From the NCBI GenBank assembly GCA_014382445.1, contig JACNJS010000035.1:1-64000 (forward strand): a stretch of 64,000 nt of DNA. Reading direction: 5' to 3'. The translations under genes were made by a program, and so were the position numbers. The DNA comes from Bacteroidota bacterium. GTDB lineage: Bacteria > Bacteroidota > Bacteroidia > Bacteroidales > F082. Positions 1 through 64,000 of the stretch are shown here, one piece after another (position 1 is the first letter of the stretch; every line of letters begins with the position of its first letter). A model generated the notes under the pieces. The model searched no databases. It saw only the letters and a program-made list of their open reading frames with translations, and had not been told where the DNA came from.

Positions 1-3000
1 AGCCCCACTAATATCCGCAAAAGTAGTTCCATCCGTTGAATTTTGCCATTGATAGATATAGGGAGTATTACCTCCTGTTGGAGCTACTCCTGTTAATTCA
101 GCCGGGGCTGTGTTATAGCAAAGAGTTTGATCTGTTGAAATCGAGCCAACAACAAAGGTCGGATATACCAACATTTGCACAACATTTGATTCGGTAGCTC
201 CAGTCCAATCACTTTTACAATCAACTCGAGCCAGCCTTTTGTACCATGTAGTAACGGTTATAGTTGGAGGATCGTAAGTGGGTGAATTGCTGCTTGAAAT
301 ATCTGAAAATCCTGTGCTGCTGCTGGTGGTTGATTCCTGCCATTTGTATTCCAGGGTTCCTGTATGTCCTGTTGGCAGAGATGTGCTCGTTATTGTAGCA
401 GGATCAAAACCTGAACAACTGGCCTGATCTGCAGCAATTGCTCCACCTGAAGTTGGATTGATGCAATCAAGAGTCGTGAAAGAAAGCTCATTTCCGTATG
501 ATGTTCCAACAACATTTGTTGCATAGGCTCGAACATGATAGATAGTATTGAGAGAGAGCCCCGTTAGTGAACTGGTAAACGTACCAGTTCCAGTACCATC
601 AGTTGTAAAACTGTCTGAGGTGGTAGGTGTACCTGTTGTATTCCAGCAAACACCACTTGCTGTAACAGGCTCACCACCATCATCAGTTACATTACCACCA
701 CTTGCTGCAGAAGTTTGGGTAATAGATGTGATTGCAGTAGTTGTAACCGTGGGTTCTACTGCATTGTTTCCTTCTACCCAGTTACCGGTTGTGCCGTTTA
801 AAGAAAATGAAGATAAAGTACCGGTATATGCATTTCCGCTTTCATCAGCTAATGTTGTAGCTTGAGGAACTGCTGTGTTATCTCCGGCAGGAGTAATATA
901 AGTATTGTTAAAATCGTATAAGGCCACAATACCTGTTTCGCCACAGGTTGGGCTTGTTGCCAAATAATTATTTATCTCTGTGGATGTAAGAGAAACGTCC
1001 CATAACGAAAGTTCATCAATAGCACCATTACAGCTTCCTTGAATTGTGCCATTAAGTAAGGCAGAACCCATTGAAGAAGTTGTTGGAGAAAGAACTTTTG
1101 ATTCTGTTGCCGAAGCCTCAGATACTCCATTAATATATACAGTAATAAGTCCTGCATTTCTTGTAACGGTAATATGGAGCCAGCCTGCATTAACTATCGT
1201 GGTTGTTGAAGTAACGACTGCCCCTCCTGAACCCACATAATATCTTAATTTTCCAACATTATTAGATTCAATGTTAACATACCCGTCTACAACCGGACTT
1301 CCCCAGGAAAAAATCTTTGAATTATTGGCTGTAATATTTACCCATCCCATAACTGTATAACTCGAAGTATAGGGTATCATTGGACTTATATCAACCATTT
1401 GTCCGGTAACGCCATCAAAATTTAAGGCCGTATTAAAGGGGGTTTGTGCTGTGAAAGAAACCTCACTTCCGTATGAAGTGCCAATGGAATTTGTTGCATA
1501 AGCACGAACATAATAGGTGGTCAGGTCAGTAAGTCCTGTTATAGAACTTGTAAAAGCGCCTGTACCTGTACCATCCGTTGTTTTAGAGTCAGCAATAGTT
1601 GGTGCACCTGTTGTGTTCCAGCAAACACCACGGGCTGTGACAGCCTGGCCACCGTCAGCAGTTACATTACCACCACTTGATGCCGAAGTTGGGGTAATTG
1701 ATATTATTACCGGATTAGTTGTTACTGTGGGTGGAGATGATACTTCCAAAGAAGAAGCTGTTGATCCTCCTGTCCACCGTGAAAAAGCATCAATGCCTGT
1801 GAGAGTAAGTGTGTTATTTGTGGTATTTACAGTTCCGCCTTGATCAAACCATGTGCTGCCGGTGTTTGTTGATCGGAACAATACTAACGTTGATTCAGTA
1901 AGGCTGTTCAGTTCGCTATCAGCATAATTAAAAACGAGTGTGGCATCTAAACCAGTATTGGTTGTTGGTGTAATATCATAATACCGCTTGATACCCTCGT
2001 TTCCATTTCCGGTTTGAGCAGCATGTCCTCTGGAAATAACAGTACTACCCATGTTGGCTGCAGTTGTAATTGTGGCGCCAAGTCCGGCTACATTTTGAGC
2101 TGTAATGCCTGATAAATCTCTTGTTGTGGTAATTGTTCCACTTGTACCATAAATAATTCCACTTCCTTCAACTAATGTGGCAGTACTTCCAAGGGTAATA
2201 GTTTGTCCGTTTAAATTTAAATCGTTTTCTACAGTAAGAGTTCCATTTACTGTTAAGCCGGCAGTTGGAGTCAATACTAACCCGTTAGGTATGGTTATGT
2301 TATTGCATGTGGCTCCGGTACCAAAGGCAGTATTACTTTTCGAACTAGTAGGCAGGATTACATTATCACTTGCAGTAGGTAAGGAACTTCCATCCCAGTT
2401 GGATGCGGTACTCCAGTCGGAGCTGTTCCTTCCTGTCCAGAAATGAGGAAAAACATTGCTTAACAAATTAGGGTAACCATTGTTCGTGCCACCGGCAATT
2501 GCCCATATTGGTGAGGTGAAATCCCAACCGCCATCAGTAAAAGTAGATTGCGTTTTCATTTCAGCCGTTGTTTTGCCTGTGCCCCCGGGACTTGTGGATT
2601 GACCAGAAGTTTGAGTATCCCAAAAACTATTATAAATATAAGAAGAACCGCTACCAGTCAACCCTCCTATCGTGACAGGAGAGGCATGCCCGCCGGTATA
2701 ATTTACAACAGTGGAACTATAAGAATTTAACACAGTGGCACTTCCTAGATTTAATCCAATTAATCCCCCGAGATACTGGTTAGGCGTAGTGGGTGGTGTG
2801 GGATTCCAATCCGAAGATACATTACCTGTAGCGTAGCAATTGGCAACGGCTGCGTTACCCCAGCTACTACCACCATGACTATAACCTAAAAGACCGCCAA
2901 TTGTATTGGTTCCTGAAACAGTTGCACTACTATAACAAGCTGTAACAGAATTACCTCCCGAAAACCCGATAAGTCCTCCAACAGATTGATGTCCATCAAT

Positions 3001-5703
3001 ACTTCCCGTGGTATAGCAATTTGAAAATACAGAACTTAGTGCAGCTCCGGCAAGTATTCCATCATTACTGTTCCCTGCAAGCAATTCAGCATTTAGTAAT
3101 CCAAGATTTTTAATTGTTGCACCGTTTGTTCGTCCAAAAAATCCAAAATTGCCATATCCATGACTAACCGCATTATTCAAATTACTTATTGTTTTCCCAT
3201 TCCCATCATAAGTGCCTGTAAAATTTGTTGTGGCAGTTCCTATACATGTTAAACCATAAAAACCATTCCACGTTGCTGTTCCTGTTGCATCAATATTTGC
3301 AGTTTGTTGAAAATAGCTTCCCCATGATGCTGAGTTTTGGGTTAGCCAATACAGGTTATATTTTGTTGCAATTAGATAAGGATCACCACTGGTTCCACTT
3401 CCAGCTGGTGCAACTGCAACGGGCACTTCTACCCAATTGCCGACTTCACCTGTAAGAGGGAACCCAAATAAGGTACCTGGATAATTCCCGGTTAGGTCCG
3501 ACAAGGTTGTGTAGCCAGTGTTATTACCACTAGGTGTTATGCCAGTAGGGTGAAAATCATAAACTGCTAACGCACCTGTTTCGGTGCCTACTGGCGGGGT
3601 ATTTTTATATGCTAAAATTTGAGCATCTGTTAAGGCAATACTCCAAACCGATAATTCATCAATAAGGCCTTCAAATTTCCCTTCGTAACGATTATTATAT
3701 GAAGTACCCATAGTAGTTGTAAACGGGGCAGGAGAAGGGGTAGAAACAGTACCTGTCGTTTCAGCAACGCCATCAACATAAAGGGTAACACTACCTGCAT
3801 TACTGGTAACTGCAATATGATGCCATCCATCTGCCATGCTGGTAGTTGACGAAATATTTGTACCATTACCGTAAATGCGTAATTTGTACCCATAAATGTC
3901 AATTTTTATACACTTATTATAGCTAGCAACACCCCAAGAAAAAATAACTGAATTTGTAGTACCATATACCCAACCCATCACGGTAAATGTAGTAGAAAAA
4001 GGAACCATAGGCGTGGTATAGATCAGCTGACCTCCCATGGTAGTTGTATAAGAACTTTGAATGCCTTGAAAGTGCAGAGCCGTGTTAAGCGGGGTTTGTG
4101 CAACAAAAGAAAGTTCACTTCCGTATGAAGTACCAGCAGAGTTTGTAGCATAAGCTCTTACATAGTAGGTTGTTCCATCTGTTAAGCCAGTAAGCGAACT
4201 GGTAAATACTCCGGTTCCTGTACCATCTGTTGTTTTAGAGTCAGAAATTGTAGGCGTGCCTGTTGTATTCCAACAAACACCTCGAGCCGTAACCGACGCA
4301 CCGCCATCTGCTGTAACATTGCCACCACTTGAAGCCGTTGTTGATGTAATAGCTGACATTGCTGTTGTTGTTACGGTGGGTGGAAGCGGTACTGCCAGTG
4401 TAGCAGCAGTAGACCCTGCTGTCCATCGTGAAAAAGCGTCGATGCCGGTGAGTGTAACGGTATTATTGGTGGTATTTACAGTCCCGCCTTGATTAAACCA
4501 TGTACTGCCAGTGTTCGTCGATCGAAACAATACTAACGTTGATTCAGTAAGACTGTTCAGTTCACTATCATCATAATTAAAAACGAATGTAGCATTCAAC
4601 CCGGTATTGGTTGTTGGTGTAATATCAAAATACCGCTTGACACCCTGGTTGCCATTTCCGGTTTGAGCGGCAACACCGCGGGTAATAACTGTACTACCCA
4701 TGTTGGCCGCAGTTGTAATTGTGGCGCCAAGTCCGGCCACATTTTGAGCCGTAATGCCTGATAAATCTCTTGTTGTGGTAATTGTGCCACTTGTACCGGT
4801 AATAATCCCTGTTCCTTCAACTAATGTCGCACTGCTGCCAAGGGTTATTGTTTGCCCGTTGAGGTTTAAATCGTTATTTACGGTAAGCGTGCCATTTACT
4901 GTTATACCGGCAGTTGGAGTTAATACTGCTCCGCTTGGTATCGTAAGGTTATTGCATGTGGCTCCGGTACCAAAGGCAGTGTAATATCTCGAAGTTTTGG
5001 GCAGGATTACATTTTCACTTGCAATAGGTACAGATCGGCGATCCCAGTTGTTAACAGAATTCCAGCTAGTGCTGCTTATTCCAACCCAAAAAGGAGGGAA
5101 TACATCACTTAGTAAATTAGGGTAACCATTGTTTGTTCCACCGGCAATTGCCCATATTGGAGAAGTGAAATCCCAACCCTCATCAGTAAATGTAGATTGT
5201 GATTTCATTTCAGCGGTTGTTTTGCCAGTCCCCCCGTTGCTTGCGGATTGGCCGGAAGTTTGAGTATCCCATAAACAATTATGGACATTATTAGTATATG
5301 TATTTTTACCTATAAGGCCGCCAATATTAGTTGGGTTCACTGAGGTTACTAAACCAGTACTATAAGAATTTAATACATAGGATGAAAGAGATCCCACTAA
5401 ACCACCGACATCTCCATAAGTTGTATTATCACCTGTTACACTTCCGGTGGCGTAGCAATTAGATATCACACCAGAAGAACCAGAGGCTGTTCCTAAAAGA
5501 CCACCAGTCTGGCAGGATGATGTAACGGTCACACTACTCCAACACCCGTATAAAGAAGAAGAACTCGCAGATCCAACTAAACCGCCGACATGTTGATGCC
5601 CATCAACAGTACCGCCTGATGTGTAGCAATTTGAAAAGATAGAAGTTGAAACTATGCCCGCCAAAACCCCAGTGTAAGAGCTCCCAAGTATATCTCCATG
5701 ATT
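1..5703 (-). CDS. LamG/GLUG/fibronectin-like giant surface protein, main part, cut by left window edge
   Basis: This frame is open from the frameshift near 5702 to base 1; I checked it at 5703, 4080, 1440 and 60, and all codons lie in one register. It continues the protein begun at 6761. In order it holds the end of a first GLUG-like glycine-rich repeat region (NCYTSG, GGLVG motifs), a beta-rich stretch (ENVILPKTS, LNLNGQTITLG), a fibronectin-like module (SSGGNVTADGGA, ARGVCWNTTG, YYVRAYATN; about 4385-4100), then a second full LamG + GLUG + beta-rich + fibronectin-like unit (about 4095-1460). A third, more divergent LamG (about 1450-930), another fibronectin-like module (about 770-470) and an Ig/PKD-like segment follow. 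Such proteins are normally secreted by the type IX system and act in adhesion or glycan binding; the C-terminus that would show a sorting signal is outside the window. Function is inferred from domains only. Confidence 0.75.
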
Positions 5704-6710
5704 AATCCAAGATTTTTGATAGTAGCTCCAGTTAGTCTACCAAAGAATCCATGGTAAGCTCCTTTGTTCACATAATTCCTCAAGTTACTTATTGCATGTC
5801 CGTCCCCATCATAAGTACCGGTAAACGATGTTGTTGAATTTCCAATATGTGTTAAGCCAGCGTTATCGTTCCAGACTGCAGTTCCGAAAGCATCAATATC
5901 TACAGTTTGTTGAAAATAGCTTCCCCATGATGCAGAGTTTTGGGTTAGCCAAAACAGGTTATGTATTGTTGCAATCAGATAAGGATCACCACTGGTTCCA
6001 CTTCCGGTTGGCAATACCGCAACAGGCACTTCTACCCAGTTGCCGGTTTCACCTGTAAGTGGAAACCCAAATAAGGTGCCAGGATAATTACCTGTTAGGG
6101 ATGGTAAGGTTGTATGTCCGGTATTATTACCAGCAGGTGTTATGCCGGAAGGGTTAAAATTATAAACTGCTAACGCACCCGTTTCGGTGCCTACCGGTGG
6201 TGTATCTTTATATGCCAATATTTGAGTTTCAGTTAAGGCAATGTTCCAAACAGATAACTCATCAATTTGGCCTTTACATTTCCCTTCGTAACGACTATTA
6301 AATGCTGTTCCCATAGTGGTTTTAATTGGAGCTGGAGAAGGGGTAGTAACAGTACCTGTTCCTCCAGCAACACCATCAACATAAAGGGTAACACTTCCCG
6401 CATCACTAGATACAGCAATATGATGCCATCCAACATAAATTTCAGCAGTTGACGAAAAATTTCCATAACTACCATTATAGAGGCGTAATTTACCAACATT
6501 GCTACAATCAATTCTTACCAATTTTTCGCTGGTGGCACTACCCCAAGTAAAAATATTTGAACTTTTAGCAACGTTAACCCAACCCATTACGGTAAACGTA
6601 GTAGAAAAAGGGATCATAGGCGTAGTATAAACCAGTTGACCTGACATAGCAGATCCATTAAGACCAGAAGTGCCATCAAAGTGTAGAGCAGTGTTAACTT
6701 GACTAAATGA
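1441..6710 (-). repeat. Two tandem ~2.6 kb internal gene repeats (LamG-GLUG-beta-FN3 unit)
   Basis: Unit 1 lies at about 4093-6710 and unit 2 at about 1441-4092. Matching landmarks are offset by 2652 bases near the fibronectin-like end and by 2603 bases near the start of the GLUG region, so the units differ mainly by short indels inside the GLUG repeats. Similarity is visible at the DNA level over most of the length. The third LamG/FN3 set (about 470-1440) is shorter, lacks the GLUG part and is more divergent. Confidence 0.8.
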
Positions 6711-6761
6711 ACTTAATCCTGTCCATAATATAAGGGCAAATAATAAAGTAATTTTTTTCAT
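5652..6761 (-). CDS. N-terminal part of the LamG/GLUG surface protein, ends early at a frameshift
   Basis: The start is the ATG at 6761 (MKKITLLFALILW...SFSQ), which gives a clean Sec signal peptide; the 26 codons upstream in frame do not look like protein. A LamG/concanavalin-like domain follows (LHFDGTSG, VMGWVNVAKS, GWHHIAVSSDAG, LYVDGVAGG, GQIDELSVWN), then a linker (GSGTSGDPYLIAT) and the first GLUG-like repeats. At about 5702 the reading frame slips: this frame reads LIMEIYLG and stops at 5652, while the next frame continues as NHGDILGSS, matching the second repeat copy. Adding one A to the AA at 5702-5703 restores a continuous protein. It is either a true pseudogene, a phase-variable or programmed slip, or a sequence error; I cannot decide which. 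The fused product would exceed 2250 residues in this window. Confidence 0.72.
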   Translation of the reverse strand: MKKITLLFALILWTGLSSFSQVNTALHFDGTSGLNGSAMSGQLVYTTPMIPFSTTFTVMGWVNVAKSSNIFTWGSATSEKLVRIDCSNVGKLRLYNGSYGNFSSTAEIYVGWHHIAVSSDAGSVTLYVDGVAGGTGTVTTPSPAPIKTTMGTAFNSRYEGKCKGQIDELSVWNIALTETQILAYKDTPPVGTETGALAVYNFNPSGITPAGNNTGHTTLPSLTGNYPGTLFGFPLTGETGNWVEVPVAVLPTGSGTSGDPYLIATIHNLFWLTQNSASWGSYFQQTVDIDAFGTAVWNDNAGLTHIGNSTTSFTGTYDGDGHAISNLRNYVNKGAYHGFFGRLTGATIKNLGLIMEIYLGALTLGFWRA

Positions 6762-6844
6762 AGTAGTAAGTTTAATTATTTTAAAATATTTATTAATTCT
6801 ATTTAATTTATATACTTTAATTTTCCAAGGCATAAACATTTGTG

Positions 6845-6925
6845 TTAGTCAAAATCGAGTACGTTGTTAAACATGGGAGTGAGCGCCCAAAAGATTACAG
6901 AGGTTAATAGTAGTAGTTTTTTCAA
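6845..6925 (-). pseudogene. Remnant of a LamG-protein gene start (signal peptide only)
   Basis: Read from a TTG at 6925 this gives LKKLLLLTSVIFWALTPMF, then NNVLDFD and a stop. It aligns with the remnant at 8279-8401, but its ATG has become TTG, 12 bases coding for TIAQ have been lost and a stop follows at once. It lies between the conserved leader (6963-7021) and the intact start at 6761, so a transcript from that leader would pass through it as a short upstream frame. Best explained as the decayed 5' end of an earlier gene copy. Confidence 0.6.
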
Positions 6926-6962
6926 ATGAATGAGATTTAATCGTTATGTCATACAATAATGA

Positions 6963-7021
6963 CAAATGTAAGTGCAAAAACTCTGAATTAAGCATATTTT
7001 CACCTTAGCAATTCCTTAGCA
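6963..7021 (-). promoter_or_regulatory. Conserved leader copy A: direct repeat plus -7 element
   Basis: On the + strand CCTTAGCA occurs at 7003-7010 and 7014-7021, an exact direct repeat with an 11-bp period, one helical turn. Downstream on the minus strand a TACATTTG (6963-6970) fits the Bacteroidota -7 consensus TAnnTTTG, with no matching -33 TTTG. The same arrangement with the same spacing recurs at 8438-8496. A promoter with a weak -33 and a helically phased repeat just upstream suggests an activator site. The adjacent TPR-LuxR regulator is the obvious candidate partner, by inference. Confidence 0.5.
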
Positions 7022-7030
7022 GGGTTACAT

Positions 7031-7254
7031 AAGTGCGTGAAATAGATTGATTTAACGTGACAAATAAGAGCTGGAATACGGCTATGTGTGGCTTCGGGCT
7101 AAGGGGGATTCCAGCCTTCCATGCCTCCGGCAGGTAAACCGGCTGGCAGGTCTCCTGGTGGTCGAAATGACATCGATAATTTACCTGTCATCTCGAGACC
7201 CAAGTCACCTGGAAACCGGGGCGCACATAGTGAGATGACAAAAATTCCAAATAT
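7031..7254. other. Gene-free stretch with degenerate intergenic repeat sequence
   Basis: No coding frame is convincing. The stretch 7081-7240 carries TCGAAATGACA-like and GTCATCTCGA-like pieces similar to the ends of the palindromic elements nearby, so it looks like decayed copies of those repeats. The short open frame at 7121-7315 has no recognisable protein character. Confidence 0.4.
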
Positions 7255-7368
7255 CAATTATCAAACCTCAAATAAATCTCAATCCCCAATAATTAAATTT
7301 CAAACGAAACTATAACATTTGAAATTTTGTGTTTTATAATTTATTTGTTATTTGGGTTTTGATTATTG
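7255..7368. repeat. Long imperfect inverted repeat, two ~52-base arms
   Basis: The arm 7255-7306 and the reverse complement of 7316-7368 match over most of their length (both begin with CAAT.ATCAAA.C and end with AATTTCAAA.G), leaving a loop of nine bases. The transcript could form a long AU-rich hairpin. It encodes nothing and resembles a small non-autonomous intergenic element. Confidence 0.55.
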
Positions 7369-7503
7369 TTATTTCATATAAAAACAAATTGCACAAAAAC
7401 TGCATATCATTAATATACAATGGTTTATAAAACGTTGTCATTGATAAGAAGGTACGACTGAGAAACGTAAGTTCGTCGGAGCCAAATCCCCTCATGATTA
7501 TCA

Positions 7504-7626
7504 TGTCATTTCGAAGGAGGTACGACTGAGAAATCCCCTGAGTCCGATGAATGGTTTGTGTACTATGGTGTATGACTTCGGGCTGAGGGGATTTCTCACG
7601 CTCCCTACGGTCGGTTCGAAATGACA
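7504..7626. repeat. Palindromic intergenic element with TGTCATTTCGAA ends
   Basis: The left arm starts with TGTCATTTCGAA and contains GAGAAATCCCCTGAG. The right arm (7581-7626) is its inverse, with CTGAGGGGATTTCTCAC and TTCGAAATGACA at the end. The element is 123 bases and codes for nothing. Half-copies occur at 7632-7678 and 8576-8622, and a related hairpin at 40890-40934. It looks like a REP- or MITE-type family of this genome. Confidence 0.65.
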
Positions 7627-7631
7627 GGGGG

Positions 7632-7678
7632 TTCGGGCTGGGGGGATTTCTCTCCGCCTCTGGCGGATCGAAATGACA
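7632..7678. repeat. Half copy of the TCGAAATGACA palindromic element
   Basis: It begins TTCGGGCTGGGGGGATTTCTC and ends ATCGAAATGACA, matching the right arm of the element at 7504-7626. It abuts the 3' end of the small LuxR gene, and the same junction (GACAGAACGCTCACAACCCTA) is found at the 3' end of the full regulator, so it is part of the duplicated unit. Confidence 0.55.
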
Positions 7679-7692
7679 GAACGCTCACAACC

Positions 7693-8133
7693 CTACACCA
7701 TCATCAACTCGGCAGCTAGGTTTTGTTTAGTAGAAAGTTTCATTTTTTTGCGGATGCGGTGCCTGGCGATTTCCAGTGACTTGTTTGAAATATTGACAAT
7801 AATAGCAATATCCTTAGTTTGCATATTAAGCCTTATTAAAGAGCAGAAAAGCAATTCGCGTGGTGTAAGATCGGGGTACTTTTTAATTAACCGTATATCA
7901 AATCCCGGATGCAAGGAAGAGAACACTTTTTCAAATTCATCTAACGGATTGATATTGTTGGTATTCTTCATGTTGCGTAGCAACTTTTGAAAGTTCTCAC
8001 GATCATGCTTGCCCCTGAATTTTGGTGTAAAATCATTTAACTTTTCAATTCCTTCGCGAAAAGCAACTGCAAGTTTTGCATCTGTCAGGGTTTTAGTTAT
8101 TATTTCCTGTTCTTTATGATTTAGTTCCAACAC
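7693..8133 (-). CDS. Stand-alone LuxR-type helix-turn-helix protein, duplicate of the regulator C-terminus
   Basis: The 146 residues match the last ~145 residues of the 635-residue regulator at 8633-10540; most positions agree by eye (FRGKHDRE, NNINPLDEFEKVFS, HPGF, DLTPRE, LQTKDIAII-like, LEIARHRIRKKM). It thus keeps a LuxR-like DNA-binding helix-turn-helix with a helical segment before it, but lacks the lipoprotein signal, TPRs and membrane span. The start is GTG at 8133 with AAGGA a few bases upstream; no ATG is available. It may be a leftover of the tandem duplication or an expressed soluble regulator that competes for the same sites. An uninterrupted frame over the whole helix-turn-helix argues for some selection. 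Confidence 0.6.
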   Translation of the reverse strand: MLELNHKEQEIITKTLTDAKLAVAFREGIEKLNDFTPKFRGKHDRENFQKLLRNMKNTNNINPLDEFEKVFSSLHPGFDIRLIKKYPDLTPRELLFCSLIRLNMQTKDIAIIVNISNKSLEIARHRIRKKMKLSTKQNLAAELMMV

Positions 8134-8173
8134 TATTTCCTTTTTTCAATTAAATTAATTAGTCAACACTGAT

Positions 8174-8223
8174 TCAAGTTTGCAACTTGAACTTATTAAT
8201 AAGCTTAAGTCACAGACTTAAGC
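8174..8223. repeat. Two perfect short palindromes
   Basis: TCAAGTT-TGC-AACTTGA lies at 8174-8190 and GCTTAAGTC-ACA-GACTTAAGC at 8203-8223, each with a three-base loop. They sit between the small LuxR gene and the LamG remnant, with no U-run behind either arm to make a clear terminator. They may form one small intergenic element or protein-binding palindromes. Confidence 0.45.
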
Positions 8224-8278
8224 TAGTGATGCTGGTTTAAAATCTCAGGTCTATTCTTCCAGTTTTTCCTTCCGCAAG

Positions 8279-8401
8279 TCATACAATTTTTTCCAGCCAT
8301 AGACCAGTCCCATCAAAATCGAGGGCGTTGTTTTGGGCGATAGTAAACATGGGGGTGATCACCCAAACGATCACTGCGGTTAATAGAAGTAGTTTTTTCA
8401 T
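8279..8401 (-). pseudogene. Truncated LamG-protein gene: signal peptide and first residues only
   Basis: From the ATG at 8401 it reads MKKLLLLTAVIVW...FTIAQ, a complete signal peptide, then NNALDFDGTG, which matches the mature N-terminus of the intact LamG protein (NTALHFDGTSG). The similarity breaks off there and the frame stops at 8279. Downstream sequence is palindromic repeat and then the small LuxR gene. It is a 5' stub left when the rest of the gene was lost. Confidence 0.6.
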
Positions 8402-8437
8402 ATGCGTGGGATTAATTGTTATGTAATTCAATAACAG

Positions 8438-8496
8438 CAAATGTAACTGCAAAAACTCTGAATTAAGCATAATTTTACCTTAGCAATTCCTTAGCA
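8438..8496 (-). promoter_or_regulatory. Conserved leader copy B: direct repeat plus -7 element
   Basis: CCTTAGCA occurs on the + strand at 8478-8485 and 8489-8496, period 11, and TACATTTG on the minus strand at 8438-8445, 36 bases before the ATG at 8401. The sequence between (GCAAAAACTCTGAATTAAGC) is identical to copy A. Its retention in both copies while the genes decayed suggests it was the regulated promoter of the LamG genes. Confidence 0.5.
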
Positions 8497-8575
8497 AGGT
8501 TACATAAGTATTAGAGAATGAAATATATAACGTGTCAAAGATGAGCTGGAGTATGACGGTGTGTGACTTCTATGT

Positions 8576-8622
8576 TGGGGGGATTTCTCACACTCCCTAC
8601 GGTTGGTTCGAAATGACAGAAC
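8576..8622. repeat. Half copy of the TCGAAATGACA palindromic element
   Basis: GGGGATTTCTCACACTCCCTA and then TTGGTTCGAAATGACA match the right arm of the element at 7581-7626. It lies directly after the stop of the full TPR-LuxR regulator. Confidence 0.55.
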
Positions 8623-8632
8623 GCTCACAACC

Positions 8633-10540
8633 CTAAACCATCATCAATTCGGCAGTCAGATTTTGATCGGAGGAAAGGTTCATTTTTTTGCGAATGCGAT
8701 GCCGTGCGATTTCCAATGAATTAGTGGAAATATTTGTGATGATGGCAATATCCTTAGTTTGCAGATTAATCCTGATAAATGCGCAGAAAAGCATTTCGCG
8801 AGGTGTAAGATCGGGGTGCTTTTGGATTAGACGTGTATAAAATCCAGGGTGTACCGTTGAGAAAACTTTTTCAAATTCATCCAATGGGTTTATGTTGTTG
8901 GCAGTTTCCATATTATTAAGCACTTTTTGAAAGTCCTCACGGTCGTGCTTGCCCCTGAATTTATTTGTGAAAGCATTGAGCTTGTATATTACTTCATGAA
9001 AAACATTAACAAGTTTTGCGTACAGCAGTGTGTTAAAAATAATTTCCTGCTCCTTTAGTTTTAGCTTTAGTTGTGCTTTATCTTTTTCAGCGACTTTTAT
9101 CAGGGTATCTTTTTCAACCTGTACAATGGTTAGTTGTTGTGTTCTATTTTTTTCTTTGGCAAGGAGGTTCTTTTGCTTGAGAACAGTTTGCCTCCTCCTA
9201 TAACTAATTGTAATAAAGATTGTGGTAAGAATTCCCAGAAAAGAAACCAAAATCAACACCCATATCTGTGTTTTTTTGAGCAAATTGGCTTTTTGAAGAA
9301 GGACGATTTCAACTTCTTTCTTTTCAAAATTATAGGTTGTTTCCAGCTCAAGTAATTTTTCCCTGGTTTTTCTCCCTGCAATGCTATCGGAAATTACTTT
9401 GTATTCGCTTAAGTAATTAATGGTATCCGTATTAGACTCTTTCATCACCAATTGCGCGAGTTGAAATAATAGATCTTTCTGAAATTCAAAATTTTCCTCC
9501 TCCCGTGCCAACTGCAGTGCTTTTTTGTAATAGGCTCTCGCTTTTTCGAAATGAAGATGCTTTGTTTCGTTTTCTGCCAATCCATGGAGCGACCTGAACT
9601 GCCCCTCGACAATAGCGTATTCCTTACTCCAATTGTATACCTGATCCAAGGTGGTTTTTGCTTCTTCATAGTTACCTAATAGTATAAGCGTATTTCCCAG
9701 ATTGAAGGTGCCGATAATCTCACCCATGACCCTATTCAATTGTTTTTGTAGTTCAATGTATCCTTTAAAATAATAAATTGCTGAATCGTAATGCCCTTCA
9801 TTTTTCAACATAATACCCATATTGTTAATATTTGAGCTTAATTCGAAGAGATTATTAATGGAATCATTGATGTGAATGGCTTTTTTAAGATAAGCTTTTG
9901 ACAACTCGAAAAGTTTTTGTTCACCGTAAACATTTGATATGTGGTTTAGTATGATGGCCACATTTCTTGAATTGTTCGTTTGCTCAAAATATTGAAGGCC
10001 TTTTTGGAAGTATATCAGAGCAGAATCATACTGCTGTTCATAATAATAACATTCGCCCAGTGAGGAATAGTTAGACGCAATGTTGCCTTTTTTACCTTGT
10101 GCTTCGTTTAGCAGCAATGCTTCTATCAATTTTTGCCTGGCAAGTCCGTATTTGTTGGCTGTAATCAGTGTATTTGCCTGAAGATGAAGGATCAAGCTAA
10201 TATTATTAGTATCCCTACTCTCGTATGCCAATTTAAGAGATCGAGTAAACATTAGGTTGGCAGAATCAAGCATGTACATTCTTTCGTAAACAATACCGGT
10301 TTGGTTCATTGCTTCGATTAGCAGAGGCTCATCACCAAGGCTATAAGCTAGTTCGATTACTTGTTTTGCTATAAACAGTACACTATCCGGGTTTCTATCA
10401 ACCAGACTGGTTTCCACTGATGCATTAAAAGCATCAACTATTTGTTGTTGTTGTGGGGTGAGATTATTTTTTCCGTTGCGGCATCCCAAAAGAGAAATTA
10501 CCAGAAAGAAAATAAAAATTATATTAACAAGTCGGAACAT
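8633..10540 (-). CDS. Membrane-anchored TPR regulator with C-terminal LuxR-type helix-turn-helix
   Basis: A lipoprotein-type signal ends in LLGC at residues 17-20. Tetratricopeptide repeats fill about residues 60-390 (for example GKKGNIASNYSSLGECYYYEQQYDSALIYF-like helical pairs). One membrane span follows (about 432-452, WVLILVSFLGILTTIFI), then a charged coiled coil and a LuxR-like helix-turn-helix at the end (DLTPREMLFC, TKDIAII, LEIARHRIRKKM). This is a known Bacteroidota design in which extracytoplasmic TPRs sense a signal and a cytoplasmic helix-turn-helix binds DNA. It is transcribed toward the LamG genes, and its last ~145 codons are duplicated at 7693-8133. The signal it senses is unknown. 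Regulation of the LamG genes is inferred from position only. Confidence 0.82.
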   Translation of the reverse strand: MFRLVNIIFIFFLVISLLGCRNGKNNLTPQQQQIVDAFNASVETSLVDRNPDSVLFIAKQVIELAYSLGDEPLLIEAMNQTGIVYERMYMLDSANLMFTRSLKLAYESRDTNNISLILHLQANTLITANKYGLARQKLIEALLLNEAQGKKGNIASNYSSLGECYYYEQQYDSALIYFQKGLQYFEQTNNSRNVAIILNHISNVYGEQKLFELSKAYLKKAIHINDSINNLFELSSNINNMGIMLKNEGHYDSAIYYFKGYIELQKQLNRVMGEIIGTFNLGNTLILLGNYEEAKTTLDQVYNWSKEYAIVEGQFRSLHGLAENETKHLHFEKARAYYKKALQLAREEENFEFQKDLLFQLAQLVMKESNTDTINYLSEYKVISDSIAGRKTREKLLELETTYNFEKKEVEIVLLQKANLLKKTQIWVLILVSFLGILTTIFITISYRRRQTVLKQKNLLAKEKNRTQQLTIVQVEKDTLIKVAEKDKAQLKLKLKEQEIIFNTLLYAKLVNVFHEVIYKLNAFTNKFRGKHDREDFQKVLNNMETANNINPLDEFEKVFSTVHPGFYTRLIQKHPDLTPREMLFCAFIRINLQTKDIAIITNISTNSLEIARHRIRKKMNLSSDQNLTAELMMV

Positions 10541-10618
10541 TACATTTTTTGGGTAAAAGTATTGATTTTTTTACTTTCATTTTGGTTTAAAAATACCAAA
10601 GTGTTTATCAGATTTTTT

Positions 10619-10626
10619 TACTTTTG
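10619..10626 (+). promoter_or_regulatory. Putative -7 promoter element TACTTTTG
   Basis: TACTTTTG fits TAnnTTTG and ends 19 bases before the methyltransferase ATG. I see no TTTG at the proper -33 distance, so the assignment is tentative. Confidence 0.35.
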
Positions 10627-10645
10627 ATAATCTATACAAGTAACA

Positions 10646-11500
10646 ATGAATAATACACACTTCCCCGATAAATCCTTAAACAAAATTCAAAATGATCTTG
10701 GTGATGTTTTTTGTGATATAAATACGCATTTGGAAGTTGCCGATATTATTCGCAAACATTTAACAAATCAACTTGATATCAGAGAAATTGCGCTCAACGG
10801 GCTTAACTTAAACAACGTAAAAAAGATAGTTGATCTGGGTTGTGGCTTTGGGTTTTTTACCAGAGGATTGAAAGGAAAAGTTAAAAATGGCACGGAAATT
10901 TTAGGGATTGACAGGCATAAAAAAAACGAACAACATTATTTACGTGCTTGTGCCGAAACCGGTCTCAATGGCCGATTTGTTTCAAATGGGATTAGTGAAA
11001 TTGAATCTTTACGGCGAAAATCAGTTGATCTGGTAATTTGTAGTTATGCGCTCTATTTTTTCCCTGAATATATCAAACAAATATCTGAGATTGTGAAGGA
11101 TGATGGCTGCTTTATAGCAATTACGCATTCATATCCACACATGGCTGAATTTACAAGCTATGTTAAACAAATATTAAAAAAGATTGGGTTTGATACATCA
11201 AAACAATTGCCATACGAAGAATTGATTAATGGGTTTTCGGATGAGAATGGAAAGGAGCTGTTATCTTCAGCATTTAGTAATATTGAGTTTAAAAAAGTAT
11301 CAAGCAGTTTGCTTTTTAAATATGAGGATTATAGTCTTTTTGAAAAATACTTCAGGTTTAAAAAGTCATTTTTCATTCCGGATAAAAATTATGACCAGGA
11401 TAAACTCACCGAAATTATACTTGATAGTTTAAGAAATGACATAAAAAAGAATGGCGAAATTAGTATATCTAAAGAAGATATGATTTTTATTTGCAGGTGA
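10646..11500 (+). CDS. Class I SAM-dependent methyltransferase
   Basis: The glycine-rich SAM-binding loop VDLGCGFGFFTRG lies at about residues 64-76, followed by the acidic ribose contact (GIDRHKKN) and a motif-IV-like strand DLVICSYALYFFPEY, the order of a Rossmann-type methyltransferase. There is no signal peptide or membrane segment. The substrate cannot be told from the sequence. The next gene, a Nudix fusion, starts about 65 bases downstream on the same strand, so the two may be co-transcribed. The start ATG has a plausible -7 element 20 bases upstream. Confidence 0.75.
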   Translation: MNNTHFPDKSLNKIQNDLGDVFCDINTHLEVADIIRKHLTNQLDIREIALNGLNLNNVKKIVDLGCGFGFFTRGLKGKVKNGTEILGIDRHKKNEQHYLRACAETGLNGRFVSNGISEIESLRRKSVDLVICSYALYFFPEYIKQISEIVKDDGCFIAITHSYPHMAEFTSYVKQILKKIGFDTSKQLPYEELINGFSDENGKELLSSAFSNIEFKKVSSSLLFKYEDYSLFEKYFRFKKSFFIPDKNYDQDKLTEIILDSLRNDIKKNGEISISKEDMIFICR

Positions 11501-11565
11501 AATTTCGACTAAATCGCCAATCTGGGCCGATTTTGATATGATTGAAAACGAACAAAATTAAACAG

Positions 11566-12567
11566 ATGAAAAAGAAAAGAAAATATTGTCCGTATTGCAG
11601 CAGTAAAATTACCGTTCGTAATGAGGGAGATAGTTTGAGAGATTATTGCGATTCATGCGATATGTTTTTTTATGATAACCCCTTGCCTGTAGCATCAACA
11701 ATTGTTGTGAAAAACAGAGAAGTACTGCTTGTAAAACGAAAATTTGATCCGTATAAAGGGCATTGGTGTCTTCCGTCAGGGTTTGCCGAAATTGGTGAGA
11801 GCATCCAGGCTGCTGCTCTTCGCGAACTGGAAGAAGAAACCGGAATTCAAGGAAAAGTAATAGGTTTTGTAAATGTAAATTCAACACACAATAATTTTTA
11901 TGGCGATCTCATATTTGTCACCTTTGAGACTGAATGGATTGGTGGGGAACTATTAGCCGGTGATGACGCAGAAGCTGTTAAATTTTTTGCATTTGAAGAG
12001 ATCCCACATCTTGCATTTGAATCAAACATTATGGCATTGCAAAGATATGCAGAAAGCAAAAAAGAATATTGGGAAATAGTGGATTCGTTTTCTATGTCAA
12101 TATCCAGCAGTAAAAAGAAAAAACGAGAAGGCAACTTTGTTTCCGACAAGCTTATAAAAATTATTGAGCACAATGCAGAGGTTATTGCCGCTAGATGGCT
12201 TAACGATGTAATGACCAATAAATCAACCCCCACGTATGCAACATCAGATTCTAAAGTTTCACTTCAGCGAATTATGTGGGTGATAGGACAATTTGAAAAA
12301 TGGCTCGGTGGATACTACAGTAAAAAAGATTTACGGGAATATTACCTCAAACTAGGGTGTGAAAGAAAAAAGGAAGGATTTGAACTCAGCGAAGTATTAA
12401 GTGCCATCAGTCTCACCCGCAAACACATATGGGAATTTGCATTGTCTCAGCAAATGTGGACCAGCACTATTGATATCTATTCAGCCCTTGAGCTGGAAAG
12501 ACGAATGATGTTATTTTTCGACCGAGCTTCGTATTATACTGCCCGCGGATTTGAGAAGGAGCGATGA
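11566..12567 (+). CDS. Nudix hydrolase with zinc ribbon, fused to an RsbRD-like sensor domain
   Basis: The chosen ATG at 11566 begins MKKKRKYCPYC; a TTG eight codons upstream is also possible. An N-terminal zinc ribbon (CPYC...CDSC) precedes a Nudix domain whose box is complete: GFAEIGES then LRELEEETGI fits GX5EX7REUXEEXGU. This arrangement is typical of NADH pyrophosphatase-like or ADP-ribose-type Nudix enzymes acting on nucleoside diphosphate derivatives. From about residue 190 a helical domain follows (LIKIIEHNAEVIAARWLNDV, TPTY, IDIYSALELERRMMLFFDRA) that resembles the RsbRD-type N-terminal sensor domain found in stress regulators and some histidine kinases. I am sure of the Nudix part and moderately sure of the second domain. 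Its role here is unknown. Confidence 0.8.
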   Translation: MKKKRKYCPYCSSKITVRNEGDSLRDYCDSCDMFFYDNPLPVASTIVVKNREVLLVKRKFDPYKGHWCLPSGFAEIGESIQAAALRELEEETGIQGKVIGFVNVNSTHNNFYGDLIFVTFETEWIGGELLAGDDAEAVKFFAFEEIPHLAFESNIMALQRYAESKKEYWEIVDSFSMSISSSKKKKREGNFVSDKLIKIIEHNAEVIAARWLNDVMTNKSTPTYATSDSKVSLQRIMWVIGQFEKWLGGYYSKKDLREYYLKLGCERKKEGFELSEVLSAISLTRKHIWEFALSQQMWTSTIDIYSALELERRMMLFFDRASYYTARGFEKER

Positions 12568-12645
12568 CGAAGAATCTCAATATTGCTAATAATCAGGTTA
12601 ATGTGATTCATCACTGCGTTCCAATTAATCAGATATGTAAAAATG

Positions 12646-15108
12646 CTAACCCGAATAATTCAATGAAACAGAAGGACTTTCATGCACAACTTTAAATGAA
12701 CGTATAAGCACAGTGGTGGTTGCTATTAGAAAAGTAATTAGTATGCCCGCAACAAAATACCACCCGTTAATAGTTATGTGATAAGCAAATGTGTTTAACC
12801 AGCTCGTCATTAAGAAATAAACAATTACTGAAGCAATTAATCCGGCAATCATTACAACTCTTAAATAAACTTTAGCTAACATTATCATGATTTGTATTTC
12901 CGACCCACCTAAAATTCTTCTTATACCAATCTCTTTAGTTCTCTGTTGAATTAGAAATGAAGATAAGCCGTAAAGCCCCAAACTGGAAATGAAAATTACG
13001 AATACCGAAAAATAAATGAAAAGCGACAACATTTTTTTATCACCTTTGTACAAGTTTTCCAGCTTTGTTTCCAGTAATGTATAGTGTAAAAAGCTGCCTT
13101 TATTAGTTTCTTCCCACACTTTTCGAATGTGACTGATAGCGTTATCTTTTTTGCCGTCTTCAAACTTAACAAGGACATACCGTGCTTTTTTTGAATCCAA
13201 TATAAACACTAATGGTTCAACATCCTCATGCAGAGATGAAAAATTGAAGTTTTTTACGACTCCAATAATCTTACCCCTATCAAGATTATCTTCGTATGCT
13301 AAATTGAGACTGGTTCCAACTGCATTATCAAGTTTTAAAAAATCATCTGCGGCTTCATTTATGATAAAGTTTCTGGTTGTATCTTCTGAAGGTGAATTTG
13401 TGAAGTGCCGACCTTTTAATAATGGAGCCCTCAATAATTCAAAATAATTATTTCCAACACCGTAATAATTCAATGCCTGAATATTCTGTTTGGATGTATC
13501 CCCAACATAAAAAAGCATCTTCCCTCCGGTGTAACCCGGAACATTCAACGCCGAAGAAACCTCCAAAATTGAATTATCTTCACCAAGTGCTGTCAAAAAA
13601 TTGCTAATCCGATGTTTGAAAGTGGTATCATGTGGCGTATTGATCACAATAATGTTTTCTTCTTCAAATCCAAGATCATGCGATTTTAAAAAATCCATTT
13701 GTGCATATACGATGAAAGTTGAAATTATAATGCCAATGGAAACCACATATTGCACTGTTACTAAAAAACGCCTCAATAAACCGGCAGAAAAATGCTGCCT
13801 GCCAAATTTGCCTGATATAAAATAATTGCCTTTAATAACCGATGCCGGATTGAACGACGTAAGCACGAAAGCAGGAAAACTTCCACCAATAAGGGCAAGA
13901 ATAAAAATCATGATAAACAAAATAATTCCAAAAATTATTCCTTCTCCTGAAAATATACTGCCAACAAGTGTTAGTTCCTTGCCAACCAGCTGATTAAACT
14001 TCGGCATAAGAAATTCAACCACTGACATTGCAAGAATAAATGAAAAGAAAGTTAGTATGACTGATTCACTTATATATTGAAAAACCAGTTGACTTTTAGT
14101 TGCCCCTATCACTTTGCGTATGCCGATCTCTTTTGCTCTTCTCAGTGAGCGCGCCGTTGCAAGATTTATATAATTTATCGATGCTGTTAACAAAATAAAG
14201 GCAGCAATAATTCCAAAAATATATAAAAAGGTTACATCAACATTCGATGGCGAGTCGTATTGCAGTTGGGTGTTGAAATGAACATTAGAAACCTGTTCAA
14301 ACTTATTAATGAAATAGCCTTCAATTTCCATATTGTCTTCCTTAGAGGATTCAAGGCGACCTTTTTCGGCGTACCCATTAAATTTAAATGCAAAATCTTC
14401 AATATTTACTGTATCATTTAGTTTTACATAAGTATAACAGATAAGCCAATACCAGTCTTTTTTCAATCGGACAAGGCCAGCTGTATCTAATGAAGATTCC
14501 GAAACTATTGCATCAAAATTATGATGTGATGGCCAGCATTTTTTTTCAAATACTCCTACAACAGTATATTCTCGAACTACGGTACTCAGCTTTTTCCCGA
14601 TAGCCGATTCATCACCAAAAATTTCCTGAGAAATTTCAGAAGAAATAACCATTGTGTTTGGTTCGCTTAGCATGGAGTCGGGATTTCCTTCCAAAAAGGG
14701 ATAATCAAAAATTTTAAAGAAATTCTGTTCGCTAAGTGTTATATCCGGGATTTCAAAAACCTCTCCTTCGTATGTAACTGATGAAATATCATTAATGTCT
14801 GATGGGTCGGTAAAAAACATATTTGTAGAACTAACTACTTCCGGGAACTCCTTCCTGAAATCTTCAGCCAGTCTGAACGGTGTTAATGCAATTTTTTCAA
14901 TTTTTCCATCAACATTATATTCGCTTGTAACCCGATATATATTTTTATAGTCGCTCCATTGCCTGTCGTAGCGTATCTCGCTTTGGATATAGAGGAAAAT
15001 AAATGTAAAAACAGCTATACCAATTGCTAAACCAATTATGTTTAATAATGCATAACTCTTCTGCCTCAAGAGTACCCTGGTTCCTATTTTAAAATAATTG
15101 CCAAGCAT
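12646..15108 (-). CDS. FtsX/MacB-type ABC transporter permease
   Basis: The 820-residue protein has the double FtsX layout common in Bacteroidota: a first membrane span (about residues 21-42), a large periplasmic MacB-like domain, three spans around residues 290-420 with the conserved RAKEIGIRKVIGAT loop, a second periplasmic domain, and a last group of spans with a second loop RTKEIGIRRILGG. These loops couple to the ATPase. Such permeases form a mechanotransmission or export complex rather than an importer. The matching ATPase is encoded 71 bases upstream on the same strand. The divergent sigma-54 two-component pair next to it probably controls both. The exported substrate is unknown; envelope stress defence is a reasonable guess. 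Confidence 0.88.
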   Translation of the reverse strand: MLGNYFKIGTRVLLRQKSYALLNIIGLAIGIAVFTFIFLYIQSEIRYDRQWSDYKNIYRVTSEYNVDGKIEKIALTPFRLAEDFRKEFPEVVSSTNMFFTDPSDINDISSVTYEGEVFEIPDITLSEQNFFKIFDYPFLEGNPDSMLSEPNTMVISSEISQEIFGDESAIGKKLSTVVREYTVVGVFEKKCWPSHHNFDAIVSESSLDTAGLVRLKKDWYWLICYTYVKLNDTVNIEDFAFKFNGYAEKGRLESSKEDNMEIEGYFINKFEQVSNVHFNTQLQYDSPSNVDVTFLYIFGIIAAFILLTASINYINLATARSLRRAKEIGIRKVIGATKSQLVFQYISESVILTFFSFILAMSVVEFLMPKFNQLVGKELTLVGSIFSGEGIIFGIILFIMIFILALIGGSFPAFVLTSFNPASVIKGNYFISGKFGRQHFSAGLLRRFLVTVQYVVSIGIIISTFIVYAQMDFLKSHDLGFEEENIIVINTPHDTTFKHRISNFLTALGEDNSILEVSSALNVPGYTGGKMLFYVGDTSKQNIQALNYYGVGNNYFELLRAPLLKGRHFTNSPSEDTTRNFIINEAADDFLKLDNAVGTSLNLAYEDNLDRGKIIGVVKNFNFSSLHEDVEPLVFILDSKKARYVLVKFEDGKKDNAISHIRKVWEETNKGSFLHYTLLETKLENLYKGDKKMLSLFIYFSVFVIFISSLGLYGLSSFLIQQRTKEIGIRRILGGSEIQIMIMLAKVYLRVVMIAGLIASVIVYFLMTSWLNTFAYHITINGWYFVAGILITFLIATTTVLIRSFKVVHESPSVSLNYSG

Positions 15109-15179
15109 TTTTATATTCTACATTCTACATTTAATATTTTCAACTCAACCTTTACTATCAACCAACTGCCATACGCCGT

Positions 15180-15863
15180 CTAAATTATACTATTAAAATT
15201 TTCATTAATAATTTGACCGTCAAAAAGGTGCACTACACGTCTGCTATAAGACGCATCGCGCCGTGAATGGGTAACCATAATGATTGTTGTCCCTTTTTTA
15301 TTTAACTCATTTAACATCAACATTACATCTTCGCCGTGCATTGAGTCAAGGTTACCGGTGGGCTCATCTGCCAACAATAACGGGGGGTTTGCAACTACAG
15401 CTCTGGCAACTGCCACACGTTGCTGTTGTCCGCCCGAAAGCTGCACAGGAAACAAGTTTTTTCGGTGGCTGATACTCATCTGATTTATAACGTCTTCAAC
15501 ACGATTTTTCCTTTCTTTACGTTTCCATCCTAAATATAGAAGTGGAAGTTCTATGTTTTCATATACAGTAAGTTCTTCAATAAGGTTAAAATTCTGAAAT
15601 ACAAACCCTATATTTCTTTTTCTAAGTTCGGTTTTTTGCTTTTCAAATAATTGCGTTACTTCCTGACCGAAAAACAAATACTTTCCTGCTGTAATATTAT
15701 CAATCATTCCCAGTATATTCAGTAATGTTGTTTTGCCGCAACCCGAAGGACCCATAACAGCTATAAAATCACCCTTTTCAACCTTTAGGCTGACATTACG
15801 CAAGGCTACTGTTTCAATATCCTCTGCCTTAAATGTTTTTGTAAGTTCAAAAGTCTCTATCAT
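15180..15863 (-). CDS. ABC transporter ATPase, MacB/LolD type
   Basis: All ATPase motifs are present: Walker A GPSGCGKTT at residues 38-46, Q-loop in FVFQNFNL, signature LSGGQQQR, Walker B LLLADEPTGNLD, and the switch histidine in MVTHSR. At 227 residues it is the usual size for the soluble subunit of a MacB/LolCDE-like exporter. It is the first gene of a two-gene unit with the permease downstream. A sigma-54-like -24 element lies 34-47 bases before the start, in keeping with the divergent NtrC-type regulator gene. Confidence 0.9.
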   Translation of the reverse strand: MIETFELTKTFKAEDIETVALRNVSLKVEKGDFIAVMGPSGCGKTTLLNILGMIDNITAGKYLFFGQEVTQLFEKQKTELRKRNIGFVFQNFNLIEELTVYENIELPLLYLGWKRKERKNRVEDVINQMSISHRKNLFPVQLSGGQQQRVAVARAVVANPPLLLADEPTGNLDSMHGEDVMLMLNELNKKGTTIIMVTHSRRDASYSRRVVHLFDGQIINENFNSII

Positions 15864-15894
15864 AATTGTCGGGTATGCTTAATTAACAAACTTT

Positions 15895-15911
15895 AACTAA
15901 TTCTGTGCCAA
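15895..15911 (-). promoter_or_regulatory. Possible sigma-54 (-24/-12) promoter for the ABC operon
   Basis: Read on the minus strand it is TTGGCACAGAATTAGTT. The -24 half TTGGCAC is perfect. The -12 half has TT in place but AG instead of GC. Its distance to the ATG at 15863 would place a start point about 20 bases upstream of the gene. The adjacent NtrC-type activator makes it plausible; the poor -12 half makes it uncertain. Confidence 0.4.
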
Positions 15912-16093
15912 TGCCTGTATCGTGTTGATAATACTTTCTTTATAAAATAAAAATAGTTAATGTGTAACATATTATGTCCGAAATCGTTCATATATTTGTA
16001 CAAAGGTGAACAATTATTTGTAATTTTATCTTAATATTACCAATTAGGATAGTTATACCAGCAATGACAATAACCCAATAAAAGACACAGATA

Positions 16094-17473
16094 ATGAGCA
16101 AGATAAACGCAAGGCTATTAATAGTTGATGATGATGCCGATATATTGTTAGCAGCTAAAATGTTTCTCAGGCAACACATCTCTATTATACATACTGAAAA
16201 AAACCCTAAAAAAATTCCTGATATCATCAAAAATGAAAATTATGATGTGATATTACTTGACATGAATTTTTCGCGCGATGCAACAAGTGGTCAGGAAGGT
16301 TTTCATTGGTTAAACGTAATATTGGAGCATGATCCTGCCGCCACAGTAATATTTATAACAGGCTATGGCGATATTGAGTTAGCGGTACAAGGCATTAAAG
16401 AAGGTGCAACTCACTTTGTATTAAAGCCGTGGGATAATAAGAAGCTTCTGGCAACAATTCAGTCTTCTTTGCAAATCCGAGAATCGAAAGTTGAACTTGA
16501 AAACTTAAGGGCAAAGCAAAAAGTTTTTATTTCTGATCAAAACCAGGATCACACCAACCTTATTGGCTCCTCACAGTCGATGCAAAAAGTTATGAAAATA
16601 GCTTATAAAGTAGCATCCACCGATGCCAACGTATTGATACTGGGTGAAAATGGAACCGGCAAGGAGGTTGTCGCAAGAGCTATCCACCGTGCCTCAAACC
16701 GTCGGGATAATGTTTTTGTAAGTGTTGATCTGGGTGCTATTACTGAAAGTCTATTTGAGAGCGAGCTATTTGGTTATAAAAAGGGCGCTTTTACTGATGC
16801 CAAAGAAGACCGGGCAGGAAGATTTGAGGTGGCAAGCGGAGGAACAATATTTTTGGATGAAATTGGGAATTTAAGTCATGGATTACAATCTAAATTATTA
16901 AGCGTTATTCAAAGCCGAAAAGTAATCAGGCTTGGCTCAAGTAAGGAGATTCCCATTAATGTTAGACTGATTTGCGCAACAAATATGCCTCTTTACGAAA
17001 TGGTTAACGAAAATAAATTTCGTCAGGATTTGCTTTACCGGATAAATACTGTTGAAATTAAACTTCCGCTACTTAAAGAAAGGCTGGAGGACATTGAACC
17101 CCTAATCGAACACTTTATTGATACGTATTGTACTAAATACAAGGTTCCGAAAAAACGAATAAGTGTAGGTACTTTGAAACGATTACAGATGCATGACTGG
17201 CCAGGAAACATACGCGAACTTCAGCATGCTGTAGAAAGAGCGGTAATACTAAGTGAATCAAATATACTTGAGCCCCATGATTTTTTTATGATGGAAAAAG
17301 AAGAAAAGAGTAGGGACGTCATCTCACAGGATAATTTAAACCTCGAAGAAGTAGAAAAAGTGCTGGTAAGAAAGGTAATAGACAAGCACGGCGGTAACAT
17401 CAGCAAGGCTGCTAAAGAATTAGGATTAACTCGCGCTTCCCTTTATAGAAGAATTGAGAAATATGGTTTATAA
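16094..17473 (+). CDS. Sigma-54-dependent response regulator (NtrC family)
   Basis: An N-terminal receiver domain carries the acidic pocket (VDDDAD) and the phospho-acceptor D56 (VILLDMNF), with the conserved Lys in LKPWDN. The central AAA+ domain has Walker A GENGTGKE (184-191), the sigma-54 contact loop GAFTDA (231-236) and Walker B-type GGTIFLDEIG. A Fis-type helix-turn-helix closes the protein (GGNISKAAKELGLTRASLYRR). All activator parts are intact, so it should drive sigma-54 promoters when phosphorylated. The sensor kinase gene overlaps its 3' end by 20 bases, so the two are translationally coupled. The divergent FtsX-type exporter is the likely target. Confidence 0.9.
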   Translation: MSKINARLLIVDDDADILLAAKMFLRQHISIIHTEKNPKKIPDIIKNENYDVILLDMNFSRDATSGQEGFHWLNVILEHDPAATVIFITGYGDIELAVQGIKEGATHFVLKPWDNKKLLATIQSSLQIRESKVELENLRAKQKVFISDQNQDHTNLIGSSQSMQKVMKIAYKVASTDANVLILGENGTGKEVVARAIHRASNRRDNVFVSVDLGAITESLFESELFGYKKGAFTDAKEDRAGRFEVASGGTIFLDEIGNLSHGLQSKLLSVIQSRKVIRLGSSKEIPINVRLICATNMPLYEMVNENKFRQDLLYRINTVEIKLPLLKERLEDIEPLIEHFIDTYCTKYKVPKKRISVGTLKRLQMHDWPGNIRELQHAVERAVILSESNILEPHDFFMMEKEEKSRDVISQDNLNLEEVEKVLVRKVIDKHGGNISKAAKELGLTRASLYRRIEKYGL

Positions 17474-18827
17474 AAAATTTAGAATACAGGTCATTATCAG
17501 AATAGTACTGATTATGGTTACGTTTACCCTGATTTTTTTTATACATCAGGAAACAGCATATGCTATTAGCTCAATAATACTTGCCGTGTTGTTTTTTGCT
17601 CAAATAATTTCATTAATTCGATACACAGAGCAAACAAATATTAAATTAACTCGTTTTTTTGAATCAATACGACATTCGGATTTTACGAGTTCGTTTGCCG
17701 ATAATGAAGTAGGCAAAAGTTTTGAAGGACTTAATAAGGAATTAAATGAGGTAATAGAAACTTTCAAGAAAAACAAAAGAGAAAAAGAGGAACACTTTAA
17801 TTATCTTCTTACGGTTATACAACATGTAAGTATCGGAATAATTGTTTTTAAACGAGATGGTACAGTTGATGTTTTTAATAACGCGGTAAAACGACTTTTA
17901 CAAGTACCACGGTTACGAAACATCACAGATTTATTGATTATTGAAGACGATTTGCCCGATAAATTAGTTAACATGAATGCCGGAGACAAGTTGCTGATAA
18001 AGGTTTTTGTTGCTGATGAACTACTGCAGCTGTCGATGCATGCCACACAATTCAGAATGCGGGGGGAAGAATATATACTGGTATCATTTCAGGATATTCA
18101 TCCTGAACTTGAACAAAAGGAAATTGAATCGTGGCAAAAACTTATAAGAGTACTTACTCATGAAATAATGAACTCCATTACACCGATATCGTCACTTGCC
18201 GAAACAGTTGATGGTATCCTTAAAAATCATAAAGAAAATCCTCCTTCCGCTAACGATTTCAAAGAAGACATGGAGAATGTTAGGCAGGCATTAACAACCA
18301 TTAGAAATCGGAGTAAGGGCCTGCTGAATTTTGTTGAAATTTATCGTAACTTAACAAGAATCCCAAAACCCAATTTCCGGCATTTTTATGTTAACGACAT
18401 GTTTGATAGAGCAATCGAATTGTTGGGCTCGAAATTTGAAAAAAACAAAATTTTAACTTCAATTAAAATATATCCAAATGATTTAAAACTACTGGCCGAT
18501 CCTGATTTAATAGATCAGGTACTAATAAACCTGCTTCTTAATGCCATTGACGCTGTTTCGGGAATGAAAAGCGGCATTTATGTACCTAAAATCAACATTG
18601 TTGCATCCGTTAATTTAAACAATCGCACAACTATTGAAATTGCTGATAACGGCAGTGGAATTAAACAGGATTTACTTGATAAAATATTCATGCCTTTTTT
18701 CACTTCAAAAAAGAAAGGATCGGGAATCGGACTGAGTCTTTCACGGCAAATTATGCAAATGCACAAAGGTAGCATCAGTGTACGATCAAAAAAGGATGAA
18801 GGAGCTGTTTTTACTATGGTGTTTTAG
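17454..18827 (+). CDS. Sensor histidine kinase (NtrY-like)
   Basis: Two membrane spans lie at the N-terminus (about residues 9-50) with almost no periplasmic loop, followed by a linker and a PAS-like region. The dimerisation box has H236 in LTHEIMNSITP, the form common in NtrB/NtrY-type kinases. The ATPase domain has the N-box LLLNAIDAV, G1 ADNGSGI, F-box PFFTSKKKG and G2 GSGIGLSLSRQI. With so small an outer loop it probably senses a membrane or cytoplasmic signal. It partners the overlapping upstream response regulator. Confidence 0.9.
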   Translation: MRNMVYKKFRIQVIIRIVLIMVTFTLIFFIHQETAYAISSIILAVLFFAQIISLIRYTEQTNIKLTRFFESIRHSDFTSSFADNEVGKSFEGLNKELNEVIETFKKNKREKEEHFNYLLTVIQHVSIGIIVFKRDGTVDVFNNAVKRLLQVPRLRNITDLLIIEDDLPDKLVNMNAGDKLLIKVFVADELLQLSMHATQFRMRGEEYILVSFQDIHPELEQKEIESWQKLIRVLTHEIMNSITPISSLAETVDGILKNHKENPPSANDFKEDMENVRQALTTIRNRSKGLLNFVEIYRNLTRIPKPNFRHFYVNDMFDRAIELLGSKFEKNKILTSIKIYPNDLKLLADPDLIDQVLINLLLNAIDAVSGMKSGIYVPKINIVASVNLNNRTTIEIADNGSGIKQDLLDKIFMPFFTSKKKGSGIGLSLSRQIMQMHKGSISVRSKKDEGAVFTMVF

Positions 18828-18892
18828 TTTTTTAAGTATGTTTGATCCCTAAAGAAAGTTAGTACAAGATACAAAACGCTCATAAATTACAA

Positions 18893-19894
18893 ATGAAACA
18901 ACTTACTTCAATAATAACATCATCGTTGTTCATTCTTATTTTGAATTCATCATGCCAGATGGGTCAAAACAGAACATCAGATAAAAAACCTCCCCAAAAG
19001 GAAAGAATAACACCACCACCTTTTAATGCCGATTCTGCCTATAAATTTGTTGAGGAGCAGGTAGAGTTCGGTCCACGTGTACCGGGAAGTGAAGCGCATA
19101 ATCAATGTGCGTCATGGCTTGCTGGTAAATTAACCAGCTACGGAGCTAAAATTACAGTTCAAAATTTCAAAACCAGAACTTACGATGGTGTAACCCGAAA
19201 TGGAAAAAACATAATAGCTTCGTTTAATCATAAAACAGAGAAGCGTATACTGCTGATGGCTCATTGGGATTCGCGCCCGTTTGCCGACCATGATGAAAAT
19301 CTGGAAATGCACAATACTCCCATTGACGGTGCAAATGATGGGGCCAGCGGAGTTGGTGTACTTCTTGAGATGGCTCGGCAGTTTCAACAAACCCCCCCCA
19401 AGGTTGGAGTTGATATTATATTTTTTGACCTTGAGGACTGGGGGCCGCCTCATGAAATGCAGATTACTTACGATGAAGAAAATTGGGGGCTTGGGTCACA
19501 GTACTGGTCGAAAAATCCTCATAAATATGCTTACTCAGCAGCATTTGGTATTTTGCTGGATATGGTTGGCGCTAAAAATGCTGAATTCCGACGTGAATAT
19601 CATTCCGATCGTGAAGCCAGATTTGTAGTAGACCTTGTTTGGAATACCGCCGCCGATATGGGATATCGAAATGTTTTTATTGACGAACCCGGAGGTGCAA
19701 TTACTGACGATCATTATTTTGTTAACAAATACGCAAAAATTCCTTCCATTGATATTATTCACCTTGACCCAAATAGTAAAAACCAAAGCTTTTTCGATCA
19801 CTGGCACACAATTAATGATAAAATGGAATTCATTGATAAAGAAAGCTTACAAATTGTGGGTGATGTGCTAATGAATGTGGTTTATAATGAATAG
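18893..19894 (+). CDS. M28-family glutaminyl-peptide cyclotransferase-like lipoprotein
   Basis: The signal peptide ends in a lipobox (LNSSC, Cys about residue 22), so the protein should be anchored in the cell envelope. The catalytic body has the glutaminyl-cyclase pattern of the M28 fold: HWDSRPFADHD, GANDGASGVG, FFDLEDWG, WGLGSQYW, LLDMVGA, DDHYFVN, and a final FFDHWHTINDKME. The His and Asp/Glu residues that bind zinc are all visible. Glutaminyl cyclases convert N-terminal Gln of exported proteins to pyroglutamate, a frequent step after signal peptidase cleavage in Bacteroidota. Aminopeptidase activity is the alternative. It stands alone between the two-component system and a convergent flippase-like gene. 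Confidence 0.82.
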   Translation: MKQLTSIITSSLFILILNSSCQMGQNRTSDKKPPQKERITPPPFNADSAYKFVEEQVEFGPRVPGSEAHNQCASWLAGKLTSYGAKITVQNFKTRTYDGVTRNGKNIIASFNHKTEKRILLMAHWDSRPFADHDENLEMHNTPIDGANDGASGVGVLLEMARQFQQTPPKVGVDIIFFDLEDWGPPHEMQITYDEENWGLGSQYWSKNPHKYAYSAAFGILLDMVGAKNAEFRREYHSDREARFVVDLVWNTAADMGYRNVFIDEPGGAITDDHYFVNKYAKIPSIDIIHLDPNSKNQSFFDHWHTINDKMEFIDKESLQIVGDVLMNVVYNE

Positions 19895-20032
19895 ACAAAA
19901 CTCATCTTTATACCTTCGTGGTTAAAAAATAGGATTATAGTAGTTGGCTCATTAGTAGTAATTTAGAGCAAATGGATATTAGGGCAATTAGTAATTAATC
20001 GATTACCTATATTTAACCTGTGTTTTGATACA

Positions 20033-21097
20033 TCAACCTTTCCCTTCCTTACTAAAAACCCTTCTTAACCATATTGGCAATATTATTACACCGATTATTA
20101 AATAAGGGTAATATGATAATAGTCTCCAGAAAATTGCAAGAGGAGCATACCATGATTCATTTAGGATAAAATCACCTAAAAAGTCGGAAAACACAAACTC
20201 GGCAATACCGCTTCCCCCTGGAGTAGGGCTTACTAATAGTATTATCCACATGCTAAGTTGTCGGCCTAAAATTAAAAAATGATCAGCAACACTATATCGG
20301 TCTGCAAAAAATGCCAGCAGCATAAAATTAACAACCCAGTATCTGCCTGTCCATGCCAGTATAGTTGCCGTAAAACTTTTAAACCAATAGGATGCCGGCT
20401 TACTTTTTATCGACGTTGATGTTTGTATTAATTGGTTTGCAGATTTACGCGCCCTCATCCTCCATCTTGTCAAAATTGGGAAAAGAAAAACCCACGAAAT
20501 AAACGACTTAAACATATGGGGGTTAATGAAAAGTGCATATGTTAGAAACAAGGTGTAAACAAAAATTACAACATAACCTCCGTAAAAAGCATAAATAATT
20601 TTATCAATCGAAACTGAGTCGGGAGGGAAAATATCAGTTCCAAATACAAAATAAACAATAGGAACAGAAACGATAAAGAAAACTTCATCCAAAAAAATAG
20701 CAGTAAGCACAACCGCAGTACTTTTTCCGCCACTCAAGCCTTCCTTATAAAGGAAAAATATGGCTGGGCCTGTTCCACCAACTACCGATGGAGAAATTGC
20801 CGAGCTAAACTCCCACAACATTATAACATTAAACGCCTGTCTCCAGCTAATATCTGAATCTGTTAATACAATCAACCGATAGATATATGCCAGGTCGCGG
20901 ACAGCCATCATTAAAAGTGCAATTAAAATGTAAAAAACTGTATGCCACGTAAATGAAAGAAAAGAAAACGTATCAGCACCAAAACTTCTGTACATCAAAA
21001 AAGCACTTACTCCAAGCCCTATTAAAATAGGCCAGATAATGCGAGTTGGTTTAAGGCTGTTAATTATTTTGTCCAAAACAAGTTGCTTATTGTGCAA
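20033..21097 (-). CDS. Flippase-like membrane protein (LPG synthase TM / UPF0104 family)
   Basis: The 354 residues form about eight hydrophobic spans with the family motifs SAISPSVVGGTGPAIFFLYKEG and SPTPGGSGIAE. These are the conserved features of the transmembrane domain of lysylphosphatidylglycerol synthases, found here without the catalytic cytoplasmic domain. Members are thought to move lipids or lipid-linked intermediates across the membrane; the substrate is unknown. The only start in this place is a TTG at 21097, inside a TATCTTTG that itself looks like a -7 promoter element, so the true start may be slightly further in. A second member of the family is encoded at 30046-31074. Confidence 0.78.
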   Translation of the reverse strand: MHNKQLVLDKIINSLKPTRIIWPILIGLGVSAFLMYRSFGADTFSFLSFTWHTVFYILIALLMMAVRDLAYIYRLIVLTDSDISWRQAFNVIMLWEFSSAISPSVVGGTGPAIFFLYKEGLSGGKSTAVVLTAIFLDEVFFIVSVPIVYFVFGTDIFPPDSVSIDKIIYAFYGGYVVIFVYTLFLTYALFINPHMFKSFISWVFLFPILTRWRMRARKSANQLIQTSTSIKSKPASYWFKSFTATILAWTGRYWVVNFMLLAFFADRYSVADHFLILGRQLSMWIILLVSPTPGGSGIAEFVFSDFLGDFILNESWYAPLAIFWRLLSYYPYLIIGVIILPIWLRRVFSKEGKG

Positions 21098-21400
21098 AGA
21101 TATGAGTAAATCTGTAAAAGTTAAGTGATCGATTGTTCAATTGCTCGATTGCCTTCCGCCGAAATGTAATCAAGAAGGTTTCTATTGTTGAATATATAGC
21201 CATCCATCCATCCAACTAACAATTCCCATTCAATCATTTGCATATTAATACTAATCAATCACGACAATAAGGCAGTTAGATTAAAACAATCATGCCACAT
21301 TGACACTTTTAGATATTGCTTTTTGAAATGGAACAGTAATTGAAAAACGTCAATAAGAGTTTAAACAAAAAAAAATAACTAAAAAATAGGAGGAACAAAA
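21098..21400. other. Divergent intergenic region before hsp20
   Basis: About 300 bases with no gene. Just before the Hsp20 start there is an A-rich stretch and a strong ribosome-binding site AGGAGG. The upstream part has short ATCGATTG/CAATTGCTCGATTG-like repeats. I could not assign a promoter with confidence. Confidence 0.4.
21390..21395 (+). promoter_or_regulatory. Strong ribosome-binding site of hsp20
   Basis: AGGAGG lies about six bases before the ATG at 21401, which is unusually strong for this genome and fits a highly expressed stress protein. Confidence 0.6.
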
Positions 21401-21862
21401 ATGAACTTAGTAAGATTTAATCCTGCCAGCAGACATATATGGCATCCCGGATTTTCAAATTTTTTTGAAAATTTTGAAAAAACCCATAATGGGTTATTTA
21501 ACGAATCAAAGGGAGATGTACCTTCGGTTAACATTATAGAAAACGAAAAAAACTTTGTTATCGAATTTGCAGCCCCCGGCGTTAAAAAAGATGATTTTAA
21601 AATCAATCTTGACAATAATGTATTAACAGTTTCAAAGGAAGTTAAAGAAGAGAATGAAGACATGTCTTCCGGACAGGCAGAAAAGAAAGAAAGCTACACG
21701 CGCAGAGAGTTTGTTTTCAATAGCTTCAGCCGTTCATTCACTTTACCAAAAAGCGTGAAGTTCGACGACATTGCTGCTGATTACAACCAGGGTATACTCA
21801 AGGTTACTCTTCCGAAAATGGAAGAAGAGGCCAAATTAACTCGCGAAATCAAGATCTCTTAA
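21401..21862 (+). CDS. Small heat shock protein, Hsp20/alpha-crystallin family
   Basis: The 153 residues show an N-terminal segment with WHPGFSNFF, an alpha-crystallin domain (PSVNIIENEKNFVIEFAAPGVKK and then DFKINLDNNVLTVS), and the closing AADYNQGILKVTLPK pattern. A C-terminal I-x-I-like tail (REIKIS) follows. These proteins hold unfolding proteins for refolding by DnaK or ClpB. It is a single-gene unit with a strong ribosome-binding site and its own terminator. Confidence 0.93.
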   Translation: MNLVRFNPASRHIWHPGFSNFFENFEKTHNGLFNESKGDVPSVNIIENEKNFVIEFAAPGVKKDDFKINLDNNVLTVSKEVKEENEDMSSGQAEKKESYTRREFVFNSFSRSFTLPKSVKFDDIAADYNQGILKVTLPKMEEEAKLTREIKIS

Positions 21863-21890
21863 TTACTCAACAAGCAACACTAAATTTGGA

Positions 21891-21916
21891 CCCTGCATTT
21901 ATTGCGGGGTTTTTTG
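21891..21916 (+). terminator. Rho-independent terminator after hsp20
   Basis: CCCTGCA pairs with TGCGGGG (one G-U pair) around the loop TTTAT, followed by a run of T. It lies about 30 bases after the stop codon. Confidence 0.75.
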
Positions 21917-22088
21917 TTGGTTGAAATCTGTGAATACATGATTATTATTCAACCCCTGAATTTAAAATATGCAACATAGTTACGAATAATTAACGCATTT
22001 TACAATTAGTAGTTTTATTTACTGTTGCATAATTCAATTTACATTAGTAGCTTTGATTTTTTTATGAACTTAATTTAAATATGTTATT

Positions 22089-24908
22089 ATGAGAAATGTT
22101 ATGCTCACAGTTACCGTTATTGTTTTACTTGGCAGTATTGGCTTATTTGCTCAATCGCCTGAAACAAATAAGAAGGTTCCGTTGGATCCAAAAGTTCGTT
22201 ATGGGAAATTGGATAATGGAATGACTTACTATATCCGTGCTAACGACCTGCCGAATGACCGTGCCGATTTTTATATTGTGTTTAATGTTGGTGCCATTCT
22301 TGAAAACGACGATCAGGATGGGCTTGCTCACTTAACTGAACACATGGCATTTAACGGAACTAAAAACTTTCCTAAAAAAGGAGTCCTTGATTTTCTGGAA
22401 AGAAACGGAGTTGCATTTGGGCACAACGTAAATGCATTTACAAGTGTAGATGTTACGGCATATAATTTAAACGATGTTCCCGTATCCGATGAATCGGTGG
22501 TTGATACTGCATTGTTGATTCTTAACGATTGGTCGAGCTATGTGGCTTTTGAAGATGAAGAAATTGACGCTGAACGAAAAGTGGTTCACGAGGAATGGCG
22601 TACCCGCCGTAGTGCCGATTTTAGGATGATGAAGGAGCTTATGCCAACAATTTACCAGGGATCAAAGTATGCAATGCGTGATGTAATTGGCAGTTTAGAT
22701 GTTATTGATAATTGCGATTACCATACACTCCGCTCTTTTTACAGCGACTGGTATCGTCCTGATTTGGAGGCTTTAATAATTGTTGGTGATTTTAATGCTG
22801 ATGTTATGGAAGAAAAAGTCAAAACTTTATTCTCACAGGTTCCAAAGGCAGTAAATCCAATTGAAAGAACAATTTATGAGATACCCAACAATAAAGAACC
22901 TTTAATTGGCATTGCCACCGACCCCGAAGCACAGAGAAATACAATACGGGTTTATTATAAACACGATAACGTGAAACCTGAAGATAAGAATGTTGATTAC
23001 ATGCGTGAGTTATTAGTAAGGCAGCTGTATAATACAATGATTAATAATCGTTTAAACGAGTTAGTGCAAAAAGAGAATCCTCCATTTATTGTTGGTTATT
23101 CAATGTATTCAGGTATGCAACGATCGAAAGACGCATTTACATTGATCGCTTTTGCAAAGGATAATGAGATACCAATATCTTTAAGCAGCGTTCTCCGCGA
23201 AAATGAACGGGTTCGTCAGCATGGGTTTACACAAAGCGAACTCGACAGAACAAAAAAAGATATACTTCGCAGATATGAAAAATCATATAAAGAAAAGGAT
23301 AAGCAAAAAAACAATAATTATATTTGGGAGTATTTCTCAAATTACTTAACAAACGAACCATCTCCCGGAATTGAATTTGAATATGACTTCGCCAAAAAAA
23401 CATTACCCGAAATAAGTTTGGATGAGATAAACAGCCTACCTACAAAATGGATCACCGAAGAAAACATTGTTGTATCAATTACCGGATTAGAAAAAGAAGG
23501 CGTTTCGATGCCGGAGGAATCAGAAGTGTTGTCGATAATTCAAACAACACGTAACGTAAAACTTGAGCCTTATGTTGATGCTGTATTGGACAAACCTTTA
23601 GTTGAAGTAGGCCCCACACCTTCAAAAATTATTAATACTGAAACAAATGATGAGCTTGGAACCAAAACATGGACTTTAGAAAACGGAGCTAAAGTTATAA
23701 TAAAGAAAACTGACTTTAAAGAAGATGAGATTCTGTTTCAGGCAACAAGTTTTGGAGGAAGTTCACTGTATGAATTAGAAAAAATTCCATCAGCGGATAT
23801 GACTACATCAATTGTTTCGCAGAGCGGTGTGGGAGAATTTGATAATATCTCACTGGAAAAAATGTTGGCCGGCAAGGTGCTAAGGCTTAATCCTTTTCTT
23901 TCAAATATCGCTGAAGGTTTTAACGGGTCAGCATCACCGGAAGATTTGGAAACATTTATGCAATTGTTGTATTTGTATTTTGAACAACCAAGGTATGATG
24001 AAGAAGCATTTGGAGCTTACATGAGTAGAATAAAATCATTTTTAAAAAACACAAGTACCGATCCCAGAACTGTTGCCAACGACTCAATTTCGTTTTTAAT
24101 GGCTGATAGAAATCCTCGTCGATCCCCCATGAACTCTGATAAACTAAACAAAGTCGATTTTGACAAAATAGTAGAGATTTTCAACGACAGATTCAGAGAT
24201 GGTTCTGATTTCAGGTTCTATTTTGTTGGAAACATCGATGAAGCAAAACTGGCTCCCTTAGTGGAAACTTACATTGGAGGAATAGTATCAGAACAAAGAA
24301 AAGAAACATGGAAGGATAATAATGTACGGCCTCCAGCAGATAATGCAGTGAATAAATTCAAAATGCAAATGGAAACACCTAAAGCAACCGTATTTGTTAA
24401 CTATAATGGTGATTCTGAATATAATGCTGAAAACCTGGTTTATCTGAGCGCAATTCAATATATACTTAGCTTGAGATATACTGAAACTATTAGAGAAGAA
24501 CAGGGAGGATCATATGGCGTTGGTGTATGGAAGTCAACAACTAAATATCCCTATGAAGGTTTTGAACTTAATATGAAATTTGATTGTGCGCCGGAGAGGG
24601 CTGAGGCTTTAAAGGCTATAGTTTATGAAGAAGTTGAGAAACTTCAAAGTGAAGGGCCAAAGGAAGTTGATGTTCATAAAACCATCGAGTATTTCATAAA
24701 AACCCGTGAGGAAGACCTAAAGGAAAACCGTTTTTGGTTAAACTCATTGGTATCAATGGATAATAATAATCTGAATACAATTTCAGACGCAAATTATGTT
24801 GAGATTGTTAAGGAGATGACACCCGAGAAACTTCAAAAATTCTCTAAAGAGTTGTTTGATGGAAGTAAAAATGTTGAAGTTGTAATGCTGCCTGTGGAAA
24901 AAGAATAG
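22089..24908 (+). CDS. M16 zinc protease (insulinase/PqqL-like), exported
   Basis: A Sec signal peptide (residues 1-21, GSIGLFAQ) leads into an active M16 domain with the inverted zinc motif HLTEH at residues 81-85 and a downstream glutamate region (DAERKVVHEEW). Further M16 domains follow. The C-terminal half carries the R/Y-type motif seen in inactive partner domains (LRYTETIREEQGGSYGVGV). At 939 residues it is the usual length for the two-lobed, clam-shell, single-chain PqqL/pitrilysin-like enzymes that degrade peptides in the periplasm. It is preceded by the hsp20 terminator and followed after 48 bases by an unrelated esterase gene. Confidence 0.9.
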   Translation: MRNVMLTVTVIVLLGSIGLFAQSPETNKKVPLDPKVRYGKLDNGMTYYIRANDLPNDRADFYIVFNVGAILENDDQDGLAHLTEHMAFNGTKNFPKKGVLDFLERNGVAFGHNVNAFTSVDVTAYNLNDVPVSDESVVDTALLILNDWSSYVAFEDEEIDAERKVVHEEWRTRRSADFRMMKELMPTIYQGSKYAMRDVIGSLDVIDNCDYHTLRSFYSDWYRPDLEALIIVGDFNADVMEEKVKTLFSQVPKAVNPIERTIYEIPNNKEPLIGIATDPEAQRNTIRVYYKHDNVKPEDKNVDYMRELLVRQLYNTMINNRLNELVQKENPPFIVGYSMYSGMQRSKDAFTLIAFAKDNEIPISLSSVLRENERVRQHGFTQSELDRTKKDILRRYEKSYKEKDKQKNNNYIWEYFSNYLTNEPSPGIEFEYDFAKKTLPEISLDEINSLPTKWITEENIVVSITGLEKEGVSMPEESEVLSIIQTTRNVKLEPYVDAVLDKPLVEVGPTPSKIINTETNDELGTKTWTLENGAKVIIKKTDFKEDEILFQATSFGGSSLYELEKIPSADMTTSIVSQSGVGEFDNISLEKMLAGKVLRLNPFLSNIAEGFNGSASPEDLETFMQLLYLYFEQPRYDEEAFGAYMSRIKSFLKNTSTDPRTVANDSISFLMADRNPRRSPMNSDKLNKVDFDKIVEIFNDRFRDGSDFRFYFVGNIDEAKLAPLVETYIGGIVSEQRKETWKDNNVRPPADNAVNKFKMQMETPKATVFVNYNGDSEYNAENLVYLSAIQYILSLRYTETIREEQGGSYGVGVWKSTTKYPYEGFELNMKFDCAPERAEALKAIVYEEVEKLQSEGPKEVDVHKTIEYFIKTREEDLKENRFWLNSLVSMDNNNLNTISDANYVEIVKEMTPEKLQKFSKELFDGSKNVEVVMLPVEKE

Positions 24909-24956
24909 CGTTTATATGGGAGTTACCAACCATATTAAGGAAAAGGCAGAAGTAAA

Positions 24957-26462
24957 ATGAAAAGAATCTTAATTTTAACAATATGCATTGTAATGTTCTC
25001 TATGACGAATTATGCTCAAGAGCTTAATTCAAGTGACAGTGTTTATGAAAAATACACTTCAGAACAAGAAGTTTTAAATCAATCCTTTTCAAAATACTTT
25101 TATGGAAATTTTGTAAAAATGTATTCTTTCGATAAGGCAGAATTTGTAAATGCAATTGATTCTTTGAGGGAAAATTATACTGACCTATTGACACTCTTCG
25201 AAAAGGAAAATCCTGATTTTAACAAGTCCATTATTTTCAAAGAATCAAAAGATATTCATTACACTTTTGACAAATTATTGTTAGAATATCCATACTATCA
25301 TGAAAGATATACCGGCAAGAAAGAAACTGCTAATGCAAGGCTTGATGAAAACGTGAAAGATTTCAATAATCCTGCATTACTGAATATCGATAGTTATGTA
25401 GAATATATTAAAGCTTTTTTATACTATCAGTCCAAAATTGAACTTGAAAAAAAAGCATACCACAAACTCGACAATCAACAACTTAACGCAACACTAAATC
25501 TGATTCCCGAATATTTTTCAAATCAGGTAGTAATTGATTATTTGAAGTTTTACTATCTCAATAATCATATTGATAATTTTGGGATTAAGAATTTTGGCAA
25601 TCTGTATAGAAACTTCGTTACCACTTGTAAAGACACATCCTATGTAAATAAAATAAAAACGTTTTATGCGGAAGAAGTAAATGGAAGAAAAGGCCATCTG
25701 ATTAAAATATATAAAACGGTTGCTGATTATGATTTAGAGATACATTTGTTTTTACCTGAAAACGATAATCAACAAAAGAAAAGGCCGGTAATTGTTTTCT
25801 TTAACGGTGGAAGTTGGTCAGAAGGCAAACCTGACTGGAGTTTTCCTGCTTGTCAATCCTATGCAGATAAAGGTTGGGTTGGAGTTACAGTTGAGTATAG
25901 GTTAGGTTACCGTCAGGGAACACTTCCCTTTGAATCGGATATGGACGCAAAATCAGCAATTCGATGGTTGAGGCAGCACACAGATGAATATAATATTGAT
26001 GTAAACAAAATTGTAGCATCTGGCAACAGTGCAGGTGGACACTTAGTTTTAGCTACAGCACTAGTCGAAAACTGGAACGAAAAGACTGATGATTTAAGAT
26101 ACAGTTCAGTTCCTAATGTTTTAATGATAAATGCGGGAGTGTATGATTTGACAGACGACAATACTTCTTGGATTAGGCAAGGTTTACGCAATCGAAACCA
26201 AGATGAAAATCTTGTAAAAGAAATATCACCGAACTATCTTATTAAAAAAGGCTTACCACCAACCTTAATTATTCATGGAACAAATGATAGAAATGTTCCG
26301 TTTTCATCAGCCAAGGAATTTGTAGATAAGATGAAGCTTGAAGGAAATGATATTGAATTTCATCCATTAGAAGGAGCTGGTCATTTTATTTGGTGGGGTC
26401 AATATGGAAAACAGGTTTCAGAAATTAGAAGTAAATTTTTAGAAAAACTCGGGTATAAATAA
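24957..26462 (+). CDS. Exported alpha/beta-hydrolase (esterase, BD-FAE/carboxylesterase-like)
   Basis: A signal peptide (residues 1-20, MTNYAQ) is followed by about 220 residues of helical sequence of no known family, then an alpha/beta-hydrolase domain. This has the oxyanion strand FFNGGSW, nucleophile elbow GNSAGG with Ser358, acid GTNDRNVP, and base in GAGHFIWW, so the triad is complete. The nearest families are acetyl/feruloyl esterases of the BD-FAE type. Together with the next gene it sits as an accessory pair between core genes and is visibly richer in A and T. The N-terminal extension is the unusual part. Confidence 0.8.
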   Translation: MKRILILTICIVMFSMTNYAQELNSSDSVYEKYTSEQEVLNQSFSKYFYGNFVKMYSFDKAEFVNAIDSLRENYTDLLTLFEKENPDFNKSIIFKESKDIHYTFDKLLLEYPYYHERYTGKKETANARLDENVKDFNNPALLNIDSYVEYIKAFLYYQSKIELEKKAYHKLDNQQLNATLNLIPEYFSNQVVIDYLKFYYLNNHIDNFGIKNFGNLYRNFVTTCKDTSYVNKIKTFYAEEVNGRKGHLIKIYKTVADYDLEIHLFLPENDNQQKKRPVIVFFNGGSWSEGKPDWSFPACQSYADKGWVGVTVEYRLGYRQGTLPFESDMDAKSAIRWLRQHTDEYNIDVNKIVASGNSAGGHLVLATALVENWNEKTDDLRYSSVPNVLMINAGVYDLTDDNTSWIRQGLRNRNQDENLVKEISPNYLIKKGLPPTLIIHGTNDRNVPFSSAKEFVDKMKLEGNDIEFHPLEGAGHFIWWGQYGKQVSEIRSKFLEKLGYK

Positions 26463-26664
26463 AATACGATTGGTAACAATGTATAAAAATTATAGCCGAA
26501 ACAGTAGTGAATTCAAAGGGTTTAGCCCGCTTCAACATTCTTTTAACCTGAAAGATTAGAACTTCTAAAACGCTTGCTTTGCTTAAAATAAAAATTGTAA
26601 GATATTGAAAGAAAAGAGTATCGTGAAAATGGCTGAGAAAATATAATTATAACAAATAGGAATT
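26463..26664. other. Spacer with cassette-like intergenic sequence
   Basis: The stretch begins GGTAACAATGTATAAAAATTA and contains GGGTTTAGCCCGC. From memory, such TAACAATGTATAAAA and GTTTAGCC strings recur between accessory genes of many Bacteroidota, but I cannot verify this here. No tRNA or gene is seen. Confidence 0.3.
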
Positions 26665-27231
26665 ATGGCAAAACAGATTTATCAAATTAAGGTAGCCCTT
26701 TCTGACACAAAGCCGAGAATATGGAGGAGATTGTTAGTATACTCCGACACATTATTGGTTGACATGCACAGAATTATTCAAACATCAATGGGGTGGACAA
26801 ACTCCCATTTGCATTTGTTTAATGATGGTATGACCGATTATTCTCCCAAGGAATTCGAAGTTGAAGATAGTAAGAATTCACGGACAGTAAAATTGAAGAC
26901 CATACTAAAGCACGAAAAATCAAAAATTCTATATGAATATGATTTTGGAGATGGTTGGTGTCACGACATAATATTAGAAAAAATAATAAGAGAAGAAGAA
27001 GTCGGTCAAATACCGAGGTGCATTAAAGGAAAAAGAAATTGTCCACCAGAAGACTGTGGAGGAACCTGGGGATATCTTGACTTGTTACGGACTATTTCTA
27101 ACCCCAAGCATGAAGATTATGAATCAATGATGGAATGGCTAGGAGGAGAATTTGACCCGGATCATTTTGACATGGACGAAATTAATCAAGGGTTAAAACA
27201 AAAAGATTATGGTTGTTTATGGATTGTATAA
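26665..27231 (+). CDS. pRiA4b ORF-3 family protein
   Basis: The 188 residues match the family throughout: IYQIKVALSDTKPRIWRR at the start, LHRIIQ-like helix, GWTNSHLHLF, YEYDFGDGWCHDI, CIKGKRNCPPEDCGG and WGYLDLL, with MEWLGGEFDPDHFD near the end. The paired cysteines in CPPEDCGG may bind metal. The family was first seen on plasmids and next to insertion sequences; its biochemical role is not established. No transposase is near, so the gene is not evidence of an active mobile element by itself. A short AGGAAT precedes the ATG. Confidence 0.85.
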   Translation: MAKQIYQIKVALSDTKPRIWRRLLVYSDTLLVDMHRIIQTSMGWTNSHLHLFNDGMTDYSPKEFEVEDSKNSRTVKLKTILKHEKSKILYEYDFGDGWCHDIILEKIIREEEVGQIPRCIKGKRNCPPEDCGGTWGYLDLLRTISNPKHEDYESMMEWLGGEFDPDHFDMDEINQGLKQKDYGCLWIV

Positions 27232-27288
27232 TATGTAAATCAATTGCTTACTACAACTGGTAACTGGTAAAGACCTGACGAGGTAGGT

Positions 27289-28098
27289 TTAGGCAAACAT
27301 CAGAAGACTAAAAGCCATCACTCCCATACCTGCAATTAATCCATAAATTGATAGGTGATGTTCGCCATATTCTTCGGCGGCGGGTAATAATTCATCCAAC
27401 GAAATAAATACCATAATACCGGCAACACCGGCAAACAATACACCAAAAATTACTGGTGATAAGAAAGGCATAAGTACTAAAAATCCAATAATTGCTCCAA
27501 CAGGTTCTGCTAACCCTGAGCTTAACGAAAACCAAAATGCCTTTTTCCGGCTACCGGTGGCGTAGTAAATAGGAATGGAGACAGCGATACCCTCTGGAAC
27601 ATTGTGAATTGCGATAGCCACAGCAATTGCGATACCAAGATGCGGATCTGTTAATGCAGCTGTGAATGTAGCAAGACCTTCAGGGAAATTATGAATGGCA
27701 ATTGCTAAAGCAGTAAAAAGTCCCATACGCATTAACTTCGATTTATCTTTAGGAAGGTCGGTTGCCATTTCCTCAACTTTATGCACCTCGTGTGGGTTTT
27801 CCATTGATGGAATTAATTTATCGATTATTGCAATCAACAAAATGCCACCAAAAAATGCGGCAACCGTTACCCAATAGCCTTGTGTTCTCCCCAGCTCCAA
27901 AACCAGCTCGGTTTTGGCTTTTGCAAATATTTCAACAAACGAAACATAAATCATAACGCCCGCCGAAAAACCTAAGGCCAGTGATAAAAAGCCGGTATTT
28001 GTTTTTTTAGCAAAAAAAGCTATAGCACTTCCAACTCCTGTTGATAACCCCGCAAAAAGGGTTAATCCGAATGCAAATGCAATTGTGTTCCAGTCCAT
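27289..28098 (-). CDS. zupT: ZIP-family metal transporter, ZupT-like
   Basis: The 269 residues have eight predicted spans and the two ZIP metal motifs HNFPEG and HNVPEG in adjacent membrane segments, which form the binuclear metal site. A charged loop after span three (HEVHKVEEM) is the usual variable region. ZupT proteins bring zinc and other divalent metals into the cell. No Zur- or Fur-like operator was evident. It is a single gene convergent with the pRiA4b protein gene. Confidence 0.85.
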
Positions 28099-28234
28099 TT
28101 TTATATTGTTTGATGATTCAAAAATACAGAAATTAAGACAGTTGAATTATTTATATGCCATCCATAATTATTGGCTTAATTTCCTACCCATCCTTCTTGT
28201 AAAAAAAGCAGAAGTTCCGCTTAAAAATTTGACC

Positions 28235-28242
28235 TAATTTTG
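28235..28242 (+). promoter_or_regulatory. -7 promoter element TAATTTTG
   Basis: TAATTTTGCC lies 14 bases before the ATG at 28257 and matches the Bacteroidota -7 consensus, with the same extended TAATTTTGC seen at 32975 and 53338. It gives a very short leader. Confidence 0.5.
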
Positions 28243-28256
28243 CCACTAAAATTTAC

Positions 28257-28769
28257 ATGATGAAAATCAGGATAATAATAATTGCACTAATTGTGATTTC
28301 AGGATTACAAACTAAGGCTCAAATGAACAGTATGGTGGTTGATCCTAAAACAAACAGCAAAATGCTGATGGGCTATTGCGATAAAAAAGGACTTGAAAAG
28401 GATATTTATGGCATCTATTTTAAAAGTCAGTACGATATTTATAAACCATCTGAATCCCTCATAAAAAAACTTGAGAAGAAAATTGATGAGGTTGAAATAA
28501 CGATCGTATTGGGCACATGGTGTTCTGACAGCCAGAGGGAGGTTCCGAGGTACTACAAAGTTTTAAACGAAGCCGGATATAACGACAAACGGGTGAAAGT
28601 AATAGCGGTTGACAAAAACAAGGAGGCAATTGTAGTTGACATAAGAAATTTGAATATTCAAAAGGTGCCTACTTTTATTATTTATAAGAACGATGTTGAA
28701 ATAGGGCGTATAATTGAAACTCCAAAACGGTCGCTTGAAAAGGATCTTTGGAAGATCATTAATAAGTAA
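28257..28769 (+). CDS. Exported thioredoxin-fold protein
   Basis: A signal peptide (residues 1-22, LQTKAQ) precedes a short region and a thioredoxin fold with the redox site GTWCSDSQREVPRYY. The active site is WCSDS, so the second cysteine of CxxC is replaced by serine, and a disulfide exchange by the usual two-cysteine route is not possible. The cis-proline (QKVPTF) is kept. Monothiol members may reduce mixed disulfides or act as peroxiredoxin-like partners. The gene precedes panC by 34 bases and may share its transcript, although the function is unrelated. Confidence 0.75.
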   Translation: MMKIRIIIIALIVISGLQTKAQMNSMVVDPKTNSKMLMGYCDKKGLEKDIYGIYFKSQYDIYKPSESLIKKLEKKIDEVEITIVLGTWCSDSQREVPRYYKVLNEAGYNDKRVKVIAVDKNKEAIVVDIRNLNIQKVPTFIIYKNDVEIGRIIETPKRSLEKDLWKIINK

Positions 28770-28803
28770 AACATACTCCGGCATAAACCCTTGATAGGTA
28801 AAT

Positions 28804-29652
28804 ATGGCTATGATTACATTTTCTAAAATTTCTAATATTAATAGCTTTGTGAGGGAACAAAGATCGCAAGGGAAAACCCTTGGATTTGTTCCAACTATGG
28901 GTGCTTTACATAAGGGGCATCTTGAATTAATGAAACGGGCAAAACAAGAAAACGACCTTCTTGTTGTAAGTATATTTGTAAATCCGATTCAGTTTAACAA
29001 TCCGGATGATCTTAAGAAATATCCAAGGGATATTAATCAGGATAAAAAATTATTGGAATCAATAGGTTGTGATGTGTTATTTGCGCCAGCAGTTGAAGAG
29101 ATGTATCCCGATAAGGTGGTTAAAAAGTACAATTTCGGCACACTTGAAACTGTTATGGAAGGAGCTTCAAGATCAGGCCATTTTAATGGTGTTGCAGTTG
29201 TTGTGCATAAACTGTTTGACATTACGCTGCCTCATAAAGCATATTTTGGAGAAAAAGATTACCAACAGCTGGCTATAATTAAAAAGCTGGTTGAAATGGA
29301 AGCAATCCCTGTGAAAATAATTCCCTGCCCAATTGTTAGGGAAACTGACGGACTGGCAATGAGCTCAAGAAATACACGCCTCACGTTTGAGGAGCGAGCA
29401 TCTGCGCCATATATTTATCAAACATTAAAACGTGCCAGGAAAAGCAACGAAACTATTTGTCCGGGTCCATTAAAACAGATGGTTATAAACATGTTTGAAG
29501 CCAGAGAAGAGTTTGATTTAGAGTACTTTGAATTGGCCGATGGCGAGAATCTTCAACCAATTAACTCTTGGAGTGCTTCAACTGAAATACTTGGGTTTGT
29601 CGCGGTTAAACTTGGAAACGTGAGATTAATCGACAATATTAGAATTATTTAA
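28804..29652 (+). CDS. panC: Pantothenate synthetase
   Basis: It joins pantoate and beta-alanine with ATP in the last step of vitamin B5 synthesis. The family signatures are all present: PTMGALHKGH with the nucleotide-binding histidines, FVNPIQFN, the ARSGHFNGVA-like segment (ASRSGHFNGVAVVVHKLF), FGEKDYQQL, and ETDGLAMSSRN near the phosphate site. Length 282 is normal. Start 28804 is one of two close ATGs (also 28810). panD follows 41 bases downstream. Confidence 0.97.
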   Translation: MAMITFSKISNINSFVREQRSQGKTLGFVPTMGALHKGHLELMKRAKQENDLLVVSIFVNPIQFNNPDDLKKYPRDINQDKKLLESIGCDVLFAPAVEEMYPDKVVKKYNFGTLETVMEGASRSGHFNGVAVVVHKLFDITLPHKAYFGEKDYQQLAIIKKLVEMEAIPVKIIPCPIVRETDGLAMSSRNTRLTFEERASAPYIYQTLKRARKSNETICPGPLKQMVINMFEAREEFDLEYFELADGENLQPINSWSASTEILGFVAVKLGNVRLIDNIRII

Positions 29653-29693
29653 TAATTTTGCATCTGCATTTAACTGAATCTATTACTTAAATA

Positions 29694-30041
29694 ATGAATA
29701 TAGAGGTACTAAAATCGAAAATCCACAGAGCCACTGTTACAATGGCCGATCTAAACTATATAGGAAGTATTGCCATAGATGAGGATATTATGGATGCAGC
29801 GAACTTAATTGAAAACGAGAAAGTTAGTATTTATAATATAACTAACGGCGAACGTTTTGCAACCTACGTAATAGCAGGTGAACGCGGGTCGGGTATTGTT
29901 TCAATAAATGGCGCTGCAGCCCGAAAAGTAGCAGTTAACGATCTTGTTATTATTGTATCGTATGCAAGTATGGAGTTCGAAGCTGCCAAAACTTTCAAAC
30001 CTCATATCATATTCCCTGATAAAAACAACCGGATAAAATAA
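29694..30041 (+). CDS. panD: Aspartate 1-decarboxylase proenzyme
   Basis: It makes beta-alanine for PanC. The self-cleavage site Gly24-Ser25 (NYIGSIAID) that yields the pyruvoyl cofactor is intact, as are the conserved [10 protein letters not shown] and [15 protein letters not shown] segments. Length 115 is typical. The panC-panD pair supplies pantothenate. Confidence 0.97.
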
Positions 30042-30045
30042 CAAC

Positions 30046-31074
30046 TTGGCACCAATTTTAAAAAGAAGAATTTTTACGATAGTTCAATACCTCTTTTTTT
30101 TAGGGATTGGTATACTATTGCTATGGCTGAGTTTCCGAAAACTCGACATGCAGGAGGTTTTGAATGATATACAAAAAGCAAACTACGTTTGGTTGATTTT
30201 TGCACTCATATTTGCCATTGCATCTCATATTGTAAGAGCATTAAGATGGAATTTGCTGATTAATTCACTTAATTATAAAACCAAATTATCCACAACATTT
30301 TATGCTGTTATGATAGGTTATCTTGCAAATACAGCTGTTCCACGAATGGGGGAATTTGTTCGCTGCGGGGTATTGTCAAAAAAAGAGAAAATTCCTTTTA
30401 ATACATTATTTGGAACTGTAATTTCAGAGAGAATTTTTGATTTGATAACGCTTGGAGTGTTGATCTTTTTAGTTATCATATTTCAAATTGATACTCTCAG
30501 CGAATTTTTAAATCAATTCTTTGGGCAAGCTGCGAGTGATTTCTTCTCTAATGTACAAAGCATTTTAATTTTTACACTTGCCGGTATTTTATCTGTTGTT
30601 GTATTTATTATGGTTGTTAGGAAGCTAAAGGCACAAATAAAGGGAATGCCATTCTTTCAAAAAATTCAGGGGTTTTTATTAGGGTTTATGGATGGAATTA
30701 AAACTATTATGAAGCTGAAGCAAAAATGGCTTTTTCTTTTATATACGTTTATAATCTGGCTTTTTTATGCAATAATGGTTTATATGCCGGTGTTGATGCT
30801 TGAAGAAACAAGTCACCTAACTTTTATTGACGGTCTGACAATATTAGCAATTGGCAGTCTTGGCATTGTAGCTCCTGTTCCGGGGGGTATCGGCGCTTAC
30901 CATTTTATCGTTAAGGCAATATTACACGAATTGTTTAACATCGGGGCAAATGCTGCCGGATCGTTTGCTGCCATAACACATGCCGGACAAACCATTCTCA
31001 ATGTTGTTGTAGGAAGTTTATCGTATTTTTACATTGGATTAATAGCAAAAAAAGAAAGGCCATTGAATGAATAG
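30046..31074 (+). CDS. Flippase-like membrane protein (LPG synthase TM / UPF0104 family)
   Basis: The 342 residues form about eight membrane spans with the conserved RALRWNLLIN, ANTAVPRMGEFVRCGVLS, and APVPGGIGAYHF motifs of the family. It has no catalytic domain. The start is a TTG at 30046, four bases after the panD stop, and its end overlaps the next gene by eight bases, so it is translated as part of the panC-panD operon. The link to pantothenate genes is a recurring Bacteroidota gene order rather than a functional one; the heptose-nucleotide enzyme downstream makes an envelope lipid role plausible. Confidence 0.8.
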   Translation: MAPILKRRIFTIVQYLFFLGIGILLLWLSFRKLDMQEVLNDIQKANYVWLIFALIFAIASHIVRALRWNLLINSLNYKTKLSTTFYAVMIGYLANTAVPRMGEFVRCGVLSKKEKIPFNTLFGTVISERIFDLITLGVLIFLVIIFQIDTLSEFLNQFFGQAASDFFSNVQSILIFTLAGILSVVVFIMVVRKLKAQIKGMPFFQKIQGFLLGFMDGIKTIMKLKQKWLFLLYTFIIWLFYAIMVYMPVLMLEETSHLTFIDGLTILAIGSLGIVAPVPGGIGAYHFIVKAILHELFNIGANAAGSFAAITHAGQTILNVVVGSLSYFYIGLIAKKERPLNE

Positions 31075-31561
31075 TTTATTTGCCATAACCAACAAAGTGC
31101 TTGATAAGCAATCTTTAAATTTAAAATTGAATGACTGGAGGCAGAAAAAACAAACTATCGTTTTTACAAATGGAGTTTTTGATTTGTTACACCTTGGTCA
31201 TATTGACTACCTTGGTAAGGCAAAAGATAGTGGTGATATACTTATTGTTGGTGTTAATTCCGATGCATCGGCAAAACTGCTTGGTAAAGGAAGCAACAGG
31301 CCAATTACAGATGAAAAATCACGCTTAATAATTATTGCTGCTTTGGAATTTGTAGATGCTGTAATATTGTTTGATGAAGATACACCTCTGGAGCTTATTA
31401 AAATTGTTCATCCTGATGTACTGGTAAAGGGAAGTGATTATAAACCCGAAGACATTGTTGGTTATGATGTAGTTACTGCCAAAGGAGGGACAATTAAAAC
31501 TATTGAGTTTTTGCCCGGTTATTCCACAACAGATATCGAAAGCAGAATAAAAAAGTGTTAA
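31067..31561 (+). CDS. rfaE2: D-glycero-beta-D-manno-heptose 1-phosphate adenylyltransferase (RfaE domain II)
   Basis: The cytidylyltransferase fold shows the HxGH motif in DLLHLGHIDYL, the FTNGVFD start strand, RPITDEKSR (the ISTTR-like nucleotide site in this family) and the LVKGSDYKPEDIVG segment typical of the heptose enzyme. It makes ADP-heptose for LPS core. It is the separate C-terminal half of what is HldE in enterobacteria. The start overlaps the flippase-like gene by eight bases. Confidence 0.9.
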   Translation: MNSLFAITNKVLDKQSLNLKLNDWRQKKQTIVFTNGVFDLLHLGHIDYLGKAKDSGDILIVGVNSDASAKLLGKGSNRPITDEKSRLIIIAALEFVDAVILFDEDTPLELIKIVHPDVLVKGSDYKPEDIVGYDVVTAKGGTIKTIEFLPGYSTTDIESRIKKC

Positions 31562-31584
31562 AATATTAGTTACAAATTCTAATG

Positions 31585-31947
31585 CTACATATTCCCTATC
31601 AATCTGTTCACAAGCTCTAATTGAATTTGAGCTACTTTTTTACTTTCCACGTCTCCATTAATTCCAACAAGCAAATATGCAGTGTGCGACAATCGGTAGT
31701 CGCAATAAATATTATTTCCCGATGTACGATAAACTTTTTTGAAATGCATGTGTAGCGGTAAATTTAATGTAGCGCATACCTTTTGTGCCCTAATAAGTGA
31801 TTGGTTAAAAGCCTCCTTGTCAATCATCTCCAGTTCAGGATATAAGTCGGATGCATAATGTTTTAACCGAGAGTCGATTAGCGCCTTAATGAAATTTGTC
31901 AAATGTTGGGTAGTATATACGTCATCTGTTTTAATTATTGCTCTCAT
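31585..31947 (-). CDS. Small protein resembling the DinD/BRO-N core
   Basis: No annotation is obvious. The segment AFNQSLIRAQKVCATLNL, then HFKKV, and YRLSHTAYLLVGINGD followed by KVAQIQLELVNRL matches the pattern I recall for DinD-type BRO-N domains (F..VI.KAK..C, HF..V, LSRYACYLIVQNGDP, A.GQ.YF..QTR). DinD of E. coli is damage-inducible and inhibits RecA filaments. Here the protein is only 120 residues and lacks a C-terminal extension. Its start overlaps the end of the upstream cbpA-like gene by 17 bases, so the two are coupled, which hints at a J-domain partner or modulator role in place of CbpM. The family match is by eye. Confidence 0.55.
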   Translation of the reverse strand: MRAIIKTDDVYTTQHLTNFIKALIDSRLKHYASDLYPELEMIDKEAFNQSLIRAQKVCATLNLPLHMHFKKVYRTSGNNIYCDYRLSHTAYLLVGINGDVESKKVAQIQLELVNRLIGNM

Positions 31948-32851
31948 GGTTTATTTCTTTAAGTTTTATAAAAAGCTTCTCTTCTTCATTACTTAGATTA
32001 ACTGGGATTGTAATATTTGTTTTTACATATAAGTCACCATATTTTAACGCGCTTCCATATACAGGCATACCCTTACCCTTTAACCGTAGTGTTTTGCCTC
32101 CCTGCGTGCCTTTTGGAATAGTCATATTTACATTTCCGTTAAGAGTAGGTATTTCCACTTTACCGCCAAGCACTGCCGTATACATATCGAGGGGAATCTC
32201 AGAATACAGATTATCGCCTTTTCTTTTAAAATTAGGATTGGGTAACACACGGATAGTAATGTATAAATCACCCGGAGTGCCGCCATTAATCCCAAGACTG
32301 CCTTTTCCCGGAAGCTTAATTTTTTGTTTATCTTTTGATCCCGGCTTTGTTTTGAACCGGAGTTTTTTGCCGTTTACATTAATTATTCTTGTGCCCCCAT
32401 GAAAGGCTTCTTCAAGAGTCATCTTCATCTCAGCTTCATAGTTCTGCCCCTTCCTCACTGTTTGCCTTCTCTCACTCGAACGAGCATAACCACCACCAAA
32501 AATGTTGTTAAAAAATTCAGAAAACATTTCAGGATCACCTTCAAAGGATTGATGGGCACCTTGTCCACCAGTATTTGCATAATATTGCGAATAGTCAAAT
32601 CCACCACTGCCTCCAGCTTGTTGCTGATTTTTCCAGTTTGCTCCGAGCTCATCGTATTTCTTGCGGTTTTCGTCATTGCTCAACACTTCGTATGCTTCCG
32701 AAACCTCTTTAAATTTTTCTTCCAGCTTACTATCTCCGTTTGTTTTATCAGGGTGGTACTTTTTGGCAAGATTTCGATAAGCCTTCTTTATCTCCGCTTT
32801 TGTTGCCGACTTATCTACACCCAGAAGACTATAATAATCTTTGTAATCCAT
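31931..32851 (-). CDS. cbpA: CbpA-type J-domain co-chaperone
   Basis: The J domain fills residues 1-65, with the HPD motif at 33-35 that stimulates DnaK. A Gly/Phe-rich linker (GGSGGFDYSQYY, FGGGYA) and two beta-rich substrate-binding domains follow (GGTRIINVNGKKL, IPKGTQGGKTLRLKGKGMP, GDLYVKT). The zinc fingers of DnaJ are absent, which makes it the CbpA (class II) type. It is the first gene of a two-gene unit with the DinD/BRO-N-like protein. Confidence 0.92.
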   Translation of the reverse strand: MDYKDYYSLLGVDKSATKAEIKKAYRNLAKKYHPDKTNGDSKLEEKFKEVSEAYEVLSNDENRKKYDELGANWKNQQQAGGSGGFDYSQYYANTGGQGAHQSFEGDPEMFSEFFNNIFGGGYARSSERRQTVRKGQNYEAEMKMTLEEAFHGGTRIINVNGKKLRFKTKPGSKDKQKIKLPGKGSLGINGGTPGDLYITIRVLPNPNFKRKGDNLYSEIPLDMYTAVLGGKVEIPTLNGNVNMTIPKGTQGGKTLRLKGKGMPVYGSALKYGDLYVKTNITIPVNLSNEEEKLFIKLKEINHESNN

Positions 32852-32947
32852 CGCAATTAGTTTTTATACCAATGGGCTTGTCTAAAAAGCCGTTGTGTTC
32901 CTCGTATGTTTGCAAATGTAACATTAAAGGGACATTTGATTATTAAT

Positions 32948-32982
32948 TTTGTAGTTTAATCATCTCAAATTTAATAATTTTG
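32948..32982 (+). promoter_or_regulatory. Promoter with -33 TTTG and -7 TAATTTTG
   Basis: TTTG at 32948-32951 and TAATTTTG at 32975-32982 are separated by 23 bases, matching the Bacteroidota primary promoter. It lies 14 bases before the protease start codon at 32997. Confidence 0.55.
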
Positions 32983-32996
32983 CAAAAAACTTATTG

Positions 32997-34619
32997 ATGA
33001 ATAAAAATAATAATAAAACTCAGATATACCTACCAATTGCCTTTTCTTTAGTGCTCATAGCTGGCATGTGGCTTGGTTCACTTTTAGTTAGTAACAAAAA
33101 GATAAGTAACACAATATTGCCAATAGGTAATCAGTCGTACAACAAGCTTGGCGATGCTCTTGATTATATAGTGCAGGATTATGTTGATACTGTTGATTTA
33201 ACAACCCTTGAGACAGATGCAATAAGAGGTATGCTTGAGAAACTCGACCCACATTCAGTTTATATTACCAAAGAGGAGTTTCACGAAGTTAATGATCCGC
33301 TACTGGGGAGTTTTGAAGGAATAGGAATATCGTTTCGTATAGAGAAGGATACAATTACAGTTATTAACCCTATTCCCGGAGGGCCTTCTGAAAAGGTAGG
33401 ACTAATGGCCGGCGACAGAATAGTAAAAATTGACGACACACTTGTTGCAGGGATTGGAATAACAAATAATAAGGCCATACGTAAACTAAAAGGTAATAAA
33501 GGCACAAAAGTAAAGGTAAGCAATTACCGAAGGGGAGTGCCCAAGTTAATTGATTTTACAATAACGCGTGATGTAATCCCCACATTCAGTCTTGATGTTG
33601 CTTATATGGTAGACGATAGTATCGGCTACATTAAGCTGAATAAATTTTCTGCCACTACTTATGATGAGTTTAAGGAAGCTGCAGGTCAACTTAAAGACAA
33701 AGGAATGACTAAGCTGATACTTGACCTTCGAGGTAATCCTGGAGGATTACTTCAGGCTGCAATTAACATTAGCGATGAATTTCTTAAAGATGGGAAACTA
33801 ATAGTTTACACCGAAGGGAAGAACCGATCACGGAGGCATGCTTTTGCCACAAAAGCAGGTGATTTAGAGCAAATTGATGTTGCCGTTCTTATTGACGAAA
33901 GCTCCGCATCAGCCAGTGAAATTGTTGCCGGTGCGTTGCAGGATAACGATAAAGGACTAATAATAGGTAGACGTTCGTTTGGAAAAGGCCTTGTCCAGGA
34001 GCAGATAAACCTGCCTGATGGTTCTGCTATTCGGCTTACAGTTTCAAGGTATTATACGCCAACGGGTCGCTCTATTCAGCAACATTACGAAAATGGCGAT
34101 GCCGAGGGCTATTATGAGGAACATTATCATCGCTATATTAATGGGGAGATGAAAAATAAAGACAGCATCCATTTTGATGATTCGCTAAAATATATTACTC
34201 CTGGTGGAAAAATAGTTTATGGCGGCGGCGGAATTATGCCTGATATTTTTGTCCCTTTAATTACCGACTCAATTCATACATATTATAATCTTCTTGCAAA
34301 TAAAGGATTGATTTTTCAGTTCGCTTTTGATTACACTGATAAGCACAGAGCACGCTTAAATAAGTTTACTGACTTTGAAACGTTTAACCGCAAGTTTAAT
34401 ATGGATAACAATACGTTTAATGAGCTTGTGGCTTACGCCGATGAAAAAGGAATTAAGAGTGATGACCATAAAATTCAGATATCCAAAGAAAAAATTGCAA
34501 ATCTTTTCAAGGCATTTGTAGGCCGTAATGTTCTCGACGAAAAAGGGTTTTATCCTATTTATCATAGCGTTGATACTACTTTTAACAGGGCAGTGTACGA
34601 AATAAGGAATTTGAATTAG
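32997..34619 (+). CDS. C-terminal processing peptidase, S41 family
   Basis: A membrane-type signal segment (about residues 10-30) is followed by a short helical domain, a PDZ domain (about 80-170, with VGLMAGDRIVKIDD) and the S41 protease core. The catalytic Ser lies in SSASASE (302-308) and the Lys in RRSFGKGLVQ. The GRxxGKG and YYTPTGRSIQ segments are typical. About 150 C-terminal residues form a helical extension. These tail-specific proteases cut exported or membrane proteins at their C-terminus. The ATG at 32997 is preferred over the TTG one codon upstream. Confidence 0.93.
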   Translation: MNKNNNKTQIYLPIAFSLVLIAGMWLGSLLVSNKKISNTILPIGNQSYNKLGDALDYIVQDYVDTVDLTTLETDAIRGMLEKLDPHSVYITKEEFHEVNDPLLGSFEGIGISFRIEKDTITVINPIPGGPSEKVGLMAGDRIVKIDDTLVAGIGITNNKAIRKLKGNKGTKVKVSNYRRGVPKLIDFTITRDVIPTFSLDVAYMVDDSIGYIKLNKFSATTYDEFKEAAGQLKDKGMTKLILDLRGNPGGLLQAAINISDEFLKDGKLIVYTEGKNRSRRHAFATKAGDLEQIDVAVLIDESSASASEIVAGALQDNDKGLIIGRRSFGKGLVQEQINLPDGSAIRLTVSRYYTPTGRSIQQHYENGDAEGYYEEHYHRYINGEMKNKDSIHFDDSLKYITPGGKIVYGGGGIMPDIFVPLITDSIHTYYNLLANKGLIFQFAFDYTDKHRARLNKFTDFETFNRKFNMDNNTFNELVAYADEKGIKSDDHKIQISKEKIANLFKAFVGRNVLDEKGFYPIYHSVDTTFNRAVYEIRNLN

Positions 34620-34765
34620 GATACTATCCCATTTATTAAGCAATGTCTTTCCGAAGGAATTTGCGTTGGTTTTATGGCCGTGAACGAAGAATCTCTGTTT
34701 AAAATGCATGAGTTCATTCTCTGCCTGAGGCGGATCAGGAGGATAAGGACACTGAAAACATAGTA

Positions 34766-37700
34766 CTATTCCTCACCAACCTTCACCCTCAACCCCTCCG
34801 AGTGTGCTGCAAACTCAGGAGCGTACATGCTTTGTATTGTTGCTATACCATTGGTAAAATCTCCTTTTTGAGTAACATACAAAGGATATTCAAGTATATA
34901 AGTACCCTTATTCAAATAGCGTATAAAGAAGTCGATGCTTACATCACTTATGTTTTTGTAATACCACAGTCCACCATTGTATGAATAACCAGATGTTGAT
35001 GTTACCGGCTCAAAAGTAGTAGCACGCATATCTTTTAAGTGTATGTATTCCATAGTTCTGTCAGAGACTATAGTTAGCATTACAACTATTTTATCACCGG
35101 TTGATAATGTTTGATTTGGTTCAAGCGCATCAAGAACAGGTCCTTCGTTTGTAAGCTTTTCAACAAATAGTTTTTTGGTTATCGACAAAGGTGAATCATG
35201 CGACTTGATCTTATCCATATCTTCAAAATATTGCCAATATGCTGCTCCCCAGGCAATATTATTGTTGGGATTAGTGACCAATATATTCGAAAGTTCATTT
35301 GAAATCTCACCTCCCGTCCACGAAGTGCTAAAATAACCTGTGCCTGCTTCTGCAGTGATATCGGGGTTGCCCTTAATATCGATGGTTTGATTTCCAACTG
35401 TTAAATTAACAAGGTTGTTGTTATCAAGATCATTGTTTCCGTACATCAATAACGCAAAAACTGCTTCCGCTGTAGCGGATGAAGTATTCCAGTGCTGGGT
35501 TTGCTTCTGCTTTAGCAGACATATTTTTAACTGCTCAATTATTGTTGGATTATTATCTAACTCGGCCATTGTTTCAATCATCATGGCCTGTGTTTCAACA
35601 GGAGCCTCATACCAGTTCCACCCCGCATCCTGGCGCCAATACATTCCCATTTCTTTGTTGTAAATCGACCTTTCCTTCAGCGAACGTATAATTGCTTCCG
35701 ATTCATTGCGATAACCAAATTTATTAAGCGATATAGCAATCATTCCCTGTAAGAGATTGGATTGATTTAACCAGTATTTTTTCATCTGGCCAACATAATA
35801 TTCAAAAGCATCTTTCGATTTTTCGGGTAACGGAATGATATCAATTAATAGTGCCCTGAGGTATAAATATTGAGTTTGCGAACTGCGAATATGATAATTG
35901 TATATCGAGGTTCCTTTTTTCTTTTTAATGTCGATAAAATCGTCTGCAATTTTAGCATCCAACCAGGCAACAGCTTGCCTAACCATCTGCAAACGTAAGT
36001 TATCACTGCTGATATTTAATACACCTTTATGGTGGAGTTTTGCGATTCCAAGCACAATTGTCTGTGTCGTGTGTCTGTCTTCCTGCATACCTTCAAACCA
36101 TGGCCATGCCCCTGAATTTAACTGCGCTTTCTGCAATTTGTTAAGAATATTGTCTTTTTCGTCTGCCATTCTCGTTACATCAAACAACATGCTTATTCTG
36201 CGTTTTTGTTCTGTTTCATCTTCCGCATCCAGAACCCATGGTGTGGAAGAGAGTATAGTGTTTTTAAGCGACTCGTTTTTTTCAAGATTTGACAGGAATG
36301 CATTAGGAGTAATATGTTTCCAGCTTTCAAAAACTGATTTTATTTTTGGATTACTGTTTACAATAAAAGCAGAAAGTGCGTTTGCATAATAACTGCTAAA
36401 GAACGCCATAGTGCTTTTATTTTTCGGCTCGCTTAAGTAGGGTAAGGCCTGTATAGCGTACCATGCCGGGTTTGAAGTAAATTCAATTGTATACCTGTAA
36501 TTTTTCAGTGATGATTTCTGTTTGTCCAATTCGGATAAACCATCAAAAGTGAAATTTTCAGTGCTCAAAGCACTCACGTTCAAGGGCATTGTATTAGTAA
36601 CCAACATCCTGTTAGTTAATACGGGGAACATTCTCTCTTCACCATCACTAAAGCTCCCTGATGACGCTGTAATTCTGTATGCAATCATGCTTACATCATC
36701 CGGAATGCTTATGCCCCAGCTTACTGAGCCGCTTTGTTTAGGATTAATAGTCTGAGTTATTATTTTATTTCCATCAATAAATATCAACAATGGCTCCAAC
36801 GTAATTGCATCAAAAAATTCAATTTGAGCAGTAATACTGATTTCCTTATCTGTAAAGTTAATCACTTTAGCAGTGAATAACAATGTATCTCCCTGCCGCA
36901 CAAATCTTGGCAAGTTTGGTATTATCATCAACTCTTTTTGCGATTTAATTTTTCGTTCAAAAGACCCTACTTTCAAATCGCTCGTATAAGCTAGCATCAT
37001 CACTTTCCATTCGGTAAGAGCATCGGGAGTGGTGAATTTAAACACAGCATTTCCCAAACTGTCGGTTTTTAAGTTTGGATAAAAGAATGCTGTTTCATTG
37101 AAATTTTTGCGCAAAGGGATTACTTTACTTTGTTTTTTAGCGTCGGATTCATTAGTAACATCTTCGTTAACCACTTCGCCACCATCTGCATTAGCAGATT
37201 CTTCTTCGTTAAGAATAAATGAATCGTCAGCAACAGCCGACTTTCGATAACCACCAACCAATTCACTATGGATAATATAGTTGTTGCCAATAAACTGATA
37301 GCCAAACCAATTAACAGATGGGTATTCAATTCGTGCTACTTTGTAATAAATAAGCTCAGGCTCAGTTAGCGTTGACGAAAATGAAGTATTGAATTGGTTT
37401 GATTGCCACCGCGCCGACTGCCTCTTATTATGATACAGGCTCATTTGCCAATTGTTCTGGCGGAAAACATCCAGAGCGGCATCATACATTCCGGCCAATA
37501 ATTCGGCTGCTAGTTTTTGTCCATTATTACCGCTTATTGTCACTTTCCATTCTTCCTTTGCTCCCGGAGTAAGGTGGCTGCGAAATGTTTCCAGATCAAT
37601 ATCCAGTTCTTTGTTTGAAAATGGTACAGTAACATTAAGCTGGTTTGAATACAGGCGGTTGAGTTTTACCATTGCCAGATTAATCGAGAAATTACCCCTG

Positions 37701-40700
37701 TATTCTTCTTTTATCGGAATATCAATGGTTTTTTGGCCCTTGTTTAGTGTAATCCATTTTCGTTCAACAATATCCTCACCGTTAACAATTTCATACATTA
37801 GTTTTGATTTGCTGGCCGCTGAACCAACAACTAATTTAATGATTTCCCCTGGCTCAGCTTCTGTTTCTGATAAAGCATACCAGTTAATCATATTTCCCGG
37901 GAGTTTTTTTCCTGATGAAGAAAACAATGTAAAGAAATGCTTGTTTTCAACCGGATCGCCAAAATCATCGATACCCTCTGCAACAATCATGTATTCTCCT
38001 GGTATTAATCCACTAAAAAGTGACGCCGGAAGAGCGATTTTCCCATTAATAGACAGTTGCTCAGCTGATATTTTAATCTTTTCCCAGGTATGCGGGTCAT
38101 CTTCATTTTTATAGATGGCATGTGGAAAATCCTGTTTAAACTCTGGCTCAGGAATTATATACAGATCGGGGAGTGCCCATTCTCTTTTATTTAATAATCG
38201 CACGGGAGGCGTAAGCTGATAAAGTGATATTGTTGCGTTAAAGCCAATAGCTGTTCCATTTATGTTAGTAGAAGTAATAGTCTGATTATTAAGATTGTTT
38301 ATTTCAACAACATCAGGTATTTCAAATGTAAGGCTAACAGATTTATTGCCAATTTTAACATTTGTACTTCCCGATTGTACCTCACCTGTAATATCAGTTA
38401 CTTCGGCACTGATAAGGTAATTAAAAACAGGCTGTTTCATTGCAGGTATGCTATTATCGGGCATGGCTTCAAACAGAAATTCAAAAGTCCCTTCAGAAGC
38501 AGTTATAAGGTTACCGTTTGTAATTTCGATTTCACGACCGAATATGTTAGGAGGATACCATCCTTTGTCTCTGAAGTGTGGTCCCGGAAATACTGCCCTG
38601 CGAACTACCCTATATTTTACATTTGCGCCATCAACCACACTGCCGGCATAACTTATTGCGTTTCCGGTTATTTTAACTTTTTCACCCAATTTTGGTTGGC
38701 CTCTTAGGCTATCAAAAATTACTTCAAAAGTAGGCAGCTTATAGTTTTCAACTATAAATGAAACATTTCCGGTACTGCTTTTAATTGTCATTTGACCGTT
38801 CAATCCACCCGTTGGAATAATAAACGAACCATTAAATGAGCCATTATTGTTCGTTTTAAATCCGGTAGTTTTAATTCTTTTTCTGCTGGCGTTAATAAAT
38901 TCGAGCTCGGTATTGTAATTACCAATTAACTTAACTTCATCGCCTAACTTTTCAATTACAATTCCCTTAAAATAAACTGTTTGTCCGGGTTGGTAAACAG
39001 ACCTATCGGTAAATAAGTATGTTTTTACACTCGGTTTAAGATCGTTCTTCTGCTTATAAAAAGTCAGGTAATTTTCTGAAAAAAGTTGATTACCGTCTTT
39101 TTCAAACATAAACAAATATGTACCATAATTATTATTATTAAGTGATTCGATTTTACCATAACCATATTTATCAGAAGTAAGTTTGCCTGCCTCATTAATA
39201 GTATATGTTCGGCTACGGTTATCGTATTGCCGCTTATACATGGTTATATTCACATCCCCGATGCTTTTGCCTGTTTCGCGGTTTATTGTAAACATATCGG
39301 TATAACCACCAGCTTTATTTGCGCTGGTAATATAGCTTAAGCTGGTAATCCAGATTGGCTTGAATTTGATGTATTGTGTCGTACTGAACAGGGAGTCGTT
39401 AGAAGCAAAAATTATATAATATCCATGAGATAGTTCAGGGATTTTTATCTCAACACTATGCATTCGGTGATCATTGGTTTCCGGCAATTCCTGTTTCCAT
39501 GATACTACTACTTCTTGTTTTAGCTCATTTAGCAGATAGGTTTTTCTGTCCTCCTTTTTTGCATTTTGCAAGGGGTCGCCAATAACAATCTTAAAATACA
39601 ATGTATTAACATTTTTAAACCGCACTAATGATAAAATTGGCATGTCGGGCATTTCAGCAACTGGTATATCAAACCCAAAGTCAATTTGATTTATTCTTTC
39701 AATCAGGTTGCGACAATTATCAGAACCGTTAACTTCTGGAAATGCTTTTAAAACCGTTTTGCAAATACTGTCAGCTTTTAACAGATGAAATCTGTTGTGC
39801 TCATCAAAACACGGAAAATAATCACTACCTGTAATAAAGTATTGATTTGCCAGCTTAAAAGCGATGACTGCATAAACAGGATGATTTTTGAATTTGTTGG
39901 ATAGTAGGGTTAAAGCTTCTGTGTATACTTTTTCAATATCAGCAGATTGAGCTGAGTTTTGATAAGCGTATTGTAGTCGTCTTAAGTCGAGATCAACAAG
40001 AGCTTCAGTGTTGTTTTGCTTTATATGGAGTGCCAATAATCTTTGAAACAGCCTTAATGCTTTGGTTTTAGACGACTTCTCAGGATTAATTTTAAGATTA
40101 ATATACTCTGAAACTGGTTTAAAATAATTGATGTTATTTGTTTGTAATGAGCTGCCAATTTGTGTAAGCTCAACATCAGCCGATGTAAAATAGCTTAATG
40201 CACGATTGGCAAGCAAATCGAATAGAGAAGGCCACAGGGTGAAGTTTGACGAATCGGCCTGTAATAGAATTATGTTGTAATCGTTAAGTGGTATTTCCGA
40301 CAGGCTTTTTTCATTTTCTAAAGATGCCGTATAATGATCGGTAATTACCTGATTTAGCTTAACAGCATCCCAGGTATTAATATCGTTATCATCATTTTCT
40401 GATTTTGATTGTCGTTCGTTAATTTTCCATCTGTTTGCATTGTAATATGCCTGATAAAGCTCGGCTATAAGCGATTGCAAAATTTGTTTTTCAGGTACAG
40501 ATGCACTTGCAAGTTCGTTTTGGAAAGTAGTAATTGAGTTTATTATATAATCTTCTTCGAAGCTACTTTGAAGACTAATTCTGTATATTAGCGATTTAAT
40601 TATCTGAGGGGAATTGTCTTCTGCCTTGGCGCTTTTGTATATTTCATCAACAATTTTTAATGCCGATTTAGGTTGTCCGGTTTTAACATAAGCATCAGTT

Positions 40701-40813
40701 GATTGCCATTGTTTGTTGTAATCTTTCTTATCCAGCCTGGTTTGAAAGCTGCTGATTAGAAGTATGGTGAAAAAAATGGCGAGATAGTTTGTCGTTGTTT
40801 TTATAGTATTCAT
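34766..40813 (-). CDS. Alpha-2-macroglobulin-family protein without thioester
   Basis: This 2015-residue protein begins with a signal peptide and an alpha-helical region (about 30-380) that could be a TPR-like adaptor. Macroglobulin domains follow: MG2-type DRSVYQPGQTVYFKG (about 600), several beta-sandwich repeats, and the A2M signature YPNLKTDSLG with TPDALTEWKVM (about 1240). In thioester members a CxEQ would lie near 1460, but here the site reads SEPKNKSTMAFFSSYYAN, with neither Cys nor Gln. The toroid domain after it is present. Bacterial homologues trap or restrain invading proteases in the envelope; without a thioester it would have to act by a non-covalent, shape-changing route. No penicillin-binding protein 1c gene lies next to it. 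Confidence 0.88.
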   Translation of the reverse strand: MNTIKTTTNYLAIFFTILLISSFQTRLDKKDYNKQWQSTDAYVKTGQPKSALKIVDEIYKSAKAEDNSPQIIKSLIYRISLQSSFEEDYIINSITTFQNELASASVPEKQILQSLIAELYQAYYNANRWKINERQSKSENDDNDINTWDAVKLNQVITDHYTASLENEKSLSEIPLNDYNIILLQADSSNFTLWPSLFDLLANRALSYFTSADVELTQIGSSLQTNNINYFKPVSEYINLKINPEKSSKTKALRLFQRLLALHIKQNNTEALVDLDLRRLQYAYQNSAQSADIEKVYTEALTLLSNKFKNHPVYAVIAFKLANQYFITGSDYFPCFDEHNRFHLLKADSICKTVLKAFPEVNGSDNCRNLIERINQIDFGFDIPVAEMPDMPILSLVRFKNVNTLYFKIVIGDPLQNAKKEDRKTYLLNELKQEVVVSWKQELPETNDHRMHSVEIKIPELSHGYYIIFASNDSLFSTTQYIKFKPIWITSLSYITSANKAGGYTDMFTINRETGKSIGDVNITMYKRQYDNRSRTYTINEAGKLTSDKYGYGKIESLNNNNYGTYLFMFEKDGNQLFSENYLTFYKQKNDLKPSVKTYLFTDRSVYQPGQTVYFKGIVIEKLGDEVKLIGNYNTELEFINASRKRIKTTGFKTNNNGSFNGSFIIPTGGLNGQMTIKSSTGNVSFIVENYKLPTFEVIFDSLRGQPKLGEKVKITGNAISYAGSVVDGANVKYRVVRRAVFPGPHFRDKGWYPPNIFGREIEITNGNLITASEGTFEFLFEAMPDNSIPAMKQPVFNYLISAEVTDITGEVQSGSTNVKIGNKSVSLTFEIPDVVEINNLNNQTITSTNINGTAIGFNATISLYQLTPPVRLLNKREWALPDLYIIPEPEFKQDFPHAIYKNEDDPHTWEKIKISAEQLSINGKIALPASLFSGLIPGEYMIVAEGIDDFGDPVENKHFFTLFSSSGKKLPGNMINWYALSETEAEPGEIIKLVVGSAASKSKLMYEIVNGEDIVERKWITLNKGQKTIDIPIKEEYRGNFSINLAMVKLNRLYSNQLNVTVPFSNKELDIDLETFRSHLTPGAKEEWKVTISGNNGQKLAAELLAGMYDAALDVFRQNNWQMSLYHNKRQSARWQSNQFNTSFSSTLTEPELIYYKVARIEYPSVNWFGYQFIGNNYIIHSELVGGYRKSAVADDSFILNEEESANADGGEVVNEDVTNESDAKKQSKVIPLRKNFNETAFFYPNLKTDSLGNAVFKFTTPDALTEWKVMMLAYTSDLKVGSFERKIKSQKELMIIPNLPRFVRQGDTLLFTAKVINFTDKEISITAQIEFFDAITLEPLLIFIDGNKIITQTINPKQSGSVSWGISIPDDVSMIAYRITASSGSFSDGEERMFPVLTNRMLVTNTMPLNVSALSTENFTFDGLSELDKQKSSLKNYRYTIEFTSNPAWYAIQALPYLSEPKNKSTMAFFSSYYANALSAFIVNSNPKIKSVFESWKHITPNAFLSNLEKNESLKNTILSSTPWVLDAEDETEQKRRISMLFDVTRMADEKDNILNKLQKAQLNSGAWPWFEGMQEDRHTTQTIVLGIAKLHHKGVLNISSDNLRLQMVRQAVAWLDAKIADDFIDIKKKKGTSIYNYHIRSSQTQYLYLRALLIDIIPLPEKSKDAFEYYVGQMKKYWLNQSNLLQGMIAISLNKFGYRNESEAIIRSLKERSIYNKEMGMYWRQDAGWNWYEAPVETQAMMIETMAELDNNPTIIEQLKICLLKQKQTQHWNTSSATAEAVFALLMYGNNDLDNNNLVNLTVGNQTIDIKGNPDITAEAGTGYFSTSWTGGEISNELSNILVTNPNNNIAWGAAYWQYFEDMDKIKSHDSPLSITKKLFVEKLTNEGPVLDALEPNQTLSTGDKIVVMLTIVSDRTMEYIHLKDMRATTFEPVTSTSGYSYNGGLWYYKNISDVSIDFFIRYLNKGTYILEYPLYVTQKGDFTNGIATIQSMYAPEFAAHSEGLRVKVGEE

Positions 40814-41039
40814 TTTTTGAGATTATTTGTTGTTAATTTTTTATTTACTATTGTCATCGAACCCTTATGAACAGGCTATTACGTAGGCGGTGAGAAATCT
40901 CTCCGTCAAGTGGTTGGCTCAGGAGATTTCTCACTGTGGTCGAAATAACAGCCCATATATTTTCATATCAATTTATTCCCAATCTGAATCCTAAAAACTA
41001 CAAATATAATGCCTTAATCATGATGTTAAAAAAATAACT
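40814..41039. other. Intergenic region with a palindromic repeat between a2m and the metH leader
   Basis: It holds the hairpin at 40890-40934 and otherwise no gene. The region between 40946 and 41039 is AT-rich and probably carries the upstream part of the metH promoter. Confidence 0.4.
40890..40934. repeat. Hairpin related to the GAGAAATC/GATTTCTC element family
   Basis: GTGAGAAATCTCTCC (40890-40904) pairs with GGAGATTTCTCAC (40922-40934), followed by GTCGAAATAACA, a variant of the TCGAAATGACA end found at 7615-7626. It is a decayed member of the same repeat family. Confidence 0.5.
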
Positions 41040-41047
41040 TATATTTG
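41040..41047 (+). promoter_or_regulatory. -7 promoter element TATATTTG for the metH transcript
   Basis: TATATTTG fits TAnnTTTG and lies about 45 bases before the SAM riboswitch, which would place the whole aptamer in the leader. No clear TTTG at -33. Confidence 0.4.
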
Positions 41048-41093
41048 CTGTGTAATTCAAATCCTCATGCATGGTTATTGCATACACGGGGCG

Positions 41094-41215
41094 TTTTGAT
41101 TTATAAAGAAGGGTGGAGAGATTAGGCTCCGCGAAGCCCTGGCAACCTTCTGCCTAAGGCAGAAAAGGTGCCAATACCTAACCTTCGCCACGGCGTGGGA
41201 AATGATAAGTTAAAA
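41094..41215 (+). ncRNA. SAM-I (S-box) riboswitch before metH
   Basis: The order of conserved pieces is that of the S-box: GGGTGGAGAGATTAGGCTCC, GAAGCCCTGGCAACC (the central GGCAACC), a variable P3 hairpin (TTCTGCCTAAGGCAGAA), GGTGCCAATACC, a P4 hairpin (TTCGCCACGGCGTGG) and the closing GAAATGATAAGTT, which pairs with TTTTGATTTAT at the 5' side. It senses S-adenosylmethionine. I see no U-tailed terminator between it and the ATG at 41292, so control of translation or a Rho-dependent route is more likely than intrinsic termination. Confidence 0.88.
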
Positions 41216-41291
41216 ATGCAGTGTCATAAAAATCTTTACTTTTATAGAATCTGCGTATTTTGTTGACATGCTTAATATGTAATTTAGATTA

Positions 41292-44200
41292 ATGATGAAG
41301 CCCGATATTAAAAAAGAACTCCAACAAAGAATCCTTGTTCTAGATGGTGCAATGGGAACCATGATTCAGAGATGCAATCTGTTTGAGGAGGATTATTGTG
41401 GTGAAAAATTTAAGTACTCTGTGATTCCTCAAAAAGGCAATAACGACCTGTTAAACATTACGAAGCCTGATATTATTAAAAACATACACGAAGAATATTT
41501 AAAAGCCGGTGCTGATATTATTGAAACAAATACTTTTAATGGAACCCGAATTTCCCAAGGCGATTATGGCCTCGAAAAATATGTTTATGATATTAATTTC
41601 AATGCTGCTCAAATAGCTAAACAGGCCGCTGATAAGTTTACTGATCTAACGCCTGACAAACCACGATGGGTTGCTGGAGCAATGGGGCCAACAAACAAAA
41701 CCGCCTCCATGTCGCCTAAGGTTACCGACCCCGGTTACCGAAATGTTACTTTTGATGAACTTCGTGATAATTATTACGAACAAGCATCGGCACTTATTGA
41801 TGGCGGAGTTGATATTCTGCTGGTAGAAACGATCTTCGATACTCTTAATGCCAAAGCTGCCCTTTTTGGTATTAATATGCTAATGGAAGAAAAAGGACAG
41901 CGTATACCTGTAATGATTTCCGGAACCATTGCTGATGCAAGCGGACGAACCCTATCAGGACAAACCCTTGAAGCATTTTTTAATTCTGTTTCACACATCG
42001 ACATGTTAAGTATTGGGTTAAATTGCTCATTGGGTGCCGAACAAATACGTCCCCATCTTGCCGAATTATCTAAAATTGCCCCCTACAACGTAAGTGTTTA
42101 TCCAAATGCAGGCTTACCAAATCAATTTGGTGAGTATGACGAAACTCCTGAGCAAATGGGAGCTCACATTCAGGATTTTCTTGATAACAACTTCTGTAAT
42201 ATTGTTGGCGGATGTTGCGGTACAACTCCTGACCACATCAAAGTTATTGCTAACATAGCTCAAAAACACAATACCCGTCTTATTCCCCATAAGGTTCATA
42301 TAACTGAAATTAGCGGACTTGAGCCTGTTAAAATCAGTCGTTTGGTGAACTTTGTAAATATCGGTGAAAGAACAAATGTTAGTGGATCAAGGAAATTTGC
42401 CCGATTAATTCGAGAAAAAAAATATGAAGAAGCTTTAACTGTTGCCCGTCATCAGGTAGAGGCTGGTGCTCAGATACTGGACGTTAGTATGGACGATGGC
42501 ATGTTGGATGCAAAAAATGAGATGGTTACTTTTTTAAACTATCTGGCCTCTGACCCTGACGTGTCACGCTTACCAATTATGATTGATTCATCAAAATGGG
42601 AGGTTATTGAAGCAGGGTTAAAATGTATCCAGGGCAAGGGAATCGTAAATTCAATAAGTCTTAAAAACGGTGAGAAAGAATTTTTGGAACAAGCCCATCT
42701 TGTAAAAAATTATGGTGCGGCAGTAGTTGTAATGGCTTTCGATGAAGAAGGCCAGGCAGCAAACTACGAAAGAAAAATTGCCATTTGCCAAAGGGCATAT
42801 AACCTACTTGCAGCTGATGGTTTCCCGCCTGAAGATATTATTTTCGATCCAAATATCCTTGCCATTGGTACGGGCATTGTTGAACATAACAACTACGCAG
42901 TTGATTATATTAACGCCATAAAGTGGATAAAGAAAAGCCTTCCATATGTAAAAACCAGTGGTGGCGTTAGCAATCTGTCGTTTTCATTTCAAGGTAATAA
43001 TATAGTTCGCGAAGCAATTAACTCGGTTTTTCTTTTTCATGCAATTGATGCCGGAATGGATATGGGAATTGTTAACCCCGGAATGCTTCAGATTTATGAT
43101 GAAATACCAAATGATCTTCGCACACTCGTTGAAGATGTGGTACTGAATAGAAGAAAGGATGCAACAGAGAGGCTTCTTGTTTATGCTGAGAAAATTAAGG
43201 ATGATGGACAGGTAGTTAATGTTATTGCAGAAAAATGGCGTGATCAACCTGTAGAGAAACGCCTTGAACATGCCTTAATTAAGGGTATTACCGAATTCAT
43301 TGAACAGGATGTTGAAGAAGCCCGCAAACAGATGCCCCGGGCTCTTGATGTCATTGAAATATCATTGATGAACGGGATGAACATTGTTGGCGACCTTTTT
43401 GGTTCGGGGAAAATGTTTCTTCCCCAGGTAGTGAAAAGCGCGCGTGTTATGAAGCAGGCAGTTGCTTATTTGTTGCCGTTTATTGAGCTTGAAAACGATG
43501 GTAAACAGGTAAGTAACGGTAAGATTGTACTTGCAACGGTTAAAGGCGATGTTCACGATATCGGCAAGAACATAGTTGGCGTTGTCCTTTCCTGTAATAA
43601 CTATGAGGTAATCGACCTTGGTGTAATGGTTCCTGCAGAAACAATCCTCGATGTTGTTCAAAAGGAAAATGCAGATTTGCTTGGAGTAAGCGGTTTAATA
43701 ACACCTTCGTTGGAAGAAATGGTTCATATTGCCTGTGAACTTGAAAGAAAAAAAATGAGTATCCCTTTGCTGATTGGTGGTGCTACTACATCAGCAATAC
43801 ATACAGCGGTTAAAATATCTCCGCACTACTCCCATCCGGTAATACATGTGCGCGATGCCTCAAAAGTAATAGGTGTTGCCGGAAAGTTGTTGGCCACAAA
43901 TGAAAAAAATTCATTTATTGATGACACAAATAAAGAATATACCAGGCTACGTGATAAACATGCTGCCAATATTGTTAGCAAAGAATATATAAGTCTTAAA
44001 AAAGCACAGCAAAATAAATTTCTTCCCGACTGGGATAGCTTTAAAACTGTGAGCCCTGCATTAATCGGCACAAAAGTTTTCGATAATATTGAACTAGGTG
44101 AAGTAAGAAAATATATCGACTGGACATTCTTCTTTCATGCATGGAAGTTAAATGGGAAATTTCCATCGATTCTAAAGGATCCTGTTAAAGGAGAGGAAGC

Positions 44201-44948
44201 ACAAAAACTCTATGATGATGCTAAAAATATGCTCGAACTCATCATTAGTGAAAAATGGCTTGAGGCAAAAGCTGTAATTGGTTTGTTTCCAGCATATTCA
44301 ATTGGTGATAGTGTAGTTGTATCCGGTTCTGATAATAATGAACTCACTACTTTTCATTTCCTGAGAAATCAGGAGAAAAAACCAGAGAATATCCCAAATT
44401 TATGTTTGTGTGACTTTATTAAACCAAAATCAGATACTGGTACAGATTATATTGGAGGGTTTGTTGTAACAGCAGGAATTGGAATTGAACAACATTTGAA
44501 ACGGTTCATTGACGCAAATGATGATTACAGTGCAATTATGCTAAAAGTATTAGCCGACCGTCTTGCTGAGGCAGCAACAGAATTTATTCACAGTAAAGTA
44601 AGGAATGAATATTGGGCTTATGCCGCTGGTGAGAATATAAGTATTGAAGATAGTATAAGGGAGAAGTACAAAGGAATCAGGCCTGCTCCCGGTTATCCTG
44701 CATGTCCTGAACATTCAGAAAAAGATACTTTATTTAAACTGCTTAATGCCCATGTGGCAACAGGAGTAAGCCTTACAGAAAATTTTGCAATGTATCCAGC
44801 AGCTTCCGTAAGTGGTTTTTATTTCTCCCATCCTGATTCGCAATATTTCAACCTTGGGAAATTACTGCCCGATCAAATACAGGATTACGCAAAACGAAAA
44901 AACATGAGTACAGAACAAATAAAGAAATTATTACCAATGAATATTTAA
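41292..44948 (+). CDS. metH: Cobalamin-dependent methionine synthase
   Basis: All four modules are present in 1218 residues: the homocysteine domain with its zinc cysteines ([17 protein letters not shown]), the methyltetrahydrofolate domain ([16 protein letters not shown] onwards), the cobalamin domain with the axial ligand H755 in GDVHDIGKN, and the C-terminal reactivation domain ([15 protein letters not shown]). It transfers a methyl group from methyltetrahydrofolate to homocysteine using B12. The SAM-I riboswitch upstream gives end-product control, and metF 154 bases downstream supplies its methyl donor. Confidence 0.97.
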
Positions 44949-44967
44949 TGACTCGCAAGATTAGTTT

Positions 44968-45043
44968 TGTCATTCTGAGTGCAATGAAGAATCTCAAACA
45001 AGTTAATAGCACTTTGGAGATTCTTCGCTTTGCTCCTTGACAG
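44968..45043. repeat. Palindromic intergenic repeat, GTCATTCTGAG...GAAGAATCTC type
   Basis: GTCATTCTGAGTGCAATGAAG and AATCTC on the left pair imperfectly with GGAGATTCTTCGCTTTGCTCC and TTGAC on the right. It lies between metH and metF. Short pieces with GAAGAATCTC also occur near 12571 and 34687, so this is a second repeat family distinct from the TCGAAATGACA type. Confidence 0.6.
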
Positions 45044-45102
45044 ACGTTTAGCACCACTGACTGTCGTTAGGCATGTTTGCGAGAAAAAACTAACATCACA
45101 CT

Positions 45103-46062
45103 ATGGAAAAAACAGTAGTACAACACATAGCAGACTCAAAAAAAACCTTGTTTTCGTTTGAGTTATTACCGCCATTAAAAGGGCATGATTTCGAATCAAC
45201 GCAACTTGCCATCGACCCGCTTCTGGAATTTAATCCTTCATTCATAAATATTACTTATCACCAGGAAGAGGTAGTATATGAAAACGCCGGAAATGGGTTA
45301 ATGCGTAAACATACTGTGCGCAAGAGGCCAGGAACTGTTGGAATTACAGCTGCAATTAAATACAGGTATGGTATTAATGTGGTCCCACATATTATTTGCG
45401 GAGGTTTTACTAAAGAAGATACGGAAAATGCACTTATTGACCTTCAGTTTCTCGGTATAAACAATATATTGGTTATAAGAGGCGATCCTCAGCCCGGCAC
45501 AAGAGTTTTTACACCGGAGCCGGAAGGTTATGAACACGCGCTTGAGTTAATTGAACAAATAATAAATCTCAATAAGGGGATCTATCTGGATGATAAGCTT
45601 GAAAACACACGGTCGATGGACTTTTGCATTGGTATTGCAGGATACCCCGAAAAGCATAGCGAATCTCCAAATATGGATAGCGATCTGTTTTTCTTAAAAA
45701 AGAAAATTGATGCAGGTGCTTCTTATATAGTTACTCAAATGTTTTTTGATAACAAAAAGTATTTCGACTTTGTGAAACTATGCAGAGCCAAAGGAATTAC
45801 GGTTCCGATCATTCCCGGATTGAAACCGATGGCTACCAAACAGAATCTTATAAACATACCTAAAACCTTTAATGTTGATCTGCCTGTTAACCTTGTAAAG
45901 GAAGTGCTTAAGTGTAAAGATAATACTCAAGTAAGGCAGGTAGGAGTGGAGTGGGCTATTCAACAGTCGAAAGAGCTGTTGGACTTTGGTGTACCCGTAC
46001 TACATTATTACACCATGGGGAAATCAGATAATATCCAGAAAATTGCGAAGGGTGTATTTTAG
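45103..46062 (+). CDS. metF: Methylenetetrahydrofolate reductase
   Basis: The 319 residues show the MetF TIM-barrel pattern: FSFELLPPLKG at the start with the catalytic Glu, ITYHQEEV, HIICGGFTKED, ILVIRGDPQPG, ASYIVTQMFFDN and PIIPGLKPM. It reduces 5,10-methylenetetrahydrofolate to the 5-methyl form used by MetH. The gene follows metH on the same strand and is probably under the same SAM-dependent control, unless the repeat between them stops transcription. Confidence 0.96.
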   Translation: MEKTVVQHIADSKKTLFSFELLPPLKGHDFESTQLAIDPLLEFNPSFINITYHQEEVVYENAGNGLMRKHTVRKRPGTVGITAAIKYRYGINVVPHIICGGFTKEDTENALIDLQFLGINNILVIRGDPQPGTRVFTPEPEGYEHALELIEQIINLNKGIYLDDKLENTRSMDFCIGIAGYPEKHSESPNMDSDLFFLKKKIDAGASYIVTQMFFDNKKYFDFVKLCRAKGITVPIIPGLKPMATKQNLINIPKTFNVDLPVNLVKEVLKCKDNTQVRQVGVEWAIQQSKELLDFGVPVLHYYTMGKSDNIQKIAKGVF

Positions 46063-46230
46063 GGTAGGAATGTAGAGATAACCAATAACATACATTGTAA
46101 CATAATCAAGCGCATTTGTAAGCGTTTTAAAATAAAATGTATTTTTAATGGTATTATCTGCCTTGTAAGCACTTCGCATTTCAAACTAATAACGCATAAA
46201 TTTGCGATTACAACCGAAATAATAATAAAA

Positions 46231-47097
46231 TTAGTAACCATAAATAGTTTTTCCCTGTTCTGCCAATGTTTTCAACTCATTAAAAAGCAAAACAGGATTT
46301 GTCGTAAAATAGTTAACCCCTTTATAGGAAAATGAATTACATATATCCTTACGGATATGCTTTTTAAAAAATGCAGTAGTGTCTCGGTTTTGAATGTTTT
46401 TGTGTGGTACTAATGTGGTTAATTCACGACGGTTTTTATCGCCATCAATTACAATACCTGAGACCGCTTCATCTGAAAGTGTTTGCAATGGAAATTTATT
46501 CTTTAATGAATCTTCAACAACATGAACGAAGGAGAGGCTTACTACTTTTTCACCCAGACCAATAATCCGGCTATTATATTGCATTATTTTGTACATAGGG
46601 CTTTTCTCCCCATTTGGATAAATATCTAGTTGGTGTTCATCAATAAGTTCATGCGCTAATGCACCAATAGCAACAATAGAGGTAGTTGGGTGAAGGCTTC
46701 TAACTGCATTTTTATGTCTTCGGGCAAGTTCGGGTAATAACCCCATTGTTGTTGGCGACCTTCTAACATTAAAAACAGCATCAGGTTGATTCAAATAATC
46801 TTCAGCACGACCCTGGTAATGCCAACAGGGGAAAACCAGTGTGCCTTCCGCTCCAACAAAGTCTAATAAAAGCACCAACAACCTGTAAGGTGAAAAATCC
46901 AGATTCAATTTGTCAATTGAACTATGAACATACACCACCATTCCTTTTTCAATCCCTAACTTATCGCTAAGCACTTTTTTAAAGTTTTGCTCACTTAGGG
47001 GAGGAAACAAGAGTTGATTTATGCGGTAATATAAATTACGTATTTTTTTGAAATAGCTTTCAGGTAGCAGGCGATATATAACATCAGCAAAGCTCAT
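46231..47097 (-). CDS. AAC(3)-fold acetyltransferase
   Basis: The family pattern of aminoglycoside 3-N-acetyltransferase-like enzymes is clear: VYVHSSIDKL, LLDFVGAEGTLVFPCW, FNVRRSPTTMGLLPELAR, RSLHPTTSIVAIGA, GEKSPMYKI, IIGLGEKV and SFVHVVED. Many such proteins in polysaccharide loci acylate sugars and have nothing to do with drugs. This is the last gene of the FkbH-ACP operon and overlaps the deacetylase-like gene by four bases, so a role in transferring an acyl group to a glycan amine or hydroxyl is the best reading. Activity on antibiotics is not implied. Confidence 0.82.
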   Translation of the reverse strand: MSFADVIYRLLPESYFKKIRNLYYRINQLLFPPLSEQNFKKVLSDKLGIEKGMVVYVHSSIDKLNLDFSPYRLLVLLLDFVGAEGTLVFPCWHYQGRAEDYLNQPDAVFNVRRSPTTMGLLPELARRHKNAVRSLHPTTSIVAIGALAHELIDEHQLDIYPNGEKSPMYKIMQYNSRIIGLGEKVVSLSFVHVVEDSLKNKFPLQTLSDEAVSGIVIDGDKNRRELTTLVPHKNIQNRDTTAFFKKHIRKDICNSFSYKGVNYFTTNPVLLFNELKTLAEQGKTIYGY

Positions 47098-48161
47098 ATT
47101 TTGTCCAAATTCAGCTCATTGTAAATTTTTCTAAAAGTAGTAAATTCTATGGAGTTGCCATATTTATCCCTTGCCCTGTTAACAAATTCGGCAAGCAGTT
47201 GGTAGTGGTATTTGTCCATTGATTTTGGATGCCCTATCAAGCTTAACATAATAGTATCGTGCGATTGAAACTTCTTAACATTATAATCAAGTATATTCAT
47301 TAAGTATTCGGGCGAATAAGTGTGATTGTCAACAGTTAACATCCTGCTTGAAAACAGTTGCCTGACTTTATCACGTTTTGACACCTTTTCGTTTGAATGG
47401 ATCATTGAACCGCGACTTTCCACCGCCCGGTGTTCATATTTTTTCAATTTGAATGCGGTGGGTACTTCAAACATGCCTTTAGGTTTACTTGCAATAGGAA
47501 TTTCGAGAATGCCCTTGTTTTCAGTATCTGGGTTCTTAAAATTACCGTTCAGCGACAAATACCAATGTGGCAGATTGGGCACATTTCTATAATCAACAAC
47601 CGACACGCTTGATTTAAAAAAGTAGCCCCTGCTTATTGAGCTGTCAATACGAATACCATTACTGAACAACGACGATAGTATTTCAGCAGCACAGGGAACA
47701 AAATTGTAGCCGCCGGCACGATAAGCAATACATTTGTAATCATGTTGTACAGTTTTACAAATTTTTGATAGTTCACAAATACCACTCTCAATAATACTAT
47801 TTATGCCATGAGGATAGTTATTCGCAAAATCACCCATTTTATACTTCTCTGATTGGATTATTTTACCATTGTTATAGTTCGACTCAAGCCAATGAGGATG
47901 CAAATGAAGTTGCACATCATGCCCGGTTACAGCAGCCTTTTTAAGTTGCTTTTTAAAAGGCAGAGCATATCTCTCCTTGTCCCACTTTTCAAACATAGTA
48001 TAACTCAATATATCAGCAAAAAATACAGAAGGTACTTGCAATTTATGTAGTACTTCAAAAAGTTTATCAGTTGGTTCGAATAAACTGTGACCATATGATT
48101 TCTTTATGCTACCCAGAGGGAGTTCATAATCGAAAGTGAGGATTAGTTTTAGGCGTTTCAT
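47094..48161 (-). CDS. NodB-fold polysaccharide deacetylase-like protein
   Basis: The start is the ATG at 48161 (MKRLKLILTFDYE), four bases after the upstream stop; longer starts are unlikely. LTFDYE (residues 7-12) fits the catalytic strand of NodB-type enzymes. VTGHDVQLHLHPHW (near 85) holds the H-x-H metal site and AYRAGGYNF (near 144) the conserved Arg strand. There is no signal peptide, so it works in the cytoplasm. It probably deacetylates a sugar of an activated or lipid-linked glycan, giving a free amine that the AAC(3)-fold enzyme encoded next could acylate. This is inference from order. Confidence 0.7.
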   Translation of the reverse strand: MKRLKLILTFDYELPLGSIKKSYGHSLFEPTDKLFEVLHKLQVPSVFFADILSYTMFEKWDKERYALPFKKQLKKAAVTGHDVQLHLHPHWLESNYNNGKIIQSEKYKMGDFANNYPHGINSIIESGICELSKICKTVQHDYKCIAYRAGGYNFVPCAAEILSSLFSNGIRIDSSISRGYFFKSSVSVVDYRNVPNLPHWYLSLNGNFKNPDTENKGILEIPIASKPKGMFEVPTAFKLKKYEHRAVESRGSMIHSNEKVSKRDKVRQLFSSRMLTVDNHTYSPEYLMNILDYNVKKFQSHDTIMLSLIGHPKSMDKYHYQLLAEFVNRARDKYGNSIEFTTFRKIYNELNLDKI

Positions 48162-48165
48162 AAAG

Positions 48166-48561
48166 TTACTGTTTGCACTCAAGTAGTTCAATGATTCCAA
48201 TGTATTTATGATAAAGAAATGCAACTAATCTTCCATCAAATGCCATGGCGGGTTTTGCGGGTTCAATTATTACATAGTTGTTACTTCTTAGTTTATCAAT
48301 CTGTTGAGAAATAGAGTCCGTACAAAAACAAAAATGATATGGAGTATTGTTATTTTTTTCAATAATGCTAAATATTGGTGAGTTTTCATTACAAGGTGCA
48401 ACTAATTCAATTAACCAGGTATCATTTTTCATTAATTGGATTATAACATTCCTTTCAGTATCATTATACAATTCACCAACCTTTTTAAAACCTATAAGTT
48501 CAAATTCAACAAGGCTTTTTTCAATATCCCTAACAGCATAACCAATATGGTGAATTTTCAT
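48166..48561 (-). CDS. VOC-family (glyoxalase/epimerase-like) protein
   Basis: The 131 residues form the paired beta-alpha-beta modules of the vicinal oxygen chelate family: HHIGYAVRDIEKSL at the start with the first metal His, LIELVAP, a second half starting YHFCFCTD and ending GIIELLE with a Glu ligand. Members include methylmalonyl-CoA epimerase and many small enzymes in FkbH/ACP-type clusters. It starts three bases after the ACP stop, so it is tightly coupled. A reaction on the ACP-bound acyl group is likely but not shown. Confidence 0.75.
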   Translation of the reverse strand: MKIHHIGYAVRDIEKSLVEFELIGFKKVGELYNDTERNVIIQLMKNDTWLIELVAPCNENSPIFSIIEKNNNTPYHFCFCTDSISQQIDKLRSNNYVIIEPAKPAMAFDGRLVAFLYHKYIGIIELLECKQ

Positions 48562-48564
48562 CTT

Positions 48565-48804
48565 TTAAAGTTTTTTACGTATAATCTCGACTATTTTTTC
48601 AGAACTGTTCATCTCAACAATTTCCTCAGGTTCAAACAGCACATCAAATTCTGATTCCAAATCGGCAATAATAGTAATGTGTTTTAAAGAATCCCATTCT
48701 ATAAATTTATCTTTTATTAAATAATCACCAAGTGTATTATTATTTAATTTAAGAGCACTTTTCAGCACTTTATTTATCTTATCTATTATTTCTTTTTCCA
48801 ACAT
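48565..48804 (-). CDS. Acyl carrier protein
   Basis: The 79-residue protein has the phosphopantetheine attachment serine S39 in EWDSLKHI and the acidic helix II. It is not the fatty-acid ACP type (no GADSLDTVE). Such dedicated carrier proteins pair with FkbH-like enzymes, which load a glyceryl unit from 1,3-bisphosphoglycerate onto the carrier thiol. It lies between the FkbH-like and VOC genes. Confidence 0.85.
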   Translation of the reverse strand: MLEKEIIDKINKVLKSALKLNNNTLGDYLIKDKFIEWDSLKHITIIADLESEFDVLFEPEEIVEMNSSEKIVEIIRKKL

Positions 48805-48846
48805 ATTATAAAGTTTTTTGCAAATCTATTAATCATTTAATTTCTT

Positions 48847-50439
48847 CTACCCAAGAGTTATTCCAAAAAGCTCAGAACTCCTAAGTTTTTCTGTAAGCTC
48901 AAGCTTATAGACCTTTGTCCTGGTGTTGTCAGCTGAAACGCAATTAAAACCGGTATTATCATAAAAACTTTCAACCTGCATATTTTTTTCTGTTGGTATA
49001 AATGTTGCTACAATAGTTCTAAACCCTTCGTCAAAAAGATGGTTTAAAATATGATTAAGGAAAGCTGTCTCAATTCCACGCCCCAATATTCTGCAACTTA
49101 GTAAAAAACTGTCGATAAGGGCAGTTGTCCCTTCAACTTTTAATATTGCAAGGGCAGTTATCCCATTGTCGCCAAATTTATCACTAACAGAAGCATCCCA
49201 AACAATATAGCCTTTTTTTAGCATATTCTTAATTTCTCGTTCAGTATAGCGTTTTGTAGTAAGGTTAAACTGGTTGGTTTTTTGAGTCATTTGGGCTATC
49301 CTGGGGATGTGTACAGGATTTGATTCGGAAATCCTCAATTTAATTTCCATTTCCTTCAAAAAACTTTCCATGTTATGATGCTGAGCAATTGCTTTTTGCC
49401 TTTGTGTATTTTGTTGGTACTGCTCTGTTTTTGCTGTATCCTCAGCGGTAAGTTCGTATGTTTGGAACCAGTTGTTGTAAACATCTTTAATAAAATCAAC
49501 TAAAAAATACGGCTGTTTCGGAAAATCAGGCACAACAACTTCAGGTAGCATTGTCTTCACATGCTCGCGCTCGAATGGACTATCGTCTAAAAATACCATG
49601 CTGTCGATACCAATGTTAAGCTCTTGGGCAATCTCAACTATATTTTCTGCCTTGTTTTTCCAGTTTATCCTTGTGGATGAAAAATCATCAAACTGAAGTA
49701 CCATATCATCCCTGTTACTAAAAACCTGTTTAACATCTGCAGTATTATTTTTGCTGCAAATAGCAAGAATGACACCTGTGTTTTTAATTTCCCTTATAAA
49801 CGACTGGAAATCAGTGTAACAATTTCCGGGATACGTATTGCCCAGCGTTATTCCGGTAATTCCATCTTCGCCTAATATCCCTCCCCACAAGGTGTTGTCA
49901 AGATCAACTACCAGACATTTTTTTCGAATGCTTTCCACCGCATTAACCTTTTGTTCAAACCAACTACTAAAATCACCAGCCAGTTTTGGGTTTATTGGTA
50001 CCAGCGACATATAAAAATGTCTACTATCAACCAATTCTCTTAAACTATATTTAGAAGTAAAGGAACGGAAATCCATTGCTTTAATATTGCGGTTACTATT
50101 CGCTAATTCAAAAATAAAATTGTTATAAGTATCAATAGCCTCGCTAACAGGGTCATCGGCAACAAAACTAAAGGGATCAGGGTCGGTCATCGTAAAACAC
50201 AACAAAATACTGCTTGAAGTTACATTAGAAGCAACAAGTTCCAGCTTCTTTCTAAAAAAATCAACTTCTGCTGCAATTGTTGCACGGTTTACCCTGATGG
50301 GAAGCAAATAGAACCAAACATAATATTTGAAGTCAGCCGGAAACTCAATATCATTATAACCACTAAAACCACAACCTTCAATTTTATCGAAAAGAGGTTC
50401 AATAGTATAGTTTCTGAATATGAAAAAGTTATGTGCCAT
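48847..50439 (-). CDS. FkbH-like HAD-IIIC phosphatase/glyceryl transferase with GNAT domain
   Basis: The preferred start is the ATG at 50439 (MAHNFFIFRNYTIEPLF), which matches the family start; an ATG 13 codons upstream adds only hydrophobic residues. An SGNH-like N-terminal half precedes the HAD core VVDLDNTLWGG (D192 and D194 counted from the upstream ATG), with CSKNN and VFLDDSPFE as the further HAD motifs. A C-terminal acetyltransferase-like domain follows (SDKFGDNGITAL, LLSCRILGRGIE). FkbH and OzmB-type enzymes take 1,3-bisphosphoglycerate, remove phosphate and load glycerate on an ACP, and an ACP gene follows 42 bases downstream. Most relatives act in polyketide or glycan-ester pathways. 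Confidence 0.85.
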   Translation of the reverse strand: MAHNFFIFRNYTIEPLFDKIEGCGFSGYNDIEFPADFKYYVWFYLLPIRVNRATIAAEVDFFRKKLELVASNVTSSSILLCFTMTDPDPFSFVADDPVSEAIDTYNNFIFELANSNRNIKAMDFRSFTSKYSLRELVDSRHFYMSLVPINPKLAGDFSSWFEQKVNAVESIRKKCLVVDLDNTLWGGILGEDGITGITLGNTYPGNCYTDFQSFIREIKNTGVILAICSKNNTADVKQVFSNRDDMVLQFDDFSSTRINWKNKAENIVEIAQELNIGIDSMVFLDDSPFEREHVKTMLPEVVVPDFPKQPYFLVDFIKDVYNNWFQTYELTAEDTAKTEQYQQNTQRQKAIAQHHNMESFLKEMEIKLRISESNPVHIPRIAQMTQKTNQFNLTTKRYTEREIKNMLKKGYIVWDASVSDKFGDNGITALAILKVEGTTALIDSFLLSCRILGRGIETAFLNHILNHLFDEGFRTIVATFIPTEKNMQVESFYDNTGFNCVSADNTRTKVYKLELTEKLRSSELFGITLG

Positions 50440-50568
50440 TAAAATAATAAAGAGTGAAATTAAAGCTAATTTTTTCAATAACCACCAGCTCAGCTTACTT
50501 TTTTGTTAGTTACATATTTGTTAGTTATAATAATGCATATTTGTTACTCATAAACAAATTAACAATGA

Positions 50569-53019
50569 TTACTCCACAACTCTGATAACAATACATTTCC
50601 CTGCTTTCAAATCAAACCAGAAAATAATTTCGTCATCAACATTTTTTTGATTTGGAATTAAGCCATTCACAGTTACTGCTTTCGCTTTTGCAACCATTGC
50701 GAGATCATTAATATCAGTATTGCTATTATTGGTCAGCCGAATTCTTCCATCGGGCAATAAGCGATAGTCTATTTCATCTACTGAAATACGATAGTTCAGG
50801 AAATCTTCAATCGTACAAACATTCAGCTTACCTTCATCGCGCAGCTGTGCCATGTTAGCAAGAGCCCGGTTAAAACCCGGTTGGGCAACTATGGTTGAAT
50901 CAGCATCATAAGTCCACATCCCCTTTTGGGGATCTACCCAGGCAGGGTATGTATGGTTAATTTCAACGGCTCGATTATCAACAAAGTTTTGTAAATTTTT
51001 GGAATTGAAAAAGTAATCCCACAAATAATGTTCTTTTACAAACAAAGCACTTGTTGTTGGCCAGTGAAACAAATTACCGCTACGGGTAGGATGCTGGTAA
51101 TAATCGGGCTTTGGAAAGAAGTCGCCATACCCGCTGTAAGGCTTCTCTAATGATCTGTTAAACTGCCAATCATTATAAGTGTTAAGCTCTTCATAATAAG
51201 CGTTATGCAAATAATTCACGCCGTATTTATTCCAAAGGTCGATAGCATAATATGGAGAATCTTTTAGTGTACCGTCACAAATCAGGTCTTCACGGTTATT
51301 TTGTGGTCCGTTGTTATTACCGTGATCAATCCATGATGGTGAGCCAAAGTTTTTTTCCATGTACCATAAAGCTTCGTCCAGTCTTCTATGGGTTGTGGTA
51401 TATTGCTCAGGTGTATGCAGACAAATCTCACTTCCTTTACTATCAATTTGAAACAAAAACTCCGCGAACAGCGAATCAGTTAATATTGTGCTTTCCAGGG
51501 TTGTAAACACTCCTCCTGATGCATCAAAGTTTGTAATACTGTCGGGATTATCGTAAAAAACACTTTTGGTAACCGGGATGTTGAATTTTACAAACCCGCC
51601 AGTTGCGCTATCCGGATGACTGATATTTTCCGATCCGAAATAAGTAGCCCTGTTGGTTCGGATATCGCTATAATCGGCATGCTCAGTCCAAATGTAAGTA
51701 GCTTCAAATCCTGAAGGGTTTTTCATAAAACGGGGTATGTTTTTGGTATTACTTCCTGCATAAGCTGAGAAAAAATAGTCTCGTTTATCGCCTTTTTTAT
51801 ACCTGCTGTGCGATTGCTCAAGTTTCCAGTCGGTGCTGTCGGGAGCAAGCGGGAAACGGAAAAAAGGATGGTCGTGTTTCCAATCGAGATTTACGTATAG
51901 TCTTGAGTTTTCGGTGTCAAACTGTAGGGATGAAACATTAGGTGTGTGATAAACTATGAACGAAGTATCGCCTTTGCCTAATTTAATGCCTTGTTTGTCG
52001 AGCCAGTATTCCTTTTGAAAACTATTTGAGTGTAGCTGACGGTTAAACCTGTAAATTTTATCAGGTTTTTGAGTTACATTAATAACTATTGCTGATCTAT
52101 CGACATCAATATTTTTTGTAAATTTCTCTACAACATAAAAATCTATTTGTGGGGAGTTTCTCTTACAATGCATTTCAAGTACAATTTTGTTAAATCCGGT
52201 TCTTAGAGAAAACCTCAAAATTGTTAGGCTGTTTTTTGTTCTTACGCTTTTAATATCAAAATTATTAGCAACGACATTGATTTTTTCTGTAACAAATGCT
52301 TCGGCGTAATAAAAAATGGTATTCGTTAAATACTTCTTGTTGTGGTCGGATATCATTATATTTTTGGTGGCAGTATTGTAGTAAATAGCGTAAAAACCAC
52401 TATTAAACAAGAGCACTTCTTCCGCTGAGTTTGGTAAGTAGTTAGCAGGTTTAATTTTAGGAAGATAGGATGTGTTTGCTTTCTCTCGAAAAGTAAATTT
52501 TAAATCATCAATTCCTACTTTGTGCATTTTCCCTGTGTTCCACAGATATGCTTTAATGATAGCTGTTGAGGTAATATCCGCCGGGACACTTATTGAGTCG
52601 TTAAATCTAAACCACTGGTCTTTTTCTTTTAGTACAGGTGAAAGAGGTATGCCCATCCAAAAAGTACTTTTCCCATCATTTTCAATTGTAATAACAAATA
52701 AGGCATATGCATTTTTCTCATCGCTTTTTACCCAACCCTCTATTTCTATTATAGTATTTTGCCCCCTTCTTTCTTCAGGGAAATGCATTTCAATACCCAG
52801 TCCGTATGGTTGAAGCGAATCGGTAATCGAAAAATGTGAGCCCGAATATGATAAACCGCTATCTATTGTAGCAGTACCAATCCATATTTTACTATAGGTT
52901 GAGGCTTCAAGGTCGTTAGTATAGGTTTGTGAAGATGCGGAATTAATTATTGATGTTGCCAGTAACAGGAATAATAATTTGATAAATAAGTAATGAATCC
53001 TTAGTTTGCGATAAATCAT
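50569..53019 (-). CDS. Large exported protein of unknown function, possible glycan-active enzyme
   Basis: A signal peptide (about residues 1-31, ATSIINSASSQ) starts an 816-residue protein. The first ~180 residues resemble a carbohydrate-binding-type beta sandwich (IEIEGWVKSDEKN, YLWNTGKMHKVGIDDLKF). The middle is beta-rich. The C-terminal part has SEICLHTPEQYTT (about 530) and SWIDHGNNNG (about 565), which may be the His/Asp features of a polysaccharide deacetylase-like barrel, but this is weak. The last 70 residues form a small beta domain. It is encoded upstream of the FkbH operon with a gap of 90 bases. It may trim or modify the glycan made by that operon. I do not recognise a named family. 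Confidence 0.6.
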   Translation of the reverse strand: MIYRKLRIHYLFIKLLFLLLATSIINSASSQTYTNDLEASTYSKIWIGTATIDSGLSYSGSHFSITDSLQPYGLGIEMHFPEERRGQNTIIEIEGWVKSDEKNAYALFVITIENDGKSTFWMGIPLSPVLKEKDQWFRFNDSISVPADITSTAIIKAYLWNTGKMHKVGIDDLKFTFREKANTSYLPKIKPANYLPNSAEEVLLFNSGFYAIYYNTATKNIMISDHNKKYLTNTIFYYAEAFVTEKINVVANNFDIKSVRTKNSLTILRFSLRTGFNKIVLEMHCKRNSPQIDFYVVEKFTKNIDVDRSAIVINVTQKPDKIYRFNRQLHSNSFQKEYWLDKQGIKLGKGDTSFIVYHTPNVSSLQFDTENSRLYVNLDWKHDHPFFRFPLAPDSTDWKLEQSHSRYKKGDKRDYFFSAYAGSNTKNIPRFMKNPSGFEATYIWTEHADYSDIRTNRATYFGSENISHPDSATGGFVKFNIPVTKSVFYDNPDSITNFDASGGVFTTLESTILTDSLFAEFLFQIDSKGSEICLHTPEQYTTTHRRLDEALWYMEKNFGSPSWIDHGNNNGPQNNREDLICDGTLKDSPYYAIDLWNKYGVNYLHNAYYEELNTYNDWQFNRSLEKPYSGYGDFFPKPDYYQHPTRSGNLFHWPTTSALFVKEHYLWDYFFNSKNLQNFVDNRAVEINHTYPAWVDPQKGMWTYDADSTIVAQPGFNRALANMAQLRDEGKLNVCTIEDFLNYRISVDEIDYRLLPDGRIRLTNNSNTDINDLAMVAKAKAVTVNGLIPNQKNVDDEIIFWFDLKAGKCIVIRVVE

Positions 53020-53415
53020 CCTTAGATTTTTTTCGAATTGAGCTTTTCAGTCGCCTTTATTATTTCAACTTCAAAAATAACTTTTTATAAATCCAAAATT
53101 ACAGTTTAAGTAATGGATTTTTTTTTGAATTTAAAATTTTGGGGCTCACATAACGTTAATTGGATTTCTAAAATTTTCGTTGGACGGTTGTATCTGACTA
53201 TTATTAATCGGTTATTTTGGCTCCTGCTGTGAAAATAATTTTTAAATATAAACAATTCAGGCGCAACAGCCTATAATACAAAACATTATAAAGATGAAAA
53301 ATAATTTTGATTTTGACGAAATAATTCAAAAATGATATAATTTTGCAGCAAATTTTAGTTATCGAATTTATGTTATTATTAATAAAACAAAAACAATTAT
53401 TTTCTCTTAGTTGAG
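53020..53415. other. Divergent intergenic region before the KamA operon
   Basis: About 400 bases without a gene, very AT-rich. It separates two divergent biosynthetic clusters. Besides the promoter at 53312-53345 I see nothing recognisable. Confidence 0.5.
53312..53345 (+). promoter_or_regulatory. Promoter of the KamA operon, TTTG and TAATTTTG
   Basis: TTTG at 53312-53315 and TAATTTTG at 53338-53345 lie 22 bases apart, within the spacing of the Bacteroidota primary promoter. The predicted leader is about 65 bases. Confidence 0.5.
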
Positions 53416-54678
53416 ATGAAAACTAAAAAAGCACAATTGTCGATTTCTTCTTCGTTGTATGAGGATTTTGACGAACCGCCGCCTTTCAGCATTACCTCTG
53501 AAAGATTACAAAATGTTATTGAACCTTCCTTTGAATTAAATTATACCGGATTTGCGGTATCTGATAATTCATTGTCATTCAGGGATCGCAATTTCCCGGG
53601 AGTATCTCTTGCCCAATGGACTGATTGGAAATGGCAAATTCGTAATAGCTATACATCATTTAGTAAGCTTGAGAAGATTATAAATCTTTCTGAAGATGAG
53701 AAGGGGTTTAAGGAACAATCGTTAAACCTACCCATCCGGATTACGCCATATTATGCAAGTTTACTTGATAAATATGATGAGTTGCAACCCATACGTAAAA
53801 CTATGATTCCTGTGTTGGATGAGTTGTTAGTTTCGCCTGGTGAAGAATCAGACCCACTTAATGAAGAGCACGACAGCCCTGTTCCGTTAATAGTACATCG
53901 ATACCCTGACAGGGCTCTTCTTCTTGTAACTGGATTTTGTTCCGCGTTTTGCCGGTATTGTACCCGTTCGCATATGGTTTCGAAAAAGGACAAAATGCAT
54001 GCCAGTGCTTCTGAAATGGATGGGGCAATAGCTTATATATCTGAACATAAAGAGATACGTGACGTGCTAATATCAGGAGGAGATCCTTTAACTTTATCCG
54101 ATGAAAGGCTTGAGTATATACTCTCAAGATTGAGAGCTATTGAACATGTTGAATTTGTCCGTATCGGGACTAAGATACCTGCTGTGTTGCCAATGAGGAT
54201 TACACCGGCGCTTACACAAATGCTTAAAAAGTATCATCCTGTATTTATGAGCCTGCATTTTACACATCCTTCCGAATTAACACCTGAAACCAAAGAGGCT
54301 TGTAATCGTCTTGCTGATGCAGGAATCCCACTTGGAAGTCAAACTGTGTTGATGAAGGGCATAAACAACAGCGTGGAAGTATTTAAAAAACTCACCCATG
54401 AGTTACTTAAAGTAAGAGTTCGTCCTTATTACCTGTATCAATGCGATCCCATTCCCGGGTCGGCACATTTTAGAACTAAGGTCGAAGACGGACTGGATAT
54501 TATACGTGGTTTACGAGGTTTTACATCGGGCTATGCAATTCCTCAATTTGTTATTGATGCACCAAAAGGAGGAGGAAAAATCCCCTTATTGCCTGACTAC
54601 TTTGTTGGTAGGGAAAACGGAGATGTCCTACTTCGTAACTATGAAAATAAAATCTTTCGATACCCCGATTATACTTAA
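53416..54678 (+). CDS. KamA-family radical SAM aminomutase, lysine 2,3-aminomutase-like
   Basis: The radical SAM cluster motif is CSAFCRYC (C175, C179, C182). The PLP lysine is K388 in DAPKGGGK. Two acidic residues known to hold the substrate side chain in clostridial lysine 2,3-aminomutase (D293 and D330) correspond to D344 (YQCD) and D381, and the spacing of 37 residues is identical, which favours lysine over glutamate as substrate. An extra N-terminal region (LSISSSLYEDFDEPPPF) precedes the usual WTDWKWQIRN start. The enzyme would turn L-lysine into beta-lysine. It is the first gene of a plus-strand operon with two ATP-grasp ligases and two acetyltransferase-type proteins. The substrate is inferred. 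Confidence 0.88.
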   Translation: MKTKKAQLSISSSLYEDFDEPPPFSITSERLQNVIEPSFELNYTGFAVSDNSLSFRDRNFPGVSLAQWTDWKWQIRNSYTSFSKLEKIINLSEDEKGFKEQSLNLPIRITPYYASLLDKYDELQPIRKTMIPVLDELLVSPGEESDPLNEEHDSPVPLIVHRYPDRALLLVTGFCSAFCRYCTRSHMVSKKDKMHASASEMDGAIAYISEHKEIRDVLISGGDPLTLSDERLEYILSRLRAIEHVEFVRIGTKIPAVLPMRITPALTQMLKKYHPVFMSLHFTHPSELTPETKEACNRLADAGIPLGSQTVLMKGINNSVEVFKKLTHELLKVRVRPYYLYQCDPIPGSAHFRTKVEDGLDIIRGLRGFTSGYAIPQFVIDAPKGGGKIPLLPDYFVGRENGDVLLRNYENKIFRYPDYT

Positions 54679-54744
54679 TAATGGAACATTGGGGATGGAT
54701 TAACCTTCTTTGGACAATATTTAGTTTATTACTAAGAATTTAAA

Positions 54745-55770
54745 ATGATAACAATGAAAGTTGGTATAACTTATGATTTGCGTTCCGAATATCTGAAAAT
54801 GGGGTTTTCTGAAGAGGAAACCGCTGAATTTGATCAGGAAGGTACAATAGACGCTATCGAAAGCATATTAAATGAATTAAACTTTCAAACTGAAAGGATA
54901 GGCCACATAAAACAATTGGTTGCTCGCCTGTCGAAAGGACACAGATGGGATCTGGTTTTTAATATTTGTGAAGGAATGTATGGAAATGGCAGGGAAGCTC
55001 AGGTGCCGGCCTTGCTTGACGCTTATAATATTCCATATGTGTTTTCTTCACCACTGGCTCTAACCCTTACTCTTGATAAAGGATTAACCAAAAGGGTAAT
55101 CAGGGATGCAGGCCTTGCCACACCCGAATTTTATGTTGTAAGTAGTTTAGTTGATACTGAAAAAATTAATCTCCCTTTTCCTCTCTTTGCAAAGCCTGTT
55201 GCTGAAGGTACCGGGAAAGGAATCAACAGCAGTTCTGTTATTAACAATTTGGAAGAGCTAAAAAACCAATGTAGTGTCCTGCTATCAGAATTTAATCAGG
55301 CAGTACTTGTGGAGAAATACCTCACTGGAAGAGAATTCACGGTTGGAGTTGTGGGTACCGGTAACCATGCACGTACCGTTGGTACAATGGAAATAGTATT
55401 AAAGGAAAATGCCGAAGAGAATGTATATTCGTATGTAAATAAAGAGCAATGTGAAACGCTTATTGAGTACAAACCCGTATTGGGGATTGAAAAGGATGCC
55501 TGCGAAGCGTTAGCCTTGGAGGCTTACAAATTACTGGATTGTGAAGATGGCGGACGGGTTGATATTCGCATGGACGAGAATGGTAATCCTAACTTTTTAG
55601 AAATTAACCCTTTGGCAGGATTACATCCTGAACATTCCGACTTACCAATTCTCTGCCATTTGAATGGAATTCCTTATTTGGAACTTATGAGAATGATCAT
55701 GAATTCGGCCATAAAGAAGGTAAGGATTAAAACAACGGTTAACGACATGAATTTTAAAGCTGAACCATGA
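54745..55770 (+). CDS. ATP-grasp ligase, D-Ala-D-Ala ligase-like (first of two)
   Basis: The 341 residues show the order of a D-Ala-D-Ala ligase relative: FNICEGMYGNGREAQVPALLD, a helix-loop ALTLTLDKGLTKRVI, the ATP-grasp Lys in FAKPVAEGTGKGI, the VEKYLTGREFTVGVV strand and the metal site DIRMDENGNPNFLEINPLAG. The final loop NPLAGLHPEHSD differs from the NTxPGMT of true Ddl, so it is not the cell-wall enzyme. It probably joins a carboxylate to an amine with ATP. It overlaps the next ligase gene by four bases. An internal ATG at 54754 could also be the start. Confidence 0.85.
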   Translation: MITMKVGITYDLRSEYLKMGFSEEETAEFDQEGTIDAIESILNELNFQTERIGHIKQLVARLSKGHRWDLVFNICEGMYGNGREAQVPALLDAYNIPYVFSSPLALTLTLDKGLTKRVIRDAGLATPEFYVVSSLVDTEKINLPFPLFAKPVAEGTGKGINSSSVINNLEELKNQCSVLLSEFNQAVLVEKYLTGREFTVGVVGTGNHARTVGTMEIVLKENAEENVYSYVNKEQCETLIEYKPVLGIEKDACEALALEAYKLLDCEDGGRVDIRMDENGNPNFLEINPLAGLHPEHSDLPILCHLNGIPYLELMRMIMNSAIKKVRIKTTVNDMNFKAEP

Positions 55771-56735
55771 AAAAAGTTGTCATTTTGATAAATGCATTAT
55801 CACCCACCCCGACAGAAGACGAACTGGATGTGTTGGATGAAGCTGTGGTCGTTGAAAGAGCGCTTGAGGAATTGGGATGGGAAACAGAACGATTATTTAT
55901 GGATCTCAATATGGCAGAAACAAGTGAACAATTACTCCTTAAAAAACCAACGTTTGTTTTCAATCTGGTTGAAAGCCTTGATAAAGACGGAAAGCTGATT
56001 TATTTTGCCCCTTCAATACTGGAGCATTTACAAATTCCGTTTACAGGTTGCCGTTCCGAAAGCATGTATATCACCAGCAATAAAACCCTCACTAAAAAAA
56101 TGCTTTTTGCTGCCGGATTGCCAACTCCTCAGCAAATTTGTGATATAACCACTGAGAAATTTAATCCATCTTTACATTATATTGCCAAACCGGTTTGGGA
56201 AGATGCGTCAGTTGGAATTTCGGATGAGAACATTCTCTCCGGTGACCTCCAAAAAATTCAGAAGTTTTTAGATAATCATATTGCTTTGAAGTATTTTTTT
56301 GAGGAGTTTATTTCCGGTCGTGAATTTAATATCTCAGTATTAGCAGGCTCAAACGGTCCGGAGGTACTTCCGATTCCGGAAATAGTTTTTGAAAACTTTC
56401 CCAAAGGAAAACCAAAAATTATTGGTTACAATGCTAAATGGGATGAGTCCTCATTTGAATATAATAATACAAACAGGGTTTTTGGGCTTGAAAAATCAGA
56501 TCCTGAATTAGCTCAAAAGCTTAAACAAATTTGTTTGGACTGCTGGCATTTGTTTGGACTTAACGGATATGCACGAGTTGATTTTCGAGTAGATGAAAAC
56601 GGAAATCCTATGATTCTGGAAATAAATGCAAACCCATGTTTGTCGGCTGATGCAGGTTTTTATGCTGCCACTCAAGAAGCAGGATATTCGTTTTCAGAAG
56701 TTATTAATCGAATTATTGAAGATTCATGGAAATAA
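55767..56735 (+). CDS. ATP-grasp ligase, D-Ala-D-Ala ligase-like (second of two)
   Basis: It is a paralogue of the previous protein: FNLVESLDKDGKLIYFAP, TSNKTLTKKMLF, IAKPVWEDASVGI, FEEFISGREFNISVLAG and DFRVDENGNPMILEINANPCL give all ATP and metal contacts. The final loop NANPCLS differs from that of its partner, suggesting a different second substrate. Two consecutive non-identical ligases suggest two bond-forming steps. Its ends overlap both neighbours (4 and 10 bases), so the set is translated in step. Confidence 0.85.
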   Translation: MKKVVILINALSPTPTEDELDVLDEAVVVERALEELGWETERLFMDLNMAETSEQLLLKKPTFVFNLVESLDKDGKLIYFAPSILEHLQIPFTGCRSESMYITSNKTLTKKMLFAAGLPTPQQICDITTEKFNPSLHYIAKPVWEDASVGISDENILSGDLQKIQKFLDNHIALKYFFEEFISGREFNISVLAGSNGPEVLPIPEIVFENFPKGKPKIIGYNAKWDESSFEYNNTNRVFGLEKSDPELAQKLKQICLDCWHLFGLNGYARVDFRVDENGNPMILEINANPCLSADAGFYAATQEAGYSFSEVINRIIEDSWK

Positions 56736-57268
56736 CAAAAATTTGTTATCGGAACAAAGTTATTAAGTCCGATTCTGAAACCGTACGTAATATTGTTGCC
56801 TCAACCAACTTCTTTAATCCGGAGGAAATTGATATTGCCGTTGAACTTGTTGACGAATTTCTTTTAAAGGGCCTTGACAGCGGCTATCAATTTATCTTTA
56901 TGGAAAGCAATAATATTGTACTGGGTTATACATGCTATGGTAAAATTCCAGGAACTGTAAGTAGTTTCGCAATGTATTGGATTGCAGTACACGACGATTT
57001 TAGAAATCGTAGTTTAGGAAAGGTGTTGTTGCAAGAAACCGAAAAAGAGATTTTTATGCAGGGAGGAACAGGCATTTATGTCGAAACATCATCCCGGGAG
57101 CAGTACATTCCCACCCGGGCGTTTTACAAATCGAACGACTATCGGATTAAGGCTCGATTTGATGATTATTATGATAAAGGTGACGACCTTGTTTTTTTCG
57201 TTAAAAAAAAACTTAGAAATAACAAATGTTCAGAATTCGAAAAATATCAAATCCATACTTACAAGTAA
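56726..57268 (+). CDS. GNAT-family N-acetyltransferase
   Basis: The 180 residues fit the GNAT fold, with the beta-4 strand MYWIAVHDDFRN leading into the pyrophosphate loop RNRSLGKVLL and the closing FYKSNDYRIKARF. The likely acceptor is an amine of the product made by the upstream enzymes, as in beta-lysine acetyltransferase of methanogens, although sequence alone does not show this. It overlaps the preceding gene by 10 bases and the following one by 43. Confidence 0.82.
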   Translation: MEITKICYRNKVIKSDSETVRNIVASTNFFNPEEIDIAVELVDEFLLKGLDSGYQFIFMESNNIVLGYTCYGKIPGTVSSFAMYWIAVHDDFRNRSLGKVLLQETEKEIFMQGGTGIYVETSSREQYIPTRAFYKSNDYRIKARFDDYYDKGDDLVFFVKKKLRNNKCSEFEKYQIHTYK

Positions 57269-58959
57269 ATACAAGGGCTATTCAACAGGTTAAAAACCTA
57301 ATAGATAAGCAATTTAATGATATTCAGAAAGAAAAAATTGACATTATAAGTGATCAGTTAATTGACCCGCTTAAATATCGATTCCACGCAATGCTTTTTG
57401 TGGCGGATAATTATAACGAAAATATAAAAGGGTTTGCCCTCCTTTTGCATATGCCCGATCTGCAGTTTTATTATTTGGATTATATTGCTGTAGTGCCCGG
57501 TAAAGGACAGTCGGGTGTAGGAAGTGCATTATACGAAAGGGTTAGGGAAGAAGTGAGGTCGGTGGATGCAAGTGGGATATTTATGGAATGCCTTCCCGAT
57601 GATTCGCAACTCAGCCATGACCCGGAAATTCTGAAACAAAATAAAAAACGACTTGCTTTTTATGAAAAGTTTAATGCCCGCCCAATAATTAATACCAAAT
57701 ACGAAACCACTGTAAATGAAGGTGATGATGACCCTCCTTATCTGGTATATGATAACCTGGGAGGTGATAAAACTATATCGGCTGATTATTTAAAAAAGGT
57801 TGTTGAGGCAATTTTATATCGTAAATATGGGGATTATTGCCCCGATACTTACATAAGAGAAGTAATAGAGAGTATTAAAGACAATCCGATTAAATTACGA
57901 CCTTTTAAATATCATAAAAAGAAAAGCGAATTGCAAAAAATTCAATTCACAGGAAAGCATAATATTTTTCTCTTTGTTAACGATAAACACGACATTCATC
58001 ATATTAAGGATAGAGGCTATGTGGAAGCTCCCGTTAGAATAAAGCATATATTAAACGAAATTCTTCCACTTGAAATATTTAACCAGCATGAGGCTCAGAA
58101 ATATCCTGATCATTTTATAACCGATGTTCACGACACTAAATATTTCAATTATTTTAAAAACGTAATTCAAAATATTGCTGCCGACAAGTCAGTTTATCCA
58201 TATGTTTTTCCTATTCGCAATAATGCAAAACCACCAAAGGATCTTAGTGTCCGTGCGGGGTATTATTGCATTGACACCTTTACGCCACTTAATAAAAATG
58301 CATATCTGGCTGCAAGATGGGGAGTTAACTGCGCCCTGACTGCTGCCGATGCTTTGTTACAGGGAACAAAAGCTGCATATGTACTGACCAGGCCTCCGGG
58401 ACATCATGCCGAAAAAAGTGTATTTGGCGGGTTTTGCTATTTTAACAATAGTGCCATTGCAGCCAACTATCTTACGCGTTATGGAAAGGTTGCAATCCTT
58501 GACTTGGATTATCACCATGGTAACGGGCAGCAGCAAATTTTTTATGACCGGGCTGATGTTCTAACAATATCAATTCACGGTCATCCAAGTTTTGCTTATC
58601 CGTATTTTTCGGGATTTGAGATTGAAAAAGGCGAAGGGGATGGATTGGGGTACAATGTGAACTTTGCCCTGCCCGAAACAATTACACCGGAGATATATAG
58701 TAATACATTACTTAAAGCAATATCTCGATTAAAAAAGTTTAACCCCGATTTTCTGATTGTTTCGCTGGGTTTCGATACTTCAAAAGGTGACCCGACAGGT
58801 ACATGGTCGTTGTTGACCAGTGACTTTTTTAATAATGGCCGTACAATTGGTTCACTGGCGCTGCCTACGCTGTTTATGCAGGAAGGAGGATATAAGACTC
58901 AAGTATTAGGCAAAAATGCAAAGGCTTTTTTCTCAGGTTTTTATAATTATTATAACTAA
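57226..58959 (+). CDS. GNAT domain fused to an HDAC-like deacetylase
   Basis: Residues 1-170 form a second GNAT domain (LDYIAVVPGKGQSGVGSALYERV, FYEKFNARPI). Residues 240-577 form an arginase/HDAC-fold amidohydrolase with every catalytic element: RPPGHHAEK with H393 and H394, GGFCYFNN, the zinc ligands in DLDYHHGNG (D428, H430), GFDTSKGDP with the second Asp, and EGGY at the end. Acetylpolyamine amidohydrolases and HDACs share these. One chain could thus add and remove an acetyl group, or acetylate one amine and deacetylate another. The 43-base overlap with the previous frame shows tight coupling. The fusion itself is the striking part. Confidence 0.85.
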   Translation: MFRIRKISNPYLQVNTRAIQQVKNLIDKQFNDIQKEKIDIISDQLIDPLKYRFHAMLFVADNYNENIKGFALLLHMPDLQFYYLDYIAVVPGKGQSGVGSALYERVREEVRSVDASGIFMECLPDDSQLSHDPEILKQNKKRLAFYEKFNARPIINTKYETTVNEGDDDPPYLVYDNLGGDKTISADYLKKVVEAILYRKYGDYCPDTYIREVIESIKDNPIKLRPFKYHKKKSELQKIQFTGKHNIFLFVNDKHDIHHIKDRGYVEAPVRIKHILNEILPLEIFNQHEAQKYPDHFITDVHDTKYFNYFKNVIQNIAADKSVYPYVFPIRNNAKPPKDLSVRAGYYCIDTFTPLNKNAYLAARWGVNCALTAADALLQGTKAAYVLTRPPGHHAEKSVFGGFCYFNNSAIAANYLTRYGKVAILDLDYHHGNGQQQIFYDRADVLTISIHGHPSFAYPYFSGFEIEKGEGDGLGYNVNFALPETITPEIYSNTLLKAISRLKKFNPDFLIVSLGFDTSKGDPTGTWSLLTSDFFNNGRTIGSLALPTLFMQEGGYKTQVLGKNAKAFFSGFYNYYN

Positions 58960-59062
58960 TCAGCGTTTGACATAGCAAACTTTGCGGTTAAATAACTGAT
59001 ATCACTCACATTGAGCACAATACAATTTATTATAGCACACTAATTAGTTACTAATTATTTAT

Positions 59063-59650
59063 ATGGATTTATCAGCTGATTTTTCTTTTTGGTTCACTTA
59101 TGTGATTTTGCCATTACTTATATTTTGTTCTCGCGTAATTGATGTTTCACTGGACACCCTCCGTATAGTGTTTATTTCAAAAGGCAACAAACTGATAGCA
59201 ACCATTCTGGGGTTTTTTGAGATATTAATATGGTTAATTGCCATTACCCGAATAATGCAAAACCTGGATAACATTAGTTGTTTCATTGCCTATGCTGCCG
59301 GCTTCGCTACAGGGAACTACGTTGGTTTGATAATTGAACAAAAACTAGCTCTTGGAATTCAAATGTTTCGGATTATCACGCAAAAAGATGCATCATCGTT
59401 AATACTCAGTTTGAGTGAAAGTGGTTATGGAGTTACTTCAATTGAGGCTTTAGGCAAAAATGGAATAGTCGATGTAATTTATTCAGTTGTGAAACGGAGT
59501 GAAAATAGCAAAATAATTGAAATCATTAACAGGTTCAACCCTAATGCCTTTTATTCGATTGAGGATATCAGGATGGTTAATGAAAACGGCGTAAAACTGA
59601 ATAAAAAATTTGAATTTTCAGTTCCCCGCTGGTTGCGAAAAGGCCGATAA
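59063..59650 (+). CDS. UPF0316/DUF2179 membrane protein
   Basis: Three hydrophobic spans at the N-terminus (FTYVILPLLIFCSRVIDVSLDTLR, LGFFEILIWLIAI, ISCFIAYAAGFATGNYVGLI) precede a soluble ferredoxin-like DUF2179 domain (about 105-165, DASSLILSLSESGYGVTSIEA). The pattern is that of the UPF0316 family. Its function is not known. It stands alone about 100 bases after the HDAC fusion and is convergent with butyrate kinase. Confidence 0.85.
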   Translation: MDLSADFSFWFTYVILPLLIFCSRVIDVSLDTLRIVFISKGNKLIATILGFFEILIWLIAITRIMQNLDNISCFIAYAAGFATGNYVGLIIEQKLALGIQMFRIITQKDASSLILSLSESGYGVTSIEALGKNGIVDVIYSVVKRSENSKIIEIINRFNPNAFYSIEDIRMVNENGVKLNKKFEFSVPRWLRKGR

Positions 59651-59721
59651 ATAATTGGTTAACAATGTTTATTGATGGCTTAGATACATTATAATTCAGT
59701 TATCCTAAGTATGCCACGCTT

Positions 59722-60795
59722 CTAATATTTGCTCACTTCAATTTCATTTTTAAGCACCATCATGCCGAATGATGCCAGTGCGGCGAAGTCGTTTACTGAA
59801 GGATAAAGAGCAATAGGAGCAAGCCCTCCAACTCGTGATTTTACATTTGTCAGGAATTGCTCACTATCAAAAATTATCCCCGTAAGGATAATACAATCAA
59901 CTTCACCTTTTAGTGTTGCATAATGCGATGCTATTTCTTTTGATACCTGGTACGAAAGAGCATAAGAAATTGCCATAGCTTCTTCGTCGCCATCAGCAAT
60001 TCGTTGGTTTATCTTCGAAATGCTTGATGTGCTCAAATACGCATAGTACCCTCCTTTTGCAGTGATCATTTCCATCACCTCATCTTTCGTTAATTCACCA
60101 CTAAAGCATAATTCAACAAGCTGTCCCATGGGCAAAGTGCCTGTACGCGTTATTGAAAATGGGCCGCCACCATTAAACGCCTGATTAACATCTACAACCT
60201 TTCCTTTTTCATGTGCACCTATTGAGATGCCTCCTGTGCCAATATGACAAACAATAAGGTTAAGATCTTCGTATTTTTTATGAACCGACCTGGCATATTG
60301 ATTTGAAACAAACTTGTGATTAAGTGCGTGAAAAATCGACTTGCGCTTAAATCGGGGGTGGCCTGTAATTCGGGCAACATCCGACAGCTCATCAACTACA
60401 ACAGGGTTTGCCATATATGCTTTTTTGCCAAGTTTTTGGGCCATACTAAAAGCAAGCAATCCTCCCAGATTTGTTGCATGAATACCCATTACTCCTTTTT
60501 TCAGGTCTTCAACCATCATGGGTGTAATCTCATAAACACCTTGCTTAACCGGTTTAATAAGGCCACTCCGGCCCATAACTATTTCAATATTATCAAGTTT
60601 AATATTATTAGTAGTCAGCTCCTTAAGGATGCTGTTTAACCTGAAATCGATTTGATCGATAAAGTGTTTAAACGACCGAATATCCTCCTCAGAATGAAGA
60701 ATGGTTTTTAAGAATATTGGCTCCGCACTCCGGTAAACGGCAATCTTCGTTACCCCTACCTCCGGATAAATTATAAGTATGTTTTTATTAATCAT
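59722..60795 (-). CDS. buk: Butyrate kinase
   Basis: The acetate kinase-like fold is clear from NILIIYPEVGVTKIAVYR at the start, VMGRSGLIKP, MGIHATNLGG, FKRKSIFHALNHK, the conserved CHIGTGGISIGAHEKGK, and DVNQAFNGGGPFSITRTG. The last segment and the 357-residue length fit butyrate (or branched-chain acid) kinase better than acetate kinase. It would make ATP from butyryl or isobutyryl phosphate. It lies 163 bases downstream of the IcmF-type mutase gene on the same strand, with a repeat-rich spacer. No phosphate butyryltransferase gene is in the window. Confidence 0.92.
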   Translation of the reverse strand: MINKNILIIYPEVGVTKIAVYRSAEPIFLKTILHSEEDIRSFKHFIDQIDFRLNSILKELTTNNIKLDNIEIVMGRSGLIKPVKQGVYEITPMMVEDLKKGVMGIHATNLGGLLAFSMAQKLGKKAYMANPVVVDELSDVARITGHPRFKRKSIFHALNHKFVSNQYARSVHKKYEDLNLIVCHIGTGGISIGAHEKGKVVDVNQAFNGGGPFSITRTGTLPMGQLVELCFSGELTKDEVMEMITAKGGYYAYLSTSSISKINQRIADGDEEAMAISYALSYQVSKEIASHYATLKGEVDCIILTGIIFDSEQFLTNVKSRVGGLAPIALYPSVNDFAALASFGMMVLKNEIEVSKY

Positions 60796-60825
60796 GGGAG
60801 TTATTTTAAAGATGGTGTTGTTGTC

Positions 60826-60946
60826 GTGGTTGTCATTGCCTGCCTGCCGGCAAGGCAGGTTATCGTTGTTGTCAAGTTGTTGTTACTTGCCTGCCGACGA
60901 AGCAAGTTATCATTGTTGTCAAGCTGCGGAAAACCCGACAACCCGA
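60826..60946. repeat. Two imperfect direct repeats between buk and icmF
   Basis: TTGTCATTGCCTGCCTGCCGG and GTTATCGTTGTTGTCAAG are repeated as CTTGCCTGCCGACGAAGCAAG and TTATCATTGTTGTCAAG about 45-50 bases later. The first copy also holds a palindrome (TGCCTGCCGGCAAGGCA). They look like small REP-type units; no coding content. Confidence 0.5.
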
Positions 60947-60958
60947 CAACTTTCATTG

Positions 60959-63900
60959 TTACATATTCCTTCTATACTGTCCTCCTACCTCAAACAGCGC
61001 ATCTGTTATCTGCCCGATTGAAGAGAATTTGGCTGCATCCATAAGTGCTTCAAAAACATTTTCATTGTTAATTGCACATATCTTTAGTTTTTGCAATGCT
61101 TCCTTCGCCTCCTCATGCCAGGTATTGTGAAGCTGATCAAGCATATTTATCTGATATTGTTTTTCCTTTTCCGTTGCACGGATAACTTCGCCGGGAACTA
61201 CAGTTTTTGAACCGGTGATGCCTAAAAACGTATTAACGCCAATAATTGGCATCTCTCCTGAATGTTTCAGGTTTTCGTAATAAAGACTTTCTTCCTGTAT
61301 CTTTCCTCTCTGGTACATAGTTTCCATTGATCCAAGTACTCCACCTCGTTCGGTGAGGCGATCCATTTCGCTTAATATTGCTTCTTCAACAAGCTCGGTT
61401 AGCTCCTCAATAATAAACGATCCCTGTAATGGATTTTGGTTTTTTGCCATACCCAGTTCGTGATTTATTATCATCTGAATGGCAATGGCTCGTCTTACCG
61501 ATTCTTCGGTAGGTGTAGTAATTGCCTCATCATAAGCATTGGTATGAAGTGAGTTACAATTGTCGTAAATTGCATATAATGCCTGTAAAGTTGTGCGGAT
61601 ATCGTTAAAGTCAATTTCCTGTGCGTGAAGTGAGCGACCTGATGTTTGAATATGATACTTTAACTTTTGTGAGCGTTCGTTAGCACCGTATTTTAATTTC
61701 ATGGCTTTAGCCCAAATCAATCTTGCTACCCTTCCTATAACTGCATATTCGGGGTCTTCGCCATTTGAGAAAAAGAAACTAAGGTTTGGCGCAAACTTAT
61801 TTATGTCCATCCCTCTCGACAGATAATACTCAACATATGTAAATCCGTTGGAAAGTGTAAATGCAAGCTGACTAATTGGATTGGCTCCTGCTTCGGCAAT
61901 ATGATATCCCGAAATGGACACACTGTAAAAATTCTGAACATAATTATTGATGAAATATTCCTGAATATCACCCATCAGTTTCAGCGAAAAATCGGTTGAA
62001 AAAATACATGTATTTTGCGCCTGGTCTTCTTTTAGTATGTCGGCTTGTATAGTTCCCCTGACTTGTGAAAGTGTTTCCTTTTTAATTTTTGAGTAAACGT
62101 TAGCAGGCAGTACCATGTCTCCGGTTACGCCAAGAAGCATTAGCCCTAATCCATCATTTCCATCAGGTATTTCACCCTGATAAGATGGCCTTTCCGTACC
62201 TTTCTTTTCGTATATTTTTTCAATAGTCTTCTTTACTTCTTTTTCCAGTCCGTTTTCCTTAATGTAAATCTCGCATTGCTGGTCGATGGCAGCATTCATA
62301 AAATAGCTGACCATAGTAGGGGCTGGGCCGTTAATAGTCATCGAAACAGAAGTCATTGGATCGGCCAGATTATACCCTGAGTAGAGTTTTTTGCCATCAT
62401 CAAGGCACGAAATGCTTACCCCTGAATTACCAATTTTTCCATAAATATCAGGCCTCATATCCGGGTCTTCTCCATAAAGGGTAACCGAATCGAAGGCTGT
62501 CGACAGCCGTTTAGCGGCAAGCCCACGCGATACGTAATGAAACCTTCTGTTGGTACGCTCGGGGCCACCTTCGCCGGCAAACATACGGGTTGGGTCTTCG
62601 CCCTCGCGCTTAAACGGGAAAACACCTGCTGCAAACGGAAACTCACCGGGTACGTTTTCACTCAATACCCAATTGAGTATTTCGCCCCAGCTTTGGTATC
62701 TTGGCAAACATACCTTAGGTATTTTTAAATGTGAAAGTGATTCGGTGTTTGTAGCAATTTTGAATTCCTTATTTCTTACTTGAAAACTGTAGAAATCACC
62801 TTCATACATTTTCTTTTTTGCTTCCCAGGTATCAAGTATTTCTTTATTACGCGGGTCAAGTTCTTTTAAGGTATTATCATAAATTTCCTGTAGGGTAATG
62901 ACTTCCTTTTTTTTACCTGTTTCTTTTACAATGTTTATCGATTGGTTAAGGCTAAAAAGTTTTTGTGCAATCGCACTTTGGCTTTTAACACGACTATTGT
63001 ATTTCCTTATGGTTTCGGCGATCTCGGATAAATATCTTACCCTCGCTGGCGGGATAATATAAATTTTATCCGGACTAGGTGAAAATGTTTCTTCGGCAAG
63101 AATAAAATCAGCTCCGGTTTTGTTGTTAATTATTTTTAAAAGGTTGGCATATAATTCATTAACTCCGGGATCGTTAAACTGTGATGCTACTGTTCCATAA
63201 ATTGGAAGCTGGTTCGTATCAACATCAAATAGCATATTATTTCGCTGATATTGCTTTTTAACATCCCGTAATGCGTCCAAAGCGCCACGTTTGTCCGATT
63301 TATTTAAGGCAATAATGTCGGCATAATCGAGCATATCGATTTTTTCAAGCTGACTGGCGGCACCGTATTCGGGCGTCATTACATAGAATGATATATCGCT
63401 ATGGTCGATAATAGCAGTATCCGACTGCCCGATGCCTGAAGTTTCGAGAATTATAAGGTCGAATCCGGCTGCCTGAGCAATGGTAGCGGCATCTTTAACA
63501 TATTTGGAAATGCTAAGATTCGACTCCCTGGTTGCAAGCGATCGCATATAAACGCGCGGATTATCGATAGCATTCATGCGGATACGGTCGCCCAGCAAAG
63601 CACCGCCTGATTTTCTTTTTGATGGGTCAACAGAGATAATAGCAATCGTTTTGTTGGGAAAGTCGGATAAAAATCGTCGTACTATTTCATCAACCAACGA
63701 CGATTTTCCTGATCCTCCTGTTCCTGTAATACCAAGTACCGGGGCTTTGTTTCCATTAATTTTATTCGATAGCTTTTTTATTACCAGAGTTGTTTGTTTA
63801 GGATTATTTTCGGCCGCAGATATCAATTGTGCAATGGCAGCATAATCACGATTTTGTATAGCGTTAAAATCAACATTTAGATTTTTCCCGGTAGGGAAAT

Positions 63901-64000
63901 CAGATTTTTTCAACAGGTCGTTTATCATGCCTTGCAAGCCCATTTCCATACCATCATCAGGAGAGTAAATACGGCTAATTCCATATTCCTGAAGTTCTTT
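60959..64000 (-). CDS. icmF: IcmF-type fused isobutyryl-CoA mutase, cut by right window edge
   Basis: The frame runs past base 64000: the 17 codons before the first ATG (63949) read [17 protein letters not shown], the end of the B12-binding domain, so the true start lies outside. A MeaB-like G-protein chaperone domain follows ([44 protein letters not shown]). The mutase body follows with [25 protein letters not shown], the IcmF form rather than the methylmalonyl-CoA mutase form. The enzyme interconverts isobutyryl- and n-butyryl-CoA using adenosylcobalamin, with GTPase repair built in. The downstream butyrate kinase gene fits this role. The C-terminus is complete. Confidence 0.93.

Follow-up and report, generated by a model that had tools for sequence, protein, structure and literature searches.

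What does a bacterium make with a row of genes that places an aminomutase of the KamA family beside two different ligases resembling D-Ala-D-Ala ligase (Ddl) and an acetyltransferase? The question is raised by a locus in the window, a stretch of 64,000 nucleotides of contig JACNJS010000035.1 from a Bacteroidota bacterium (Table 1). These genes do form a unit, and one that is conserved widely. We judge the chances to be about even that this cassette encodes a cytosolic pathway in which a beta-amino acid is joined into a small, N-acetylated amide or peptide.

Table 1. Features of the locus, in window coordinates
Feature	Position	Strand	Details
Top promoter-like match, upstream of KamA	53313..53341	+	TTGACG, 17, TATAAT; 11/12
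KamA-type radical SAM/PLP aminomutase	53416..54678	+	420 aa; Pfam Radical_SAM + LAM_C
AG1, Ddl-like ATP-grasp ligase	54745..55770	+	341 aa; Pfam Dala_Dala_lig_C
AG2, second distinct Ddl-like ATP-grasp ligase	55767..56735	+	322 aa; Pfam Dala_Dala_lig_C
Stand-alone GNAT acetyltransferase	56726..57268	+	180 aa; Pfam Acetyltransf
GNAT-deacetylase fusion, optional fifth gene	57226..58959	+	577 aa; Pfam Acetyltransf + Hist_deacetyl

Architecture and conservation of the cassette

The first-pass annotation had described five genes in a row, with overlapping frames, assigned domains and intact catalytic motifs, and all of this was borne out by the ORF coordinates, the Pfam matches and the motif checks. 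KamA and AG1 are separated by 66 bases, and the successive overlaps are of 4 (AG1/AG2), 10 (AG2/GNAT) and 43 bases (GNAT/fusion). The start of the fusion is conserved, a relative at locus L003 opening with the same MFRIR; at L003 the fusion-type gene and the GNAT do not overlap. Promoter-like matches in the region showed no excess (19 versus a shuffle mean of 22.0). Plasmid carriage was considered and rejected: AG1 had no match among 72,556 plasmid records at 1e-30.

The same annotation had named rare linkage among relatives as an outcome that would speak against it, and the reverse was found. A scan with AG1 gave at least 576 loci, the closest 80 of which (type I) carry about twelve phylum-level names in their record titles. 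KamA was present in 74 of these 80 loci, AG2 in 72, the stand-alone GNAT in 53 and the fusion in 20, and the recognised cassette genes lay on the same strand in 80/80. Among the 48 loci with adequate flank, KamA was found in 47, AG2 in 44, the GNAT in 34, the fusion in 12, and all four enzymes in 34. The exceptions in type I were KamA-AG1 alone (6/80) and AG1 alone (2/80), in part owing to contig ends. In 51 of the 63 loci of a diverged lineage (type II) the four enzymes were present in a different but constant order, and no GNAT-deacetylase fusion was seen among these 63. In 11 of the 63, AG1 had no other cassette gene adjacent, and in the five genomes of this group from which KamA was retrieved it was encoded elsewhere. 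The linkage counts in both lineages define the unit as a four-enzyme cassette with the deacetylase fusion as an optional fifth part, and because the linkage is conserved in relatives the operon is more than chance.

Co-inheritance was also observed. AG1 and KamA co-occurred across genomes (26/27 versus 25/121; Fisher p = 8e-14, with kinship ignored), a count which assumes that the two samples cover identical genomes as far as handle G147. The pairwise distances of the cassette proteins were correlated (rho 0.28-0.72, with 0/500 permutations as high), shared ancestry contributing to these values. The KamA-AG1 pair also adjoins a SET-domain gene at locus L127, where the three genes lie side by side, so the pathway is variable.

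The aminomutase and its plausible substrate

The KamA of the window contains a cluster motif at Cys175/179/182, which we take to be the cluster cysteines, and Lys388, presumably the PLP lysine, within a C-terminal GGGK motif. The first-pass annotation had placed D344 and D381 at the spacing of clostridial lysine 2,3-aminomutase. The alignment agreed: the two residues matched positions 293 and 330 of 2a5h, 37 residues apart, and are taken here to be the lysine-contact positions. The CxxxCxxC motif, the PLP lysine and both Asp residues did not vary in any of 130 rows, 79 of type I and 51 of type II.

The protein passed the KamA-family subfamily model TIGR00238 (336.1 bits, curated cut-off 199.2), and its best-scoring NCBIfam model was lysine 2,3-aminomutase. 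It did not reach the cut-off of any of the 2,3-aminomutase models, be it for lysine, glutamate or arginine; for AblA (TIGR03820) it reached 463.9 bits against 525.4. A tree was built from about one third of the rows, with the KamAs of L218-L223 left out. In this sampled tree 27 of 28 type I KamA rows, including that of the window, formed their own clade (support 100/99), and the window's KamA fell outside the clade of known LAM enzymes; the KamA of L127 grouped with AblA and LAM. Overall, the cassette KamAs mostly fell into separate clades. The scores below cut-off and the position outside the AblA clade, L127 excepted, suggest that the substrate may differ from that of AblA. Since both Asp residues are invariant and the best NCBIfam model is that of lysine 2,3-aminomutase, a basic amino acid is a plausible substrate, and the Asp pair would fit any basic side chain.

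EpmB is a relative of KamA, and elongation factor EF-P bears a beta-lysyl group. This kinship raises the idea that the ligases attach a beta-amino acid to a protein, as EpmA and EpmB do on EF-P. We regard this as highly improbable, for KamA scored 232.7 bits with the EpmB model, far under its cut-off of 369.3, and the genome had no EpmA above cut-off, the best genX match of 236.9 bits (cut-off 286.9) being one that may represent lysyl-tRNA synthetase. Moreover, AG1 and AG2 resemble Ddl, an enzyme of free amino acids, and no recurrent target gene was seen nearby among the neighbour-ORF families.

Two ligases of the Ddl fold with apparently different acceptor sites

The Mg and ATP residues of AG1 and AG2 are intact. 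Their predicted models (pLDDT 92.9 and 91.9, respectively) have the ATP-grasp fold of D-Ala-D-Ala ligase, and the 50 PDB matches listed for each were all D-Ala-D-Ala ligases or D-Ala-D-Lac/VanA kin. The key residues of AG1, like those of KamA, were invariant across both lineages. Those of AG2 were also kept, with the exception of E285: at this position the 75 type I rows have Glu in 72 cases and Asp in 3, and the type II rows have Glu throughout (51/51). Fold and catalytic residues are thus common to both ligases and Ddl, but the acceptor site is changed in AG2: AG1 keeps Ser S298, whose position we take to be that of the Ddl Ser in the acceptor-carboxylate site, and the equivalent Ser is not conserved in AG2. 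This one aligned position suggests that the acceptor of AG2 perhaps differs in kind from that of AG1.

In the best Ddl model AG1 reached 148 bits and AG2 109.1 bits, against a cut-off of 243, and both lay far under the cut-off of every Ddl model listed (best 25 of 40 and best 25 of 32). A separate Ddl above the family cut-off is encoded on another contig (C28) of the same genome, so that neither AG1 nor AG2 is likely to be the cell-wall enzyme. This separate Ddl also weakens the proposal that the two ligases, by virtue of their fold, make a beta-amino dipeptide for peptidoglycan or another surface polymer. In its favour, a paper on lichen-associated Nostoc describes a Ddl-like ligase within a type 3 Ddl operon and interprets it as serving peptidoglycan modification (PMC5987646). 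LAM and a SET lysine methyltransferase stand in the abbreviations list of that paper, and we infer that they belong to the operon. The Nostoc operon is possibly related to the cassette, both having a Ddl-like ligase and L127 combining SET, KamA and AG1; however, the passages on it name no second ligase, GNAT or deacetylase. No recurrent envelope gene family was recognised by eye among the 40 largest neighbour families, and an acetylated amine would be ill-suited to a cross-linking peptide. A role in the envelope is in our view unlikely.

The altered acceptor site of AG2 would also be compatible with a polyamine-like amide, in which AG2 joins a carboxyl to a diamine and an acetylpolyamine-type deacetylase recycles the acetyl form of a polyamine substitute. 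In keeping with this, the deacetylase of the fusion is nearest to acetylpolyamine amidohydrolase, and the window's genome had no match to the nspC or speE models. Against it, none of the 37 genomes examined from the window's family had nspC above cut-off, whether they carried the cassette or not, and speE was above cut-off in 0/61 relatives. In these 61 relatives nspC occurred in 0/12 carriers versus 7/49 non-carriers, numbers too few to tell, so that the nspC/speE comparison did not separate the two groups and was set aside. The deacetylase, moreover, is only optional. A polyamine substitute is thus retained as an improbable alternative.

Acetyltransferase, deacetylase fusion and predicted product

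The stand-alone GNAT is not AblB, judged by profile comparison: the AblB model (TIGR03827) had no match across the whole genome at E 0.001, Methanosarcina acetivorans being among the controls that match. This bears on the simplest reading, plain N-acetyl-beta-lysine synthesis with both ATP-grasp genes serving something unrelated. In methanogens and some bacteria AblA and AblB produce N-epsilon-acetyl-beta-lysine, and their gene content, described as ablA-ablB, corresponds to the KamA-family enzyme and GNAT found here. Yet the cassette KamA is below cut-off and, L127 excepted, outside the AblA clade, the GNAT is of another type, two ligases are added, and AG2 accompanies AG1 more often than the GNAT does (72/80 versus 53/80). 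We consider plain N-acetyl-beta-lysine synthesis very unlikely.

The deacetylase domain of the fusion scored 242.4 bits with Hist_deacetyl. Its fold is that of a histone deacetylase, and D428, H430, D517, H393, H394 and Y556, which we take to be the zinc ligands and catalytic residues, were kept in 20/20 rows. The five top solved relatives were acetylpolyamine amidohydrolases, from which the cassette version differs by its fusion to an N-terminal GNAT. The first-pass annotation had proposed that the operon makes beta-lysine, ligates it into an amide or peptide and toggles its acetylation. The first two parts stand as plausible, the ligases fitting one or two amide bonds; toggling does not belong to the core, since a fusion present in 20/80 type I and 0/63 type II loci makes it a side branch.

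Substrates, order of steps and role are what we infer from families, folds and active sites. KamA would shift the 2-amino group of L-lysine, or of another basic amino acid, to C3, yielding beta-lysine or its counterpart. AG1 and AG2 would activate carboxyls as acyl phosphates and form one amide bond each, the AG1 acceptor probably bearing a carboxylate, as the retained Ddl Ser suggests, and the AG2 acceptor being perhaps of another kind. The GNAT would then acetylate a free amine, and in some hosts, that of the window included, the fusion may strip or rewrite the acetyl group.

Further partners were sought by clustering neighbour ORFs of at least 100 aa around the 80 type I loci and naming the 40 largest families by eye. 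Beyond the cassette genes and shadow frames, none of these families occurred in more than 18 of the 80 loci, and no conserved transporter, regulator or carrier protein was found among them. A histidine-kinase-like family occurred at 18 loci, only 4 of them within 3 kb of the cassette, and an ABC-transporter-ATPase-like family at 12, with 5 within 1 kb; both are common superfamilies, though a tie to the cassette is conceivable. For small ORFs (45-129 aa) lying within 3 kb, each of the 14 largest families overlaps cassette genes, which leaves no sign of a conserved small carrier protein among them. Because no transporter or carrier is conserved with the cassette, the product most likely stays in the cell. 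Beta-lysine is a constituent of streptothricin- and capreomycin-type antibiotics, two ligases and a GNAT resemble small peptide pathways, and an ABC-ATPase-like gene lies near the cassette in 5/80 loci, all of which would suit a secreted natural product. Such a beta-lysine-type antibiotic or siderophore nonetheless seems improbable: no exporter, regulator or carrier recurs in most loci, and the near-constant four-enzyme content over distant lineages is unlike fast-changing natural product clusters.

We therefore return to an intracellular product, which would most likely be a compatible solute or stress metabolite, by analogy with N-acetyl-beta-lysine and dipeptide osmolytes. The pathway to N-acetylglutaminylglutamine amide (NAGGN) likewise combines a GNAT and an ATP-grasp ligase to form an acetylated dipeptide solute, but it includes an amidotransferase, absent here, and no aminomutase. 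In pyrrolysine synthesis PylB, a radical SAM lysine mutase, precedes the ATP-grasp ligase PylC; the rearrangement is a different one, and a single ligase without GNAT contrasts with the two ligases and GNAT of the cassette. Literature searches found no published description of the four-gene cassette; the amidoligase study of Iyer and others from 2009 may already mention such a neighbourhood. We tentatively propose an unnamed class of intracellular acetylated amides or peptides of the beta-lysine type in about a dozen phyla, in some equipped with a bifunctional acetylase-deacetylase switch.

If this holds, the product could be a cell metabolite that has been overlooked despite being widespread, shared by many uncultured bacteria and, as far as we found, apparently named by nobody. 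Further lysine-aminomutase lineages would gain a product beyond N-acetyl-beta-lysine, and the bifunctional GNAT-deacetylase would have a bacterial context in which it works on a small molecule. The enzyme set being fixed, one heterologous expression experiment could reveal the metabolite. As to its role, the source of locus L080 is stated to be groundwater, and lakes and digesters are guessed from names for others; some sources are thus apparently non-saline, which counts against a pure salt-osmolyte role.

Organization of the operon in the window

The genome carrying the window comprises 3.47 Mb in 97 contigs, the window lying on contig C17. The five consecutive genes and their overlaps, as described in the first-pass annotation, were borne out. 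Pfam and NCBIfam assigned a KamA-family radical SAM protein, two Ddl-type (D-Ala-D-Ala ligase-type) ATP-grasp ligases, termed AG1 and AG2, and one GNAT. The fifth product is, according to Pfam, a GNAT joined to a histone-deacetylase-type domain, and this fusion had no match among the NCBIfam models. A second KamA was not detected in the genome at E 1e-10, and a separate Ddl above the family cut-off is encoded on contig C28.

Features of the window and of one related locus
Feature	Location	Strand	Remarks
Divergent gene group	window 46231-53019	-	5′ of the operon
Five-gene operon	window 53416-58959	+	overlaps of 4, 10 and 43 bases among the last four genes
DUF5698/DUF2179 protein	window 59063-59650	+	103 bases 3′ of the operon, same strand
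Butyrate-kinase-like gene and large fused mutase/G-protein (IcmF-like)	window 59722-63949	-	names presumed
SET-domain protein, AblA-like KamA and type I AG1 (a three-gene variant)	related locus L127, 6666-9408	-	genes adjacent

The divergent group encodes an Antibiotic_NAT-type acetyltransferase and a glyoxalase-like protein. Three of its proteins had no Pfam match at E 0.001: one with an FkbH-like HAD motif, and two others, one of them of 816 aa. A family resembling the DUF5698/DUF2179 protein, as judged by eye, is present in 4 of 80 related loci.

Linkage of the genes in two lineages

AG2 was detected at E 1e-40 in 12 of 61 close relatives, the window's genome counted. KamA, AG1 and AG2 were clustered in all 12 loci analyzed, which came from the 11 other carriers and from genome G385; GNAT was found in 11 of these loci and the fusion in four (G395, G397, G412 and G385). 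A scan with the AG1 alignment, using one genome per species, gave at least 576 related stretches. Only the closest 80 were retained, so that this set leans towards type I, the lineage with the gene order of the window. Of these 80, 74 contained KamA, 72 AG2, 53 GNAT and 20 the fusion, and the recognised cassette genes shared one strand in every locus. The linkage is much stronger than was known when the first-pass annotation called for a search of relatives. In the 48 loci whose flanks extend roughly 2.5 kb ahead of AG1 and 5.5 kb past it, the counts were 47 for KamA, 44 for AG2, 34 for GNAT and 12 for the fusion; the four core genes occurred together in 34 loci, and the complete five-gene set in 6. 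The records of the 80 loci are labeled Bacteroidota, Calditrichota, Deltaproteobacteria (old sense), Sumerlaeota, Krumholzibacteria, Planctomycetes, Acidobacteria, KSB1, WOR-3, Neomarinimicrobiota, Fibrobacteres and one gammaproteobacterium, individual labels being unsure because most are MAGs.

The AG1 profile was then run on 390 genomes of the phylum (threshold E 1e-60) and matched in 66. Three of them, including the window's genome, scored at least 443 bits, showing that type I is uncommon in this sample (3/390), and 63 scored 207-264 bits. All 63 lower-scoring places, with loci of 5.7 to 13 kb, were surveyed as a diverged lineage (type II). The order AG1-AG2-GNAT-KamA was found in 51; one locus ends at a contig edge after AG2, and 11 have AG1 alone. 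In the five of these 11 genomes whose KamA was examined (L214-L217 and L225), it is encoded elsewhere in the genome, and these five KamAs form the sister group of the type II clade. The recurrence of the four functions in a different fixed order is the strongest argument for their working together. The five-gene unit initially proposed therefore holds for KamA, AG1, AG2 and GNAT, while the deacetylase fusion is an accessory part, as no deacetylase was found in any of the 63 type II loci. The full-length fusion was detected in 2 of 395 genomes at E 1e-60.

Co-inheritance was evaluated in 148 genomes (handles up to G147, assumed common to both samples; KamA at E 1e-80). KamA was present in 26 of 27 genomes with AG1 versus 25 of 121 without it (Fisher p 8e-14, ignoring kinship). 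The sole exception, G047, has a contig-cut locus. Furthermore, protein distances correlated within both lineages, GNAT being compared in type I only; part of this correlation would come from shared ancestry alone. At four loci (L218, L219, L222, L223) of genomes devoid of type I/II AG1, a distant AG1-like ligase (150-177 bits), which may be a generic Ddl-type enzyme, adjoins or lies near KamA, with neither AG2 nor GNAT listed there. No such ligase was found at two other loci, L220 and L221, or at the AblA (lysine 2,3-aminomutase) locus L224.

Active sites and the substrate of KamA

Residues were counted on rows screened for coverage and unknown residues, which excluded short or contig-cut copies. 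The Mg and ATP residues examined in AG1 were invariant in 86 type I and 63 type II rows, the latter including the AG1-alone loci; the acceptor-site Ser of Ddl was retained in 86/86 and 62/63 rows, respectively. The residues examined in AG2 (75 type I and 51 type II rows) were invariant apart from E285, which is replaced by Asp in 3 type I rows and is Glu in the other 72; the acceptor-Ser position is occupied by Ala, Ser, Gly or Thr. AlphaFold models (pLDDT 92.9 for AG1, 91.9 for AG2) had Ddl as best structural matches, among the best 50 of many. The zinc and catalytic residues of the deacetylase were kept in 20/20 rows, and the five proteins of solved structure closest to it are all acetylpolyamine amidohydrolases. 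Neither nspC nor speE scored above cut-off in the 37 members of family f1 examined (the window's genome and 36 others).

KamA aligned with the clostridial lysine 2,3-aminomutase 2a5h across 360 residues. D344 and D381 line up with residues 293 and 330, which we take to be the lysine side chain contacts, in agreement with the earlier assignment. The cluster cysteines, D344, D381 and K388 did not vary in any of the 130 rows compared (79 of type I, 51 of type II). These data, with those on the ligases and the deacetylase, substantiate the catalytic motifs first noted as intact. With the general model of its family, KamA scored 336.1 bits, over the cut-off of 199.2, and it fell under the cut-offs for the AblA (463.9 bits), glutamate (434.5) and arginine (385.2) 2,3-aminomutase models. 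In a tree of 59 rows, containing about one third of the cassette rows, the type I KamAs formed one clade at 100/99 except that of L127, which grouped with AblA and 2a5h, and the type II KamAs formed a separate clade at 100/99. Given these scores and this placement, lysine is only the best guess for the substrate.

Proposed pathway and related systems

The aminomutase-ligase-acetyltransferase chemistry predicted from these proteins is plausible. KamA would yield beta-lysine or a close relative, AG1 and AG2 would form one or two amide bonds, and GNAT would cap an amine; this is the most likely reading of the cassette. The neighbours of the 80 loci were searched for a transporter, regulator or carrier protein shared by most of them, and none was found, which points to a product retained in the cell. 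N-acetyl-beta-lysine serves as an osmolyte, for example in Pelobacter (PMC3543383), and by analogy an osmolyte role is attractive. For some carriers, however, the name of the source does not suggest a saline habitat, so that a solute or stress metabolite is ranked above a salt osmolyte.

No description of the four-gene cassette was found in the open-access literature searched, nor in the accessible parts of PMC2922099, PMC11532494, PMC4431377, PMC12855168 and PMC8868522. The cassette would be a variant within the aminomutase-plus-ligase kind of pathway. The accessible text of PMC5987646 reports a type 3 Ddl operon in lichen Nostoc and lists LAM (lysine 2,3-aminomutase) and SET among its abbreviations. 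The trio of L127 resembles the Ddl/LAM/SET operon hinted at there and, since SET, KamA and AG1 are adjacent in this locus, the Nostoc operon is probably a cousin.
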